Translations under genes and position numbers: made by a program
Origin: Methanosarcina vacuolata Z-761
Lineage (GTDB): Archaea > Halobacteriota > Methanosarcinia > Methanosarcinales > Methanosarcinaceae
Direction: 5' to 3'
Length of the DNA: 64,000 nt
Assembly: GCF_000969905.1 (NCBI RefSeq)
Contig: NZ_CP009520.1
Location: 1,798,001-1,862,000, forward strand
Shown here: piece after piece, positions 1 through 64,000 of the stretch
Layout: every line of letters begins with the position of its first letter
Numbering within the stretch: the stretch's first letter is position 1
The notes under the pieces: generated by a model
What the model saw: only the letters and a program-made list of their open reading frames with translations
What the model was told of the DNA's origin: nothing
Database searches by the model: none

Positions 1-876
1 TTTCTTGAAACTCTGTTGTTATCCTGCCTAAAAGTCAGGTTTTGTCTTTCAAGTAAAGTTGTTGAGATTTCACTTTGTTCAATATTGTTTCCAAAGATAA
101 TCTTCTTCTTGACTTTCTTAAGTAACCCATTTATTCTTATTTTGACTACCTGTGCATACTTCAAATCATCACGGGGAAAAATTTCTGGTTTCTTTGGTCT
201 TCCTCTTTTCCCAGTTCTTGGATACTCAATTAAAACTCCAAAATGTTTCAAAAGGGCTTCTCTATAAAAGTTCAATCCATCTGTGACAAAAAGAGGTATT
301 TTATCCGAAAGATGTTTTTTAACTGACTCGACTAACTTATCCGCAACATACTGTTTTCTTGGTCCTATTACAAAGTCCAGTATTAGCCTACAACCTGGTG
401 CAAAAGCTACCCACATCCATGGCCCATTATCTTCATAATCCTTCATTCTAGGAACTTTTTTTTTGAATTATTACCCATAGTTCATCCATTTCTATCTTGG
501 GTACATCCACGTCTTTCATCATACTGTCATTTACTTTATCGCATTGTTCAGCTGCACGAGCTAACCATCGTTTTACACTGGCAGATTCTACCTCTAAAAC
601 ATCGGCAATGGCTTCAATGCTCATACCTTTCATAGACATTTTTAAAGCTAAATCAATAGTTTTCTCAGCTTTCCGAAGATTATGATAAAAAGTGTCTGTA
701 TGGTCGTTGAATACTTTACCGCAATGACGGCAAAGATATCTTCTTGTTTTTTCTCCACGACTTATATATGTTCCATTTCCAGTAATATTGCCTTGGTTAG
801 TAAGACCATAGAGCTTGCAGTTTTTGTTAGGACAGGCAACGTCAATGAATCTTGGTTTTGGACCTCTTTTTCCCAT
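1..876 (-). pseudogene. IS1-family transposase (InsA/InsB), frame-shifted and truncated
   Basis: Frame 1 starts best at the ATG ending at 876 (MGKRGPKPRF) and encodes a zinc-ribbon N-terminus (CPNKNC ... CRHCG), a helix-turn-helix (IADVLEVESASVKRW) and the first catalytic Asp in DELW. It stops just after a run of nine A residues (456-464 on the plus strand). The protein continues in another frame after this run (RMKDYEDNGPWMWVAF), giving the second Asp in TDGLNFY and the Glu in LLERQN, so all three DDE residues exist. The change needed is +1 (or -2) at A9. It may be slippage-prone programmed frameshifting, as known for IS1, or a one-base indel in the homopolymer. The 3' end lies outside the window. 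Confidence 0.7.
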
Positions 877-912
877 AACATAAACATATGATGTTAAAAG
901 ATATAATACCAA
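1..912 (-). mobile_element. IS1-family insertion sequence, left part cut by window edge
   Basis: The minus strand carries a transposase in two overlapping frames, the arrangement typical of IS1 (InsA then InsB). The element runs off the left window edge, so only its transposase 5' side is complete. I could not identify terminal inverted repeats; the upstream end probably lies between the transposase start and the next gene's stop at 1050. Confidence 0.75.
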
Positions 913-1049
913 TCAGATACAAAGTGACCATCAGATTTTTGCCGGGAATTAAAAGAAAAAAATGAGAAATATTTGCAACTACAACTTAGCTGAGAACCTT
1001 CTAGTTTTATATTCCGTCCTAAAAAGAAAAGAGCTTTCGCCTTAGAATT

Positions 1050-2045
1050 TCAAGCTGAAAGATTATACAAATAGATATCTCTGTATTCCTGGGATTCTGG
1101 ATCATCGCGTGTATCTACATATATAATTTTGTCGTTATAAATTGCAGGATCACCAGCACAAGTGCTGTTTGTAATACGAGTTGTCTCATTGGTTGAGATA
1201 TTGTACATATAAATGTCACTTGAAAAGTTGTTTCCTATCCAGTATTCTCTTTCCCACACTATCCTATCACCATATATATCCGCACTGGTAGAATTGTTAT
1301 CGAAAGTGACTTGACGTGTTTCATGCTTGGCAATATCTCGCATGTAGATATCCCTTGACTCATTTTTTTGTTCTACCCACACAACAATATTTCCGTAAAT
1401 TTCACCTCCTGCTGCTGTACCAGTTCTACTGATGTCACTTACTCTTTTTGTGGGTATGTCGTATATGGAAATGTTTGAACTCCATTCACCTGAATTTACC
1501 TGATTTGCCCGTCCCCATACAATCTTATTCCCGTAAATAGAAGGATAAAATCGAGCATGTTCATACGGAGTTAGCTGAGTTTCTTCATTGGTGCTGAGAT
1601 TGTATAAGTACAAACTGTTAGATTCATCATTTTGATGAGAGGCAGGCTGACCGTCCTCATATTTTGACCTTACGTACACAACATTATCACCATAGATCGA
1701 GGGCGTATTCGCACCAACAATTTTAATCTCTTTGCCAGTGGAAATGTTGTACACAATTATATTTTTATCATAATCCCACCATGTAATTTTATCTCCCTGG
1801 ATAACTGGGCTATTTCCTGCATGTCCTAGTCTGGTTATGTTTCCGGTAGTCAGGTTATACATCCACGCTGTGTCAGTAGTAGTCTCAGCCCATGTAACAA
1901 TGTTGCCGTAGATTGATAAATCCAATGTTAGCCTCGAAGCTACGACCCTAGTCTCTTTGCCAGCATTTGCTATTGATGTAAAACTTATGAGGAAAATCAA
2001 AGCAAGTGATAGATATATTGTTTTGTTTCCCACATTAATCCCCAT
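1050..2045 (-). CDS. Exported TolB/WD40-like beta-propeller protein
   Basis: The 331-aa product has an N-terminal signal peptide (hydrophobic stretch about residues 8-28 ending in SIANAG). The rest is built from repeats of about 40-50 residues with the pattern 'IYGNxIVWxE ... DIYMYNISTxETxxIT', the signature of the TolB-type beta-propeller repeats common in Methanosarcina surface proteins. Many N-x-S/T sequons suggest glycosylation outside the cell. There is no catalytic motif; a surface-binding or structural role is inferred. It is monocistronic, lying between the IS1 element and a divergent NifH-like gene. Confidence 0.7.
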   Translation of the reverse strand: MGINVGNKTIYLSLALIFLISFTSIANAGKETRVVASRLTLDLSIYGNIVTWAETTTDTAWMYNLTTGNITRLGHAGNSPVIQGDKITWWDYDKNIIVYNISTGKEIKIVGANTPSIYGDNVVYVRSKYEDGQPASHQNDESNSLYLYNLSTNEETQLTPYEHARFYPSIYGNKIVWGRANQVNSGEWSSNISIYDIPTKRVSDISRTGTAAGGEIYGNIVVWVEQKNESRDIYMRDIAKHETRQVTFDNNSTSADIYGDRIVWEREYWIGNNFSSDIYMYNISTNETTRITNSTCAGDPAIYNDKIIYVDTRDDPESQEYRDIYLYNLSA

Positions 2046-2421
2046 AAGAGATGTAATACTGGAAAACTACATCAATATTGCTGCTAATTAGCAGTGTGAA
2101 GGAAAAAAGAAAAACGGATAAAAAAATATTTACTTTTTCAGCATCCCGTTATCGTTTTTTGGATAGTCTCTATATTAGACAAGCGCTATTTGCAATTATT
2201 TCATTTCAACTATCAGTTACTGGTTGTGTTTTTCATTTTCATTTGAATTAGTAGTTGTGTTTTTGACAACTCTAAATGAATGGCCTGACTTAAATTAAGT
2301 ATAATTGAGAGATAAGGGGAATTTTTGCCGCAAAATTAAGAAAAACAGAATTTCCATGTCAATTATTGCTGAAGTATGAGCTTATAAATCGGATCTGTTT
2401 GTTTCCCTGTATGGTGATGAA
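2046..2421. other. Divergent spacer between propeller gene and NifH-like gene
   Basis: AT-rich spacer with no ORF. It holds a small inverted repeat (AGTTGT at 2253-2258 and ACAACT at 2266-2271) and the promoter of the downstream gene, listed separately. Confidence 0.4.
2381..2389 (+). promoter_or_regulatory. Putative TATA box of the NifH-like gene
   Basis: CTTATAAAT lies 33-41 bases before the ATG at 2422. With the usual archaeal TATA-to-start distance of about 25 bases, transcription would begin near 2410, leaving a very short leader that contains the ribosome-binding-like GGTGATG. Confidence 0.45.
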
Positions 2422-3336
2422 ATGACAAAAGCAAGAAACATCGCAATATATGGAAAAGGCGGTATCGGGAAATCAACTACCTCATCAAATCTTTCAGCGG
2501 CTCTTTCTGACCTGGGCCTTACAGTAATGCAAATAGGCTGTGATCCTAAGAGCGACTCCACAAATAACCTGAGAGGAGGCAAATCGATCCCTTCCGTTCT
2601 TGATGCTATGAGAAGTGGAAAAAGAATTGAAATCAGCGACATCGTCTATGAAGGGTTCAATGGAATTCTCTGTGTGGAAGCAGGCGGTCCTGAGCCTGGA
2701 GTAGGCTGCGCTGGCAGAGGTATTATTACTGCAATCGAACTTCTGAGGCAAAAAAACGTCTTTGAAGAGTTTAACCCTGATGTTGTAATTTATGACGTGC
2801 TTGGAGACGTTGTCTGTGGAGGATTCTCAATCCCTATCCGTGAAGGCGTAGCAGAACAGGTATACACTGTTGCATCCTCGGATTTCATGGCAATCTATGC
2901 AGCGAATAATCTCTTCAAGGGTATAAGGAAATACGCAAACAATGGCGGTGCGCTTTTCAGCGGAATAATTGCGAATTCAATGAACCAGCCGATTCAAAAA
3001 GAGATAATAAATGATTTTGCACGTCAGACAAAAACAACGATTGCCGGATATGTTCCCCGTTCACTTGATGTTACAAGAAGTGAACTCAGAGGACAGACTG
3101 TAGTTGAACATGCGCCTGATTCTGAGCAGGCTGAGGTATATAGAGAACTTGCAAGAGGCATTTTGAATAACAATAAGAAATATGTTCCTGCACCTCTTGA
3201 GTCTGAAGAACTCAAAACCTGGGCCGAAAGCTGGTCAGATATACTCCTCAGGGAGCGTGAACAGGTACATGGACATGAAGGAAAAATGAAAAGCAGTAGC
3301 ATTGAAGAAGGAACACCAATAAGTTCCGAAGCATGA
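2422..3336 (+). CDS. Stand-alone NifH/CfbC-superfamily iron protein (ATP-dependent reductase)
   Basis: 304 aa. It has the P-loop GKGGIGKST near the N-terminus, [13 protein letters not shown] with the first cluster-ligating Cys, and [11 protein letters not shown] with the switch II Asp and second ligating Cys. It should therefore form a homodimer bridging a [4Fe-4S] cluster and use ATP to drive electron transfer to a partner. Family members serve nitrogenase (NifH), coenzyme F430 synthesis (CfbC), (bacterio)chlorophyll synthesis (BchL) or methylthio-alkane reductase. No NifDK-like or cfb gene is within reach here, so the partner is unknown. The last 20 or so residues are a non-conserved acidic/serine tail. 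CfbC is possible, but the isolated context argues for an uncharacterised group. Confidence 0.8.
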
Positions 3337-3612
3337 GATACTCAAAATTCGGCTCTGTAGAAATCTCTTCAAATCGACAGAAACGGATCAGATCCAATTA
3401 TTGAAATCCAGTTCGCGTCTTGAGTCACAGGTATTTGAGGTTCCTCCAACCACCGGATTTCTACAAAGTCTAAAATTTGTATCTCAAACTCTTTTATAAA
3501 TTTAAAACTAAATGAATCTAAAGCTCCTGTTGTGAATTACTCATATAGCAGGAGTTTTCGAACTTACAGTTTTTAACTCGATGAACTTAATCCTTATCTG
3601 GGCATTGGGGCA

Positions 3613-3742
3613 TTCCATCTCTTTCTTTCATCTCTTTCTTTCATCTCTTTCTTTCATCTCTTTCTTTCATCTCTTTCTTTCATCTCTTTCTTCTATCTTT
3701 TTCTTCTATCTTTTTCTTCTATCACTTTCTTCCATCTCTTTT
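3613..3742. repeat. Minisatellite, 13-bp unit (TTTCATCTCTTTC), about 10 copies
   Basis: Head-to-tail copies of a pyrimidine-rich 13-mer. The later copies drift to TTCTATCTTTTTC. It lies downstream of the NifH-like gene; the apparent ORF through it is low-complexity and rejected. Confidence 0.85.
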
Positions 3743-3830
3743 TCCCATCGGTTTTTTACTAGCGACAATTGCTTTTTTCAAATTGTTTCATGAAATTTCC
3801 AGTGATTTGTTCGTTATGTGGACAAAACAC

Positions 3831-3900
3831 TTTTATATCTTAAAAAATAATTATCTTCACGATTGTGAACAATACGAATTTAACTTCACAATTGTGAAGT
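3831..3900 (+). promoter_or_regulatory. TATA box with two palindromic operator-like sites
   Basis: TTTTATAT at 3831-3838 looks like a TATA box. TTCACGATTGTGAA at 3856-3869 sits where transcription should start, and the perfect 18-bp palindrome ACTTCACAATTGTGAAGT lies at 3883-3900. Their centres are 29 bp apart, close to three helical turns. This geometry fits a dimeric repressor binding at and just after the start site of the gene at 3939. Confidence 0.6.
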
Positions 3901-3938
3901 CAAGACTTCAATTAAAAATCATACATGCGGTAGAAATA

Positions 3939-4226
3939 ATGGGATTAAGTGAGCGAAATCTAAAGCAAAACAAAAATTACCGAATTATGATTGATTCGGA
4001 GGGGATAGGCCATATTAGAATAATCAGACGCATTAACCTGAAAACTCTGATTGAAATTTTCAAGGAGCTTTACCTTGAGCTTAAAAAATATCCTGACAAA
4101 AAACCGCATATGAAAATATATATTTCCCACTCAATTTACGAAGAGATGTCAGATAACATGAAACATTTCCATGACTTTGCAGTCTCATGTATGGATGGGA
4201 CATTTGAACTGATTGTTATTAGCTAA
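3939..4226 (+). CDS. Small protein of unknown function (95 aa)
   Basis: The frame is open from 3783, but the TATA box and operator at 3831-3900 lie inside that extension. The ATG at 3939 (MGLSERNLKQ) is therefore the likely start. The product is soluble, with a predicted alpha/beta pattern (RIMIDSEGIGHIRIIRRI, then a helix LIEIFKELYLELKKY, then KIYISHSIYEEM). I do not recognise the family. The next plus-strand gene, 280 bases on, is a winged-helix protein, which may regulate it. Confidence 0.5.
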   Translation: MGLSERNLKQNKNYRIMIDSEGIGHIRIIRRINLKTLIEIFKELYLELKKYPDKKPHMKIYISHSIYEEMSDNMKHFHDFAVSCMDGTFELIVIS

Positions 4227-4279
4227 TTACTCGTCTTAGCTAATTATTTATTTCAAGTTAGTCAAATATTTGAAATAAT

Positions 4280-4304
4280 AATATGCTCTATTTTAGGGCA
4301 TATT
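4280..4304 (+). terminator. 11-bp hairpin after the 95-aa gene
   Basis: AATATGCTCTA and TAGGGCATATT form an 11-bp stem with one G-U wobble and a 3-base loop, 54 bases after the stop codon. There is no strong T-run directly after it, so it may be an mRNA-end stabiliser rather than a terminator. Confidence 0.4.
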
Positions 4305-4323
4305 ACATATGGGTTACTGAAAG

Positions 4324-4365
4324 TCACAATTGTACAAAAAATGGCTATTGAAAAAGCCATTTTTG
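4324..4365 (+). promoter_or_regulatory. Third operator-like half-palindrome and an adjoining 10-bp hairpin
   Basis: GTCACAATTGTAC at 4324-4336 matches the core of the palindrome at 3883-3900. It is followed by AAAAATGGCT (4338-4347) and AGCCATTTTT (4356-4365), a perfect 10-bp stem ending in T residues that could terminate upstream transcription. The site lies upstream of the winged-helix gene. Confidence 0.4.
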
Positions 4366-4507
4366 GATTATTGGGTAAACAAATATCCTTTTTGTATTCA
4401 TTTTGGAAATTTCGGCCAAAAGGTTTAAAAACAAAGAATCCTTCTATGGAAATGGTGATTCACTATGAGGGATCGTTTTTGTTGAAAATGAATCTATAAA
4501 CAACAAT

Positions 4508-4762
4508 GTGAATGAAATTAACTACGAAAAACTTGAGAAACTGCCCCCGTCGGCAAAGCTGGTATTTAAAACACTTGAAGCTAAAGGGCAGATGACACAG
4601 AAAGACATAATTCGTGAAACAATACTTCCTTCACGCACAGTAAGATATGCAATAAACAGGCTAAAGGAAGAAAAAATTTTAATGGAACGTTTTTATTTCA
4701 TTGACTCACGTCAGAGTCTTTATGAAATAAGAAAGCCTTCAAATCAGGTTCTGGCAGTATGA
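4508..4762 (+). CDS. Small winged-helix DNA-binding protein (84 aa)
   Basis: The product is essentially one winged-helix domain: helix 1 (PSAKLVFKTLEAKG), a MarR/TrmB-like HTH (MTQKDIIRETILPSRTVRYAINRLKEE) and a wing (ILMERFYFIDSRQSLYEIRK). There is no separate sensor domain. The start is a GTG; no in-frame ATG exists upstream. A TATA-like GGTTTAAAAAC lies at about 4421-4431. With a palindrome-like site upstream of it and two better ones before the neighbouring 95-aa gene, it is a reasonable candidate for the regulator of both, though this is inference. Confidence 0.65.
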   Translation: MNEINYEKLEKLPPSAKLVFKTLEAKGQMTQKDIIRETILPSRTVRYAINRLKEEKILMERFYFIDSRQSLYEIRKPSNQVLAV

Positions 4763-5065
4763 ATTAAAAAATGCTTTTCTGTGTAACTGGATCAAACTTC
4801 ATTGTATATCCGAATATTTGATTTTTGAGGCATATAAACCTCAATTATTTTTTAGAGAACTACTGTTAATAACTAATTTTAAGAGTTAATCTCAAATCCA
4901 AATCTTCTCTCCTATATTTCATACTCTGACTAATTATTCAAAATTCAAGATAGTGAGAGTCTTTTTAATTTTTTCTGGTTTATCTCCAATTTCAAACATC
5001 AGTTAGATCATTATCAGTTTTGAATGATCTTGCTTTGTCTACAATGTCTCCTATCAAAGAAAATA

Positions 5066-5183
5066 GGCTCTTCGTCATCCCCTATGGATAAGATGATTTT
5101 CAATTCAAGGCTGTATTGTTTTTTGGCTGTATTGTTTTTCATGAGAATATTATGAGGATATCCACACAAAACAACGAAGAGCC
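5066..5183. mobile_element. Foldback MITE, copy A (118 bp)
   Basis: Perfect terminal inverted repeats GGCTCTTCGT...ACGAAGAGCC enclose a conserved interior (TGGATAAGATGATTTTCAA, and ATGAGGATATCCACACAAAA). Copies B, C and D are at 31.4, 47.6 and 61.0 kb. This copy is longer because of a small internal duplication (GCTGTATTGTTTTT twice). Confidence 0.75.
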
Positions 5184-5247
5184 TTTTAGTTTTTCACGAT
5201 TTAAAGTGGAAATCTAAAGAGACCAGAAAATAATAAAAAGTCTCTTC

Positions 5248-5313
5248 TTTCTAGCACTTCTCTATTACTGCCAATAATTGCTGGGCAGCCTGTTTAGCTT
5301 AGGGGTGGTCCAC
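5248..5313 (-). repeat. Degenerate coding remnant, copy 1 of 2
   Basis: This stretch aligns over about 65 bases with 14506-14570. On the minus strand both read as related peptides (here AKQAAQQLLAVIEKC; there PKQAVRKLLEVIKKF), so both are decayed pieces of one protein-coding mobile gene that I cannot name. Confidence 0.5.
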
Positions 5314-5963
5314 ATTCTTGTACCGTAGCTTAATGCTATAAGGTTAAACCAGTAAAGAAAAATTAGATCTCTATATTAGCAAAATAGGGTTAAAATAATA
5401 TTATTTGTTAAAAATATTATATAGAGTGAGAGCATAGTATAAATTGCGTTCTCATCTATTACAAGACCACATAGCAAGACCTATTCCACAAGAAATACTT
5501 CAACGCCTACTCCGAAAAATATAATATAAAAGTGAAGAGATAAGAAGCTCGCAACCCGTGAGTCCAATACCAAACCTCTTCCTGAACAAGACTTAATAAG
5601 TGCCGTTCGGAACTTCCAGAATTTCTCAGGTGGGAACGCATCTCTTTTCCTAAATAAAACGTTACAACTCAATATTATCCTAAAATATAGTTCTTTTACT
5701 TTTCGGATAGGTTCTAAGTCAATTCACATTCATTGCTCCCCTTTCACAGGCAAATATCAGGATTTCTCAAACCTCCCAACTCAAAACCCTCCTCCTCAAC
5801 AACGTTTATATGTAGTAAGGATTACAGTACACCTGATTTTTCCGAACGTTTTATATTACTCATTAGATTACTTAATATATCATGACATGTAGAAACATGG
5901 CATTCATGTATTAAAATTTACAACCTGATAATGGTTTCATAAATAAAAAAGAAGGTTCTGTTA

Positions 5964-7265
5964 ATGAAATACTGGCAGCCGAAATACGAAACAATGAATC
6001 CCGAAGAATTGAAGAAATTACAGCTAAAACGCCTTCAACACAGCGTAAAGCTGGTCTATGACAATGTTCCTTTTTACAGGCAAAATTACAAAGCAGCCGG
6101 AGTCACTCCATATGACATCAAGACCCTCGATGATGTCCGTAAATTGCCTTTCACACGGAAAACCGACCTTCGGGACAACTATCCTTTCGGGCTTTTCGCT
6201 GCCAAAAAAGAAGATATAGTACGTATCCATGCCTCGTCCGGAACCAGCGGGAAACCGACAGTTGTCGGGTACACGGCAAAGGATATTGAAACCTGGTCTG
6301 ACCTGGTCGCCCGTGACCTCACGATGATTGGGCTTTCAAAAAGCGACACTATTCAGAACTCAATGAATTACGGGCTCTTTACCGGAGGCATAGGTTTCCA
6401 CTACGGTGTAGAAAGAATGGGCGCAATGGTCGTGCCGGCTGCAACCGGAAACACCGCCCGGCAGCTTGAAATGATGATCGACTTCGGCGTAACTGCAATC
6501 CACTGTACCCCTTCTTATGCCTTTTACCTTGCCGAAACCGCTGAAGAAATGGACCTTATAGACAAACTCTCCTTAAAAGCCGCTATATTCGGAGGGGAAC
6601 CCTGGTCCGAAAACACGCGGAAGCAGCTCGAAAAGCGGCTCAACCTTAAAGCCTATGACTGTTACGGCCTGTCCGAGATGTTCGGTCCAGGAATCGGTTT
6701 TGAGTGTCAGGAGCAGGACGGCCTGCATATCTGGAGCGATAATTTCCTTGTAGAAGTCCTTGATGAAAACGGAGAACAGGTCTCAGAAGGTGAAAAAGGT
6801 GAACTTGTCCTCACTTCCATCAACAAGGAAGGCTTCTGCAACGTCCGATACCGCACAGGCGACATGACAAGGCTTCTTGAATCAGAATGTGAGTGCGGCC
6901 GGACAACCACAAGAATTTCCCGCCTCATGGGCAGAGCCGACGACATGCTGATCGTAAGAGGAATCAACGTTTTCCCCTCCCAGATCCAGGACGTGATCTC
7001 TCGCATCCCGCAGGTAGGCGAACACTTCCAGCTCATCCTTGACCGTAATAAACACATGCTAGACGAACTTACAATCGAGGTCGAACTCGAAGATAATGCC
7101 TTTACCGGCGATCTCAAAGACCTTAAAGCCGTCCAGAATTATGTCCAGCACGAACTCAAAGCTGTCCTGAATATCCGCACAAATGTCGAGCTCCTTGAGA
7201 AAGGTAGCATCGAAAGAACCGCAGGAAAGGCAAAGAGAATCATCGACAGGCGGCCGCAGCTCTAA
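5964..7265 (+). CDS. Phenylacetate-CoA ligase (PaaK)-family AMP-forming ligase
   Basis: 433 aa, the usual length for PaaK. The phosphate-binding motif SSGTSGKPTVVGYT is at about residues 91-104, the adenylate motif YGLSEMFGPG at about 234 and YRTGDMTRLL at about 297. A small C-terminal domain (DDMLIVRGINVFPSQI) bears the hinge. Such enzymes activate an aryl-acetate with ATP and load it on CoA. In methanogens the family also includes coenzyme F390 synthetase, which adenylylates F420, so the substrate is uncertain. It is monocistronic, with a strong terminator 30 bases after the stop codon. Confidence 0.85.
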   Translation: MKYWQPKYETMNPEELKKLQLKRLQHSVKLVYDNVPFYRQNYKAAGVTPYDIKTLDDVRKLPFTRKTDLRDNYPFGLFAAKKEDIVRIHASSGTSGKPTVVGYTAKDIETWSDLVARDLTMIGLSKSDTIQNSMNYGLFTGGIGFHYGVERMGAMVVPAATGNTARQLEMMIDFGVTAIHCTPSYAFYLAETAEEMDLIDKLSLKAAIFGGEPWSENTRKQLEKRLNLKAYDCYGLSEMFGPGIGFECQEQDGLHIWSDNFLVEVLDENGEQVSEGEKGELVLTSINKEGFCNVRYRTGDMTRLLESECECGRTTTRISRLMGRADDMLIVRGINVFPSQIQDVISRIPQVGEHFQLILDRNKHMLDELTIEVELEDNAFTGDLKDLKAVQNYVQHELKAVLNIRTNVELLEKGSIERTAGKAKRIIDRRPQL

Positions 7266-7295
7266 CCGGAAGGGCAGCCTCAATTAACAATAAAT

Positions 7296-7328
7296 CAGGG
7301 AAAAATTATTCCCTGGTCTTTTTTTTAA
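7296..7328 (+). terminator. Intrinsic-type terminator after the PaaK-family gene
   Basis: CAGGGAA (7296-7302) and TTCCCTG (7309-7315) form a 7-bp stem with a 6-base loop. A T-rich run follows at 7317-7326. Confidence 0.7.
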
Positions 7329-7610
7329 CCTTTTTTAAGACCTGTTTTTTAGCAGTCCTTTTTAGATTACTCCAGTTTTTATTATCCAGCTCTCAGAGCA
7401 GAGAAAATAGCGTTTCAGAACCTTCAGAACTCCGGACAACCCTACGCTCGGTAAAATAGAGTGATTTTTGCGTAAAATCTGAAAATAAGCTGAAATTTTT
7501 TGATTTTGTTTTAATGAAGCCTACAATAAGCCAAAATTGTAAAATAATCTGTTTTGGCGATCTGAAGCAATAAAAAAGTATTATAAAATACAGCTCTAGC
7601 TTGTAAATAC

Positions 7611-7685
7611 AAAAAATGAAGAATACGAAAAATGAAGAATACGAAAAATGAAGAATACGAAAAATGAAGAATACGAAAAATGAAG
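7611..7685. repeat. Minisatellite, 16-bp unit (GAAGAATACGAAAAAT), about 4.5 copies
   Basis: Near-identical head-to-tail units between two convergent genes. The minus-strand ORF through them is a repeat artefact. Confidence 0.85.
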
Positions 7686-7753
7686 ATATGTGTTATAGGT
7701 AACACATATCAGCCAGAGTTTGAATTTGCCTTAATATCCCGGTTGCTTTCCCC

Positions 7754-9262
7754 TTAACTCTTTGGATCAAATTTTATAGCCCGGTCGTATACTATCTCTG
7801 AGTAGGCTGGCCCGGTTTTTGTTGTGTTCTCCATGTAGGCTCTCCAGGCAACAAAAAGCGGCTGATCAGGCTCTATACCGTGAACTCCCACGCCGGAGGG
7901 AACCTCATAGCAGTATTGATCATCTTCGCTGCAGTTCCTGGCGAGCTTGTAGACATACAGGTATTTCGCATTTGGATTGTCAGGGAGGTATTCCTCGGCA
8001 GATCCATTGAAATCTGCGTCTGTAATTGCTCTAACACCATTCCACACATCTGCTCCGTATATTGCGAAGTTCGAGTACGTCGCCTTTCCTGTGGCTACAT
8101 GGTTAACCCCATAGACAATTATGAATTCATTGGAATCGTTGCCCAGGGTAATTGCTGGTTCTCGCAAGAAAGGATAATACAGCGAGGTATTAACGAAAGG
8201 AGGTGTAGGCGAAGAGATAGTCTGGTTTGCTGTCCATAAATAGCACGCATCGTTGTTAGGACCGACACCGTTAATTCCTCTCTGGATAGCATCACTCCCT
8301 ACAGGAACTGCCTGACTGGTCGGAAGTTCTGTGGCACTCGACTCATTATATTTGTTAAGAATTGCAATCCTTAGCTCTTCGAGATCATCCATAAGCTCAA
8401 ACTCTGTTTGCCCGGTTCCGCGGACCCTCAGTTCCGGATAATCATACGGGTCCAGCTCCGTAGTGTTGTTGGGAGTAATCCTGAAAACAGTTGCAGGTGT
8501 ATTATTTATGTAATCATCACCAGCCTGTGTGTCATTGAATAAAGCTGGGCGGACAAACGCGGCAAACGTATCGGAATCATTCTCCAGTCCCATTTTTAAT
8601 ATGGTTGATGGCAACACCTGGGTGTTAATTATATCGTCTGAGTATCCCGCAGATTGGGCAGCAGCCCGGATGCGTTGGTCAATGCCTCTGTCGGCCGTAA
8701 TTATTATTACCGTGGTTTGATTGAAAGGATTTCCAGACGACCCGTTTGGAGTCCCTTCGGTTTTAATAACCAGGTCGTTCACCGTATCTGCTATGTTGGA
8801 AAAGAGCCATCTCCTTTCATTACCAATCGTCCTGTGCATTATGTAATGATCGTAGCTGAAGTACCTGCATTCCGGAGGTGTTCTTCCCACGAAAACAACA
8901 GCTTCATCAGGACCAAGGTTCCAGAATGGAGTTGTATTTCCGCTCATCCCAAGCGTACTGGTTAATTTAGAAATCCGTTCATCTACTCCCTGACCAGTTG
9001 CTGCTGGAACAAAATATGCAACATATTTTGTGGTGGGATTGTTTCCATATGCAGAAGGTAATATTCCTTTCTCTAACATCCCTATTAAATCAAAGTAACC
9101 CAGTTCACCTTCCTGTACGGTGAACCCCTCCTGTTCTAAAGCCTGTCGAAAAGCCTCTGCGTCATACGTTTCCATATTTGTTTCTACATTCTCTGCGAGG
9201 GCAGTTCCTGTTAATGATGTGAATAAAACGCCAATTATTATAACCATTATATAATTTTTCAT
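7754..9262 (-). CDS. Large exported protein of unknown function
   Basis: 502 aa with an N-terminal signal peptide (MKNYIMVIIIGVLFTSLTG, cleavage near TALAEN). The mature part is rich in N-x-T/S sequons (GNTTPF, NPFNQTT, NNTTEL, ENTTKT), as expected of a protein outside the membrane. Segments such as FNQTTVIIITADRGIDQRI and FIIVYGVNHVATGKA suggest an alpha/beta fold, but I recognise no family or catalytic motif. There is no transmembrane anchor at the C-terminus. It is monocistronic, with a long AT-rich upstream region. Confidence 0.6.
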   Translation of the reverse strand: MKNYIMVIIIGVLFTSLTGTALAENVETNMETYDAEAFRQALEQEGFTVQEGELGYFDLIGMLEKGILPSAYGNNPTTKYVAYFVPAATGQGVDERISKLTSTLGMSGNTTPFWNLGPDEAVVFVGRTPPECRYFSYDHYIMHRTIGNERRWLFSNIADTVNDLVIKTEGTPNGSSGNPFNQTTVIIITADRGIDQRIRAAAQSAGYSDDIINTQVLPSTILKMGLENDSDTFAAFVRPALFNDTQAGDDYINNTPATVFRITPNNTTELDPYDYPELRVRGTGQTEFELMDDLEELRIAILNKYNESSATELPTSQAVPVGSDAIQRGINGVGPNNDACYLWTANQTISSPTPPFVNTSLYYPFLREPAITLGNDSNEFIIVYGVNHVATGKATYSNFAIYGADVWNGVRAITDADFNGSAEEYLPDNPNAKYLYVYKLARNCSEDDQYCYEVPSGVGVHGIEPDQPLFVAWRAYMENTTKTGPAYSEIVYDRAIKFDPKS

Positions 9263-9450
9263 ATATAACCCCCAAGTTAATTTATTATTTAATATATTAG
9301 AAATCTTGTCAGGACATTGACTAAATTTTGACAGTCAATCAGTTAACATTTAGTATCATTCCTTTCTCCAACACCCGGTTCGGACTTATGTTTACTTTGT
9401 AACAATAATTTCATAAGAATATCCAACAAATCTAACAAAACTTTAAAGCC

Positions 9451-9541
9451 CATTTTTCATTTTATACTCAATTTTCATTTTAACCCAATTTTCATTTTAA
9501 CCCAATTTTCATTTTATACCCATTTTTCATTTTATACCCAA
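9451..9541. repeat. Minisatellite, about 18-bp unit (CAATTTTCATTTTAACC), 5 copies
   Basis: Imperfect tandem copies of an 'ATTTTCATTTTAWACCCA'-type unit in the divergent spacer upstream of the STAND gene. Confidence 0.8.
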
Positions 9542-9761
9542 ATAACCGGTTGTAAATACTGCTTTCTAATATCCCGGACACTCAACGCTCGACGCAGGAG
9601 AGCGGCCTTTTCCATGAAGTCTGCAAAAAAGGTGAAGTTTTAGAATTTTATCAAACGGATCCCTAAAAAAGTTAAAATCTATATCATTTTTATTCTAACA
9701 GTTCTAAATAACAAAATTTATTTTACATGCCTCCAATATCAAAAAAGAATTGGAGGAGTTT

Positions 9762-12671
9762 ATGGATCCAGCCGCTCTCGCCCAGCTCGCTCAGCAAGCA
9801 ACAAATATTCTCATTCCTGCCTTGTCTGCCCTGTGCATTGCAGGAAAACCCGCAGTTGACAAAGGCAAAGAAGTTCTTGTGGATTTGATTTATGAAAAAG
9901 CCTTTGAAAAACTCGGTTCTGAAAGTGGAAAAAGAGCACAGGCTCTGCTGGATAAAATAAGCCCTATAATGAGTTCATCCCTCGAAAAAGCACTTACAAA
10001 AATTCTCAGAAACTCCCAGGATCCAAAAGCAAATGAAGAGCTTCAGGAAGAAATCCTTAAGCTGCTGGTGGAAAATCCAGACCTTGCCAGGGAAATTGAA
10101 CCTATTGTGATAAATTTTAATGTTGAAAACATTGACCAGCTTGCATTAGGAAACTACAATAATTTCTTCAATTTTAAAACGCCTTCTGGAGACGAACTAA
10201 TCAAAATCATTGAGTATCTGGATCAGAAAAGGAAAGAAGCCGCAAATCAGGAAATACTGAACCGTTACAACCCTTCAACCCTTCCATATTATCCCGAAAA
10301 ACTAAAGCTATTTGTTACCGAAAACCGTTCAGAAGAGTTAAGAAAAGCACTTACATATCTCGAAAATCACCGAATTTTACTTATCAGCGGCGTTGGTGGA
10401 GTTGGGAAATCCACCCTTGCAAGGGCTCTTGTAGACCTCAGACCTGTAAACGTACCTGAACCTTTCTGGTTTGACTTTAATCAAAATCAGAGCGCAAAAC
10501 TGGGAGATATCCTTGAAAAACTTGCCTCCTATCTGAAAGCACCAGAAATCGCATCTTTTAAAGACGAAAGGAGAGAGCCCGGAAAATTTGACATTGATAA
10601 ACTCACAGGTGAATTTCAAAGAAGAAGTGAAGTCTGGCTTATTTTTGATGACCTGAGCACTATTCTTGAAGACCAACGTTTTGCAGACAAAGGAATCGAA
10701 CTTCTATTTTCTTCCCTGCGACACAACACCCACAATGCAAAAGTTATCGTAACAAGCAGAACTCTTCCTATCTTTGAAAACGGGGAAAAACTGATTGATG
10801 TGGTAGAAAATGAGGATAAACAGGACCTCAAAGGTTTGAATAAGGATTTTGCAGTTGACTACCTTATTAGTAATGGACTTGACGAAGTGGAACCTGAAAA
10901 GCTGGAAAAACTGGCTATAGGCGTGGATGGTCATCCCCTTGCCCTGAAGTTACTCGTAGAGCTGGTAACAGAATTCGGTGTGAAGGATATGCTTGAAGAC
11001 CTGAGTATGTATCAAAAAGACAAAGAGGATACAATCTTAAAAGCCAGAAAGTTATTCGACAAAATGGCAGGAGACGAAAAAGAACTTCTTGAACGCTTTT
11101 CTGTTTATCGTGAGCCTGTGAGTATGAAAGGGCTTAGGGAAATGTTTACGGAAAATACTCCAATAAACGCTATTAAGAGACTCCGCGACAAGTCCCTTCT
11201 CGAAATCGACCATAAAGAAAACTATTGGCTCCATCCCTTAGTCCAAGAATTCTTGTATCAGGATCTGATTAACAAAAATGAAGTCCACCTAATTGCTTAC
11301 AATTACTATAAATCTCTAAAACTCCCCGAAAACCCAACCAAAAAAGAAGAGCTTCAACCAGCAATTGAAGCTCATTACCATGCATGTATGGCTGGAAAGT
11401 ATGATTTGGCAGCATCTCTCATATGGGAATATAATCTTGTCGATCTTCTGGATCTCTGGGGAAATCAGAGAACCCTAATTGAAATCTATGAAAAATTGTT
11501 GCCTAAGGATCATTTTGTGGATGAACCAATTCTTAAGGACAAAAAGGTTCATGAAAATATTCTTGGAAATTTGGCGTTAGCATACCGTTATCTAGGCGAG
11601 CTAAAAAAAGCAATTGAATATTCTGAGCAGGCATTGAAAATTTCAAGAGAAACAAATGATAGACATAACGAAGGAGCTTGGCTTGGATATATGGGGTTAG
11701 CATACATGGATCTGGGCGAACCAAGAAAAGCAATCGAATATTACAAAGATGCATTGGAAATCTCAAGAAAAATGGGTGATAAACGCAGAGAAAGTGGTCA
11801 TCTTGAAGATCTCGGGTTAGCTTATAGTCATCTGAGCGAGCCTAAAAAAGCAATTGAATATTCTGAGCAGGCATTGAAAATTTCAAGAAAAATGAATGAT
11901 AAACGCAGAGAAGGAAATTGTCTTGGAAATTTGGGGGTTGAATATAGTCACCTAGGCGAGACGAGAAAAGCAATTGAATATAACAAGCAAGCACTAAAAA
12001 TTGCAAGAGAGATCGGCTATAGACGCGGAGAAGGAAATCATCTTAGAGATTTAGGATTAAAATATAGTCACCTAGGCGAGACGAAAAAAGCAGTTGAATA
12101 TAGCGAGCAGGCACTAAAAATTGCAAAAAAGATAGGTAATAGACGTGGAGAAGGAAATTGTCTTGGAAATCTGGGGAGCATATACAATGATCTGGGCGAA
12201 TCTAGAAAAGCGATTAAATATTGCCAGCAAGCAATGATAATTTCAAAAGAAATGGGCTATAGACGTGTAGAAGGAAATCATCTAGGAAATCTGGGATTAG
12301 CATACATGGATCTGGGCGAACCAAGAAAAGCAATTGAATATTATGAACAAGCACTAAAAATTTCAAGAGAGATTGGCGACAGGCGCGGAGAAGGAAATCA
12401 CCTTGGAAATATGGGGTTAGCATACAGTCATCTGGGCGAACCAAGAAAAGCAATTGAGTTTTTGAAGCAATCCCTTGCTATAGGAAAAACGATTGAAGAC
12501 CCGAGGATAATTAGCTTTTGTGAGAAGAAATTGAAAGAACTTGATGGGATTGAAGACAATGAAAACTCAAACTATTATCCAACCTCTAATAATTCTCCAG
12601 ATTCAAGATTTTCTCCGGCTTCAAAAAATATACTTCAGACTATTATCAGCAAGCTGAAGTCCAAAAAGTAA
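9762..12671 (+). CDS. STAND/NB-ARC ATPase with eight TPRs (NLR-like)
   Basis: 969 aa from the ATG at 9762. The frame is open from a TTG at 9750, but the ribosome-binding site GGAGG (9752-9756) fits the ATG. Residues 1-115 form a helical domain starting with a hydrophobic segment. Residues 117-140 carry a short N/F-rich stretch with LALGNYNNF, resembling a RHIM-type amyloid core. The NB-ARC module follows: Walker A GVGGVGKST at about 210, Walker B VWLIFDD at about 290, sensor VIVTSRT at about 328, GHPLAL at about 389 and a winged-helix domain (DKSLLEID ... LHPLVQEFL). Residues about 598-920 hold eight 40-residue TPRs (LGNLGLAYxxLGEPRKAIEY type). Domain order matches NLR-like signalling and defence proteins: TPRs sense, ATPase oligomerises, N-terminus signals. 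No separate effector gene is adjacent. Confidence 0.85.
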   Translation: MDPAALAQLAQQATNILIPALSALCIAGKPAVDKGKEVLVDLIYEKAFEKLGSESGKRAQALLDKISPIMSSSLEKALTKILRNSQDPKANEELQEEILKLLVENPDLAREIEPIVINFNVENIDQLALGNYNNFFNFKTPSGDELIKIIEYLDQKRKEAANQEILNRYNPSTLPYYPEKLKLFVTENRSEELRKALTYLENHRILLISGVGGVGKSTLARALVDLRPVNVPEPFWFDFNQNQSAKLGDILEKLASYLKAPEIASFKDERREPGKFDIDKLTGEFQRRSEVWLIFDDLSTILEDQRFADKGIELLFSSLRHNTHNAKVIVTSRTLPIFENGEKLIDVVENEDKQDLKGLNKDFAVDYLISNGLDEVEPEKLEKLAIGVDGHPLALKLLVELVTEFGVKDMLEDLSMYQKDKEDTILKARKLFDKMAGDEKELLERFSVYREPVSMKGLREMFTENTPINAIKRLRDKSLLEIDHKENYWLHPLVQEFLYQDLINKNEVHLIAYNYYKSLKLPENPTKKEELQPAIEAHYHACMAGKYDLAASLIWEYNLVDLLDLWGNQRTLIEIYEKLLPKDHFVDEPILKDKKVHENILGNLALAYRYLGELKKAIEYSEQALKISRETNDRHNEGAWLGYMGLAYMDLGEPRKAIEYYKDALEISRKMGDKRRESGHLEDLGLAYSHLSEPKKAIEYSEQALKISRKMNDKRREGNCLGNLGVEYSHLGETRKAIEYNKQALKIAREIGYRRGEGNHLRDLGLKYSHLGETKKAVEYSEQALKIAKKIGNRRGEGNCLGNLGSIYNDLGESRKAIKYCQQAMIISKEMGYRRVEGNHLGNLGLAYMDLGEPRKAIEYYEQALKISREIGDRRGEGNHLGNMGLAYSHLGEPRKAIEFLKQSLAIGKTIEDPRIISFCEKKLKELDGIEDNENSNYYPTSNNSPDSRFSPASKNILQTIISKLKSKK
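11560..12510 (+). repeat. 120-bp intragenic tandem repeats encoding the TPRs
   Basis: Eight direct copies of a 120-bp unit, in frame, with high DNA identity between units (for example around 11701, 12301 and 12421). The similarity implies recent expansion or homogenisation by recombination. Confidence 0.85.
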
Positions 12672-12705
12672 TCTTTCAAAAAAAACAGATTTTACTCTTT
12701 AAATA

Positions 12706-12822
12706 GACTCATTTCTTATGGACTCATTTCTTATAAACTCATTTCTTATAAACTCATTTCTTATAAACTCATTTCTTATGGACTCATTTCTTATAGACTC
12801 ATTTCTTATAGACTCATTTATT
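12706..12822. repeat. Minisatellite, 15-bp unit (ACTCATTTCTTATAA), 8 copies
   Basis: Tandem copies differing mainly at the last bases (TTATAA, TTATGG, TTATAG), directly after the STAND gene. Confidence 0.9.
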
Positions 12823-12984
12823 ACAAATTTTTTGTAATCTCTTCTCATGAGCTTGATACAAATATCCCAAAATCAGCATTAAAAGATCCTAACTATTTCT
12901 TTTGCCTTTAAGGAATTTATACATCCTGGTGACTCTAAAAGTCGTAGCAAAAACTTTAAAAACAAGGCAGGAAGATCTAAAAGT

Positions 12985-13854
12985 ATGAAAAGCGGAAGTG
13001 AGAACGGTTCTCCTGAGGCCCTGACAATATCCGATGACCTGGAGCTGGGGGAAGTAAAAGCTATTAGAGAAAAGCTTTCTGAAATGCACAATGACATTAA
13101 AAAAGTGATGGAATTTACCAGCAGGCTGCGTTTAGAAGCTGCTATTGAAAGGTCCAGGCAAGAGTATTCAAATGCTCTTCTCAATCACCTCTTCGAAGAC
13201 ATCGATTCCGGTCTTGAACAGAACATGGTAAAAAAATACCCTGAAAAGCAAAAATGTACTTCTGCATTTACGGCTCTTCTGCAGCAAAATGCAGGGCTTA
13301 TAACGAAAAATAGAGTAGATGACAAATCAATATCGGACAACCGAAAAAAACTGGAGGAACTGAGATGCGAAGCTCCTTACAACAAATGTGAGAAATGCTT
13401 TTCCGAAGTATCGAGCCTTCTGGTAAAACAGGTGAACCTTATGCGCTCTATGAGGATTTATACTAACAACCAGGAACAGAAACCGAATATTTCTGCTCTT
13501 AAAACCTCTGTAGTTATGAGTGAAATCCTTGAGCCGGTCTCAAACCCCCAGCGTCTGGAAATTCTCAGAGCAGTAGCATTCGAAATGAAAAGTTTTTCTG
13601 CTTTTTCCGAACTTACGGGCCTCAGAGGAGGAAATCTGCTCTTCCATCTCCAGAAACTTATGGAAAGCGGGCTGATTCTACAACAGCACGAGAGGGGAGA
13701 TTATATGATTACTGAGAAAGGTTTCAAAATACTTCAGGGTCTAAACGAAATTTATTCTTCACTTCAAAATTATCCACTTCAAAATTCCTCAAAGCAGAAA
13801 CCTGAAAAGAACGATCTCATGGAAAGAAAAGAAAAAACAGAGATGACTATTTAA
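12985..13854 (+). CDS. Winged-helix transcriptional regulator with N-terminal coiled-coil region
   Basis: 289 aa. The C-terminal part (about residues 180-255) is an ArsR-type winged helix: SEILEPVSNPQRLEILRAVA, recognition region LRGGNLLFHLQKLMESGLI, wing RGDYMITEKGFKIL. The N-terminal 170 residues are mostly charged helices (VKAIREKLSEMHNDIKKV) with four Cys in CEAPYNKCEKCF and nearby, which could bind a metal or form a redox switch. The C-terminal tail is Lys/Glu-rich. The ligand and targets are unknown. It lies downstream of the STAND gene in the same direction, but a 300-base minisatellite spacer makes cotranscription doubtful. Confidence 0.75.
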   Translation: MKSGSENGSPEALTISDDLELGEVKAIREKLSEMHNDIKKVMEFTSRLRLEAAIERSRQEYSNALLNHLFEDIDSGLEQNMVKKYPEKQKCTSAFTALLQQNAGLITKNRVDDKSISDNRKKLEELRCEAPYNKCEKCFSEVSSLLVKQVNLMRSMRIYTNNQEQKPNISALKTSVVMSEILEPVSNPQRLEILRAVAFEMKSFSAFSELTGLRGGNLLFHLQKLMESGLILQQHERGDYMITEKGFKILQGLNEIYSSLQNYPLQNSSKQKPEKNDLMERKEKTEMTI

Positions 13855-14080
13855 ACTCAGGTATTTTTGATCCTCAGTTTTGCAGCGTTCAACCTCGCAA
13901 CTTTCCATTTTTTAAGCACTATCTGGTTAAAATTAGCAACTCAGGTGTAGTAATACAGTTGAATGCATTAACTATATTTCAGTGCCGATTAAGTATATAT
14001 CAATAACCTGCCAATAACAGAGTGTAGAATGAATTCTCCGGGGAAATCAAACTGCAAAGATCCAGAATGTCAGACAAAGA

Positions 14081-14090
14081 ATATATAAAA
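14081..14090 (+). promoter_or_regulatory. TATA box of the MTH865-family gene
   Basis: ATATATAAAA, 47-56 bases before the ATG at 14137, predicts a start near 14112 and a leader of about 25 bases containing the site TGAGGAG. Confidence 0.55.
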
Positions 14091-14136
14091 AACACGGAAT
14101 AAAAGTTGAGAAAAAAGCAAAATATGAGGAGTAAAA

Positions 14137-14376
14137 ATGACTGTAAAAGATGATATTCACGGGCAGATCGTTGCAGGCCTTAAAGATGCAAAGTTTCCTA
14201 TAAATACCCCTGAAGAACTGCTTGCTGCATTTCCTGCAGGTGCAGATACTACATGCAGGTCGGGCAACCTTGAAGTTACTGCAGGAGAAGCAGGAAAATT
14301 GCTTACTCCAGCAGATTTTCCATTCAAAGACGCAAAAAAAGTAGCAGACACAATAGTTGAAAGAGCAGGGCTTTAA
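14137..14376 (+). CDS. MTH865-family small protein
   Basis: 79 aa, matching the methanogen MTH865 family (an EF-hand-like four-helix fold known by structure; function not established). Family features are the start VKDDIHGQIVAGLKDAKFPI, the loop AAFPAGADTTCRSG and the end FPFKDAKKVADTIVERAGL. A clear ribosome-binding site (GAGGAG) precedes the ATG. It has its own promoter and terminator. Confidence 0.8.
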   Translation: MTVKDDIHGQIVAGLKDAKFPINTPEELLAAFPAGADTTCRSGNLEVTAGEAGKLLTPADFPFKDAKKVADTIVERAGL

Positions 14377-14390
14377 GTCCTGCCCTTTTA
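14366..14390 (+). terminator. Terminator overlapping the stop codon of the MTH865-family gene
   Basis: GCAGGGC and GTCCTGC form a stem around the stop codon, with one G-U or mismatch position, followed by CCTTTTA. It is compact, overlapping the last codons. Confidence 0.55.
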
Positions 14391-14505
14391 TTACAAAGGG
14401 AGCGCAGAGGGTCACGAATAACCCATTCTTTACAGCCTGTCCTACAACTACCCTTCGTAATAAAATAATTCCCTTTTTTTTGATTTAAAGGCTTTATTTG
14501 CTTTT

Positions 14506-14570
14506 TTTTAGAACTTTTTTATTACTTCCAATAATTTCCGGACAGCCTGTTTAGGGTTGGGTGGCCGCTC
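14506..14570 (-). repeat. Degenerate coding remnant, copy 2 of 2
   Basis: Partner of 5248-5313. The minus strand reads ERPPNPKQAVRKLLEVIKKF before a stop. The two share ATTACTKCCAATAATT and CAGCCTGTTTAG blocks. Confidence 0.5.
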
Positions 14571-14614
14571 GCAATTTGATTTTGTGACAGTTCCTTAGTA
14601 TATATATATTACAA

Positions 14615-14757
14615 ACTCCAGTACCAATAGTAAGAATCTCCGTAACGATCTTACCAATATTACTGTCCCAGAAACAGCTAAAACTCCAGTACCAATAGTA
14701 AGAATCTCTGTAACGATCTTACCAATATTACTGTTCCAGAAATAGCTAAAACTCCTA
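14615..14757. repeat. 68-bp direct repeat, two full copies and a start of a third
   Basis: Units at 14615-14682 and 14683-14750 differ at only three positions; a third begins at 14751. The length is not a multiple of three, so it is unlikely to be coding. Each unit contains TAGTAAGA ... TCTTACCA, a short inverted repeat. Confidence 0.85.
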
Positions 14758-14927
14758 TACCTTCAAAAAGCAGCTCAAACGAGGACAATACCACGGAAAA
14801 AGTCAATGACCAGTGGCAAATTTTGATAAGAAGTGAGGTCGAAGGCCAGCAGCACCGAAAGGCGATAAAAATACAGAAAAAAAGAAAGAAAAAAAAGAAA
14901 GAATCAATCGATCGGAGCCAGAATTAC

Positions 14928-16508
14928 TTAACCGAGGGCCTTTCTTATTTTTCCCATTTTGGTGAGGGTCGAGCATACAAGCTGGGAAACTTCCTCGTCC
15001 ATACAATTTCCTTTACTTCCGGCCTGCAGGAGGTCAGGCTGCATCATTTCTACCAGGATGCGGTATGAAGGTTCGGGGCTGATTTCAAGATCAAAGACCT
15101 CATGCAGGATATCTATATCTTTGCGGACCTCCTTCAGGCATTCCCTGGATAGGAAGCGAGAAGCCACATTGAGATCCAGATATCCTGATGCAAACTTCAG
15201 GTCACCTGCAAGGGAGGGGAAGTATTTTGTAAGCAAGTTTTCACAGGCAGCTTCTCCGAGTTTTTCCCGAGCTTCTTCAAGAGCACGGCCTGTCCCTATG
15301 AATTCCGGAGGCAGACCTATGGAATAAAGAGCGCCTGTAAACTTGATTGCCCTTGGAAGCTGAAGGTCTTCAGCAGGCATACTGGCTTCAAGCTCTTTTC
15401 CGATATCGGCACGGCAGAGTTTAACCATGCCTGAGATATCAGGAGCGCTTCTTGAATAGCCGCCTGTACCTTTGTGCATAAGACGATCCCGCTGCTGTGG
15501 GAGAAGGTCAGCTATCCTGTTTATCACAGGAGCCAGTTGCCTGAGAATCCTGCTGTAGCTTGCTCCAAATATCCCAATGAGGTTTATTATTTCTTCTTTT
15601 TCTTCGACAGAAAAGAGTTCAGGCGTTTCAGGTAGCCTGGCCTTTGCAAGTTTTACAAGGGATTCAGCGTCTCCTTTTTTATGGCTGTACCTGAGCGCGG
15701 ACTGGAGAGTAATGGTTCCAACCCCACGGTATTCCCGGAAAAAGTTCTCTGCATTCTTCAGGTCCAGGTGTCCTCTGAAAGGCAGTGTTCCTGCTCCGAA
15801 TATAATGCCAGTTTGGGTGCCTATTTCGGAATTTAGTTCGCAGATTCCGTTTATTGCGTATTTGCATGAAAGCGTGCTCGCAATGTGCCCAAAAGAAAGA
15901 GCAGAGTCGGATTTACCCAGAAACACCCGGAATTTCTCAGGGACTGTCCCGAAGTGTTCTTTCCAGGAAAGAATCGTATTTTCTGCAAGTTCTTTTGCAT
16001 TCAGCAGCGCAGGAGCATCTTCTATGAGAGGAATTATGCGAGGGACTTCCATTGAGAAACCAAATTCCTTTTTTGCAAGCTCACTTACGTCTACCATGTG
16101 CTGTTGAGCTCCAATAATTTCCCTGACGCTGTCTGTCATGGGATGCACGAATTCGCTGATCGCCTGGACATCCGAGTATTCAAGGGCATTGTAATTAGCC
16201 TCAGCAATTGACATCATAACCATGAGCTGCCTGAACCGGTTTTCCTGAACCGCACTCGGAGCTCGAGGAGTAATAAAAATATCTTTTCCTGGGGTCAGGT
16301 CTGTTTCTTCTATGAATTTTGATACAATCTGGACATTCTGATGGTAGGGAGTTGCCTTCCCTTCATAATCCGGCATATACTCATCACAGCCGAATATCTG
16401 TGCAGCCTCTATAGCTTCTCCTGGCTCTTCCTGCGTCGCAATATATTTTGACGCCGAGTCCGGATGCTGGGTGCACATTACTTTTGGAAAAACGGTTTTT
16501 TTACTCAT
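14928..16508 (-). CDS. ppcA: Phosphoenolpyruvate carboxylase, archaeal type
   Basis: 526 aa from the ATG ending at 16508 (MSKKTVFPKVMCTQHPDSAS); an ATG five codons upstream is less likely. The archaeal PpcA family is about 500 residues, half the size of the bacterial enzyme. Typical segments are CTQHPDSASKYIATQEEPGEA, DEYMPDYEGKATPYHQ and PRAPSAVQENRFRQL near the N-terminus, GGYSRSAPDISGMV, and RILVEMMQPDLLQAG near the C-terminus. It carboxylates PEP to oxaloacetate, feeding the incomplete reductive TCA pathway used by methanogens for glutamate and aspartate synthesis. It is monocistronic. Confidence 0.95.
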   Translation of the reverse strand: MSKKTVFPKVMCTQHPDSASKYIATQEEPGEAIEAAQIFGCDEYMPDYEGKATPYHQNVQIVSKFIEETDLTPGKDIFITPRAPSAVQENRFRQLMVMMSIAEANYNALEYSDVQAISEFVHPMTDSVREIIGAQQHMVDVSELAKKEFGFSMEVPRIIPLIEDAPALLNAKELAENTILSWKEHFGTVPEKFRVFLGKSDSALSFGHIASTLSCKYAINGICELNSEIGTQTGIIFGAGTLPFRGHLDLKNAENFFREYRGVGTITLQSALRYSHKKGDAESLVKLAKARLPETPELFSVEEKEEIINLIGIFGASYSRILRQLAPVINRIADLLPQQRDRLMHKGTGGYSRSAPDISGMVKLCRADIGKELEASMPAEDLQLPRAIKFTGALYSIGLPPEFIGTGRALEEAREKLGEAACENLLTKYFPSLAGDLKFASGYLDLNVASRFLSRECLKEVRKDIDILHEVFDLEISPEPSYRILVEMMQPDLLQAGSKGNCMDEEVSQLVCSTLTKMGKIRKALG

Positions 16509-16776
16509 GAAATGAATCCTCACTGTGTACAGCTCAGACCTTAGTTTACCGCTGAACTGAGTGTTGAACTTACTATGAAATACGCTGCTGAATTTCTTAC
16601 TGAATACGTTAGTGGATTTATTACTATACTTGCAATTTTTTTAGTGAATAGCAGGTAAAGTCCGTTATTGTTAACCATTGGTTTGGTACAAATCAGCATC
16701 GAATCATATTGTTTACTTTATGATAAATGTTTCCGTTTACAATAAGTTGACATTTAACACTTGAGTTAACAAAACT

Positions 16777-16861
16777 ACTGAAACTATAACATAACGATTG
16801 AAACTATAACATAACGACTGAAACTATAACATAATGACTGAAACTATAACATAACGACTGA
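16777..16861. repeat. Minisatellite, 20-bp unit (GAAACTATAACATAACGACT), 4 copies
   Basis: Head-to-tail copies upstream of ppcA, with single-base differences. Confidence 0.9.
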
Positions 16862-16969
16862 GGATTGTACCCTGAAGTCTCAAATAGAAAAGATTATTCT
16901 ATAAACAAATATGCAAAATTACTAAGATAGTTACGACTACAAACTTTTAAAAAGAGTTTGATCAAAAAC

Positions 16970-17030
16970 GGAAAACTGCTTGCCTGCAAATCTTTTTAAA
17001 AAAGACTTGAGCGAAAACTCCAGTAACGAC
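16970..17030. repeat. Fragment of the long dispersed repeat (see 27485-27765)
   Basis: GCTTGCCTGCAAATCTTTTT, then AAAAAGACTTGAGCGAAAAC, a diverged copy of the hairpin end of the repeat near the mfn genes. Confidence 0.5.
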
Positions 17031-17154
17031 ATAGGAATGATAAAAATGTAACTTCAAATTTGCAGTTCAGGAATTGATCTATAATTTCATTATCACAATA
17101 ATGATTCTTGGCAACAAATGCCTTGATATTATACTTGAATCATTCCTAAATATC

Positions 17155-17320
17155 TCTCCTCATTCTCCATATGACTATTCGATGAAAGATGGTCGAATTC
17201 TTTTCATAACGTCTTAATGTCAACTAAAACAAACAGTAAGCTCCTTCTTCATCAAATGGGAGATATCCTATTTCGTCGCTTATCAGCAGTTTGTAATACT
17301 CCTTTTTGTATTCCACAATT
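17155..17320 (-). pseudogene. IS21-family istB remnant abutting trkH
   Basis: The minus strand reads EYKKEYYKLLISDEIGYLPF and DEEGAYCLF, then an in-frame TAG, then RRYEKNSTIF. This is the Walker B region of the IS21 helper ATPase IstB, where CAG (Gln) has become TAG. No Walker A or C-terminal part remains. The fragment begins within a few bases of the trkH stop codon, so a deletion or insertion joined the two. Confidence 0.75.
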
Positions 17321-17324
17321 CTCT

Positions 17325-18695
17325 TCATGAGTGCCAGAACTCCCTTGTAAAGAGTACAAGAACGGTATAAACCTCAAGTCTGCCTACCCACATATTACTG
17401 ATAAGAATGATTTTTCCCAGTGATGGGATTGATTCAAAGTTTGCCATAGGCCCGACAATGTTAAAACCCGGACCTATGTTTCCGAGAGTCGTTATCGAAG
17501 CCGTAGCCGAGCTTACCATGTCAACTCCCAGTAGTGTTAGAAGCACTGTACCTACGACAAAAACACCTATATAAAGCACAACAAAAGAGAGTATTGACTG
17601 CAAAATGTCATCCGGCACTGCTTTATTATTAAAGCGGATAGGTTTAACAACTCTGGGATGAACAAATTTAAAGAGTTCTCTCCTTGCGTATTTTAACATC
17701 AGCATAAAGCGTACAACTTTCATGCCTCCACCTGTAGAACCTGCACATCCCCCGATAAACATGACTGAAAGAACCAGAATTTTTGCCGAATCTTTCCACC
17801 TATTAAAATCAGTTGAAGCAAAACCAGTGGCTGTCATAATAGAGGTTATCTGAAATATGGCATAACGGAAAGAATTGAACGGAGAAAATCCCATATCTTT
17901 GAATAGAACCAATGTCAGTAAACCTGTGAAACCAAGGATATAAAAAGAATAGGCCTTGAATTCCTCGTCTCGAAAGAGAACAAACTTATTAACACGAATA
18001 ACCCGGTAATAAAGGGCAAAGTTTGCCCCCGCAACAAACATGAAAAATGTAAGAATAAATTCAATAACAGGGCTGTGAAAAGCTTCTATTCCTGCATTGT
18101 ATGTAGAAAATCCCCCGCAAGCCATACAGGCAAAGGTATGATTGAGAGCATCGTAAAGGGACATTCCTCCGAGCACCAGAGCCACAACTTCAAGAGCAGA
18201 AATGAGAACGTAGAGCGTCCACAGAATTCTTGCAGTTTCCCGGATTCTTGGCTTCAGCTTATCTTCAGTCGGACCAGGTGCCTCGGCCCTGAATAGCTGG
18301 CGGCCGGCAACTCCAAGCTTTGGTAGAACTGCTATGAAAAGTACAATAATCCCCATTCCTCCAAGCCAGGCGGTGAAAGAACGCCAGAAAAGAAGCCCTC
18401 TTGAATAGCTCTCAATATTTACAAGAATCGAAGAACCCGTTGAAGTAAAACCCGACATTGTTTCAAAAACCGCATCAATAAAAGAGACCCCTTCAAAAAG
18501 AAAAGGAATAGCTCCGAAAACCGCTGCTGCAAGCCAGCTCAAGGCTACAATGGAAAGCGCTTCCTTTTGCTGCCAATCCTCACGGCCTTTAAACCGCATG
18601 AGAAGCAAGCCCGAAATAAGGGTTATGAAAAAAGAGACAATGAAGGGTACAAGAGGTTCCCGGTAGTAAAAAGCTACTAAAAGAGGAACAAGCAT
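17325..18695 (-). CDS. trkH: TrkH-type potassium uptake membrane subunit
   Basis: 456 aa from the first ATG, with about ten membrane segments and the repeated selectivity-filter loops (TMSGFTSTGSS, ACMACGGFSTYN, TATGFASTDFN, TLGNIGPGFN). It forms the K+ pore and is gated by the TrkA subunit encoded just upstream. Homology-like sequence continues upstream of the ATG in frame (LIDNKAVFNALGKILFLL) after AGGTGG, but with ATA where a start is expected, so the N-terminus may be longer or the original ATG lost. The 3' end abuts an istB fragment; the last residues (TREFWHS) may be slightly altered. Confidence 0.9.
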   Translation of the reverse strand: MLVPLLVAFYYREPLVPFIVSFFITLISGLLLMRFKGREDWQQKEALSIVALSWLAAAVFGAIPFLFEGVSFIDAVFETMSGFTSTGSSILVNIESYSRGLLFWRSFTAWLGGMGIIVLFIAVLPKLGVAGRQLFRAEAPGPTEDKLKPRIRETARILWTLYVLISALEVVALVLGGMSLYDALNHTFACMACGGFSTYNAGIEAFHSPVIEFILTFFMFVAGANFALYYRVIRVNKFVLFRDEEFKAYSFYILGFTGLLTLVLFKDMGFSPFNSFRYAIFQITSIMTATGFASTDFNRWKDSAKILVLSVMFIGGCAGSTGGGMKVVRFMLMLKYARRELFKFVHPRVVKPIRFNNKAVPDDILQSILSFVVLYIGVFVVGTVLLTLLGVDMVSSATASITTLGNIGPGFNIVGPMANFESIPSLGKIILISNMWVGRLEVYTVLVLFTREFWHS

Positions 18696-18779
18696 TGTAA
18701 AAGACAGAAGAAATAGAATTTTCCCTAATGCATTAAAGACTGCCTTGTTATCTATAAGAAACCACCTGCCTTTTAAAGT

Positions 18780-20126
18780 TCATCTGAAAAACTTTTCTAT
18801 CTCCGACATTGCAGAAGCCATGGAAAAGATGACCACTCTATCCTGGTTTTCAATGACGAAGTCCCCTCTCGGGACTATAGTATCTTTTCCCCGAACCACT
18901 ATATTGACGAGAGCTCCCCTTGGGAACTTGACTTTGTTTAGAGGTTTCCCGACAATTTTCGAGTTCTCGGAAGCCGTATACTCTATGATCTCTGCCTTTT
19001 CGCCTTCAAAGGTCGTCAGGGTTTGTATTCCTCTGCCCATTGTAAGCTTGAGTACCTCGTTTACAGTTGCTTCCCTGGGACTGACTGCCAGATCTATGCC
19101 GACCATTTCAAAGAGGGGCAGGTAGTCCGAGCGGTCAGCCCTGGCAATCACTTTCTTTGCACCCAGTTGCTTTCCAAGAAGGGAACACAGGAGATTTTTC
19201 TCATCGCTGTCCGTAACCGAGATAACAACATCCATGTTCTCAATGCCTTCCTCCCTGAGTAGACTGATATCGGTGCCGTCTCCATTTAAAATAAGAGCAT
19301 TTTCCAGCATTTCTGCCACTTCTATGCAGCGGCTTTTACTGTACTCGATAATTTTAAGGTCGGCATTCTCTTCTTTGTCTATCAGTTTGGCGAGATAAAA
19401 TCCTACAATGCCGCAGCCTATCAGAAGAATTCTATTTTTGTGGGGTACCTTGCTACCTAAAGTACTGCCTAGCCCTTCCATAGTCTCAGGTTTACCCACA
19501 ACTACCATATGGTCGTTTGCCTTAATTATGTCGCTTCCATGAGGAATAATTATCTCATGCTCTCGAAAAATTGCACTGACAATGCAGCAGTCGGCAAGCC
19601 TTAGGTCCTTAATCTGTTTTCCTATAAGTTTGTTTTCAGGACTTATTGCAAACTCAGTCATCCGGACTTTTCCATCGGCAAACATTTCGGCACTTATCGC
19701 GGATGGACTTGACAGGATCTCAGCAACTTCGGATGCAAGTGAAAGTTCAGGGCAGATCATGAGATCGACTCCAACCTGAGACCTTGAGGTTACAGGCGAA
19801 TCAATATAATCCGGATTGCTGACTCTGGCAATAGTTTTAGTTTCCTTCCATCCGGGCTTTCCCCGGGTAATCAGCTTTGCTGTCATGCAGGCTACAATGT
19901 TAACCTCATCTATACCGGTTACAGCTACAAGCAAATCAGTACCCTGAAGGATATCTGATAGGATCTCAGCATTTACTCCATTTCCTTCGATAACAAACAC
20001 ATCAAGTTCATCTGCCCGTTTTGACGCTTCTTCAGCATTTTCAATAATTATTACATCGTTTTTGGGGGAAAGAGCCTTTGCGATGTGATAACCTACTTCC
20101 CCTGCGCCGATAATTATAACCTTCAT
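18780..20126 (-). CDS. trkA: TrkA-type potassium uptake regulatory subunit
   Basis: 448 aa with two RCK_N/RCK_C units. The dinucleotide-binding motifs are VIIIGAGEVGYHIAKAL (residues 3-19) and ILLIGCGIVGFYLAKLI (about 232), each followed by a TrkA_C domain (FAISPENKLIGKQIKDLRL; YTASENSKIVGKPLNKVKF). It is a cytoplasmic NAD(H)-binding regulator of the TrkH channel. It is first in the trkA-trkH operon; about 80 bases separate its stop from the annotated trkH ATG. Confidence 0.93.
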   Translation of the reverse strand: MKVIIIGAGEVGYHIAKALSPKNDVIIIENAEEASKRADELDVFVIEGNGVNAEILSDILQGTDLLVAVTGIDEVNIVACMTAKLITRGKPGWKETKTIARVSNPDYIDSPVTSRSQVGVDLMICPELSLASEVAEILSSPSAISAEMFADGKVRMTEFAISPENKLIGKQIKDLRLADCCIVSAIFREHEIIIPHGSDIIKANDHMVVVGKPETMEGLGSTLGSKVPHKNRILLIGCGIVGFYLAKLIDKEENADLKIIEYSKSRCIEVAEMLENALILNGDGTDISLLREEGIENMDVVISVTDSDEKNLLCSLLGKQLGAKKVIARADRSDYLPLFEMVGIDLAVSPREATVNEVLKLTMGRGIQTLTTFEGEKAEIIEYTASENSKIVGKPLNKVKFPRGALVNIVVRGKDTIVPRGDFVIENQDRVVIFSMASAMSEIEKFFR

Positions 20127-20580
20127 AGCACACCTTCAAAAAAACTGTTTTTAACTAACCTTATACTGTGGGGCCTGGCGGATAAAAAGAACAGGCACGA
20201 GATAAATAGATACGAATATTATATAACTAGAGAAAGTTGAGAGCACACCGATAAAATGAAACTGTAAAACGCAGCTCAATAAACTGTTTTTGATAATATT
20301 AATCGGCGTGTTGACCATCTCTCGAAGTTAAATGTTTTGCATACAGAATTTTGTACGATCCAGGCTTTTATGAATACAACTGGGATATAACCACAAGTTA
20401 AAATTCTAAAATTAAACAGTTATATAAATGTTTTCAAATATTTACAGCAAGAAACAAAATACAAAAGTAAACGAATCTTGAGAAAATAAGATAAAGTAAA
20501 GAAAAAAGTAGTATAGAAGAACGACAATTAAAAAGAAAAAGATGCCTCTAAAATGATAAAAAAGGGGCTAAAAGCCGCTT
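20127..20580. other. Spacer between trkA and dnaJ
   Basis: AT-rich and without a supportable gene. It holds the trkA promoter region and the dnaJ terminator. Confidence 0.4.
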
Positions 20581-20581
20581 T
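20561..20581 (-). terminator. Terminator of the grpE-dnaK-dnaJ operon
   Basis: On the minus strand AAAGCGGCT, loop TTT, AGCCCCTTT gives a 9-bp stem with one mismatch. It starts at the dnaJ stop codon and is followed by TTTATC. Confidence 0.6.
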
Positions 20582-21750
20582 TAATTTTCAAAGGCATCCT
20601 TTACTTTTTCGAAAAATCCTTTGTTTTTCTTGTTTTTCTCCGTAGATCTCTCAGTCCTGCCGTTTTGATTTCCTTCAGGATTTTTACTGCTGCTCAGGTC
20701 TTCGAACTGACGGAGTAGCTCTTTTTGCTCGTGAGTAAGCTTTGTCGGAGTCTTGACTACAACCCTGATGAGCTGGTCGCCTTTTTTACCCCCGTGAAGG
20801 TGCTGAATCCCTTTATCTTTAAGCCTGAATACGGAGTGGGTCTGGGTGCCTGCAGGGATATTCATCTTGACCTTTCCATGTAGGGTATCGACCATTACAT
20901 CCATCCCGAGCGCAGCCTGGGCAAAGGAGATAGGAAGCTCGGAAATTACGTCATAATCAACTCTCTTAAAGTAGGGGTGTTCCATCACATGAAGCACAAC
21001 ATAAAGATCTCCGGCTGGAGCCCCGGTTTCTCCCGAATCTCCTTCTCCACTGAGCCTCAGGTTCATGCCTGAATCGGCTCCAGCAGGCACGTTTACTGTT
21101 ATCTTCCTTGTGTTTCTGACTCTGCCTGTACCGCTGCATACCGGACAGGGAGATTCAATAACCTGGCCCCTGCCGTGACAGGTGCTACAGGTGGTGGTGC
21201 TTACAAACTGCATACCCAATCCGGAGCGAGTAGTACGGATTTGCCCTGTGCCTCCGCATGTGGGACAGCGCTTCGGACTTGTTCCGGGTTTGGATCCGGT
21301 TCCGGAACATTTAGAACATCTTTCTGTTCTAGGGATGTCGATATCTTTACGGACTCCAAAAGCTGCCTCCTCAAAGGTGATGTAAAGATCATACTGGAGA
21401 TCGGAACCTCTTCTCGGTCCCATAGGACCTCTTCTGCTTCCCCCGCCGCCAAAAAACATTTCAAATATATCCCCGAAGCCGCCGAAGTCTGCACCTCGGA
21501 AGATATCTTCTGCGCTGTATTGCCCGTTTATTCCGGCATGTCCGAAGCGGTCGTACTGAGCCCTTTTCTCATCATCTGAAAGAACGGCATAAGCCTCGGA
21601 GATCTCCTTGAACTTATCCTCAGCCCCGACTTCCTTATTCCTGTCAGGATGATACTTTAGCGCAAGTTTTCGGTACGTTTTCTTTATATCCTCAGGTGAG
21701 GCATCTTTGGATAATCCAAGAATTTCGTAATAATCACGTGTTGTGGCCAT
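20581..21750 (-). CDS. dnaJ: Chaperone DnaJ (Hsp40)
   Basis: 389 aa, a full type I DnaJ: J domain with the HPD motif (KYHPDRN, about residue 33), a Gly/Phe region with an EDIFRG segment, four zinc-binding repeats of the CxxCxGxG kind (CSKCSGTG, CPTCGGTG, CSTCHGRG, CPVCSGTG), and the C-terminal substrate-binding domains. It stimulates DnaK ATPase and delivers unfolded proteins. It is third gene of the heat-shock operon. Confidence 0.97.
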   Translation of the reverse strand: MATTRDYYEILGLSKDASPEDIKKTYRKLALKYHPDRNKEVGAEDKFKEISEAYAVLSDDEKRAQYDRFGHAGINGQYSAEDIFRGADFGGFGDIFEMFFGGGGSRRGPMGPRRGSDLQYDLYITFEEAAFGVRKDIDIPRTERCSKCSGTGSKPGTSPKRCPTCGGTGQIRTTRSGLGMQFVSTTTCSTCHGRGQVIESPCPVCSGTGRVRNTRKITVNVPAGADSGMNLRLSGEGDSGETGAPAGDLYVVLHVMEHPYFKRVDYDVISELPISFAQAALGMDVMVDTLHGKVKMNIPAGTQTHSVFRLKDKGIQHLHGGKKGDQLIRVVVKTPTKLTHEQKELLRQFEDLSSSKNPEGNQNGRTERSTEKNKKNKGFFEKVKDAFEN

Positions 21751-21856
21751 CAGGATTCCCTGTTATTTTAAAAAAGATAAAGCTCCGGAGCCTGTAGCAG
21801 CAGGTTTCCGGCAAGGCCTGAGAATCTCCAGGCCTGTTTTATTACTTGGTTTTTCC

Positions 21857-23707
21857 TTATTTACGCTTTTCGTCGTTAACTACCTCATAATCAGCGTCAA
21901 CGACTGTGTCATCAGGACCTTTTGCATCAGGATTTCCTGCTCCGCCTGCAGCCTGTTGAGCCTGCTGGGCTTTCTGGTACATTGCAGTGGAGATTGGATA
22001 TACCGCTTCCTGAAGAGCTTCGGTTTTTGACTTTATGGCCTCGCTATCCTTACCTTCAAGAGCTTTCTTAAGGTCGTCGATTGCGGCAGTTACCTTTGAC
22101 TTCTGGTCTTCGGTTGCCACATCTCCGGCATCCTTCAAAGTCTTTTCCGCAGCATTGATCAGGGCTTCGGCATTGTTCTTGGTCTCGACATCTTCTTTGC
22201 GCTTTTTGTCTTCTTCGGCATGCAATTCCGCATCTTTGACCATGCGCTCGATTTCGTCATCCGAGAGCCCACCCGGCTTCTGGATGGAAATGGACTGTTC
22301 CTTACCGGTCCCAAGGTCTTTTGCACCTACATGCAGTATCCCATTTGCGTCGATATCAAAGGTAACTTCAATCTGTGGGATGCCTCTTGGAGCTGGTGGG
22401 ATACCGTCAAGAGTAAAGCGGCCGAGAGTCTTGTTTTCGGAGGCAACTCCCCTTTCTCCCTGAAGGACATGAATCTCTACTGAAGGCTGGTTATCAGCAG
22501 CAGTTGAGAAGACCTGACTTTTCTTGGTCGGAATTGTCGTGTTTCTCGGGATAAGTGGGGTTGCTATACCTCCGAGCGTTTCTATTCCTAGTGTCAGAGG
22601 AGTGACATCAAGCAACAGGACGTCTTTGACTTCGCCCCCGAGCACACCGGCCTGGATAGCTGCCCCGATTGCAACGGCTTCATCAGGGTTGATGTTCTTG
22701 TAGGGTTTCTTGCCTGTAAAGTTTTCCACAAGCTCGACAACTGCAGGCATCCTTGTGGCGCCTCCGACGAGGATCACTTTATCAAGATCACCTGGAGTGA
22801 GCTTTGCATCACTGAGGGCCTGGCGCATAGATACGAGGGTCTTTTCAAGGAGGTCCTCAGTCATCTTCTGGAACTGGGCCCTTGTAAGGTCGGTATCAAG
22901 GTGCTTTGGTTCGCCATCAGGACCAACTGTTAGGAATGGAAGGTTGATATTTGTACTTGCAACTCCGGACAGCTCGATCTTGGCTTTTTCCGCAGCATCG
23001 GTTAAGCGCTGGAGTACAGCTTTGTCTTTGGAGAGGTCAATTCCCTCGTTTTTCCTGAACTCAGTAAGTAAGTAGTTAACTATACGCTGGTCAAAGTCGT
23101 CTCCTCCAAGGTGAGTGTCCCCGCTTGTGGATTTCACCTCAAAGACTCCGCCTCCAAGTTCGAGAATAGATACATCAAAGGTTCCGCCTCCCAGGTCGTA
23201 GACAAGAATTGTTTGTTCTATATCCCCCTTATCGAGACCATAAGCCAGGGATGCGGAAGTTGGCTCATTGATAATTCTCATGACTTCAAGGCCTGCAATT
23301 GCCCCTGCGTCCTTTGTAGCCTGTCTCTGGGCATCATTGAAATAAGCAGGAACAGTAATAACAGCCTGTTTGATAGTTTCTCCAAGATAAGCTTCTGCGT
23401 CGGTTTTGAGCTTCTGCAGAATCATTGCGGAAATTTCCTGCGGCTTATACTGCGTTCCCTGAAGAGTCACCTTGTAATTGGCGTCTCCCATATGCCTTTT
23501 AATGGAATAAACAGTATTTTCAGGATTCGAAATGGCCTGCCTCTTTGCAACCTGGCCTACAAGTTTCTCTCCTTTTTTGGAAAATCCGACTACTGACGGA
23601 GTTGTCCTGGCGCCTTCGGCATTTGGGATCACGACAGCTTCCCCGCCTTCCATTACTGCCATGCATGAGTTCGTAGTACCAAGGTCAATACCCAGTATTT
23701 TTGCCAT
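21857..23707 (-). CDS. dnaK: Chaperone DnaK (Hsp70)
   Basis: 616 aa. The N-terminal ATPase signatures are [27 protein letters not shown] and [17 protein letters not shown]. The substrate-binding domain and a C-terminal lid rich in Ala/Gln ([15 protein letters not shown]) follow, and it ends with [11 protein letters not shown]. The lid ending is of bacterial kind. Known phylogeny of the family places hsp70 of mesophilic methanogens as acquired from bacteria. It lies between grpE and dnaJ. Confidence 0.97.
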
Positions 23708-23847
23708 GTTTTATCCTCACTAGATTACCTGATTAAATTATTCAATTAAAGTTTTCATTCAATTATAAAGTTACAAAATATTTAGATAAATCATTAAGTT
23801 AAATTATTAATTAAGTTATCTGGTAAAGTTATAGTAAAGCTGTTCAG

Positions 23848-23935
23848 CTTAATTATGTTCAGCTTAATTATGTTCAGCTTAATTATGTTCAGCTTAATTA
23901 TGTTCAGTTCAGTTTAATTATGTTCAGTTTAATTA
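23848..23935. repeat. Minisatellite, 15-bp unit (TTCAGCTTAATTATG), about 6 copies
   Basis: It sits inside the grpE-dnaK operon spacer (270 bases), an odd place for slippage-prone DNA. It would be in the untranslated mRNA between two chaperone genes. Confidence 0.85.
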
Positions 23936-23977
23936 GAGAGTAAGTATGCCTGAATTAAGGAGTAAGATTTTTCTCCT

Positions 23978-24607
23978 TTATTTCTCGGCCTCATCAGGGT
24001 TTCTGGCCACTGAGACCATAGCAGGCCTGATAATTTTAGAGTTAAGAACATATCCGGTTTTGTAAACCTCTACTATAGTATTGTCCGGGACTTCAGAGGT
24101 CTCGATATGTTGAATTGCCTCATGCCTGTGAGGGTCAAATTCACTGGCTTTTTCACTTTCGATCTTCTCAAGTCCGTATTTTTCGAGGATTGAGAAATAC
24201 TGCCTTGAAAGCTGTTCTATTCCACTGACGATTGAGCTCATATCATCTGCAGTCTTTGCAGAGTTAAGGGCGCGATCAAAATTATCCGTTACTTCAAGAA
24301 AGTCAAGAAGTACCTGCTCAAGCACAGCTTTCCGGTTTTCCTCCATCTGGCGGGCGGTCCGTTTTCTGAAATTGTCAAAGTCGGCTGCAAGCCGGTAATA
24401 CTTATCCATGAGAACCTGTTTCTCCTCCTGGCACCTGACTTCAGGACTTTTCTCAGCTTCCGAACTGGCAGAAGCCTCTTCGGGGTTTTCCCGTGCTTCA
24501 TTAATCTCTTCCGCCGAAGAACCAGAGTTTTGGGCTTCAGAATTTTCAGCCCCAGCCTGGGCATCTTCGTTAGAATCCTTATTCTTTTCTTTATTGAATA
24601 TTTTCAT
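23978..24607 (-). CDS. grpE: Nucleotide-exchange factor GrpE
   Basis: 209 aa from the ATG ending at 24607 (MKIFNKEKNKD); an ATG nine codons upstream is possible. A long acidic low-complexity N-terminus (Glu/Ala/Ser) precedes the coiled coil (DKYYRLAADFDNFRKRTARQ) and the beta domain (EASEFDPHRHEAIQ, VEVYKTGYVLNSKIIRPAMV). It releases ADP from DnaK. It is first gene of the operon, consistent with the TATA box at 24671. Confidence 0.95.
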   Translation of the reverse strand: MKIFNKEKNKDSNEDAQAGAENSEAQNSGSSAEEINEARENPEEASASSEAEKSPEVRCQEEKQVLMDKYYRLAADFDNFRKRTARQMEENRKAVLEQVLLDFLEVTDNFDRALNSAKTADDMSSIVSGIEQLSRQYFSILEKYGLEKIESEKASEFDPHRHEAIQHIETSEVPDNTIVEVYKTGYVLNSKIIRPAMVSVARNPDEAEK

Positions 24608-24670
24608 TCGTCGAACCCCATCAAGTAAGTACAACGGTTTCGCTCGTCCTGATCTGTGATTGTTTGTAAT

Positions 24671-24680
24671 TCTATAAATA
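24671..24680 (-). promoter_or_regulatory. TATA box of the grpE-dnaK-dnaJ operon
   Basis: Minus-strand TATTTATAGA, about 65-75 bases upstream of the grpE ATG, preceded by CGAAAAC, a plausible BRE-like stretch. A start near 24648 would leave a leader of about 40 bases. Confidence 0.5.
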
Positions 24681-24734
24681 GTTTTCGAACGGTTAATGAT
24701 ACATATTACTCAAGAAAGAGAAGAAAAAGAAAAA

Positions 24735-25193
24735 TCAGTATAAGTGGTTTTGAAGTTTATAAAAGAGTGCTTTGAGCATTACGACGCTTGCAATCATGGA
24801 AGCCGCAACTGCTGAAATCACCTGATCCCACCCGATGGCTGAGATTCCTCCTCCAAGTGCAAACTGTACGCCGCCTACAAGCGACACAAACACAAAGGAA
24901 AAGCCAAAGCCTGCAAGAGCTCCTCCTACAAGGGAACTCAGGGTGTCAAGTCCATGCTTTTCATAAAAAACCATTCCTGCAATAAACATTACTGCAAAAA
25001 TCAAAAGTACAACTGCGGAGGGCAATGGACTTTCTTTTGTGGAAAAAACCTCAAAGAGCCCAAGCCCCATATCAACCAGGAATATACCCATGAAAACCGC
25101 AATGGTAAGGGTTTTGACAAACGGGTTTTCAAAGATCGACTGAGTATTTGGGTTTATGCTGTTAATAGTACCAGGCACCTTTATGTTTTTCAA
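24735..25193 (-). CDS. Small polytopic membrane protein of unknown function
   Basis: 152 aa with four predicted membrane segments (LTIAVFMGIFLVDMGLGLF, SAVVLLIFAVMFIAGMVFY, VGGALAGFGFSFVFVSLVGG, VISAVAASMIASVVMLKAL). There are no charged catalytic residues within them. It is transcribed toward grpE from its own spacer with TATA-like sequence near 25215-25230. It probably forms a separate unit from the heat-shock operon. Confidence 0.6.
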   Translation of the reverse strand: MKNIKVPGTINSINPNTQSIFENPFVKTLTIAVFMGIFLVDMGLGLFEVFSTKESPLPSAVVLLIFAVMFIAGMVFYEKHGLDTLSSLVGGALAGFGFSFVFVSLVGGVQFALGGGISAIGWDQVISAVAASMIASVVMLKALFYKLQNHLY

Positions 25194-25261
25194 TGTTTAA
25201 CTTTATGGTATAAACTGTATAATTTATATAAACTTTTACATACTCAACTTCATTTTTAGCA

Positions 25262-25396
25262 AGCCTTTTCAAAAAATTGCTTTCCCGAAACCGTTGCGCC
25301 GGTTTATCACGCCGATAGGGTTCGGGGATAAGGTTATCAGACTCAAACGGTTATTGGGGTTTTCGCTCAAGCCTTTTTTGAAAAGGCTTGGAACAA
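25262..25396 (-). repeat. Long dispersed repeat, inverted copy before mfnD
   Basis: Reverse complement of the unit at 27615-27745: AAGCCTTTTCAAAAAAGGCT hairpin end, then segments reading GATAACCTTATCCCCGAACC, CCTATCGGCGTGATAAACCG and GCGCAACGGTTTCGGG. With the plus-oriented copies after mfnF it forms an inverted pair around mfnD-mfnF. Confidence 0.8.
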
Positions 25397-25432
25397 AAAG
25401 TAATAAATAAGTTCCCGAGTTTTTCCTTTCCG

Positions 25433-26392
25433 ATGAAAATCCTGATTGCAGAATTTGCTGTCGGCACGGACATTGAAAAGTCCCTTATCCCGGAGGGAGC
25501 TGCCATGCTAAAAACCCTCGCGGAAAGCTTTGTTCGTCTTGGGCATGAGGTATACTATCCTTCAGCAGGTACGAAAATCTGCGCAGGCACGTGCATTGAA
25601 TCTACAGCTGAAAATTTCATGCAGGTAATCGAGAGAAAAGCAAAAGACTGTGATGCAGGGCTGATTATTGCACCTGATTCTATGCTTCCCGAATTGAATA
25701 AAGTCCTTGAAGAAAATACCGTAAACCTGGGCTGTTCGCCTCAGTCGGCAGCCTGTTGCGCTGATAAGTTGATGTGTACGGAAATCCTGGCGAAAGCCGG
25801 AATTAAAGCCCCTGAGATTGCAAAAAAGGCTGAAGAAGGTAAAAAGTATGTTACAAAGCCCAGGTTCGGCTGCGGCGCAGAAGCAACATACCTTGTCACG
25901 GAGTTTGAGGACAACGAAGAATTTATTGCAAGCGAGTATGTTGAAGGAAAAACTCTGAGCGTAAGCCTTATCGCAGGAAAAAAACCGCTTCCTCTTACTG
26001 TAAACTGCCAGTTTATAGAGTTTGGCAAAAAAGAAGCCGAAACCATAGAAAATGAGAAAACAGGAGTTTCCGGCATAAAATATAATGGAAGCCTTACTCC
26101 TTACCAGACTCCAAGGCAAGATGAACTCTATGAAACCGCGATCTCCACAGTCAAATGCCTTGACTGTTTTGGATATGTGGGTGTAGACATCATACTTGCG
26201 GACTTTCCGTATGTAGTGGATGTAAACCCCAGGCCCACAGCCTCGCTTTTCGGAATTAACCGCGTTATGCGGGAGGAAATTGGAGACCTGCTTTTGAAAA
26301 ATAAGTTTGGAGAACTTCCGGACTCTATACATATTGAGGGCGAATACCGCTTTTCAAAAGATGCGTTGGGCGAGCTTTTCGGAAGAGCTTGA
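25433..26392 (+). CDS. mfnD: Tyramine--L-glutamate ligase (methanofuran biosynthesis)
   Basis: 319 aa from the ATG at 25433 (MKILIAEFAVG); the frame is open 15 codons further upstream into repeat DNA. It is an ATP-grasp enzyme: CADKLMCTEILAKAGI, YVTKPRFGCGAEATYLV (ATP binding), FIASEYVEGKTLSVSLI, and YVVDVNPRPTASLFG (metal binding). MfnD joins glutamate to tyramine to build the methanofuran side chain. The cluster with mfnF and mfnE supports the assignment. Confidence 0.9.
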   Translation: MKILIAEFAVGTDIEKSLIPEGAAMLKTLAESFVRLGHEVYYPSAGTKICAGTCIESTAENFMQVIERKAKDCDAGLIIAPDSMLPELNKVLEENTVNLGCSPQSAACCADKLMCTEILAKAGIKAPEIAKKAEEGKKYVTKPRFGCGAEATYLVTEFEDNEEFIASEYVEGKTLSVSLIAGKKPLPLTVNCQFIEFGKKEAETIENEKTGVSGIKYNGSLTPYQTPRQDELYETAISTVKCLDCFGYVGVDIILADFPYVVDVNPRPTASLFGINRVMREEIGDLLLKNKFGELPDSIHIEGEYRFSKDALGELFGRA

Positions 26393-26488
26393 AAGGTAGA
26401 ATACAGATTGAAAAGCCGAAGCTTGAAAGATAGGGAACAGATTGGAAAGCCAGAGGCTTGAAAGATAGAGAACAGATTGAAAAAACAT
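26390..26488. repeat. Minisatellite, about 35-bp unit, 3 copies, between mfnD and mfnF
   Basis: Units of the kind GCTTGAAAGATAGAGAACAG plus ATTGAAAAGCCAGAG repeat from the mfnD stop codon to the mfnF start. Confidence 0.8.
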
Positions 26489-26504
26489 GATAAAGGGCTC
26501 AAAA

Positions 26505-27488
26505 ATGAATTCTAAAGTTATCGGGCTTGATATTGGAGGAGCGAATACTAAACTTGCCTCCTCGGACGGAACTATTGTAGAACTGCACTATTTGCCCCTC
26601 TGGAAGAATACACGGCTTCCGGAAGTTTTAAAGGAAATCGCACAGCGGCTGCAGCCCGAAAAGGTTGCTATTGTTATGACCGGTGAACTTGCGGACTGCT
26701 TTGAGGACAAGGAACAGGGCATCCGCTTTATAATGTCATGTGTCAACTCTGCCTTTGGGATCTCAAATGTGTCTTATATAAACAGTCTGGGAAGGTTCCA
26801 GAGCGAAGCTGACGATCTAAGGGAACTTGCTGCTGCCAACTGGGCGGCTTCAGCCAGGTTGATAGGAGAAGAGATAGGAGACTGTATTTTTGTGGATGTG
26901 GGAAGTACCACAAGCGATATTATCCCTATCCTGTCAGGAGAACATAAAGCCGGGCTTACTGACTTTGAGCGGCTGGTCAGAAGTGAGCTCGTGTATGCAG
27001 GCACCCTCCGGACAAACCTTGCCGCACTTTTAGAAAAAGTAAAACTTGAAAAGGGCTGGTGCAGGACAGCTTCCGAACTCTTTGCTACAACTGCGGACGC
27101 CTATCTCCTGCTTGGAAAAATTGATGAAAATATGTACACATGCGAGACCGCTGATGGAGCAGGCAGGAGCAAAACCGATGCTATGCGCAGGCTTGCAAGG
27201 CTGGTCTGTGCTGACCTTTCCGAAATCCGGGAAGAAGACATCTACGAAATTGCATCCCAGGTAAAGGAAAAACAAATCTCTGTCCTGGCTGAGGCCATTT
27301 CCGAAGTTGCAGAAAGAAACGGGCTTAAAAGAATCGCAGCTGCAGGTCTTGGTGAGTTCCTTATAAAGGAAGCTGCAGAGCGGCTTGGTTTCGAATGCAT
27401 CTCAGTATCCGGACGCTGGGGAGAAGAAATCTCAAAAGTCTTTCCGGCGTATGCGGCTGCCAGGCTGCTTTCCTGCAAGCCTTTTTAA
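26505..27488 (+). CDS. mfnF: Methanofuran biosynthesis protein MfnF (condensing enzyme)
   Basis: 327 aa from the ATG at 26505 (MNSKVIGLDIGGANTKLAS); an ATG six codons upstream is an alternative. It is an ASKHA-fold protein related to hydantoinase A: phosphate-binding GLDIGGANTK, CIFVDVGSTTSDIIPI and AAGLGEFLI. MfnF couples (aminomethyl)furanmethanol diphosphate to gamma-glutamyltyramine, forming the core ether of methanofuran. It lies between mfnD and mfnE. Confidence 0.85.
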   Translation: MNSKVIGLDIGGANTKLASSDGTIVELHYLPLWKNTRLPEVLKEIAQRLQPEKVAIVMTGELADCFEDKEQGIRFIMSCVNSAFGISNVSYINSLGRFQSEADDLRELAAANWAASARLIGEEIGDCIFVDVGSTTSDIIPILSGEHKAGLTDFERLVRSELVYAGTLRTNLAALLEKVKLEKGWCRTASELFATTADAYLLLGKIDENMYTCETADGAGRSKTDAMRRLARLVCADLSEIREEDIYEIASQVKEKQISVLAEAISEVAERNGLKRIAAAGLGEFLIKEAAERLGFECISVSGRWGEEISKVFPAYAAARLLSCKPF

Positions 27489-27765
27489 AAACAACCCTTT
27501 TCAAAAAACTGCTTGCCCGCAACCCTTTTCAAAAAAGGCTTGACCGAAAACCCCAAGAACCGTTTGAATTTGATAACCTTATCCCCAAACCCTATCGACG
27601 TGATCACAACCCTTTTCAAAAAAGGTTTGACCGCAACCCTTTTCAAAAAAGGCTTGACCGAAAACCCCAAGAACCGTTTGAGTCTGATAACCTTATCCCC
27701 GAACCCTATCGGCGTGATAAACCGGCGCAACGGTTTCGGGTCAACGGTTTCGGGTCAACGGTTGC
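27485..27765 (+). repeat. Long dispersed repeat, tandem direct copies before mfnE
   Basis: Two units of about 130 bases: a hairpin AACCCTTTTCAAAAAAGG, then GCTTGACCGAAAACCCC, AAGAACCGTTTGA, GATAACCTTATCCCC, CCTATCGGCGTGAT and CGCAACGGTTTCGGGTCAACG. The hairpin section is present five times. Related pieces are at 25262 (inverted), 48830 and 16970. All frames give repetitive peptides, so I treat it as non-coding. Confidence 0.85.
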
Positions 27766-27780
27766 CTGAAAGGAAGAACT

Positions 27781-28449
27781 ATGAGAGTGGTAATTAAAAT
27801 CGGGGGAAGCCTTATCAAAGAGGCTCCCGAGCTTGTAGACAGGCTGGTAAAGGAATTTGGCTCAGGAATCCCGAAACTTCCAGAGGAAGCGTGTGCATCC
27901 GAAGGACTTTCTTATTCCATTCTAATAGTGCCCGGAGGAGGCATTTTTGCTGATGCTGTAAGGAAAACTGATGAAAGCTTTTCGCTGAGTGCGGATGCAG
28001 CTCACTGGATGGCTATACTGGGTATGGAGCAGTATGCTTGTTATCTTAAGGATAAAAGCCGCGCACGGGGGATAGATTCGATAGCCAGTCTGCCCCAGGG
28101 TGTATCTGTTCTTTTCCCATACAGGCTCTTGAGAACAGAGGATCCTCTGCCTCATAGCTGGGATGTGACCTCGGATACTATCGCGGCATGGGTTGCAAAG
28201 CAGATTGGGGCAACCTTAATAAAGGCCACGGATGTGGACGGTATATTCAGAAATGGGAAATTAGTCAGGGAAGTTTCTGTTGCCAGCTATGGAGGAAGTC
28301 GTGAAAGCTGTATTGATTCTGCCCTGCCGGAATTTCTTCTGAAAAACCGAATGGGGTGCCTGATTGTAAATGGTAAATCTTCGGATAGGGTAATTCAGGC
28401 CGTGTATGGGAAGTCTGTGCTCGGTACTGTGGTAAAGGGGAATATTTAA
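27781..28449 (+). CDS. mfnE: [5-(aminomethyl)furan-3-yl]methyl phosphate kinase (methanofuran biosynthesis)
   Basis: 222 aa, amino-acid-kinase fold: MRVVIKIGGSLIKEAPELV (ATP loop), ILIVPGGGIFADAVRKTDE, SWDVTSDTIAAWVAKQI and ATDVDGIFRNGKLV. MfnE makes the furan diphosphate used by MfnF. GGAAG lies eight bases before the ATG. It is separated from mfnF only by the repeat at 27485-27765. Confidence 0.88.
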   Translation: MRVVIKIGGSLIKEAPELVDRLVKEFGSGIPKLPEEACASEGLSYSILIVPGGGIFADAVRKTDESFSLSADAAHWMAILGMEQYACYLKDKSRARGIDSIASLPQGVSVLFPYRLLRTEDPLPHSWDVTSDTIAAWVAKQIGATLIKATDVDGIFRNGKLVREVSVASYGGSRESCIDSALPEFLLKNRMGCLIVNGKSSDRVIQAVYGKSVLGTVVKGNI

Positions 28450-28833
<384 letters not shown>

Positions 28834-28926
28834 TTCTGCAATAATCTCGAACCAGATTAATGCCGAAAATGTGAATGGAATAAAACTCGGTCAAAAAGAT
28901 CAGATAAAAGTATAAGAGGAATCATA

Positions 28927-29196
28927 ATGGGTGACGTTGCAGCAAAGATTAAAATTATGCCAGAAAGCGTTGATACTGACCTTGTAGAGCTGAAAGAGAA
29001 GATAAAGGGCGTAATTCCAGCAGGGGCGGATCTTCACGGAGATATTGTTGAAGAGCCTATCGCTTTTGGTTTGAAGGCTCTGATTGTAACATTAATCGTT
29101 GATGATGAAGAAGGCGGAACTGAGCCTGCAGAAGAAGCCTTTGCAAAAGTTTCCGGCGTTGAAAACGTCCAGGTTGTGGATGTCTATCGTATTTAA
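28927..29196 (+). CDS. ef1b: Translation elongation factor aEF-1B (EF-1beta)
   Basis: 89 aa, the normal size for the archaeal factor, which corresponds to the C-terminal nucleotide-exchange domain of eukaryotic eEF1B. Matching segments are [36 protein letters not shown] and [15 protein letters not shown]. It recycles GDP from aEF-1A. AGAGGA precedes the ATG. A tRNA gene begins 60 bases after the stop and may be on the same transcript. Confidence 0.95.
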
Positions 29197-29255
29197 GAGG
29201 AGAAGAGACCCGGACAATGTGTCCGGAAAACAGTCTTTTCATATTCTCCTTTCTT

Positions 29256-29327
29256 GGGCTCGTAGATCAGGGGAAGATCGTTACGTTCGCAACGTAAAGG
29301 CCGCGGGTTCGAATCCCGCCGAGTCCA
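29256..29327 (+). tRNA. tRNA-Ala (anticodon CGC)
   Basis: Acceptor GGGCTCG pairs with CGAGTCC and contains the G3-U70 pair that marks alanine. D-stem GATC/GATC, anticodon stem TTACG/CGTAA with loop TTCGCAA (anticodon at 29288-29290), T-arm GCGGG TTCGAAT CCCGC, discriminator A. No intron; CCA is not encoded. Confidence 0.95.
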
Positions 29328-29481
29328 TTTAATAACCTAATAGTCCTAAGCAATACTATTTCTTTAAGTTTATTTTTTACAATAATTATTACTTTCAATA
29401 TCTGTATGTAATTCTATATGTAATCCAGCAACTTTTAGTTTTCCTTCAGAGTATCTCTTTCTCAAAGATATAATATATTTT

Positions 29482-29676
29482 CATGCGTCTTCGGTTAAGT
29501 GAGGAATCGTGACAAATTACGTCAATTTCCACAATATTTGTCAAATATTTTATAATATGGGCTGGAACAGGTATCGATTTCATGTAAATAGGCCAACATT
29601 TAAGGCTGGCTTCTAATGCAAAATCGATAACTTTCAGGCAAGAAAATTCCTTACCAGATGACCAATGTAGAGTAAT
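29482..29676 (-). pseudogene. Unidentified mobile-gene remnant, copy 1 of 3
   Basis: About 195 bases matching 33923-34122 and, partly, 45133-45249. Shared landmarks are CATGCGTCTTCGGTTAAGTG, CGATTTCATGTAAATA and CAAGAAAATTCCTTA. The minus strand reads LHWSSGKEFSCLKVIDFA and ends HDSSLNRRRMK, so it is probably the 3' end of a transposase gene I cannot name. Confidence 0.55.
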
Positions 29677-30012
29677 TATAGTTTCTTCAACTGAATCAAT
29701 GCCCAAAAATATAAACAATATTCATTGCCCATATCAGTATAAAAAGACAAAAAATAATGAAAGTTTTTCATTCTTCATGCATGTGTTAATAACTTATGAA
29801 AATTCCTAAAAAAGGTTTTCAACAAATCTTATCGCCTGTATGAGCTGAAGACGAAACGGTGATTCGTATTTTGTCTATCTAATTTCTTTCATTTACGTAT
29901 CTCTCTTTTTGCCCTGTGATTCTTGCGCGGTTTACTGTACAACCTTTTAATCACTCTCCTTTTCTTTCAAGCTTCCCATAATTGCAAACATTGTTATGTT
30001 TTCACCTGTCTT

Positions 30013-31086
30013 TTAGTCCAAAAGAGATTTCACCCACTCTGGCTTCTTTGAGAGTGCACATCCCCCATTTGATTCCATGAGCTTATCACGATTCTCTCTC
30101 AGTGCTTTGAACAATCTGGAATTGAGAGCCTCTTTCAGCGGCATGTCCAGAATGCTGCATTCAGAGTACGGAGCGAAAGGGCAAGGCTCGACATCTCCAG
30201 AGGCGCTTATGTGGAGGAAGCCTCTTCCTGAAGAAAGGCAGCCTCCAAAGGCCTTTTCATCACCTGGGAACCCGATGTAAACGCCCGGCTGGCTTGCTCT
30301 GAAGGCAGCCATTTTAGTCAGGATCTCGTCTCGTTGCGAATCTGTAACCACCCAGTCCTCCGTACCTTTCATGACAGGGTTATACTCGACATAGATAAAC
30401 GCTTTGCAGCCGTACTCCCGCATGAGCTTAACAAAGCTCTTGTCCGTGACGGTCTCGTAATTTGACTGGGTGACAGTGAGTGATACGCCAAAGAAGATGT
30501 CTCTTTCGTGAAGTTTCGCCATGTCTTTCATCAACCGGCCGTAAACACCGTCACCCCTGTGCAGGTCCGTCATGTTCTCTTGGCCTTCCATGCTGAGTAT
30601 CGGGATAACATGCTTTTGTTCCTTGAATTGTTCAAGCACAGCGTCATCGATGAGGGTACCATTCGTGAATAATGTGAAGATCATATCCGGAAAGTTTTTA
30701 GTAACATCGAATATGTCTGGCCTGGTCAGTGGCTCTCCGCCTACAATTAACACAATGGAAACGCCCATCTCACTCGCCTGCTGTAGTACGCTCGTCAGAC
30801 TGGCTGTGCTCATTTCAGGTTTTTGTTCGCGGGGGACGAGCCGTGAGTAGCAGCCCACACAGTGCAAGTTACATTTGTTGGTAACGCTGAGTATCATCAC
30901 TGGAGGCACGTGGAGCCCCTTATCCTCGTTTTTCTGCCTTATTGAGGCCGCCTTTTTCTGTGCCATCGTGGCCCTGACGAAAAAGGCAGCCATGGCAGGT
31001 TTCTTCAAGGAGACATTCAGCGCATCGCTGAATATATTTTTGATGAGATCGTTGACCATGCGATTGAGATCGTTATTGTTTTCCAT
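30013..31086 (-). CDS. Radical SAM protein of unknown function
   Basis: 357 aa. The cluster motif CNLHCVGC (C-x3-C-x2-C) is at about residues 71-78, followed by the SAM-binding GGEPLTRPDI. Further on, FGGCLSSGRGFLHISASGDV and EPCPFAPYSECS give extra cysteines of a SPASM/twitch-like auxiliary region. The N-terminal 60 residues are helical (MVNDLIKNIFSDALNVSLKK). Such enzymes modify peptides, cofactors or lipids; no precursor peptide or partner gene is nearby, so the substrate is unknown. Confidence 0.85.
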   Translation of the reverse strand: MENNNDLNRMVNDLIKNIFSDALNVSLKKPAMAAFFVRATMAQKKAASIRQKNEDKGLHVPPVMILSVTNKCNLHCVGCYSRLVPREQKPEMSTASLTSVLQQASEMGVSIVLIVGGEPLTRPDIFDVTKNFPDMIFTLFTNGTLIDDAVLEQFKEQKHVIPILSMEGQENMTDLHRGDGVYGRLMKDMAKLHERDIFFGVSLTVTQSNYETVTDKSFVKLMREYGCKAFIYVEYNPVMKGTEDWVVTDSQRDEILTKMAAFRASQPGVYIGFPGDEKAFGGCLSSGRGFLHISASGDVEPCPFAPYSECSILDMPLKEALNSRLFKALRENRDKLMESNGGCALSKKPEWVKSLLD

Positions 31087-31425
31087 AAGAAATCACCATT
31101 AAACGTCGGCATTCTCTTTACAGGTAGAATATTCATTCCTGGACATCAGCCGGTACCTGTCCTGGCTGGTGGTTGTTTCTTTACACTCATAAACAAAAAT
31201 ATGGCTTGCTATTTAAATTCCTTAAGAAGCGTCTATCGATATAGTACATCTAATTCGCGGGTAAACCTGTTGCTAAAGGGTTATTTCATTCTGCGGCTTT
31301 TGTTCCGGATATGTGTCTGCAGGTTTTCGTCTTCTGCTGCACTGCCGGTCATGACCACTTTTATCTGATAATTCAGGTTATCTTCGGAATATCATTCCGG
31401 ATGAAGGGCTGTGAATCACAGTTTT

Positions 31426-31526
31426 TGGCTCTCCGTTGTTTTGTGTGGATATCCTCATAATCTCCTCATAAAATCAATGGTCTTGAATTGAAAATCATCT
31501 TATCCATAGGGAATGACGAAAAGCCA
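31426..31526. mobile_element. Foldback MITE, copy B (101 bp)
   Basis: Minus-oriented relative to copy A. Ends TGGCTCTCCG and GACGAAAAGCCA, interior TGTGTGGATATCCTCATAAT and AAAATCATCTTATCCATAGG. It is joined directly to a two-hairpin repeat remnant (31530-31617). Confidence 0.75.
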
Positions 31527-31529
31527 AAG

Positions 31530-31617
31530 AGTATCCTCTTCAAATTAAATGGGTTTCCAACTACATAAAAAACGCACATGAAATTCTTATAATCACAGGC
31601 ACAAAGAAATGAAAGTA
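31530..31617 (-). repeat. Two-hairpin repeat, inverted half copy
   Basis: The reverse complement matches 43440-43530: CATTTCTTTGTGC, TTTCATGTGCGTTTT, then TTTAATTTGAAGAGGATACT. Together with the plus-oriented copy at 31845-31920 it puts the GTGCGTTTTT ends facing outward around a 350-bp segment. Confidence 0.6.
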
Positions 31618-31844
31618 CGCGAAAGAACTTTTATGCTAAATATCAATGCAACTCCAGGTAATTCCGATTTTTCATGAAAATACTCCCGAAAATTGAAGAG
31701 TTTTTTGGAGGGGAATAAATTTTGCGCTGAAATTCTTTCGATGGCTAACTATTAGCTACTTTTACGACTCTATCTAATTATTTAATGATTTCATCTCAAA
31801 ACAAATTTATTTCCACATCAGTAAGAGTTTTCAGAATTATTTAA

Positions 31845-31920
31845 CATGAAAGTACTGCCATCTGCAAGCACTTTCGTTGATTGTGCATGTTATTCGAAGA
31901 ATATCATGTGCGTTTTTCAG
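31845..31920 (+). repeat. Two-hairpin repeat, copy a
   Basis: First hairpin GAAAGTACT / AGCACTTTC. Second hairpin GCATGTTATTC / GAATATCATGTGC. Related copies are at 43410 and 49268. Confidence 0.75.
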
Positions 31921-31956
31921 GATAAGAAGTTCTATTGATAGTCCATAATACAATAT

Positions 31957-32566
31957 TCAGAAAAGTAATTTTGCGTTTTGGGATCCGCTCAATGATAGTT
32001 ATTTATAATGTATTCTACATTATCAGTTATGGTAGAAAGACTATATTTTTTCCCATGCTCCTGGAACCTCAAACAAAATGCTTGAGCAATAAGTAAAGGG
32101 TGTGGTAAATGTTTGGAATAACATGTAGATATAAACTTATTCAGATCACCATAAACGCATTCAGGCAATGTCGTCTTCTGCATATTTATAACACCTCAGT
32201 GCCTGGACATTATAGACTTATCATAACTTTTGCGATATGACATTGTTGACTTTTCAGATAGGTTTTCAGCCACTGGGCCTGGAACTCCCCACCTGCTTGT
32301 TATTACAGGTGAGGAATTTACAGTCTCAAGTTCAATTAATAGATTTAGGAGTTTTTTTCTTTGCCTTTTGAACAAAGATATATATGGTGAACTTCTATTT
32401 AACACTATTCTTTAAATTAATAATACCTAATGTTATTATAATTCTTAATTGTATTACTAAATTGGAGAGGGTCAGTATAAAAACTACCACAATTTTCAGG
32501 TAATAAAACTGGTCAACTAACTTATTCTTATTGAGCTGGTCCCAAAACGCAAAATTGCTTCTTTGA
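31957..32566. mobile_element. 610-bp element bounded by 39-bp terminal inverted repeats
   Basis: The left end (31957-31995) and the reverse complement of the right end (32528-32566) match at 33 of 39 positions, sharing AATTTTGCGTTTTGGGA and GCTCAAT; most differences are transitions. The interior has only short minus-strand frames (31989-32183 and 32196-32405), neither recognisable as a transposase. It is probably a non-autonomous or decayed insertion sequence. I see no target duplication. Confidence 0.6.
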
Positions 32567-33014
32567 CTTTTCTTTCAAAGAAACGCGATTTTGACCATAA
32601 TTTACAATAAATAAAAATAGCTAGTGTCGTGAAAATCAAGTTATGACTCACCTGATACCTGACATTCCGACTCCCTGCCAAACTAGAATAGTAATCACTT
32701 GATATTGGCCATTTTGCTAATGGATTACTGCCATAATTATACTTTTGTGATTTGAAATTACACAAAAGTATCAAAAATCGAAATGTGAGTTGCCATAGAA
32801 CTCTCAATTACATTATTTACTCGAAAAATAAACACCATTGGGGCTTGTAAGATAAACTACCAGCTATACTAAAAAATGCGTGGAGAGAGTTAATTAAACT
32901 CACTACAGATCAAGGTTACTAGCTCAGAAATCACTATATAAAGCCAACCAAAACGGTTATATGAAGCGGAGGGCCTCAAAAACCCTATTTTTTGTATCTA
33001 TAGAAATATTCGGG

Positions 33015-33500
33015 TCAGATATCAAAGTTAACTTTTAATATCTCACACTCTGGAAGATTTTCAATATGTACGCCTTCAAGTGTTCCCGTTACCTCAAGAC
33101 TGTCAAACTCATTTGAACCGCAAAGTACGTCCTGATTCGGGTGCGTGCCAGGAGTGATATTGCAGCTCAGGACAGTTTTTTGCCCGGCCGACACTACAAT
33201 TGGAAGCCTTGGAGATGCAGGGTGGTTCTTTGGAAGAACGATCAAGGGGGACTTGATTTCCCGGATCATAAAAAGAACGCATTTAAGCCCTTTTTCAGTT
33301 TTCTCATCCACAGATAGCGCAGAAGCAACAATCAGGTCATGGGGTTCAAGTCCGAGTACAATTTCTTCGTTCTCGGTTTCCAGAAAGAACTGCCCACGCG
33401 GACCCGCTTTCACAATAGCCACTGTTCCTGCTGTGCCGCGCAGGAGGATCATTTCACTGTCCTTCAGTGAAATGTCTTTAGAAGAGTTAGATTCTTTCAT
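33015..33500 (-). CDS. Soluble protein of unknown function (161 aa)
   Basis: It is predicted mostly beta, for example VAIVKAGPRGQFFLETENEE and IKSPLIVLPKNHPASPRLPI, with no membrane segment or signal peptide. The acidic N-terminus may be disordered. I do not recognise the family. It lies 34 bases downstream of a small zinc-ribbon gene in the same direction, so the two are likely an operon. Confidence 0.6.
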   Translation of the reverse strand: MKESNSSKDISLKDSEMILLRGTAGTVAIVKAGPRGQFFLETENEEIVLGLEPHDLIVASALSVDEKTEKGLKCVLFMIREIKSPLIVLPKNHPASPRLPIVVSAGQKTVLSCNITPGTHPNQDVLCGSNEFDSLEVTGTLEGVHIENLPECEILKVNFDI

Positions 33501-33534
33501 GTTAAAATAAGTATTTTAAAAATTCAGTCAATTA

Positions 33535-33690
33535 TCAGGATTCTGCTACATTTTTAGACTGGCAGGAAGGGCATGTCACATTTTTGCCAATGCCTTTGAA
33601 TCTGTTCCCACAGTCTTTACATACATAGTCTTTAACCGGCAAGTTTCCTTCCATATCCAGATCAAACGAGTCTCCAACACTACACATCAT
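33535..33690 (-). CDS. Small zinc-ribbon protein (51 aa)
   Basis: The frame MMCSVGDSFDLDMEGNLPVK continues with two CxxC knuckles, CKDCGNRF and CPSCQSKN, 15 residues apart, giving one rubredoxin-like zinc site. GAGGTGA lies just before the double ATG (33685-33690); the second ATG has the better spacing. It precedes the 161-aa gene. Confidence 0.75.
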   Translation of the reverse strand: MMCSVGDSFDLDMEGNLPVKDYVCKDCGNRFKGIGKNVTCPSCQSKNVAES

Positions 33691-33835
33691 TGTCACCTCA
33701 CGGTTTTATCAGGGGTTCAGTAATAATTATACTACCCACATATTACTACTCATACTTCTCCAATTAATACCTTTCCATACCAGCCCCAGGGGACTATTTA
33801 TGCTCACAACTGTCCTATCAAGGCAGCGTTTCCTC

Positions 33836-33912
33836 AAATTTGTGTTTAAAAGAAACATACATTTAAAAGAGACATGCATTTAAAAGAAACATACATTTAA
33901 AAGAGACATGTA
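33836..33912. repeat. Minisatellite, 17-18-bp unit (TTTAAAAGAAACATACA), 4 copies
   Basis: Alternating AAACATACAT and GACATGCAT versions in the spacer upstream of the zinc-ribbon gene. Confidence 0.8.
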
Positions 33913-33922
33913 TAGTGCACTT

Positions 33923-34122
33923 CATGCGCCTTCGGTTAAGTGATAAGTAGTGACAAATTGTCTTCAGTTCCATAACGTTTATCAAATGTTGTAATAGATT
34001 GTGAGATGGAACATGGTATTGATTTCATGTAAATAAATATGCCAAAATTCAAGGCCGCCTTCTGATGCAAAATCGATAGCTTTCAGGCAAGAAAATTCCT
34101 TAACCGATGACCAATGTAGAGC
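33923..34122 (-). pseudogene. Unidentified mobile-gene remnant, copy 2 of 3
   Basis: Homologous to 29482-29676. The minus strand reads LHWSSVKEFSCLKAIDFASE. It lies just after the 3' end of the membrane-protein gene at 34161. Confidence 0.55.
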
Positions 34123-34160
34123 ACTTAATTTTACAAACCTCTGGGAAACATCGTTTGCAA

Positions 34161-35150
34161 TCAACGTAGTTTTTCTTCTTTTTCTTCTTTTAATTTTTTC
34201 CAGATCTTAAATCCTCCATAATAGGATAAGTAAATAAATCCTATTACGCTGCTGAGCCCATAAGAAATAAAACGCTCTAAAAAAACGAAACTGCTTGCAG
34301 ATGCGAGGGACAAGCCAAAGTACAGAAGTAAAGAGATCAGGCCTCCTTCAATTATCCCGAGGCCTCCTGGGGTCAATGGTAGGGCTCCTAGAATGAAAGT
34401 CAAGACTGAAATTGTTACAATCAAGCTTAAAGAGAGGTCAACATTCAGGGCTAAAGCAACCAGTTTGAGGCGTATTACGTCAAGGGTCCAGACCCCACAG
34501 GATAGAAGGAGAACAGGAATAAAAGCTTGTTTAAATTGGTTCCAATTTTTCTGTATATTCCGAAAGAGAGAAGCTAATTTTGCTCGAAAGAACCACATTG
34601 CTATTCCTGCTGCCAAAAAGACTAAGAAAAACAGATGAATTGATTTTAACGTTAAATTGTCAATTGAGGGCAGGAGTCTAATCTCTAAAGAAGGGAATGC
34701 ATATAGAATATAAATTGATAAGAGAAAAACAGGAATTACTTCAACCAATCTTTCAAAGAAAACTGTTTTAAAAGCGTTGACATAGCTTATCCCAAAAAGT
34801 TTGTTGGCCCAAAGAATTCTGAAGGATTCTCCCGTTGCCATGTTCCCTCCAGGAGTAACGTTATTTACGAATACTGCTCCGAAATAAATAGGAACAAGAC
34901 TTGTGACTTTTAGATTGTAACCAATACAGTAGAGAACCTGCTGCCAGCGAACTGAGAATAAGTATACACTCAGCAAGTATACCAAGATCGCCAGAAAAAC
35001 ATAACGTAGCTTTGTTTCTCTGAGTGTTCCCAATATTTCTTCCAGAACAGGTATGATCTCTATCCAGTAACTGCGGACGAGATATGCACCTGCTGCGAGC
35101 AGTAAAAGGGTCACAATGATTTTTATCAAAGTTCCCATCTTCAAAGACAT
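34161..35150 (-). CDS. LPG-synthase TM-domain (UPF0104/COG0392)-family membrane protein
   Basis: 329 aa with eight or so membrane segments and the family landmarks YFGAVFVNNVTPGGNMATGE and LGALPLTPGGLGIIEGGLIS. Relatives include the flippase part of MprF and other putative lipid-translocating proteins, often linked to envelope glycolipids. The C-terminus is a charged tail (KKLKEEKEEKLR). It is monocistronic. The substrate is unknown. Confidence 0.85.
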   Translation of the reverse strand: MSLKMGTLIKIIVTLLLLAAGAYLVRSYWIEIIPVLEEILGTLRETKLRYVFLAILVYLLSVYLFSVRWQQVLYCIGYNLKVTSLVPIYFGAVFVNNVTPGGNMATGESFRILWANKLFGISYVNAFKTVFFERLVEVIPVFLLSIYILYAFPSLEIRLLPSIDNLTLKSIHLFFLVFLAAGIAMWFFRAKLASLFRNIQKNWNQFKQAFIPVLLLSCGVWTLDVIRLKLVALALNVDLSLSLIVTISVLTFILGALPLTPGGLGIIEGGLISLLLYFGLSLASASSFVFLERFISYGLSSVIGFIYLSYYGGFKIWKKLKEEKEEKLR

Positions 35151-35229
35151 ACCTCACAAGAGTTCAGAGCCACTTTTCTAGAAACAGTTTTTCCATTTAG
35201 CCTCCAAACTTTAAATTTACTTATGGGAG

Positions 35230-35490
35230 TCTGCCAGATATTATTTTTTGTTTTGCTCGTTAGATATTATTGCTTATTTTGCTCGTTAGATATTATTTTT
35301 TATTTTGCTCGTTAGATATTATTTTTTATTTTGCTTGTTAGATATTATTGCTTATTTGGTTTGTCAGATATTATTGCTTATTTTGCTGTCAGATATTATT
35401 GTTTATTTGGTTTGTCAGATATTATTGCTTATTTGGTTTGTCAGATATTATTGCTTATTTTGCTGTCAGATATTATTGTTTATTTGGCTT
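35230..35490. repeat. Minisatellite, 22-26-bp units (CAGATATTATTGCTTATTTG)
   Basis: About ten copies in two alternating versions (TTTTGCTCGTTAGATATTA and TTTGGTTTGTCAGATATTA). The array runs into the last codons of the P-type ATPase gene, so that gene's C-terminus (SQINNNI) is encoded by repeat DNA. Confidence 0.85.
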
Positions 35491-38015
35491 TTGAGTAATC
35501 TTAGCCACACGATACTTAGTATCCCTACAACAAATACGATTAGCAAGTCATCACCGTGCAGCAGTGAGAAACGAAACATACTTCTTAAAGCCGGCACATA
35601 CAAAACCAGAAGTAAACCTGAAAGCGCTCCTGCTAGCACGTATCTCAAGGCTTTGTTCTCGGAAGACAACGTTTTGATAAGGCTCTGCGACCAGGAAAGG
35701 TTTGCCACAATTAAAGTAAGGTTTGCGATTACGAGCGTCGCAAAGGTAAGTGTGCGTGCGTCCACTTCGCCCTTGCCCATATATAGGGCATACAGGAAAA
35801 CAGCAATCACTCCTGCAAGCATGCTTATTCCCTGTACCAGACTGAGAACCAGGTTTTTTCTTCCGAACAGTCTTTCCTGCAAGTTTCGAGGCGATCTGTT
35901 CATTATATTTTTCTCTTCAGGTTCAGCCTCAAAGACTGTTGAACAGGCAGGGTCAATTATCAGTTCAAGAAATGCTATGTGTGCAGGCAAAAGGACAAGG
36001 GGCAAATTAAATAATATCGGAAACAGGGCTAGTCCTGCAATGGGCATGTGGACTGAAAATATGTAACCTATTGCCTTCTTGAGATTATCGAAAATACGCC
36101 TTCCAAGCCTGACAGCTGCAACTATGGAAAAGAAATCGTCGTTCAGAAGGACGATTGATGCAGACTCACGAGCTACATCCGTGCCTCTTTCTCCCATCGC
36201 AATTCCAATATGGGCAGATTTCAGGGCAGGAGCATCGTTAACCCCATCTCCTGTCATTGCAACAACTTCCCCGTTTTGTTTTAAAGCATTTACAATTGTC
36301 AGTTTTTGTTCTGGTACAACCCTGGCGAAGATGTTTGTTACTTTTATCTTCTCTGCAAGCTCCTGTTGATCCATATTTGCCAGTTCAGGGCCAGTAATAT
36401 ATTTATCTGGGTTTTCGAGACCGATCTGCCTGGCAATATGCTGAGCTGTACCTGGATAATCTCCGGTAATCATAATGACTCTGATTCCGGCTTTATAACA
36501 CTCCTTTATTGATTGGGCAACGGATGGCCGGACAGGATCGACAAACCCAAGCAGTCCTATAAACTCGAACTCGAAATCGTGCTGTTTTTCAGGCAAAGAG
36601 TCATCCTGAAAACTGGCTTTAGCTACACCAAGAAGCCTCAAACCCCTGTTTGCCATCTCCTGAACATGAGCCGATAACTCTTCTTTCTCGGATTCACTCA
36701 GATGGCACAGGTCAAAAATTGCTTCTGGTGCACCTTTTGTAGCAATAACGTATTGTCCGGAGCCTGGGGATTTCCATACGTTTGAAAGCGCAAGCAGGTT
36801 TTTTGAGAGAGGGTACTCCCTGACAGTTTTCCACTCTTCGTGGATATGTTCGGTATTAATAAGGAATTTTTCAGTGTTTCTTTTTATCTCTTTCTCAAGA
36901 GGATCAAAAGGATCTCGCTGGCTTGCCAGGTATCCAAACTCAAGCAATTCATGGAACTTCTCAAACAGGCATTTATTTTTCTCGAGTTCACAATATTCAC
37001 CCTTCGAAAATAAGGAGTTCAGAATCATCCGGTTTAAGGTTAAAGTCCCTGTTTTATCCACGCAAAGTACGGTTGAAGCCCCAAGCGTCTCAATTGCAGG
37101 CATCCGTCGTACTAACACATTTCTTTTTGACAGTCTCCAGGCTCCCATACTCAGGAATATCAGTAAAACTACTGAGAACTCTTCGGGAAGAAGGGCCATG
37201 CTCAAACTCAGTCCTGCAAGCAAACCGTGAAGCCAATCTCCTCTGGTCAAACCGTAGACGACAACTACAACTGCGCAGAGTATTCCTCCAAAAACCGCAA
37301 AAGTCTTTATAATTTGGGCAGTTTCTTTTTTGAGTAGAGAGTCTTCTTCGGCTATCGTCCCCAGAGCTTTTCCGATTTTTCCCATTTCAGTATGTATTCC
37401 GGTTTCTCTTACCTGGGATACTCCATGACCCTGAATTACCAGGGTTCCTGAATATACAAATGGAAGATCGTCTCCTCCTGGCTGTTCAGGTTTTAAGGAG
37501 TGAGTTAAGCCAGCAAATTCACATTTTCGAACAGCCAGTGACTCGCCTGTGAGTAAGGATTCGTCCACCAGAAGATTTGTACTGGAAAGCACAACTCCAT
37601 CTGCCGGTATACGATCTCCTTCTCTTAAAATTATAATGTCTCCTTTAACGACTTCTCTCCCTGGAATTCTTTTCTGTTCTCCGTTTCTTATCACAAGAGC
37701 TCTTGGGCTTGAAAGATTTTTTAAAGCCTCCAATGCTCTTTCGGTCTTTATTTCCTGGTTAAATGTTATACCCACGACCACAAAAACGAAAACTAGCAGT
37801 ATAAGAGCATCTTTAACTTCCCCAAGGAATAGATAAATCGTACCTGCAATTAAAAGGAGAAGCAACATCGGTTCTTTAAGAACATTTAGAAAGATAAAAA
37901 AAGGGCTCTGTTTCTTCTGGGACGGCAGCTCGTTATAGCCTTCGTTCTTAAGTATCGCAGCAGCCTCTTCGTCTGAAAGCCCAGTTATATTCTCCGGATC
38001 GAATGTTGTTTCCAT
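35466..38015 (-). CDS. P-type cation-transporting ATPase
   Basis: 849 aa. Motifs in order: actuator TGES (about residue 155), phosphorylation site CVDKTGTLTLNRM (about 320), nucleotide-domain MITGDYPGTA (about 513), hinge TGDGVNDAPAL (about 590), and membrane segments including AHIAFLELIIDPACSTVFEA. The N-terminus (GLSDEEAAAILKNEGYNELP) is the cation-ATPase N domain. It belongs to the COG0474 group with Ca2+/H+ pumps, but the ion cannot be told from sequence alone. It is monocistronic. Confidence 0.9.
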   Translation of the reverse strand: METTFDPENITGLSDEEAAAILKNEGYNELPSQKKQSPFFIFLNVLKEPMLLLLLIAGTIYLFLGEVKDALILLVFVFVVVGITFNQEIKTERALEALKNLSSPRALVIRNGEQKRIPGREVVKGDIIILREGDRIPADGVVLSSTNLLVDESLLTGESLAVRKCEFAGLTHSLKPEQPGGDDLPFVYSGTLVIQGHGVSQVRETGIHTEMGKIGKALGTIAEEDSLLKKETAQIIKTFAVFGGILCAVVVVVYGLTRGDWLHGLLAGLSLSMALLPEEFSVVLLIFLSMGAWRLSKRNVLVRRMPAIETLGASTVLCVDKTGTLTLNRMILNSLFSKGEYCELEKNKCLFEKFHELLEFGYLASQRDPFDPLEKEIKRNTEKFLINTEHIHEEWKTVREYPLSKNLLALSNVWKSPGSGQYVIATKGAPEAIFDLCHLSESEKEELSAHVQEMANRGLRLLGVAKASFQDDSLPEKQHDFEFEFIGLLGFVDPVRPSVAQSIKECYKAGIRVIMITGDYPGTAQHIARQIGLENPDKYITGPELANMDQQELAEKIKVTNIFARVVPEQKLTIVNALKQNGEVVAMTGDGVNDAPALKSAHIGIAMGERGTDVARESASIVLLNDDFFSIVAAVRLGRRIFDNLKKAIGYIFSVHMPIAGLALFPILFNLPLVLLPAHIAFLELIIDPACSTVFEAEPEEKNIMNRSPRNLQERLFGRKNLVLSLVQGISMLAGVIAVFLYALYMGKGEVDARTLTFATLVIANLTLIVANLSWSQSLIKTLSSENKALRYVLAGALSGLLLVLYVPALRSMFRFSLLHGDDLLIVFVVGILSIVWLRLLKSQINNNI

Positions 38016-38973
38016 ATTTTTTCATACCTGTTGTAATATCCCTTCTGTTTTTGGTTCTTTAAGTTTCGGAATGTTTATCAGAAAACGTTGACTTTTTTTT
38101 AAATAATTTTAAAATTCCAAAAGTAAAGATATTTCAATTTTATTATATAAGGCTATCCAGAAACAATTTTGGGATAAAGCACAATTTCATTTTGATACTA
38201 TAGAATGATCATGTAAAATGAACCAATTTCGAAGTTGAATAAAATGGTGAGTCATTTGTACACAATATATAACTGAAATAATAGAAATTAAAACAGCGAA
38301 ACAATTTCAGGTAAAACAGGGCTGCTCTGGCTGAAAATTGGCTTATACTTGTTCTTCCTGTGAGACAATCTGAACTCGTTTAAGGACTAAAAATACGCCC
38401 TTCAAAAATATCGGTTTTTAGAGCTTCGATTGACTTGCCTTCTCCTGATCTTTCTGAAAGTAAACCGGAACAGATATAAATTGATCAGAAATGGTTTTTT
38501 GCGTACACGGATATTAGGCCACTAGAAAAAAGTAGGGGTTGTACCCTAAGAGAAAAATTATAAGTGAGGTTGCTTTCCATGTGGACCATATGGAGCACAA
38601 TAAGGAAATGTTATTCAAGTTAAAGCCCTTATTAGAAAAAGATTTTTTTTCCATTTCTGCTAATTGTTCATTCTCCCAATATTCTGACACTTTATATACC
38701 CCTATTATTATAATATTGGGATAAATTTATATTAAATTATCTATGAAAAATCGCAAAGAGCCAGCATTTCTTTTTTTGCTGTTTCTATGTTGGGTCAGGT
38801 CTGCTTTCCAGTTTAAAATCCCCTTGAAGATTTCAAATTGGCTCTGGTAATCTAAGAGTTCAAGAAGCTTGCAGGCTTGAAAAAGGCATTCAGCTTTTCA
38901 GGTTTTACAGCTTTTTCCTGCAGCATTCCAAAAATCTAATTTAGGAAATCCACGTATTTTAATACGGTTCTAT
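38016..38973. other. Gene-poor spacer between P-type ATPase and uspA
   Basis: I support no gene here. A perfect 10-bp inverted repeat, TCCCAATATT (38674-38683) and AATATTGGGA (38712-38721), encloses TTTATATACCC, which looks like a TATA box. A second inverted repeat (CGTATT TT AATACG, 38953-38966) lies just before uspA. Confidence 0.4.
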
Positions 38974-39447
38974 ATGGAAGCTATTAATTTTAAGAAAATA
39001 ATGGTTGCAACCGACGGCTCACCCTGCTCATGGCTGGTTGCTGAAAAAGGAATTGAGCTTGCTCGGTTGAGTGGAGGAAAGGTTTATGCAGTCTATGTAG
39101 TGTCAACAGCCTACCTGGCTCCTATCAATGGGGATACCTTTCCTGCGAGTGTTGACCCTTACTGGGAATCGGTACATGAGGCATGGGAAAAACAGGGGCA
39201 ACAAGCTGTAAATTCTGTAAAAAGCCTGGGAGAGAAGAAAGGAGTCAATGTGGAGCCCGTCCTTCTTGACGGCAATCCTTCAGAAGAGCTTATCCAGTAT
39301 GCCGAAGAGGAAGAAATGGATATTGTTGTTATGGGCACACTTGGAAAGACAGGACTGAACAGGCTGCTTCTTGGCAGTGTCGCAGAAAATCTGGTCCGTC
39401 ACTCAAAGGTTCCGGTTATGGTTGTAAGGGATAAGTGTGATTTATGA
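38974..39447 (+). CDS. Universal stress protein (UspA family)
   Basis: 157 aa, one Usp domain: KIMVATDGSPCSWLVAEKG at the N-terminus, VMGTLGKTGLNRLLLGSVAE (the G-2x-G-9x-G-S ATP-binding motif) and VPVMVVRDK at the C-terminus. It should bind ATP. The short palindrome at 38953-38966, eight bases before the ATG, might be an operator or part of the leader. Confidence 0.9.
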   Translation: MEAINFKKIMVATDGSPCSWLVAEKGIELARLSGGKVYAVYVVSTAYLAPINGDTFPASVDPYWESVHEAWEKQGQQAVNSVKSLGEKKGVNVEPVLLDGNPSEELIQYAEEEEMDIVVMGTLGKTGLNRLLLGSVAENLVRHSKVPVMVVRDKCDL

Positions 39448-39508
39448 AATGAATTTTTAAAACAAAAAAAGAAAGCTAAAACTATTTTAAAATGAAAAAT
39501 TAAAAGGG

Positions 39509-40795
39509 TTAGAGCTGCACGTAATGTGCAACTTCACCCAGGTCTTCCTCGATCCTGAGAAGCTGGTTATATTTAGCAGTCCTTTCTCCACGGGCCGGGG
39601 CTCCTGTCTTGATCATTTCTGCTCCGATAGCTACCGAGATGTCTGCAATTGTTGTGTCTTCGGTTTCGGCAGAGCGGTGGCTTACTATTACTGTATAGCC
39701 GTTTCTGGAAGCCATATTTGCGGCATCAAAAGCTTCGGAAATAGTCCCGATCTGGTTGACCTTTAAGAGAAGTGCATTTGCTGCTCCCATGTCAACGCCT
39801 TTTGAAAGCCTCTCAATGTTTGTGACAAAGAGGTCATCACCAACAATAATTGTGTCCCAGAGCTCATTGGTCAGGGCTTCGAAGTCCTCAAAGGCTTCCT
39901 CATAGAAGGGGTCTTCAATGGAAAGGATAGGATAGGAGTTCACAAGTTCGACGTAGTAGTCCATCAGTTCGGGAGCAGAGAGTTTCTTGCCATCGATTGC
40001 ATAGGCCTCATCTTCGTAAAACTCGGAGGCTGCAGCATCAAGCCCAATTGTAACCTCGGTGTCAGTGTAGCCTGCTTCCTCAATAGCCTGGGCAAGGGCG
40101 TCAAGGGCTTCGGTTGACTCACTCATCTTGGGAGCATATCCTCCTTCATAGCCCACATTAGTAGAAGACCGACCATATTTCTTTTCCAGTAATTTTCCAA
40201 GAACATGATAGATTTCGGCTCCTATCTGGAGAGCTTCATAAAAGGTTTCTGCGCCTTTGGGCTGAATCATGAACTCCTGGATTGCAAGATCATTGCCTGC
40301 ATGCTTGCCCCCGTTAAGGACATTCATTGTGGGCACCGGAAGAGTAAATGCATTTGAGCCTCCCAAATAGCGGTAGAGAGGAACATTGAGGGAATCTGCA
40401 GCAGCTCTTGCAACAGCCATGGATACCCCAAGAATTGCATTCGCCCCAAGGTTTGATTTGTTATCGGTCTCATCGAGCTCGATCATTAACTCATCGATTT
40501 CTCGCTGGTTTCGCACATCAAGCCCCAGCAATTCCTTCTGGATGATGGTGTTCACATTCTTTACTGCAGTGAGAACTCCTTTTCCTCCATATCTATTAGG
40601 GTCTGCATCCCGCAGTTCAAGGGCCTCGTTCGTACCAGTAGAAGCCCCTGAAGGAACACCGGCTCTGCCAAATCCTTTTGGCGTAAACACATCAACTTCA
40701 ACAGTGGGATTTCCCCTTGAATCCAGGATCTCCCGAGCATGTATCTTTTGGATTTTATATTCTCCAGAATCCTGCTGTAGACCGATATACGACAT
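39509..40795 (-). CDS. eno: Enolase (2-phosphoglycerate dehydratase)
   Basis: 428 aa, normal length. Landmarks: [32 protein letters not shown] (active-site loop), [12 protein letters not shown] and [11 protein letters not shown] (metal ligands), [16 protein letters not shown] (catalytic Lys), and [15 protein letters not shown] (substrate loop). It interconverts 2-phosphoglycerate and PEP in gluconeogenesis, upstream of PEP carboxylase elsewhere in the window. It is monocistronic, with a 300-bp minisatellite before it. Confidence 0.97.
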
Positions 40796-40845
40796 TATTT
40801 CACCCTTTTTAATCTCTGATCTATCTATAGATATATTCTGTTATT

Positions 40846-41155
40846 TGAAGCTTAACCTTAATTCAAAGCTTATCCTTAATTTTGAAGCTTAACTAATTCA
40901 AAGCTTATCCTTAATTCAAAGCTAGTCTTAATTCAAAGCTTAGTCTTAATTCAAAGCTTATCTTTAATTTTGAAGCTTGTCTTAATTTTGAAGCTTAATC
41001 TTAATTCAAAGCTTATCCTTAATTTTTAAGCTTAATCTTAATTCGAAACTTAATCTTAATTCGAAACTTAATCTTAATTCAAAGCTTAATCTTAATTCGA
41101 AGCTTAACCTTAATTTAAAGCTTAATCTTAATTCAAAGCTTAATCTTAACCTAAC
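40846..41155. repeat. Minisatellite, 17-18-bp unit (AAGCTTAATCTTAATTC), about 18 copies
   Basis: The largest array in the window, beginning about 50 bases upstream of the enolase ATG. Units vary between TTCAAAGCTTA and TTTTGAAGCTTG. It should contain or lie next to the enolase promoter. Confidence 0.9.
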
Positions 41156-41648
41156 CGTTAGATGTCCGAATTGTATTTAATTCTTTATCCGGTTAACGGA
41201 AATAATTTTAATTAAGTTTTACGCTATTGTTCCATAGGAAACCCTATTAACAAATGAAGGCTATATGTTGAATTTCCGAATTCAGAAATACTTTTGCCTC
41301 GAGTATCTGCATCCTTAGCTGTGTTAGTTCCGGAATATTATCCTTGGAGCATTTGCAAGAGATTTTCTTATTTTGTAACCCTTAACTCAGGCTTCCTGAG
41401 TATCAAGGAATGTCCATTTTCCTGCAGGCACTAGCTTTAAAGGTTTTGGTCAGGATCACAAAGCCAGTTTTTACAAAACCGTTTTTTTTCCAGAGATTTG
41501 CTAATATTAGTATTTATACTAAAACTTTCCAAAAAAAGGTATTAACACGGTTTGATAGCCAATTAACTCCTTAACAATACTCAATTTATTTAAAAAAACA
41601 ATTTTATCTACATAAAATATATAAACCTGAAAGTATTATTCACATTCG

Positions 41649-42038
41649 ATGACCGACGATTCTCCAGTTAATTTAACCGAAAAAGAGTATTCAATCATTG
41701 ACATGCTCCAGAGCCTGGGACTCCCGAGGACAGAAGCCACCGCAATCGTGTGTCTAAAAGATTGCAGTGAACTCAGGTCTCTTCATATTGAACTTGTATC
41801 AGGGCTTAGACAACCGGAAGTAAGTGTAGCCATGCGCCCCCTACGGGATAGAGGCTGGGTGGAAGAAAGGTCTGAAAAAAAGAATAAAGGAAAAGGCAGA
41901 CCTGTGAAGTACTACCAGTTAACTTTGCCCTTTTCACAAATTGTAACGGTCCTTGAAGAAGAGTTTTTAAAAGATAATAAAGAAAAAATAATTGCACTCA
42001 AAAGGCTTCGGGAACTGGAGAATACATTGCAAAATTGA
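41649..42038 (+). CDS. Winged-helix transcriptional regulator (TrmB/ArsR-like)
   Basis: 129 aa. LTEKEYSIIDMLQSLGLPRT begins the TrmB-like fold; the recognition helix region is LRQPEVSVAMRPLRDRGWVEE, followed by a basic wing (KKNKGKGRPVKYYQL) and a C-terminal helix likely for dimerisation (LKRLRELENTLQN). There is no ligand domain. A TATA-like AATATATAAAC lies about 30 bases upstream of the ATG. The sequence after its stop codon resembles the tail of the repeat at 43410. Confidence 0.75.
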   Translation: MTDDSPVNLTEKEYSIIDMLQSLGLPRTEATAIVCLKDCSELRSLHIELVSGLRQPEVSVAMRPLRDRGWVEERSEKKNKGKGRPVKYYQLTLPFSQIVTVLEEEFLKDNKEKIIALKRLRELENTLQN

Positions 42039-42140
42039 ATTTGAAGAAGACTGCCAGACAATATTGCAGGACTATATTCTTACTTCTTACCTTCCTACTC
42101 AAACTTTTGAGTCTTTATTAACTCTTCTTCTACCAGAACG

Positions 42141-42596
42141 TCATTTCATATCTAAAACTTGCTCAAAAGCTACTGGGGCAAAACCCTGTTCCTGATCTGT
42201 AATTCTTCTGGCAGAAAATCCCTCTAGTTCGAAGACAAAAGCCTCAATTACCATAAAAACTTCGCTTTCTCCTCTCAAGCACCCAAGTTTTACATTGTCT
42301 CCCCTGCCTGCACCTGCATGCAGATGGATCTTAGGCTTTCCTTCCATTAAAAAAATATCTCCAATTCCCAGAATCTCGTGTGCATTGTCAAAGCCGGACC
42401 ATACAGGTTCTGGAGGGATTATACTTTCTTTAGGGCCTGTGACAAGTTTTGCTTCTTTTAATGCGCCTATCAACACAAAAACAGCAGATTCGATGCGCTC
42501 CAGTTCAGCAAGTTTAATCAGTTCCAGAATCAGGTCGTCTCCAGAATCGATCCTTACGGTAAATACTCTACCTATTCTTCCTGTTGCATATTCCAT
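42141..42596 (-). CDS. PPC/DUF296-domain protein
   Basis: 151 aa from the ATG ending at 42596 (MEYATGRIGRVFTVRIDSGD). It contains the domain's metal-site motif HLHAGAGRGD and the preceding HEILGIGDIF. PPC proteins form trimers. In plants the domain is part of AT-hook DNA-binding proteins; in prokaryotes the function is unsettled. It starts ten bases after the ABC ATPase stop codon, so the two are an operon. Confidence 0.8.
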   Translation of the reverse strand: MEYATGRIGRVFTVRIDSGDDLILELIKLAELERIESAVFVLIGALKEAKLVTGPKESIIPPEPVWSGFDNAHEILGIGDIFLMEGKPKIHLHAGAGRGDNVKLGCLRGESEVFMVIEAFVFELEGFSARRITDQEQGFAPVAFEQVLDMK

Positions 42597-42606
42597 CTTT
42601 TTATCC

Positions 42607-43290
42607 TCACTGATCTGTGATTTTTCCGTCCACAAGCCTGATAACCCTATCAGCTTTTGATGCCAGGTTCTCATTATGAGTAACCACAATAAAAGTCTGA
42701 TTATACTCCCTGTTCAGTCGTCTGAGCAGGTCATAGATAAGATCACCCGTTTTTGTATCAAGGTTGCCTGTGGGCTCGTCACCAAGCACGATTGCAGGAG
42801 AACAGCTAAGTGCCCTTGCTACTGCAACTCTCTGGTTCTGCCCTCCTGAAAGTTCACCGGGCTTGTGATCCATCCGGTCTTCAAGTCCTACCTCTTTAAG
42901 GAGGTTTTCAGCAATTTCCTGTGCTTCTTTCCTGCTTTTTCCCGCAATCAAGAGCGGCATTATTACATTTTCCATAGCCGTAAAATCCGGGAGCAGGTGA
43001 TGGTACTGGAAGACAAAACCAAGCATTCTGTTTCGCATCTCAGAACGTTCCTTATCCGACATATTTGTTACGTCTTTACCATCGATTAAGAGCGTCCCAG
43101 AACTTGGGGTGTCCAGCAGGCCTATCATGTGCATAAGTGTGCTTTTTCCCGAACCCGATGGTCCTACAATTGCCACGAATTCTCCTTTCTTAATTTTCAA
43201 GTTTGCATTGTCGAGGGCGCGAAATTCCATTCCGTTTTTATATATTTTTGTCAGGTTTTTAAGCTCGATAATTGGGCGTTCTTCAGTCAT
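42607..43290 (-). CDS. ABC transporter ATPase, MacB/LolD type
   Basis: 227 aa. Walker A GPSGSGKST (about residues 43-51), Q-loop FQYHHLLPDFTAMENV, signature LSGGQNQRVAVARAL (Asn where most have Gln), Walker B IVLGDEPTG, and switch VTHN. MacB/LolD ATPases normally work with an FtsX-like permease, but none is adjacent; the next gene is a PPC-domain protein. It may pair with a permease elsewhere. Confidence 0.9.
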   Translation of the reverse strand: MTEERPIIELKNLTKIYKNGMEFRALDNANLKIKKGEFVAIVGPSGSGKSTLMHMIGLLDTPSSGTLLIDGKDVTNMSDKERSEMRNRMLGFVFQYHHLLPDFTAMENVIMPLLIAGKSRKEAQEIAENLLKEVGLEDRMDHKPGELSGGQNQRVAVARALSCSPAIVLGDEPTGNLDTKTGDLIYDLLRRLNREYNQTFIVVTHNENLASKADRVIRLVDGKITDQ

Positions 43291-43409
43291 GCTTTTCCTG
43301 CATTTTCAAAATTATAATAAAAAGAGGGGCTTTTAACTAAAGAGCTTTTGGGAAGAACACAGAATCCCAAGGAAAAACTCTATTTCGAGGGAACTTTCCT
43401 TTTGTTTGG

Positions 43410-43530
43410 CATGAAAATGTGCCATCTGCAGGCATTTTCATTTCTTTGTGCATGTTATTCAAAGAATATCATGTTCGTTTTGAGAAGAAAATTCTACAAA
43501 GGTTGGAACTCTCTATTGAATTTGAAGAGG
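43410..43530 (+). repeat. Two-hairpin repeat, copy b, with coding-like tail
   Basis: Hairpin 1 ATGAAAATGTGCC / GGCATTTTCAT; hairpin 2 GCATGTTATTC / GAATATCATG. The tail to 43579 reads LELSIEFEEDTQESLFKDKE then a stop, as if from the end of a lost gene; related tails are at 31530 and 42036. Confidence 0.7.
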
Positions 43531-43669
43531 ATACCCAGGAATCATTATTCAAAGACAAAGAAAGATCGGCTTCCTAATTATTCATTTGTTTATAAAAATA
43601 GATAGATACTAAATTTAGAAAAATTTTTTACATCATAGCGGAAAAATAGATTTACTTATTTAGTGAGTA

Positions 43670-43742
43670 TAGCCCGGCACGGATTCGAACCGAGGTTGCA
43701 GGATCCAGAGTCCCGCATGATTGACCACTACACTACCGGGCT
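43670..43742 (-). tRNA. tRNA-Gln (anticodon CTG)
   Basis: Acceptor AGCCCGG pairs with CCGGGCT; anticodon stem CGGGA/TCCTG with loop CTCTGGA; T-loop TTCGAAT; discriminator A. The T-stem (CTCGG/CCGTG) has one U-U mismatch and the D-stem is weak, so it is a slightly irregular cloverleaf. CCA is not encoded. Confidence 0.9.
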
Positions 43743-43852
43743 TCGATGATTTTTCGCTGTGGGACGCATTTCTTTCGCCCTGAAGCGTATCTTCTAAAGG
43801 AAGATTTTATATAAATACCTTTCGGCTGAAGTGCTTGTAAATATTAAAATGA

Positions 43853-44013
43853 AATGTTGAGATGAAATGTTGAGATGAAATGTTGAGATGAAATGTTGAG
43901 ATGAAATGTTGAGATGAAATGTTGAGATGAAATGTTGAGATGAAGTGTTAAAATGAGATGTTAAAATGAGATGTTAAAATGAGATGTTAAAATGAGATGT
44001 TAAAATGAGATTT
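43853..44013. repeat. Minisatellite, 13-bp unit (ATGTTGAGATGAA), about 12 copies
   Basis: The array shifts midway from GTTGAGATGAAAT to GTTAAAATGAGAT units, showing two rounds of expansion. Confidence 0.9.
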
Positions 44014-44046
44014 TTTAAAGTCAAATGAAAAAGAGGAATTATTCCT

Positions 44047-44448
44047 TTAAAGGCTCTCTTCAGACTGGTTGAGAACTGCGGTCCACCACCAGCGAGCCAT
44101 ATCTAAAAGATCCTTTGAGAACTGGCCTGAAAGCCTGTACTCCTTATCTTTTATCGAAATCAACCCGGCTCCAAGCAACTTGTTACGCATCGCATAAAAT
44201 GAGGCACGCCCTATCTGAAGTTCTTCAAGAAGGTTTTTCCATTCATCAGTCCGGATAGCACTTCCAGCAGCCTGACGCTCTTCTACTAGAGTTAGGAACT
44301 TTTGACCTCTTACTGCAGTGGCATCTTCTTGAAAAATGCGTCGCATAAGGGTGTAGTATGGGTCCCTTGAATGGCTTATTCGAGAATTGGAATCCGATCT
44401 TACGACAATAGTAGTTGCTGTTCTGGGTGCGTTTTTAACGAGTGACAT
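44047..44448 (-). CDS. Putative HTH protein, partner of the next gene
   Basis: 133 aa. A basic, probably flexible N-terminus ([20 protein letters not shown]) precedes a winged-helix-like region ([29 protein letters not shown], then [15 protein letters not shown]). It ends [14 protein letters not shown]. The start lies 37 bases after the stop codon of the gene encoded at 44486-44815 in the same direction. Both are likely transcription factors of one operon. Confidence 0.6.
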
Positions 44449-44485
44449 CGTCCATCAGACATTTTAGGGTGTAATAGTAAATTTA

Positions 44486-44815
44486 TCAAGCCGTGAATTC
44501 AGCAGATTCTTTAGGTGAAGTTACAATCTTCATCAGCAGATCTACATATTCTTCTCTCAAAAGGTAAACCATAGGGGTTTTATAGGATTCTTTATGCGCT
44601 CTTAGAATTCCAAGCTTCGAATGGATATATCCTACCATGGATGCAACCGTATTTCGAGATACATTATACTTACTTGTAAGCATTTCATGCAGCTCGTCAA
44701 TAGTCGCTTTTTTTACCTTGATAAAAATGCACAGGATTGCCCTTCGATATCCACTGGAATCAACTTCTAGAAATTTCTCTAACCTGGATTTAATTTTAGC
44801 TCGGATGGATACCAT
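44486..44815 (-). CDS. Methanogen winged-helix protein (DUF2551-like)
   Basis: 109 aa. SIRAKIKSRLEKFLEVDSSG leads into a winged helix (IDELHEMLTSKYNVSRNTVASMVGYIHSKLG) ending with a hydrophobic strand (TPMVYLLREEY). It resembles the methanogen-specific DUF2551 family, though this is from memory only. It is first gene of the pair. Confidence 0.6.
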   Translation of the reverse strand: MVSIRAKIKSRLEKFLEVDSSGYRRAILCIFIKVKKATIDELHEMLTSKYNVSRNTVASMVGYIHSKLGILRAHKESYKTPMVYLLREEYVDLLMKIVTSPKESAEFTA

Positions 44816-45132
44816 TAATTACCACCTTTACTGATGTAGTAAACTATGTAAGTTATAGATCTATATATAGATTTTTAAATTTATTCGTTGTGAGGGGGAT
44901 GGACACGAAAAAATTGATATCCATAAACAATATTATATTAATTCAAATCCAGTTTTTTGCGTATATAATATTGTTCTTTCTCTGATATATCGGTTTTTGT
45001 GCCCCACCTGCGCTGGACATAATTTGAATATTTTTTGAAACTTTTTTATTGTAAATATCATAGTTTTACACATTATTATTAAATGTTTTATTAAAAATTA
45101 AATAATAAATATCTAAAAAGCATATCCTCTTC

Positions 45133-45249
45133 CATGCGTCTTTGGTTAAGTGAGGAACCATGACAAATTGCAGCAATATCTCAACGTTTGTAATATATTT
45201 CAATGAGTTGTGAGATGGAACAGAGTATCGATTTCATGTAAAGAGGCCA
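45133..45249 (-). pseudogene. Unidentified mobile-gene remnant, copy 3 of 3 (shorter)
   Basis: Matches 29482 and 33923 from CATGCGTCTTTGGTTAAGTG to CGATTTCATGTAAAGAGGCCA, then diverges into IS21-like debris, suggesting a later insertion or deletion joint at about 45250. Confidence 0.55.
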
Positions 45250-45252
45250 CAG

Positions 45253-45700
45253 TTACCTGACCCTGTACACCTGTTTTTGTCGTAGCAAAGTACTGCAGTT
45301 ACTCCTTTTTTGGCTGGACTTTTTTATGAAGTCCTTACCGATGTTTTTCCCTCCATCAAAACTCATTTCTTTGATTTCCCTATAAAAGAGCTTTATAATG
45401 ACTTTCTCTGAGTTTATCAATAATATAGGATATATGAGGGTCAAGCTTGCTCTTTCTTCCGGGACGTTTCTGGGGTTCAGGCAGGGTTTTCAGCCGAAGA
45501 TATTTCCTCACAGTTTTCCTGTCAAAACCCGTTTGTCTGGAGATTTCACTGATGCAAAAGCCTTGTGGATACTTCACCGGCCTTGACAGAAGATATATAC
45601 TCTTGTTAGGAATTGTGGGAAGGCTCTCTGTTTTGTGATGTGCATTGTATCGAGTAACACAAGATAAAGAGCACTTATTTTTATTTACTGTCAAAGTCAA
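45253..45700 (-). pseudogene. IS21-family istA transposase remnant
   Basis: The minus strand to 45380 reads YPQGFCISEISRQTGFDRKT and VRKYLRLKTLPEPQKRPGRK, the N-terminal HTH of IstA, then stops after about 106 residues. The frame below (45253-45444) carries KKSSQKRSNCSTLLRQ-like debris. No DDE core remains. GTGCCGTGACTTGACA at 45722-45737 may be the element's outer end. Confidence 0.7.
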
Positions 45701-45934
45701 GAGGTAACATTGCGAACTATAGTGCCGTGACTTGACAAAATAAAACGAGTGCAGTGAGAGTTTACATGTAATTTACTGCCACAGTCATCACAATGATTAG
45801 GGTATGATATGGAGAATAGGATATGATGTGGAGAACATAGAGTATTATTGATTTCCAACCAAAACCCTTGACAAAGGAATTATTATTTTGCTGTCAACAA
45901 CCGTTTTTACCATTGACTTATCTATTGCGATTTT

Positions 45935-46065
45935 TCCTTTTCCTATACGATTTTTCCTTTTGCCATACGATTTTTCCTTTTCCTATACGATTTTTCCTTT
46001 TGCCATACGATTTTTCCTTTTCCTATACGATTTTTCCTTTTCCCACACGATTTTTCCTTTTCCCA
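45935..46065. repeat. Minisatellite, 20-bp unit (CGATTTTTCCTTTTCCTATA), about 7 copies
   Basis: Pyrimidine-rich units with C/G swaps (TTTTCCTATA, TTTTGCCATA, TTTTCCCACA). ORFs in all plus frames are artefacts. Confidence 0.9.
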
Positions 46066-46180
46066 TAAATAAAAAATTATCTCAATATAATTAAAATTTT
46101 ATTGTTTTGCACGATTTCGAGAGAAAATCTAATGGCCAGAAAATAATAAAAAGTCTCAAGAAAACTGATTATATGGAAAT

Positions 46181-46264
46181 TGGGCATCTGGATATTGGGG
46201 AGTGGGGGGTGTTGGGGGTTATTAAAAAAGTTAAAAGGTCTTATCTGACCTTTCCAGATGCCCA
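46181..46264 (+). repeat. Inverted repeat enclosing a G-rich tract and inner hairpin
   Basis: TGGGCATCTGGA (46181-46192) and TCCAGATGCCCA (46253-46264) are perfect 12-bp inverted repeats. Between them lie GGGGAGTGGGGGGTGTTGGGGG (46197-46218, 22 bases written here only as its G-runs: four, six and five) and an inner hairpin AAAGGTC/GACCTTT (46234-46253). Confidence 0.65.
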
Positions 46265-46850
46265 CATCCTAGTCTACCTCATGATATATATAATTTAAGT
46301 CTACTTGTTTCTCCCGGAAGTACCTCATGACAATTGTAAGTTTTTGTTGTTAGAGTTCTAAGTTAACTACAAAATGGGTTTTCTAAGCCCTGTTTAGTAG
46401 AGCAGAAAAGACCGGAAAGAATATTGTGATTTTGTGGTTGCGAAGTAAATCCTAGAAGGACTCCAGTTTTCTCTGAGCCTGAGAAAAACTCGGAATATAA
46501 AGCCTGTTTTGAGTGAATTTCAAAAACTTTCACATCTGATAACCTGATGACAAGATCTTTAAAACCGGTCCGGTTGAGTAAAAATAATACTACTTTATAA
46601 TAAGTCAGCCCTTCTTGAATGTAGCTCAGTATCTTAACTATAACTAAGCCCTCCTGATCAAAGCGTAGCGTAGTTAAAAGAGCTCTGTCCCTACTGGATG
46701 GAATTCGGAAGGCAAAAAGTGCCTCATCCTCCCCAGACGGAACTCGGGCTGCAGAGCCACAGCTCTGCTGGAAAAACATTTATTATGCCTTGTGATATAA
46801 AATTACTTACGAATAATAGCTAACCTAAACAGAAACGAGCCGCTGATCTA

Positions 46851-47594
46851 TTGACAAAAGACAAACGGATAAGGTTTCCATCAGGCTCATATCAGGCTTT
46901 TTATGAAGGCGTCCTATACAAAATAGACCCTGAGAATGACACCGTGGAAATGACCCAGAAATTGAATCCAAGATATAGCCCTGAGAGCAGTGAAGAAGCT
47001 TTCAATCTGGCAAATAAGCTTGGAGTAGAAGGAATTCAAAAAAGAGCCAGGTTATTCTCAAAACTCCTTCTTATTTCAATACTGTTATTCCTGTTTTTGA
47101 TGTTTTTCCCTGCTCAGCCATCTACAAAATCCGAAAGCTTTCTGTTATCAGCCGGAAGATTCCTAACAATTGTGTCAGAAATCGTTTTCCTTTATATGTT
47201 TGGTTATTACAGGGCAATAACGAACTATTGTATGGATTCATACTGCGAGAAATGCAGGAAGCATTTAGTTTTTGAGGAATTTCAGGTTCCACTCGTAAAA
47301 GAAGAAAGCAAAATCGATGCCTATACAAAAACCCTTACACAATACTGGCACTGCATAAATTGTGGGCGTGAAGACATAAAAGTCGAACCTCAATACATAG
47401 ACCACCATCACGAGAAAAGGCAAGATAATTTAAAAGAAGACACCTGCGAGGAATGCGGGGAAGAGCATGCACTAGAAGAATATAGAAACATTGATGTATT
47501 AAATTACATTTTCAAAAAGAAAATCAGGTATTTTAAATGCAGAAACTGCGGCTATCATGAAATCAGAATAAGTAAAAGGTTCAGAATTATTTAA
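46851..47594 (+). CDS. Membrane protein with cytosolic zinc ribbons (unknown function)
   Basis: 247 aa from a TTG at 46851; no nearer ATG keeps the conserved-looking N-terminus. Residues about 68-125 contain two membrane segments (LLLISILLFLFLMFF; FLTIVSEIVFLYMFGYY). The C-terminal half has four CxxC knuckles (CEKC, CINC, CEEC, CRNC), enough for two zinc ribbons, plus a His-rich stretch (DHHHEK). I do not know the family. A MITE copy begins three bases after the stop codon. Confidence 0.6.
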   Translation: MTKDKRIRFPSGSYQAFYEGVLYKIDPENDTVEMTQKLNPRYSPESSEEAFNLANKLGVEGIQKRARLFSKLLLISILLFLFLMFFPAQPSTKSESFLLSAGRFLTIVSEIVFLYMFGYYRAITNYCMDSYCEKCRKHLVFEEFQVPLVKEESKIDAYTKTLTQYWHCINCGREDIKVEPQYIDHHHEKRQDNLKEDTCEECGEEHALEEYRNIDVLNYIFKKKIRYFKCRNCGYHEIRISKRFRII

Positions 47595-47596
47595 TA

Positions 47597-47700
47597 GAGT
47601 TCTTCGTTGTTTTGTGTGGAGATCCTCATAATATTCTCATAAAAACCAATCCGTTCTTGAATTGAAAATCATCTTATCCATAGGGAATAACGAAGAGCCA
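47597..47700. mobile_element. Foldback MITE, copy C (104 bp)
   Basis: Ends GAGTTCTTCGTTG and AACGAAGAGCCA, the left end one step decayed. It starts right after the stop codon of the zinc-ribbon membrane protein and may supply its mRNA 3' hairpin. The following AAAATTCTACAAGG matches the tail of the two-hairpin repeat. Confidence 0.75.
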
Positions 47701-47876
47701 AAATTCTACAAGGCGTACAGGAAATCTATTCTTCAATCCAGAATTCACCGATGCAGAATCATACAGAAAATATTCTTTAAGAAAAAAATCCAGATTTGAT
47801 TCTTTGATTTCGGCCTACACGCTTTCCAGAACCATGGAGAGAAAGTAATATATACTTCTAACTTATCAGGGGAAGT

Positions 47877-48350
47877 ATGCTGGTTACTTCTTCTCGAAAA
47901 CCTTCTGCAAGAACCAGGGCACTTTGCAAGTTGCTTTCGCGGTTTATGGCTGGCAGATGTATAACGCGCGGAAAAATGGGCATGCAGGAGCTTCTGGAGT
48001 TTGCGGAGGGCGGGCCTCTCATAGTTGTAGGAGAGTACCATGGAAATCCCGGGGAACTCAGCTTTTACGATGAAGTCGGAAAGCTCCTTTTTTCACTCAG
48101 GTTTACGGACTGGTACTCCAAGGAACTTGATTCCTACTGGTTTCCCGATATCGAGCCTAGGCTTACAGGCCAGGGAGAGATTGCGGACGCCTTTGAGGCT
48201 TTTTTCCATTTTCAAAGGGTTGAGAGCGATAAAATCGATCAACTTCTTCCCAGTTCCATCTTAATAGCGATTGGGGAAAAAGATATTGATTTTATAGGCA
48301 GTGGAAAGTCCCTTTTTAAGCTTAATCTCAAAGGTTTTAAAAAGTACTGA
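47877..48350 (+). CDS. Archaeal Brix-domain ribosome biogenesis protein
   Basis: 157 aa, the usual size of single-domain archaeal Brix proteins. The N-terminus [20 protein letters not shown] and the segment [20 protein letters not shown] are diagnostic. By analogy with eukaryotic relatives it likely assists large-subunit rRNA assembly. GGGGAAGT precedes the ATG. The pcc1 gene follows 198 bases later, a linkage seen in other archaea. Confidence 0.85.
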
Positions 48351-48386
48351 CCTCCAAACTTTTTCCAAACCCTTATATTTAAAGCC

Positions 48387-48465
48387 GATTTTTATAAATT
48401 GATTTTTTATGATAAGAATTTTTATGATAAGAACTTTTATGATAAGGATTTTTATGATAAGAATC
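48387..48465 (+). repeat. Minisatellite, 15-bp unit (TTTTTATGATAAGAA), about 5 copies
   Basis: Units sit in frame with the pcc1 frame and would give FYDKN repeats if translated. I place the pcc1 start after them. Confidence 0.8.
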
Positions 48466-48548
48466 TTGAGACAATTCTCATAGGAAATTGGAAACCGATT
48501 TTCCCTTACTTACTTCAAAAAAATTTAAAACTGATTAGAGGTAATCCC

Positions 48549-48800
48549 TTGAAACTTTTCGCAGAATTTACTTTTGAAACTGAAGCTGCAGAAACGATTT
48601 ACAGGTCTCTCCTGCCCGAACTCGATGACAATTTTTCACAAAGGTCTGCAATAGGCCTGTCTCTTGAAGATGCAAATAAGCTGGTGCTCAGCGTAAAAGC
48701 TGAAGATGTGGTTTCCCTGCGTTCAGCCCTGAATACATGGTTCAGGCTTATCCAGATTGCTCAGGAAGTCCTTGAAACCACGTATGAAGTCAGTTGTTAG
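48549..48800 (+). CDS. pcc1: KEOPS complex subunit Pcc1
   Basis: 83 aa from the TTG at 48549 (GAGGT six bases upstream), matching the 80-90 residues of Pcc1. Landmarks: KLFAEFTFETEAAETIYRSL, LDDNFSQRSAIGLSLED, and the C-terminal helix VSLRSALNTWFRLIQIAQEV. Pcc1 dimerises and helps the KEOPS complex make the t6A modification of tRNAs. The frame stays open upstream to a TTG at 48399 through a minisatellite, so a longer form cannot be excluded. Confidence 0.85.
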   Translation: MKLFAEFTFETEAAETIYRSLLPELDDNFSQRSAIGLSLEDANKLVLSVKAEDVVSLRSALNTWFRLIQIAQEVLETTYEVSC

Positions 48801-48829
48801 TTCCAGCCTTTTGAATAATCACTTCCCTG

Positions 48830-48975
48830 CAAGCCTTTTCAAAAAAAAGCTTGAGCGAAAAACAATACTTAATCGAAAACTGCGAAATGTTTGAATAAAT
48901 ATTTGAATTTAAGTGCCTTGTCCACATCCTCCCCTTAGGCGTGATAAACCAGCGCAACGGTTGCAGATTAATGCT
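48830..48975. repeat. Decayed copy of the long dispersed repeat
   Basis: GCAAGCCTTTTCAAAAAAAA, CTTGAGCGAAAA, then GCGTGATAAACCAGCGCAAC, corresponding to both ends of the unit near mfnE with a diverged middle. Confidence 0.6.
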
Positions 48976-49009
48976 TGTAACCAAAAGGGCTGTTTTATAA
49001 ATACTCCCA

Positions 49010-49242
49010 TTACGAGTATGATTCTCGTTAGGGATGGCGATGGCGTTGAAGGCAGAGGATTCAGTAAAAAGCGAAATCCATTCTGTAACGGAATGAATAA
49101 GGGTTCTAATTTTATCCTATCTGAAAGGATGCTGACTGCGCGCCACGAAAGCACGCCCATGAGGCAGTTTTGTCTCATGACGTGTAGCTATGCTGCAGAG
49201 AAGATGAGGGAAGGCTCCTCGAATTCGCTTTACAGGAAGTGA
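49010..49242 (+). other. Unidentified coding-like remnant
   Basis: The plus frame reads ILVRDGDGVEGRGFSKKRNP, then ERMLTARHESTPMRQFCLMT and EKMREGSSNSLYRK before a stop. It looks like the end of a decayed mobile gene. CATGAGGCAGTTTTGTCTCATG spans 49158-49179 (a 6-bp outer stem, written here in two parts: CATGAG and CTCATG). I cannot name it. Confidence 0.3.
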
Positions 49243-49267
49243 TTTCAAACTTCCATAAGCTGTTTAG

Positions 49268-49340
49268 CATGAAAATGCTGCCATCTGCAAGCATTTTCAT
49301 TGTTTACGCATGTTATTCAAAGAATATCATGTGCGTTTTG
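49268..49340 (+). repeat. Two-hairpin repeat, copy c
   Basis: Hairpin 1 ATGAAAATGCT / AGCATTTTCAT (perfect, 11 bp). Hairpin 2 ACGCATGTTATTC / GAATATCATGTGCGT with a 3-base loop. It directly precedes an IS256 transposase fragment. Confidence 0.8.
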
Positions 49341-49580
49341 GTCAAAAGCCACGGTATTGAGCGTTATGGAAAAGGCAAAGATAGACTTCGTCAGGTACGT
49401 GCTCTGGAGACGAATGCAAATGGACCAATGTTGGCGTGTCGAAACCTTGATGATGTCATCAAAAAAAGTGAAGAATTTCTTTCAAAGCCAATTGAGCATG
49501 AAATTACTTCCTTGTTTGTTGACGCTACTTGCCTCAAAGTAAGAAATGGACTTCATTACAAAAATACAAACAATATATGA
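49341..49580 (+). pseudogene. IS256-family (Mutator-type) transposase fragment
   Basis: SEEFLSKPIEHEITSLFVDA and TCLKVRNGLHYKN match the stretch around the first catalytic Asp (LFVDAT) of IS256 transposases. The upstream part (VRALETNANGPMLACRN) is degenerate and the downstream catalytic core is missing. Confidence 0.75.
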
Positions 49581-49767
49581 CTTTTTTTTAGCTTATAAGT
49601 TCTTAATGAACCTTAATAAGTATCAAATGGATTATAATTACTTTTTTTAGAGATTAAATCTCAACTAAAGTATGTTAAAAAAGAAGACTGCCATAAAGCT
49701 TCAATTATACAAGTATGATTATATTTTATTTAGCTAATTTAGGAATTGTTGACACAGAATCAAGGAC

Positions 49768-49849
49768 TAAGAGCCAAGGACTAAGAGCCAAGGACTAAGA
49801 GCCAAGGACTAAGAGCCAAGGACTAAGAGCCAAGGACTAAGAGCCTGTC
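49768..49849. repeat. Minisatellite, 14-bp unit (AAGGACTAAGAGCC), about 6 copies
   Basis: Nearly identical head-to-tail copies with no base changes, so the expansion is recent. Confidence 0.9.
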
Positions 49850-50005
49850 CAAAAATGGCATGCTGTAACTTTCACAATATCTAAAACCTGAATGGTTACT
49901 CCAAAACTATAGACCTCCTGTGATTTTTTTCAACATTCATTGCTGACTTTTCGGATAAAATCTAAGTTAACCAAAATAGGTGACTAAGTTAATCAAAAAT
50001 ATGGT

Positions 50006-50185
50006 TTATGCAATTGAACTAACAATAATCGCTGGTAACTGCACTTTCTTTTTCAACTGCATAGTTCTAAACTTAGTCTTAAACTGATCAACAAAAGTCT
50101 GTCGTGTACGTGAGTTGTTGATCAATTCCGAAAAAGCAAGTACATTTGTCTGATTTGAGATAAATGTGAAAAGAGGCTTGTGCAT
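50006..50185 (-). pseudogene. Short frame, likely C-terminal remnant of a mobile gene
   Basis: 59 aa on the minus strand: MHKPLFTFISNQTNVLAFSE, LINNSRTRQTFVDQFKTKFR, then TMQLKKKVQLPAIIVSSIA. Its basic helical character and debris-rich surroundings suggest a transposase end. It could instead be a small intact gene. Confidence 0.35.
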
Positions 50186-50451
50186 ATGTTTTCAATAATA
50201 CACACTGACTGACAAAAAATCTTTATAGAATAGTATTGTTACAATAAAAAAATAAAAAATGTATCAGAAATTCTACTCATAGTCTGTTTTATGGCTAGAG
50301 CGATAGCTGGAGAAGTAAGTTCACATGCAAGTAACAATGGAAAATAGACAGTTATAAAATAATACGCAATTTTTAAAAAATCATACAAAAGTTTTATTAT
50401 TTTGGTCTTGATAATTATTTTAACCCTTAAAGTATCCAATTTGGAGTTAAA

Positions 50452-51768
50452 ATGGACGCTCAGTATGAAATAACAGTAATTATACCTACTTTTAACGAAG
50501 AGGCCAATATTGCTGACATCATCGAGGCTGTGAATTCAACTCTTTCAGCAAATAATATTCGTGGTGGGATTCTGGTTGTTGATGACGAATCTCGGGATAA
50601 GACTATCGAAATTGTTCAGAATCTCACATTGAAATACAATAATCTGAAGATTATTGTCAGGCATGAAGACCATGGACTCTCGCAATCCGTAATAGAAGGT
50701 TTCAAACAGGCGAATTCGGATATTTTTATAGTAATAGACGCCGATTTTTCCCATCCCCCGATGTTAATTCCCCTTTTTTACGGAGAAATAAAAAAAGGAG
50801 CCGATGTTGTCATAGGAAGTCGATATATCCATGGGGGAAAAATTCAGCAGTGGCCCCTTAAGCGTCGGGTTCTCTCTCTTGGGGCAACAGGCCTGGGAAG
50901 GATACTATTTCCTGAAATTACAGACCCTGTAAGCGGATTTTTTGCTCTTAGAAAAGAAGTGATTTCTGGAGTTCAACTTCATCCCCGAGGGTATAAGATC
51001 CTTATGGAAGTTCTTGGCAAAGGGCAATGGAAATCAATCGTCGAGATCCCGTTTACATTTACGGACAGACATAATGGAGAGAGTAAGCTTACTTTCTGCA
51101 TAATAAGCGATTATGCAAAACAGATTTTAAGTCTCGCTGAATATTCTCTGACTTCCCGCAATAACCAGATCTGGAACGAATGGAAGAAAATGGCAAAATT
51201 CGGTTTTGTTGGATTTTCTGGAGTTTTGGTCAACGTAGGTTTTCTGTATTTATTTACCGAATATCTGGGTCTTTATTATATCACAGCCAGTGTAGTAGCA
51301 ATCGAAATAGCTATTTTAAATAATTTTTTTCTGAATGATTACTGGACATTTGATCTAAAGGATGAAGTAAATTCGTTTACACAGAATCGTCTTAAGCGGT
51401 TTTTTTCTTTCCAGTGTGTTTCAATTATAGGGCTTATAATTAATATAGGAATATTATACACTTTAACAGACTTTTTTGGAATTTATTATCTTGTTTCGAA
51501 CCTCATAGGAATATTAATTGTTTTTTTCTGGAATTACCTGGTGAACAGGCATACTACATGGAAACTAAAAACTTATAGTAATTATTCAGCAAGTAAAAGC
51601 ATGTTTGTTGATACTGATTCTAAGCAAGGCATGTTTGTTGATATTGATTCTAAGCAAGGCATGTTTGTTGATATTGATTCTAAGCAAGGCATGTTTGTTG
51701 ATACTGATTCTAAGCAAGGCATGTTTGCTGATATTGATTTTAATGAAAACGACAAATTCAATAAATAA
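50452..51768 (+). CDS. GT2 glycosyltransferase fused to GtrA-like membrane domain (DPM1 type)
   Basis: 438 aa. Residues 1-225 are a dolichol-phosphate-mannose-synthase-type GT2: VIIPTFNEEANI, VVDDESRDKT, DADFSHPP (DxD) and GSRYIHGG. Residues about 240-370 hold four membrane segments of the GtrA type (FGFVGFSGVLVNVGFLYLF, LNNFFLNDYWTF, LVNRHTTWKL). It should load a sugar on a lipid carrier at the inner membrane face for the following GT-C-like protein. The last 55 residues are five repeats of FVDIDSKQGM, apparently recent repeat growth. GGAG precedes the ATG. Confidence 0.9.
   Translation: MDAQYEITVIIPTFNEEANIADIIEAVNSTLSANNIRGGILVVDDESRDKTIEIVQNLTLKYNNLKIIVRHEDHGLSQSVIEGFKQANSDIFIVIDADFSHPPMLIPLFYGEIKKGADVVIGSRYIHGGKIQQWPLKRRVLSLGATGLGRILFPEITDPVSGFFALRKEVISGVQLHPRGYKILMEVLGKGQWKSIVEIPFTFTDRHNGESKLTFCIISDYAKQILSLAEYSLTSRNNQIWNEWKKMAKFGFVGFSGVLVNVGFLYLFTEYLGLYYITASVVAIEIAILNNFFLNDYWTFDLKDEVNSFTQNRLKRFFSFQCVSIIGLIINIGILYTLTDFFGIYYLVSNLIGILIVFFWNYLVNRHTTWKLKTYSNYSASKSMFVDTDSKQGMFVDIDSKQGMFVDIDSKQGMFVDTDSKQGMFADIDFNENDKFNK
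51601..51740 (+). repeat. 30-bp in-frame tandem repeat at the GT2 gene's 3' end
   Basis: Units at 51601, 51631, 51661, 51691 and a partial one at 51721. They differ mainly at one codon (ACT or ATT), and the reading frame is kept. Confidence 0.95.
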
Positions 51769-51857
51769 CTAAGGATAATAAAAAAGCAATCAGTAAATAA
51801 AAATCAAAGAAGTCAATTGTTTTAGATGCAGGCTAATTAAAAAATTGGGATGTTATT

Positions 51858-53426
51858 GTGGACAGAGAAGATCTATTAATGAAGAAGCTGCCAGTTGTCG
51901 CTTTACTCGTGCTAATCACCGAGGGATTAGTCTGCAAGCTACTTGTTACACTACATCTTCGTCTGAATAGCGACAATACTAATGCTGGCCTCATAGCGAT
52001 GGAGTTCTGGAAACATCATAACTATTTGTTCTCAGGCATTTATCTGCCTTCCCTGGATCCATACTATTTTACTGAATTGATACCTTTTCACCTGGTCCTA
52101 CAGAGAATCACCAACTATGACCCAATGGTATTGCGGCTGACGGTTTTTATAATTTTTATTGGTGTTCTGGCAATATTCTCTGTTCTTGTTTACAAAATCA
52201 CAAATAAAGGACTTATTCCATCCCTTGTTTTTGCTGCTATGCTAGCTAATGTAAATATGACAGCTTACGAAAATGTTTACGCCCTAGCTTTGACTCACAC
52301 TGGTACTCTATTCTTTACAGGCATCCTATTACTTTTCGTGTTATACCTAAAAAAGGCCAGTACATTACAGCTTAGTTTAATCACAGTTTTAATAGCGCTG
52401 GTGGTTCTATCTGATACCATCGTGGTAGCATGGTTCGTTTTGCCATTTCTTGCTGCTTATTTTCTAGTTAATCAGGGCAGATCCAGGAATCTAAATATGT
52501 GGGTTATATCATGGACGCTTCTCGCTGGGCTTGTCTCTGTCATTAAATCCATGTTTATTGACTACCTTGTACCTAACCCGTTCGCTGTTCAGAACCAGGC
52601 TAGCATATTCTCCAACGCTTTAGAAATTTTCCGTCAATTGTCACTGTATTTGAACACAGGCTTATATCATGTACTAACTGAAGGACAGACCCCTTCGTCG
52701 ATAGACATATTATTTACGCTGATTTTTTTAACAGCCCTTTGCATCGCTATTTGGAATCTGGGGCATGCTACCAACCATATTATGAAAAGCTTCGCTGTCA
52801 TAATGGCGATATCAGCCGCGCTTATGTTCACCGGCCTTACTTTCACTAGTTTAAGCGAAGGAACTTACAGATACCTCGGATTCACAGCCATTTCGGTCTT
52901 CATGATCTTATCTTTCTTCACAAACTCAAAAAACCAGTTGTATATTTTCCTCATTGCCATTCTCTTAATATCATCTGCCACTGCTAACATTTCTTCTGTC
53001 GCAAATTTAGATTCTCAACCGAATGCCAGAGTAAATGAACTTGTTGATTACATGGAATCCAACAATATTACCTATGCATATGCTTACTATTGGGATGCCG
53101 GCATAACTACATATCTTGCAAACGAAAAGGTGATTGTCCGTCCAGTCATTTTTACGGATAGTGGCTTTATCCCTTATAAGTGGAATTCTTGTGTAAGGTG
53201 GTATGACGAAAGACCCACTGAGTACTTCGTTATTCGTAATAATGACTCACAATCGAATACGCCTGATGCCTTTGTTACTGCATATAAGCCGGATAGGGTG
53301 TTGTACTGCGGTAATTATACGCTCTACCACTATAGCGGCCTTAATGCGACATCTGTGTACGATACATGGACTCTAGACGAGGGAAATAGTTGGCTGCGTT
53401 TCAAGCAAAGGTACCTGGAAGGGTAA
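51858..53426 (+). CDS. Polytopic membrane protein, GT-C glycosyltransferase-like
   Basis: 522 aa from a GTG at 51858 (an ATG seven codons later is possible). A first membrane segment (PVVALLVLITEGLVCKLLV) is followed by a loop with acidic residues (SDNTNAGLIAMEFWKHHNY, LPSLDPYYFTELIPFHLVLQ), as in GT-C enzymes that use lipid-linked sugars. About ten further segments follow, then a soluble extracellular C-terminal part of about 150 residues with N-x-S/T sites. It is 90 bases after the GT2 gene and likely acts after it. No exact family is assigned. Confidence 0.65.
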   Translation: MDREDLLMKKLPVVALLVLITEGLVCKLLVTLHLRLNSDNTNAGLIAMEFWKHHNYLFSGIYLPSLDPYYFTELIPFHLVLQRITNYDPMVLRLTVFIIFIGVLAIFSVLVYKITNKGLIPSLVFAAMLANVNMTAYENVYALALTHTGTLFFTGILLLFVLYLKKASTLQLSLITVLIALVVLSDTIVVAWFVLPFLAAYFLVNQGRSRNLNMWVISWTLLAGLVSVIKSMFIDYLVPNPFAVQNQASIFSNALEIFRQLSLYLNTGLYHVLTEGQTPSSIDILFTLIFLTALCIAIWNLGHATNHIMKSFAVIMAISAALMFTGLTFTSLSEGTYRYLGFTAISVFMILSFFTNSKNQLYIFLIAILLISSATANISSVANLDSQPNARVNELVDYMESNNITYAYAYYWDAGITTYLANEKVIVRPVIFTDSGFIPYKWNSCVRWYDERPTEYFVIRNNDSQSNTPDAFVTAYKPDRVLYCGNYTLYHYSGLNATSVYDTWTLDEGNSWLRFKQRYLEG

Positions 53427-53536
53427 AGCACTCTTTTAAAAAGTAGTGTGTGAAAAATGAGAAATTATAAACAGGAATTAAGATTTTAAAGAAAGAAATA
53501 ACCTTTTTGGAAAAAATATGATTTTCTGAAAATTTC

Positions 53537-53600
53537 TTTTCTTCAACAAACTACTTCTTTTCTTCAACAAACTACTTCTTTTCTTCAACAAACTACTTCT
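53537..53600. repeat. Minisatellite, 21-bp unit (TTCTTTTCTTCAACAAACTAC), 3-4 copies
   Basis: It lies between the convergent GT-C-like and helicase genes and ends a few bases before the helicase stop codon. Confidence 0.85.
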
Positions 53601-53601
53601 T

Positions 53602-56600
53602 TCATTTAACAAAATAAATCATTTCATTTGGCGTGAGAGTTAATTCCTCATTCTCTATTCCTGCCTTTACAAGCTTTTCGATTCGTTCCTTTGCGTTTTT
53701 GCGTGTGGTTTTTATTCCGAGCACTCTCGAAGTCTGGACAATAAGATCTTCAAGAGGAGTTGAATACTGGTTGTACAGGACAAAACGGATAGCTTCTTTT
53801 ATTTCCTCGTCACAGATCCACTCGATTTTTGCGGATTCATCTCCCTCACGCCTGCGCAGGAGACATGCAGGTTTCGAAACTGGCCAGTAGAACTCGCCTT
53901 TGGCCTTGATTTCTCCGGAACTTTCGGCAAGATCTGCAACATTATTTATTCGCTGCTTGATTTTCCCGAGCATTCGGGAAATTCCTGTATGCGATTTTAT
54001 TCGCTGCTGCAGGAGTTGTGCGTGAATGGGCCCTTCACACGCTACAATTCTTAGAATCGCCTCCTCAAGCTGCTTATCCGAAACCTCCGAAAGATCGCCG
54101 GTTTGCGGAAGGCCTGAGGAAAGGCAGACCTGGTAAAGGGGTACGACATCTTCGAGTGAACTGGATTTTCCGGATAGATTTTCAGGCTCTTTTTTTGAAT
54201 TACCCAGTTCAGGTTTTTTTCCTGGAATTTCCCGGAGTTCGACAGTTCTCGATCCGGTATTACCGGCCCTGAATTTTAAGGAGCTTCCAGTATCGGGTTT
54301 CTCAAAAAACGTTCCTGTTTTTTCAGCCGGGGCTGAAGAGAAGGGTTCCTTTGGGTTTCTGGTTTCTGCCTTATACGTATGTTTTAGAGCAGGCTCACTT
54401 AACCGGGTTTCAGTTCTTCTTTTTATATCATGCTCAATTACAGGCTCTTCTTCGTGCTTAACTTGAGTTTCTGAGTCCCATGTCCATTCATAACTGTCAT
54501 CTCCAGCTTCATAATTCTCTTCCTCTAAGTCTGGTTCGGGTTCGAAATAGCCTTCTGAGCCGTAAATATACGCAAACTCATTAATTCGCTTGCGTTTCTT
54601 TTTTTCAGGGCTTGCGCTGAAGTCAATCTCAGGGTAAGCCTGGTAAAAACTCACTTTCTCAGGCTCTGGCTCAGGTATCAAATCGGCTTTGTTTCCCTTG
54701 GAGTGAGGATCTACACTGAATTTAAGGAGTTTTGATTTTTTTGACCTTCCTACAGGCTTCTTACGGGAGTTTTCATCGGCTACCAGAGCCATCGACCTGG
54801 CTCTTACATCTATTTCGGGCAAGAAATCTGTATCTGATGGGGCTGTAAGTCCTTCTTCCAGTTTAAAAAACGAGTCTGAATAGGGTTTTTCAGCTTCAGC
54901 TCCAAAGGAGGGCTCCAGAAGAAGTTTTGCCTCAAAAGTTTCCGAAAGGCAGGCTCTATTATAAGATCGACTTTCAAGTTCGTCCTCATTCCCATCTTCA
55001 CTCTCCACACTCACTGCAGGCGAGACCGGAACCCGGGATAAACCCGGATTTGCAGGAGAACTGGAATACCTTCCTGCAGGACTTCGATTCACAGGCCCAG
55101 GCCGGGCAGTCGGCTCATTAACCCTCGAAACCTCAGGTCCGATTTCGGATATTGCCTGTATTTTTGCCTGTTTTATAGCCCCATTCACAGCTTCAAGCAG
55201 TTTTTCCCTGCTCTCTTTCGGATGTAAGTACCAGTCCGTTGACCAGACCCGGTAGATCCTCCAGCCCAGCCCTTCAAGCACCTGCTGGCGCAGACGGTCG
55301 CGGTCCCGTGCAACATGCAAGGAATAATAGCTTTTTCCATCATACTCGATCCCAAGCACATACCGCCCTGGATGGGCGGGGTCAGGGACTGCAAGGTCAA
55401 GCCTGTATCCTGCACAACCGATTTGCCTGTGGATTTCGCAGCCGTTTTCTGCCAGGAAATTGTAAACTGCCTCTTCAAAAGGCAAATCGAGTTTTTCCCT
55501 GCGGTATGCAGGTAAGGGAAGCTTGCCGCTCTCTGCAAATTCAAGGAAGACTTTCAGGGCCCGAAGCCCGAAAGGTGAGTTTTCATCCAGCTTCAGGTCC
55601 CTTGATGTGAAATTTGCAAAAACAACGCATTTTTCCCTGGCCCGCGTAATAAGCACATTCAAGCGCCTTTCCCCTCCCTCACGATTAAGCGGGCCAAAGT
55701 TAAGGGAAAGCTTTCTGTTGCTGTCAAAGCCAAAACCCACGCTCAGCAGTATAACGTCCCTTTCATCGCCCTGGATAGTTTCAAGATTTTTAACAAAGAA
55801 ATGCTCACCTTTTCCATTTCCAGAGTTAAGGTCAAGTCCGGGATTTGTTTTAAGTAAAGCCTCGATTTCTTCCTGGATAGCTTCCTGCTGTTTTATATTG
55901 AAAGTCCCGACTCCCAGGCTTTTATCAGGGTACCTGCTGAAGTGCTCGAAAACAGATCTTGCAACGGCTCTTGCTTCTATCCGATTGGCTCCGCTTTTAC
56001 CCCTTTCATAAATTGAGTCTGGAAGATGCACAAACTTCAGCCCAAGTTTTTCGTCTTTTTGCATGGGGGAGGGATAAACATAGAGACGGTTATCGTAAAA
56101 CTCCTGATTTGAAATTGCAATGAGGGACTCGTGCCTGCTCCTGTAGTGCCAGCGCAGGGTCTTTACCGGAAAACTGCGTTTGCACACATTCAGGATACTT
56201 TCCATATCTACGGCTGTAATGCAGTCATCAGGCTCGCTTTCCGGAAAATCGAGCACAGTATCAAAAAAGTCAGTCGGCGGAAGTTGTTTTGAATCTCCCA
56301 TTACTACGACCTGCTTTCCGCGCAGGAGAGCTCCAACTGCATCTTCGGGTTTGACCTGGCTGGCTTCGTCAAAGATAATCACATCAAAACGCGTGCTTCT
56401 GGGATCAAGGTACTGGGCGATGGAAAGCGGGCTCATAAGGAAACAGGGCTTGATTTTTTGGATCAGGCCGCCTGCCTTTTTCATAAGAGTGCGGATAGGC
56501 ATATGCCCTCTTTTCCTGTTGAACTCATTGAGCAGAATGCCCGCCTCTGAAGATCTTGAGGCTCCTGAAACTAATTTTGGGGTTTCCTCATAAGCCGAGC

Positions 56601-59265
56601 ATACAATTCTTTTTCGGTTTTCCATAAGGACCTTTTTGTCAAGTTTCCTGAACTTGCCAAGTTTACCTTCGTGGAGTTCCCGGATAAAAGTCGAAAGTAT
56701 AGGCCTTTTCCTGAAAGTGCGATTCAGGAGGATTTCGGCGTAGTTTCCTTCAAAAGCAGGAATTGCGTCACACACTGCGAGTTTTCCGGATTCAAGGTCT
56801 TCCATTATCGGGGCTGCCTTTGTTTCAAGACAGACCTGCCTGTAACAAAGATACTGGCTCCAGAGCACCAGGGACGAAGTCTCGTTTTTCCAGCAGGTTA
56901 CGAGGGTTTTTAATGAACTTAGCTTTGCGGCTTCCAGGCCTTCTGGGCACATTTTCCCAAAATCTGCGCCTATACGAATCCCAACTCTCTTAAATGACTC
57001 CAGAAACTCCTGCGTTGCGGCCAGTACATGGCTGGACGCAGATTCGATTGCTTCGCTGTCAATTCCAAGTCCTATAAGCCTTAAACTCCTGTCTGTGAAA
57101 GTGCCTTCTTTCAGATACTGCTGGAAAAGAATTATCCATTGGCTGTATTCCTCAAGCTGTTCAGGATCGCTTTCAAAGCCTTTCCAGTAATCTCCAAAGT
57201 ATTTTTCTCCTTCTGCACCCGAATTTTCAAGTTCCAGCCTGAGGGCTTTGTATTCGGAAATGCCGGTTAGGTCAAGCAGGATTTTACTGTTTCTGAAAGG
57301 CACTCGTGAGAGATAGCAAGCTGAAATTTCTTTTTTGAGCCTCCTGTATTTCGGGCTTAAAAACTTGAGGAGACTGCCGGAAAGCTCCTCGAATTCAGAG
57401 GTATCAAGGCTAAAAATCTCAGGGCGAAAAGTTTTGTCCGCAAAAGTTTTGAGCTCAAGGTATTTCCTGAATTTTGAAACCAGAGTTTCTGCCTCTGTTA
57501 TTGAGTTTTCGGATTCATATCCCAAATTCTGAAGCATTTTTTCAGGGATGGTTTTTGAGTTTCCAAGGAATTTTGCGGCATTGATTACGGTTGCAATTCC
57601 CTCGAGAGTGTCAGGTTTTAAGGTTGCAGAAAGGTCATTAAGGGTTTTTATGGCGGTTTCAAGGGTCTCAAAAGCCTCAGCGCATTCGTCTGTAAAGGCT
57701 CCGATTTCTCCCAGATCCGAAGGCAGTACAAGCCCTGGATCGCAGCCGTACCAGGGATTTTTCCAGACCGGCCCGAGAAAAGGAAGTACCTGACTCAGTT
57801 TTTCTATAACAGCTTCTGCATCGGCCCAGGCTTCAGGATCCCAGGTTTCGGGTTCTTGAAACTTATATAAGGGCATTTTCAGGCCTTTTGATTCAAAATA
57901 AGCCCTTGTTTTTTCCCGAATGCCATAGAGGGTATAGAGGCTTGGGTAGATTTTTCCCGCAGGTTCCCCAAGTGATAGGGCATACTGGTTGAGTTCATGT
58001 TTTAGCTTTTCGAGCTCGTTTATATCTCTGTCGGGGCGTATGGGGGAAGGAGCTTCGCGGTTCAGGGTCTTTTCCAGCTCTTCGAGCACGGCTTTTTTGC
58101 GGGTCTGGTTGCTGTGGATCTCCAGGCAGAGTTCTCCAAGGCCGGCAGAGTCCAGCCTGCTTTTTACAACCTGAAGGGCAGCTATTTTTTCACTCAAGAA
58201 AAGTACGCTTTTTCCCTGGGCTATAAGTTCTGCAATCGTATTTGCAATCGTCTGAGACTTGCCGGTCCCGGGAGGTCCCTCAACAACAAGGTTTCTTCCG
58301 GCTTTCACATCTTCAATGACTGCAATCTGGGAAGAATCTGCGTCCATTATCTGATAAGTGTCCTTTGCCGGAAGTTTAAGGTCAACCTCTTCTTCCAGAA
58401 AACCGGAAACCTCACATTCTGGGTCTTCAGGGTTAAAGACCTCCTGGATCAATGGGTGGTCAGCAGGAGACATGTCTTCAGGCCAGGTTGCAGGGTCAAG
58501 GTCCTTATACATGACAAATTTCTTGAAGTTAAAAAGGTCAAGGCAGATTTCAGGCAGAAGTTTCCAGTCTCTATTTTCATGAATTTCTCTGGATACAGCC
58601 CTGAAATATTTCTCAATCCCCGAAGCTTCCTCAGGCATTTCAAATTCAGGAATCGTGATTCCGAATTCTTTCATTTTTGCCTGTAGGGTAATTGAAGTGA
58701 AGATTTCGTCTCCTGTCCACTGGATGCTGAAAATTCGGCCTTTGCTTATGCGTTTGAGTTCAACGGGAATAAGAAGTAGAGGAGCTTTCGGATTTTTTAT
58801 GGCCGACCGGCTTTCACTCCACTGCAGAAAGCCCAGTGCAAGGTAGAGAACAGGATATCCCTGTTCTTCAAATATGGAGTTTGCCTGGTTAAAGACATAA
58901 AAAAGCTTTTTATCTAGGGTTTCGCTGTCATCAGGGGTTTCCAGAAAAGTTTCGGAGCGAGAAGTATGGGTTTTATCTTCGGATACCAGAATATTTCCTA
59001 TTGTTTTCAAAAGCCGTTTTTCCTTTTCAGAAGCCTCGTATTTCTCCCCATTTTCACTTTTCCTGCCTTTTCTTAACTGAGCTGTTGCTCTGAACCTCAT
59101 CGATTTTTCCTGGAGGACAAAGAGTTCGTAAATTTCCTCCGGGCTCCTACCTGTAATCGAGATGGTCCTTTTCTGAGAAGGGCGGTAATTGAGAAGATTA
59201 TTTCGAAGGGACAGATCAAGCAAATTCTGCCTCAGGGCTTCCAATTCCTTAACTACGTCTACCAT
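53602..59265 (-). CDS. hhe: DUF4011-SF1 helicase-Vsr-like nuclease-DUF3320 protein (hhe-like)
   Basis: 1887 aa. The N-terminus LEALRQNLLDLSLRNNLLNY is DUF4011. The helicase core has Walker A GPPGTGKSQT (about residue 327), motif Ia FLSEKIAAL, Walker B IIFDEASQV (about 963), GDSKQLPPTDF, LRWHYRSRHE and the late motifs TIQGDERDVILLS and LNVLITRAREKC. Residues about 1255-1365 are a Vsr/DUF559-type nuclease (YRLDLAVPDP, LGIEYDGKSYY, RVWSTDWYLHP). A charged, low-complexity linker (about 1375-1720) leads to a C-terminal DUF3320 region (IVACEGPIHAQLLQQRIKSH). The DUF4011-helicase-Vsr architecture was reported as a single-gene anti-phage system (hhe). The role here is inferred. Confidence 0.88.
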   Translation of the reverse strand: MVDVVKELEALRQNLLDLSLRNNLLNYRPSQKRTISITGRSPEEIYELFVLQEKSMRFRATAQLRKGRKSENGEKYEASEKEKRLLKTIGNILVSEDKTHTSRSETFLETPDDSETLDKKLFYVFNQANSIFEEQGYPVLYLALGFLQWSESRSAIKNPKAPLLLIPVELKRISKGRIFSIQWTGDEIFTSITLQAKMKEFGITIPEFEMPEEASGIEKYFRAVSREIHENRDWKLLPEICLDLFNFKKFVMYKDLDPATWPEDMSPADHPLIQEVFNPEDPECEVSGFLEEEVDLKLPAKDTYQIMDADSSQIAVIEDVKAGRNLVVEGPPGTGKSQTIANTIAELIAQGKSVLFLSEKIAALQVVKSRLDSAGLGELCLEIHSNQTRKKAVLEELEKTLNREAPSPIRPDRDINELEKLKHELNQYALSLGEPAGKIYPSLYTLYGIREKTRAYFESKGLKMPLYKFQEPETWDPEAWADAEAVIEKLSQVLPFLGPVWKNPWYGCDPGLVLPSDLGEIGAFTDECAEAFETLETAIKTLNDLSATLKPDTLEGIATVINAAKFLGNSKTIPEKMLQNLGYESENSITEAETLVSKFRKYLELKTFADKTFRPEIFSLDTSEFEELSGSLLKFLSPKYRRLKKEISACYLSRVPFRNSKILLDLTGISEYKALRLELENSGAEGEKYFGDYWKGFESDPEQLEEYSQWIILFQQYLKEGTFTDRSLRLIGLGIDSEAIESASSHVLAATQEFLESFKRVGIRIGADFGKMCPEGLEAAKLSSLKTLVTCWKNETSSLVLWSQYLCYRQVCLETKAAPIMEDLESGKLAVCDAIPAFEGNYAEILLNRTFRKRPILSTFIRELHEGKLGKFRKLDKKVLMENRKRIVCSAYEETPKLVSGASRSSEAGILLNEFNRKRGHMPIRTLMKKAGGLIQKIKPCFLMSPLSIAQYLDPRSTRFDVIIFDEASQVKPEDAVGALLRGKQVVVMGDSKQLPPTDFFDTVLDFPESEPDDCITAVDMESILNVCKRSFPVKTLRWHYRSRHESLIAISNQEFYDNRLYVYPSPMQKDEKLGLKFVHLPDSIYERGKSGANRIEARAVARSVFEHFSRYPDKSLGVGTFNIKQQEAIQEEIEALLKTNPGLDLNSGNGKGEHFFVKNLETIQGDERDVILLSVGFGFDSNRKLSLNFGPLNREGGERRLNVLITRAREKCVVFANFTSRDLKLDENSPFGLRALKVFLEFAESGKLPLPAYRREKLDLPFEEAVYNFLAENGCEIHRQIGCAGYRLDLAVPDPAHPGRYVLGIEYDGKSYYSLHVARDRDRLRQQVLEGLGWRIYRVWSTDWYLHPKESREKLLEAVNGAIKQAKIQAISEIGPEVSRVNEPTARPGPVNRSPAGRYSSSPANPGLSRVPVSPAVSVESEDGNEDELESRSYNRACLSETFEAKLLLEPSFGAEAEKPYSDSFFKLEEGLTAPSDTDFLPEIDVRARSMALVADENSRKKPVGRSKKSKLLKFSVDPHSKGNKADLIPEPEPEKVSFYQAYPEIDFSASPEKKKRKRINEFAYIYGSEGYFEPEPDLEEENYEAGDDSYEWTWDSETQVKHEEEPVIEHDIKRRTETRLSEPALKHTYKAETRNPKEPFSSAPAEKTGTFFEKPDTGSSLKFRAGNTGSRTVELREIPGKKPELGNSKKEPENLSGKSSSLEDVVPLYQVCLSSGLPQTGDLSEVSDKQLEEAILRIVACEGPIHAQLLQQRIKSHTGISRMLGKIKQRINNVADLAESSGEIKAKGEFYWPVSKPACLLRRREGDESAKIEWICDEEIKEAIRFVLYNQYSTPLEDLIVQTSRVLGIKTTRKNAKERIEKLVKAGIENEELTLTPNEMIYFVK

Positions 59266-59608
59266 AAGAATACCAGGCTCTTTTGAAATAATCTGTGAAA
59301 TATGCTTAAGATTAATAGAATAAAGATCACATACTAATAAATTTTATTAGTTCCAACCGGAAACAGAGCTATGAATAAATAAAAAAATACAACCCGGATG
59401 GCAGAGAACTCATTTAAGAATGAAATTCTTAAGAATAACACATTTAAGAATATTTTTTTTGTTATATCTGAAAACTATTTCCTTATTATTAGAGTTTTTC
59501 TAAAAATTGCGGTTATTCGTATTTTCGTTATATTTCAGCCTTCTTGAGTGTTTTCAAAAAGCTTGCTGGACTCGAGATTTTCACATTACTTTTCCCGCTT
59601 CTGGTAAG

Positions 59609-60535
59609 CTAAGGGACTGCAGGCAGTTTTTCCTTGAAAACAGGTTCTTCTTCGGTTTTGCTTTCCTCCTCCAGACTTGCCAGGAAAGAACTGGAAAGGA
59701 TAAGGGCACATCCAAATAGGGTTTCAGCGGATATGGGGTCTTTTAAGAGCAGGTAAGCGAAAAAAATCGCACTTACAGGTTCAATCAGGGAAAGTATGCT
59801 TGCATTCTGGGCTTTGACATGTAAAAGCCCTGTAAAGTAAAGAATCGAACCTACTGAAGTGATTGTTATCCCTAGAAAGAGGAGAACAGGTAGGTTTTCA
59901 ACAAGAGCTATTACTGATGCCTGTTTTACAAAAGGAAGCAATAATACAAGCATTACGATGGTTGAGATAAAAAGTTGTTCTAAACCTGAATACTCATTCC
60001 TGAGATCTCGGGAGGTAATAGTAACGCAGGCGTAAAAAAAGCCTGAAAAAAGTCCCATAAGCACTCCAAAAAGATATGCTGGCTCAATTCCCGACCCAGA
60101 AACAAGGTTTTCAGGGCCTATTACCATTACTACACCCGTAAGAGAAAGAATAAGGGCAACAAGGCTCTTTTTGTTATGTTTCTCCTTCAGGAAAAGAGGG
60201 GCGAGCAGCAAAACGTAAAACGGAGCCGTATAAAGTAGAAGTACGGATATTGATACATTAGTAAAGCTCACAGCCATGTAATAAGAAACCATTGCACCTG
60301 CATTGAAAGCTCCAAGCAGTATCAAGTTTTTTCTTTTACCTCGGAGCCTGATTCCTGACAGTTTTCCAGTAACTGCCAGATAACCTGTAAGTGCGAGAAG
60401 CCCGAAAAGAAGCTGGTAAAACACAACAGCTCCTGCGGCCATATTCTTTACATACATGAAAAAAATTCCTGAAAATCCGTAGATGACAGATGCGGCAATT
60501 ACCTGGATATTTGCTTTTATGTGCTGCGGCTCCAT
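59609..60535 (-). CDS. EamA-family (DMT) transporter
   Basis: 308 aa with ten membrane segments in two EamA halves. Landmarks: VSYYMAVSFTNVSISVLLLY, FYVLLLAPLFLKEKHNKKSL, LSLIEPVSAIFFAYLLLKDP. Such proteins export or import metabolites (amino acids, nucleotide sugars, drugs); the substrate cannot be told. The C-terminus is acidic and cytoplasmic. It is convergent with nothing obvious and monocistronic. Confidence 0.85.
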   Translation of the reverse strand: MEPQHIKANIQVIAASVIYGFSGIFFMYVKNMAAGAVVFYQLLFGLLALTGYLAVTGKLSGIRLRGKRKNLILLGAFNAGAMVSYYMAVSFTNVSISVLLLYTAPFYVLLLAPLFLKEKHNKKSLVALILSLTGVVMVIGPENLVSGSGIEPAYLFGVLMGLFSGFFYACVTITSRDLRNEYSGLEQLFISTIVMLVLLLPFVKQASVIALVENLPVLLFLGITITSVGSILYFTGLLHVKAQNASILSLIEPVSAIFFAYLLLKDPISAETLFGCALILSSSFLASLEEESKTEEEPVFKEKLPAVP

Positions 60536-60589
60536 GACCTCTTCAAATATGTATTTCTGTTAAATAAGATTATCCTGAGTATGTTGAAA

Positions 60590-60670
60590 GTAATATCCAG
60601 ACAGCAGACTATTAGCAATATCCAGACAGTCAGACTATTAGCAATATCCAGACAATCAGACTATTAGCAG
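60590..60670. repeat. Minisatellite, 27-30-bp unit (AGCAATATCCAGACARTCAG), 3 copies
   Basis: Tandem units ending ACTATT, upstream of the EamA gene. Confidence 0.8.
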
Positions 60671-60907
60671 TCGGCATTTTGTAAACAGTAGTCTAAAAAC
60701 AACCAAAAAACCGTTTTATAAAAGAAATCTAGATAATCTTAAAGTTCTCAAAACAGGATAATGCGGATAGACGAGTGCGGAATAGAATGATTAGTATCGA
60801 ATATGCAGGTCCTATAATAGCTCTTGTTTTAAAAATTATATAAAAATAGTATTTTTAAGGTCCAGATGTGTATCTGGATTACTGAATAATTTATGGTCTT
60901 AATTGAA

Positions 60908-60960
60908 GTTAACTTGCACTTTTGAAGTTAACTTGCACTTTTGAAGTTAACTTGCACATT
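60908..60960. repeat. Minisatellite, 19-bp unit (GAAGTTAACTTGCACTTTT), 3 copies
   Basis: Each unit contains the palindrome AAGTTAACTT. It lies just before MITE copy D. Confidence 0.8.
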
Positions 60961-60973
60961 ATCAAACTTTTAC

Positions 60974-61077
60974 TGGCTCTTTTTCATTCCCTATGAATAA
61001 GATGATTTTCAATTCAAGACCGTATTGGTTTTTATGAGAATATTATGAGGATATCCACACAAAATAACGAAGAGCCA
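60974..61077. mobile_element. Foldback MITE, copy D (104 bp), with 6-bp target duplication
   Basis: Ends TGGCTCTTTT and CGAAGAGCCA. The flanks are TTTTAC on both sides (60968-60973 and 61078-61083), a direct target-site duplication that marks true transposition. Confidence 0.8.
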
Positions 61078-61122
61078 TTTTACTTTTAGATCCCTAAACT
61101 GTATTTTGTCACATTTCTTCTT

Positions 61123-61908
61123 TTAGTTTCTTCTTGTAATCCCGGATGCAGTTGCTGAAGGGTCAGAGTTTCCGAGCCTGTTCTTTACTCCAATTAACCG
61201 CACAACTACCATACTGATCTCAAAAAAGAACGCCATGGGCACGGCAACCATCATCTGACTGAAGACATCTGCCCCAGGAGTAACTACGGCTGCAATAAAC
61301 ACGACAAGGACATAAATATGCTTGCGGTACGTCACAAGAGTACTGTATTTTACAAATCCATTTCGGGTAAGGAAAGTAAGTACTATAGGGAGTTCAAAGA
61401 CCAGACCAAAGATTGCTGTAGTCGTTGCTATAAATGAGATAAACTTGAAAACCGAATAAGTCGCAGTCACCCCTGAGTCTGCTGCGTCAATGTAGAGGAA
61501 CTTAAGGAAGAGAGGCAGCATGAGGAAATAAGAATATGAAGCTCCAATGACGAACATGACAATGACCGCTAGACTCAGGAAAACAAACTGGCCTTTTCCA
61601 ATAGATATCGGAACTTTAATTGAGTACCGCTTCGAGATTGCCCTATAAGCATAGAATGCAATTAGAGGCAGGGTGATGAGAATTCCTATTATAATAGAGA
61701 GCTTTAGCTCCAGCATCATTACCTCAAGGGGAGATACATACACCAGCTTTGCGCCCTCTGGGAGAAGATCAACCTTCATTCTCTCAATTAGAGGGCCTGT
61801 AAACTGGAAAGAGAGAATAATGCCTGTGATAAGGACCCCAGCAATCACAAGTAACTTATTTCGCAGGGTCAGCAGAATTGCACTGAGATTTTCAATCGCT
61901 TCAGACAT
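61123..61908 (-). CDS. tatC: Tat translocase subunit TatC (first paralogue)
   Basis: 261 aa with six membrane segments. Landmarks: ENLSAILLTLRNKLLVIAG, LVYVSPLEVMMLELKLSIII, GLVFELPIVLTFLTRNGFV, YVLVVFIAAVVTPGADVFSQ. TatC recognises twin-arginine signal peptides and, with TatA, exports folded proteins. It is divergent from the second tatC. The C-terminus is Ser/Arg-rich. Membrane spacing and the conserved Glu in FELP fit the family. Confidence 0.88.
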   Translation of the reverse strand: MSEAIENLSAILLTLRNKLLVIAGVLITGIILSFQFTGPLIERMKVDLLPEGAKLVYVSPLEVMMLELKLSIIIGILITLPLIAFYAYRAISKRYSIKVPISIGKGQFVFLSLAVIVMFVIGASYSYFLMLPLFLKFLYIDAADSGVTATYSVFKFISFIATTTAIFGLVFELPIVLTFLTRNGFVKYSTLVTYRKHIYVLVVFIAAVVTPGADVFSQMMVAVPMAFFFEISMVVVRLIGVKNRLGNSDPSATASGITRRN

Positions 61909-62394
61909 AATGAGTACCTATCCGGGAAAGCAAAAGAAAGTTTTTTGTCCTATTTAAAGAAACCTTATATTCACCGCAGTGAGATCTATTCATTGCAGAG
62001 ATTTTCATATCAACTTTCTTTTTACCTATTTTGTTTTTTCGATTTTAGGTTTTTTCGGTTCTTTTCACGGAATCCTTCAAATTTTCCTGAGACTGCAAGC
62101 CATTCAGAAGATTCAATTGATGAAAGTCACGAAATCTGAGTATGGAAACAACGGGTTCAAGTATAGAGAACCGGGAAATAGCAGTTGTTTTAATAGGTGA
62201 TAGTATTTATTACGAGTATATTATATTAATTATCTTAATTCGTTTACACAATCATCAATTAATTATCTGAATCCGATTATATTATTTGTTATAACTAAAT
62301 TTATATTAATTGAATAATTATAATACATAAATTATTTTAAGTAAATTATAGTAATCGTCAGCATATATTAATCAAACTCTCTTAATCGTATTAT

Positions 62395-62590
62395 ATTAAT
62401 AATTTTAAGTAATTATATATCATTTCAAGTGATAATGTCAACCATTTTAAGTAATTATGTTAATCGTTTTAAGTAATTATGTTAATCATTTTAAGTAATT
62501 ATGTGAATCATTTTAAGTAATTATGTTAATCGCTTCAAGTAATTATGTTAATCGTTTTAAGTGATTATGTTAATCATTTTAAGTGATTGC
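62395..62590. repeat. Minisatellite, 22-bp unit (TTTTAAGTAATTATGTTAATCG), about 9 copies
   Basis: Head-to-tail copies with small changes (TTAATCATT, TGAATCATT, GTGATTATG), fading into similar AT-rich sequence back to about 62200. Confidence 0.85.
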
Positions 62591-62683
62591 ATTATTAATG
62601 GCTCAGTACTATAAATGCTCAAGTATGCAGCTTTCAAGTATGCAAATATATAGTAGAAAGATATTCTGAAGAGGGATCGTAAA

Positions 62684-62770
62684 ATGGATTGTGAAGATCT
62701 CTTTCACCGGGAAATTGGAATACCTCCGAAGAGTTGCAGATTTACATTCTATATTATGTTCCGACATTAA
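62684..62770 (+). CDS. Possible small ORF upstream of the second tatC (28 aa)
   Basis: MDCEDLFHREIGIPPKSCRF and FTFYIMFRH, preceded by GAGGG eight bases before the ATG and by a TATA-like AAATATATAG at about 62645. It ends 34 bases before the tatC ATG, at the tatC TATA box. It could be a leader peptide or chance. Confidence 0.25.
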   Translation: MDCEDLFHREIGIPPKSCRFTFYIMFRH

Positions 62771-62777
62771 TATATTT
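62766..62777 (+). promoter_or_regulatory. TATA box of the second tatC
   Basis: TTAATATATTTA, 28-39 bases before the ATG at 62805, predicts a start near 62798 and a nearly leaderless mRNA. Confidence 0.5.
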
Positions 62778-62804
62778 ACCTAGATAGATGTAAGAGCGGA
62801 AAAA

Positions 62805-63587
62805 ATGAACTCACAGAACACAGGCAACAGACCAACAGCTTCTACCGAAAAAAACTCGGGGATGAACTCTTATCCTTCCGGTGTCCCGGGAGATAATGAG
62901 GAACCTCTCATGGTTCACCTGTTAGAGCTCAGAAACCGTCTAGCAATCGTTTTGATCTGGCTCTGTCTGGGAATACTTATTGCTTTCCCATTTTCAGCAA
63001 AAGGGATGCTGATTGTCTGGAAGGAATTTATAAATACTGACTTTTACATGACGGCTTACTCACCTCTTGAATGGACCTTTGCGCGCCTCAAGCTCTGCCT
63101 CGTTTTTGCTCTGGCCACTTCAATCCCTCTGCTCTTCTACGAGCTTTACAGGTTTGCAGGCAAAGGACTTTATCCACATGAGAAGCGCTTTTTCCTCAAG
63201 GTCATTCCTCTATCCTTCCTGCTTTTCATCTTTGGGACCTCTATAGGGTACTTTATCGTCCTGCCTGTCATGTTCAAATACATTCTATTTTACTCGGGAG
63301 ACATGGCTACAGCGCAGCTTTCCGTTCAGGATACTCTCTCAGCAGTAACTACAATTCTGTCAGGTTTCGGAATTGTATTCCAGCTTCCCTTGCTTGTGAT
63401 TTTTGCCGTGAAAATGGGGCTTATAGAATACGAGACTCTTAAAAAGCAAAGGATACTGGTCTACAGTGTGATTATGGCAATTTCACTTTTCCTTTCGCCT
63501 GATCCTACATTCATTGCCCAGATCCTTGTGGCGTTTTTATTGGGAATTCTCTTTGAGTTCAGCCTGCTACTTATCCGGCTATTTTGA
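62805..63587 (+). CDS. tatC: Tat translocase subunit TatC (second paralogue)
   Basis: 260 aa. A polar N-terminal extension (MNSQNTGNRPTASTEKNS) is followed by the canonical MVHLLELRNRLAIVLIWLCL, YSPLEWTFARLKLCLVFA, RFFLKVIPLSFLLFIFGTSI, GIVFQLPLLVIFAVKMGLI and FLSPDPTFIAQILVAFLLGI. Compared with the first paralogue it has Gln instead of Glu in F(E/Q)LP. tatA follows 130 bases later. Two TatC proteins of this sort, each with a different partner face, suggest heteromeric or substrate-specific translocons. Confidence 0.92.
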   Translation: MNSQNTGNRPTASTEKNSGMNSYPSGVPGDNEEPLMVHLLELRNRLAIVLIWLCLGILIAFPFSAKGMLIVWKEFINTDFYMTAYSPLEWTFARLKLCLVFALATSIPLLFYELYRFAGKGLYPHEKRFFLKVIPLSFLLFIFGTSIGYFIVLPVMFKYILFYSGDMATAQLSVQDTLSAVTTILSGFGIVFQLPLLVIFAVKMGLIEYETLKKQRILVYSVIMAISLFLSPDPTFIAQILVAFLLGILFEFSLLLIRLF

Positions 63588-63686
63588 TAGCTAGTTTGCC
63601 TATTTATAGGACCCTTTATTTTTAAAAACAGGTGTTTTTAAAAGGATCTCCGAACAAGCCAGTCCTACCGATCTTATTACAAGAAC

Positions 63687-63696
63687 TTTTATATTT
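63687..63696 (+). promoter_or_regulatory. TATA box of tatA
   Basis: TTTTATATTT, 22-31 bases before the ATG at 63718. Transcription would begin at or next to the ATG, and no ribosome-binding site precedes it, so the tatA mRNA is probably leaderless. Confidence 0.55.
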
Positions 63697-63717
63697 GATT
63701 GTTGATAATAACCAACA

Positions 63718-64000
63718 ATGATAGGCACACAGGAATTAATAGTAATTCTTATTGTAGCTCTCTTCCTCTTTGGGCCGCAGAAGCTTCCTGAGCTTGCACG
63801 ATCGTTAGGAAGTGCAATGGGAGAATTTAAAAAAGCACAGCGCGCTTCTGAGCTTGAGCTCAATCAATTTGATGCCTACACCAGAAAAGCTGCGAATACA
63901 GCTGCTTCTGAGGAAAAAGAGAAAGGGACGGAACAAAAAGATACTCCCAGCAGCAGTAAAAAAACAAACACCGATACAAAGCTGGAAACCGGTACAGAAT
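63718..64000 (+). CDS. tatA: Tat translocase subunit TatA (cut by window end)
   Basis: At least 94 aa: MIGTQELIVILIVALFLFGP (membrane helix and FGP hinge), then QKLPELARSLGSAMGEFKKA (amphipathic helix), then a charged Lys/Glu/Thr tail running off the window. TatA forms the oligomeric pore element that works with TatC. It is in the same direction as the second tatC. Confidence 0.93.
   Translation, partial: MIGTQELIVILIVALFLFGPQKLPELARSLGSAMGEFKKAQRASELELNQFDAYTRKAANTAASEEKEKGTEQKDTPSSSKKTNTDTKLETGTE

Follow-up and report, generated by a model that had tools for sequence, protein, structure and literature searches.

Genes that act against viruses are generally expected to be gained and lost. 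The closest described relatives of the protein considered here are large helicase-nucleases, one architecture of which was set out in a survey of the MTES_1575 family (Anantharaman et al. 2013, PMC3710099): an SF1 helicase, a Vsr-type REase and two wHTH domains overlapping DUF3320, with HEPN and transglutaminase domains in addition. Profile models cover two further groups, namely ProA (NCBIfam NF058533) together with PDC-S37 (PADLOC PDLC05009, a candidate system whose model has no curated cut-off), with the order DUF4011, SF1 helicase, MTES_1575 and DUF3320, and Hhe (NCBIfam NF042953, PADLOC PDLC02194), with a core of DUF4011, SF1 helicase and MTES_1575 REase. In the literature searched, no functional study of ProA, PDC-S37 or DUF3320 was found, DUF3320 being named only in the survey above. 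A large DUF4011 gene has also been described in Pseudomonas aeruginosa, where it is core in all of the species and borders the defence hotspot cDHS1 (PMC10250203).

Within a 64,000-nt stretch of Methanosarcina vacuolata Z-761 (contig NZ_CP009520.1, positions 1,798,001 to 1,862,000; the whole stretch is called the window), a single complete ORF of 1887 aa, with an ATG start and no internal stops, encodes a protein with the same domain order as ProA/PDC-S37 (Table 1). An earlier note on this DNA had claimed an intact gene with DUF4011, helicase, Vsr-type nuclease and DUF3320 domains. Indeed, Pfam searches recovered all four, the motifs it quoted were located (LGIEYDGKSYY at residues 1304–1314, RVWSTDWY at 1339–1346) and the catalytic residues are kept. 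Its description of the nuclease as “Vsr/DUF559-type” was right as to the Vsr fold: the domain matches the MTES_1575 REase model with 115 bits (Pfam cut-off 38.2), catalytic acids included, and is of this rather than of the DUF559 type, for which the score stayed below threshold (13.4 bits, cut-off 20.6). SF1 helicase, Vsr-type REase and two C-terminal winged helices are combined as in the MTES_1575 survey, but the window protein gave no Pfam match to HEPN or transglutaminase.

Table 1 Features of the helicase-nuclease gene and its flanks (window coordinates; residues are those of the 1887-aa protein)
Feature	Coordinates	Strand	Description or evidence
Helicase-nuclease gene	53602..59265	(-)	DUF4011 - SF1 helicase - MTES_1575 REase - disordered linker - DUF3320 tandem winged helix
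DUF4011, residues 14-198	58672..59226	(-)	Pfam PF13195, E 1.4e-39
Helicase first motor part, residues 295-450, Walker A GPPGTGKS	57916..58383	(-)	AAA_30/AAA_19/AAA_11 matches
Helical insertion, residues 451-870	56656..57915	(-)	All-helical in structure model; evolves faster than motor parts
Helicase second part, residues 871-1230 (DEAS, HYRSRH, TIQGDERD, RRLNVLITRAR)	55576..56655	(-)	AAA_11/AAA_12
Vsr-fold nuclease, MTES_1575 REase, residues 1263-1359	55189..55479	(-)	PF18741, E 1.4e-33
Disordered linker, residues 1376-1701	54163..55140	(-)	pLDDT < 50
Conserved linker block, residues 1460-1577	54535..54888	(-)	hmmsearch and genome search
C-terminal tandem winged helices, residues 1729-1886	53608..54081	(-)	Overlap Pfam DUF3320 (1725-1770, E 1.3e-11); model pLDDT mostly > 90
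DMT-family transporter, conserved 5′ neighbour	59609..60535	(-)	
tatC, conserved 5′ neighbour	61123..61908	(-)	
Second tatC, conserved 5′ neighbour	62805..63587	(+)	
Glycosyltransferase family 2 gene and membrane protein, variable 3′ flank in the window genome	50452..53426	(+)	No recognised defence gene

By its intact Walker A/B and arginine motifs, the motor is an SF1 (Upf1-like) helicase, and its only solved relatives by sequence are the helicases UPF1, SMUBP-2 and SEN1. The structure model of residues 1–1200 was weak (pTM 0.41), and a fold search with it returned no significant matches, Dna2 and Sen1 occurring among the weak ones. For the nuclease model, the best Foldseek matches included the catalytic domain of I-Bth0305I and NGO0050 (probability 1.00, with modest E-values of 0.0035–0.025). 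AlphaFold modelled the C-terminal pair of winged helices confidently, in agreement with their description in the MTES_1575 survey, and assigned low confidence to the linker before them, save for a weak helix near residues 1482–1501.

Among the PADLOC models, PDC-S37 fitted the window protein best (1766 bits; Hhe, 673). With the NCBIfam models, it scored 1320 bits for ProA, below the curated cut-off of 1500, and 952 bits for Hhe, below the curated cut-off of 2000. A short-linker Methanosarcina paralogue reached 1382 bits with the ProA model, and a Hymenobacter plasmid relative of the same four-part architecture passed the cut-off with 1564. A gene annotated hhe on the Klebsiella plasmid NZ_CP150006 scored 2736 (NCBIfam) and 4299 (PADLOC) with the Hhe models; its product is 38–45% identical to the window protein over parts and, unlike the latter, lacks DUF3320 at E <= 0.01. 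In the tree, Hhe fell far outside the clade of the window protein, at a place of poor support: long branches affect the positions of both Hhe and the plasmid relatives, so that conclusions are drawn from the nested Methanosarcina clades alone. The Hhe and ProA/PDC-S37 scores thus argue that the window protein is ProA/PDC-S37-like by sequence, under the curated ProA line, and Hhe membership was rejected on score, DUF3320 content and tree position. While the match to hhe put forward in the earlier note is thereby lost, the kinship with anti-phage helicase-nucleases, through a shared family, is retained.

To describe the distribution of the gene, we used one genome for each of 31 Methanosarcina species. 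Matches were found in 29 of these, and reading of the loci left a copy with the long linker in 28 (a count that includes G022, where the end of a contig leaves 77 aa of it, and the fragmented copies of G026 and G028); all four species of the sister genus (g5) carry the gene as well. The usual order is hydantoinase genes, pdaD (pyruvoyl-dependent arginine decarboxylase), a variable stretch, the helicase-nuclease gene, the DMT transporter, two divergent tatC genes, small ORFs and, judged from the sequence, a putative idi-like gene. This order recurred in nearly all Methanosarcina and in 4/4 g5 species, being only partly visible where contigs end early. In the window genome, the 5′ side is kept (transporter and both tatC) and the 3′ side holds the unrelated glycosyltransferase and membrane protein genes. 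No recognised defence system turned up near the gene when ten window genes were scanned with PADLOC and ten flanking genes of other species with Pfam. A defence island around the window copy was rejected accordingly, as was the earlier reading of an accessory defence gene: the distribution is not patchy, the locus is conserved, and none of the neighbours scanned is a recognised defence gene. By its description, the gene is comparable to the P. aeruginosa DUF4011 gene in being near-core, but no hotspot such as cDHS1 was found beside it.

The long-linker copy is absent from three species (G002, G003 and G021), which form three separate lineages in an rpoB tree. G003 has kept both tatC genes and lost the helicase-nuclease gene and the transporter at that site; G002 has a broken transporter, 12 kb away; and in G021, the interval from the transporter to the hydantoinase/pdaD genes lacks the gene, of which a remnant with stops lies ~20 kb off. 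A short-linker paralogue is present elsewhere in the G021 genome, and the G002 and G003 losses occurred without one. The gene was thus lost at least three times, which shows that it is dispensable; but for these losses, it would be the universal, syntenic Methanosarcina gene that the earlier note had named as the mark of a housekeeping function. Gene and rpoB-region trees of 24 species have 17 of 21 splits in common, and the conflicting splits of the gene tree are all weak (support at most 83).

The gene is split within the linker in G010 and G112. In G010, a rearrangement breakpoint inside the conserved linker block has produced two distant open frames (L052 C1:3958789-3963765 and L062 C1:2357388-2358206), with the C-terminal part 1.6 Mb off, next to the pdaD and hydantoinase genes; each half keeps one ancestral flank. 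In a sister-genus genome (G112; L115 6174-12169), the gene is read as two frames, of 1446 and 612 aa, that overlap, owing either to a frameshift or to misassembly of repetitive sequence.

Residue conservation was profiled across the family. The helicase motif residues were invariant in 60 relatives, Walker A K336 included, except for one E-to-D change at E1168 among the distant relatives. Conservation of the nuclease residues in close relatives, on which the earlier note had made its proposal depend, was nearly complete: E1264, D1290 and D1309 are kept in 25/25 genus copies and E1307 in 24/25. At the neighbouring variable positions, C1308Y occurs in the window genome alone and H1314Y in 12/25 genus copies. 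In G016 (L038), a draft assembly of 250 contigs, the copy is otherwise intact but has alanine at residue 1307 (GIACDG), as either a sequencing error or a loss of nuclease activity.

Whole-gene pairwise dN/dS values were 0.10–0.22, so that the gene is under ordinary purifying selection, as had been supposed; those of the neighbouring tatC and transporter genes were similar (mostly 0.10–0.27). By part, dN/dS was 0.04–0.11 for the second helicase part, 0.04–0.28 for the nuclease, 0.07–0.32 for the C-terminal part, 0.07–0.42 for the helical insertion and 0.23–0.51 for the linker. Median identity was 65% in the helical insertion as against 89% in the motor parts.

The linker (~330 aa) evolves fast, and acidic repeats were gained in some species. 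Measured from the nuclease motif RVWSTDW to the EGPIH motif of the DUF3320 region, the spacing is 291–537 aa in the fixed Methanosarcina copies, 414–432 aa in g5 and 278–370 aa in genera g6 and g8, compared with 91–100 aa in short-linker relatives, the arm having expanded in the fixed lineage. The unusual linker singled out in the earlier note is real and predicted to be disordered; “low-complexity” describes it incompletely, given the conserved block of ~118 aa inside it (...DFLPE...KKPVGRSKKSKLLKFSV...PEPEPEKVSFYQAYPEIDF...KKKRKRINEFAYIYGS...), which combines basic clusters with an aromatic motif (KSKLLKF, QAYPEIDF, NEFAYIYGS). When used as a profile, the block matched all Methanosarcina (g1) and g5 copies (hmmsearch, 1e-42 to 1e-61) and was not significant in other relatives; likewise, when the genomes of 112 family members were searched, it occurred in g1 and g5 only, with nothing elsewhere in the genomes or the family save a borderline match of 39 residues in G002 (E 0.0076). 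The linkers of g6 and g8 are long and charged yet unrelated in sequence, a profile search detecting no homology to the g1/g5 block; one or two origins of long linkers are thus both possible. In a g8 copy (G131, L127 2827-8331), the linker is a long charged repeat of the EREQK type. Compared with ProA/PDC-S37, then, the window gene differs in being chromosomally fixed and vertically inherited, in a nuclease-DUF3320 spacing 3–5 times longer and in its private block. Judged from its sequence, the arm is probably flexible with one docking-like block, which would sharpen the earlier suggestion that it regulates or tethers.

Outside the fixed locus, the family behaves differently. Relatives at E <= 1e-60 were found in 51 of 186 genomes, and those with a short linker are sparse across the order: 5/31 Methanosarcina species have one (in one species interrupted by stops, in another incomplete), and others occur in Poribacteria and an Omnitrophota MAG, with more distant ones on plasmids. 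Genus g6 has a relative in 6/6 species, at another locus. Short-linker relatives adjoin Wadjet jetA/jetC and a GajB/UvrD-like helicase (L125, G149) or a DUF4238 gene (L061, G006/G019); a relative in G128 (L123) lies beside EVE-AAA_5 and UvrD-PDDEXK genes, in a McrB-like/EVE context; and the neighbours of plasmid relatives include paired DUF262 genes (L144, L147), SIR2 (L145), cas1/cas2 (L148) and a DUF4297 anti-phage-associated protein (L150). These neighbours and the patchy spread argue that the family is mobile and defence-associated elsewhere and fixed in Methanosarcina. The L125 locus (65-12955) is a Methanosarcinaceae one in which the Wadjet genes, the GajB/UvrD-like helicase and the short-linker relative stand side by side; the G128 copy (genus g7, L123 7503-14099) is 2198 aa long, with an enlarged helical insertion.

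Taken together, we favour the reading, at a probability of roughly 0.55 for the whole, that the window gene encodes a ProA/PDC-S37-type helicase-nuclease which, mobile and defence-associated elsewhere, became fixed before Methanosarcina and its sister genus split and then descended vertically at one chromosomal site as a DNA-surveillance enzyme. The combination of motor, nuclease and tandem winged helices suggests a protein that travels along nucleic acid and cleaves it. The Upf1-like motor, with DUF4011 and the helical insertion framing it, would load onto and travel along abnormal or foreign DNA (free ends, forks or single strands, whether the DNA is viral, plasmid-borne or damaged), and would deliver the Vsr-fold nuclease for cutting. 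The two winged helices may aid binding of duplex DNA or of a partner; the long disordered arm could let this head reach, or hold it back, and its basic/aromatic block might dock a lineage-particular partner or DNA. We infer DNA as the substrate and its cutting, as well as the role of the arm; an antiviral function is suggested by the family, and virus or plasmid DNA as the target by the family and the relatives' neighbours. Counting against this reading, a near-core, syntenic gene under ordinary selection also has the profile of a repair gene, both curated anti-phage cut-offs were missed, and no recognised defence gene was found among the scanned neighbours of the fixed copy. Fixation with repeated loss is compatible both with immunity at a price and with a non-essential repair role, between which the data do not separate.

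On this surveillance reading, a methane-producing archaeon would carry an immune or DNA-surveillance enzyme permanently and in non-mobile form, and the gene is a candidate for such an enzyme that can be put to the test. One genus offers a natural comparison between a patchy short-linker form and a long-linker form fixed at a housekeeping locus, so that how mobile immunity turns permanent becomes directly testable in genetically tractable methanogens, with the arm's block as a defined protein segment that goes with the fixed form. Among these, M. acetivorans has a DUF4011 match; M. mazei Goe1 is lysed by the virus MetSV (PMC9694453), against which any protection may thus be lacking or defeated. 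A bolder and rather doubtful extension is that archaea took over a helicase-nuclease of mobile immunity for permanent genome surveillance, its block being a new docking module for a Methanosarcina-specific partner. Were this so, a replication clamp, single-strand binding protein or nucleoid protein, for example, would be candidate partners, and an accessory defence gene would have turned into built-in innate immunity.

Possible, if somewhat unlikely, is a housekeeping enzyme of DNA repair or of replication/transcription conflicts, a Dna2-, Sen1- or Upf1-like helicase with a nuclease, whose immune role is gone. Fixation, synteny and the lineage-specific arm would then mark recruitment to maintenance of the host chromosome. 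The near-core, rpoB-congruent distribution and a constraint like that of the neighbours fit this, as do the UPF1, SMUBP-2 and SEN1 kinship and the weak Dna2/Sen1 fold matches; at least three losses, two of them without a paralogue, and closest relatives that are mobile, several of them beside defence genes, speak against it. Abortive infection, in which a triggered immune protein would degrade host DNA rather than attack invader DNA directly, is improbable. Other nuclease-helicase systems, Hachiman among them, stay off until DNA damage is sensed, according to one report (PMC12278908); the long flexible arm could serve as an autoinhibitory tether, and repeated loss suits a costly gene, but a permanently carried suicide nuclease would make an expensive core gene. 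A conventional accessory anti-phage gene of the Hhe group in a defence island is very improbable: the shared DUF4011–helicase–MTES_1575 architecture and partial identity to Klebsiella Hhe are outweighed by the shortfall in bits, the missing DUF3320 of the Hhe examined, its distant tree position, the failure to find an island and the non-patchy distribution. Finally, a decaying relic in a debris-rich stretch, as the many short ORFs around the gene, the split G010 and G112 copies and the G021 remnant might suggest, is scarcely credible and is refuted for the window copy by dN/dS (about 0.2, mostly 0.04–0.1 in the helicase parts), that copy being complete with its catalytic residues.

Elsewhere in the window, the gene at 30013-31086 matched prokaryotic viperin models weakly (47 bits), probably as a general radical-SAM hit, and was not taken as defence. 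A 973-aa TPR-repeat protein (9750-12671) matched PADLOC TPR models.
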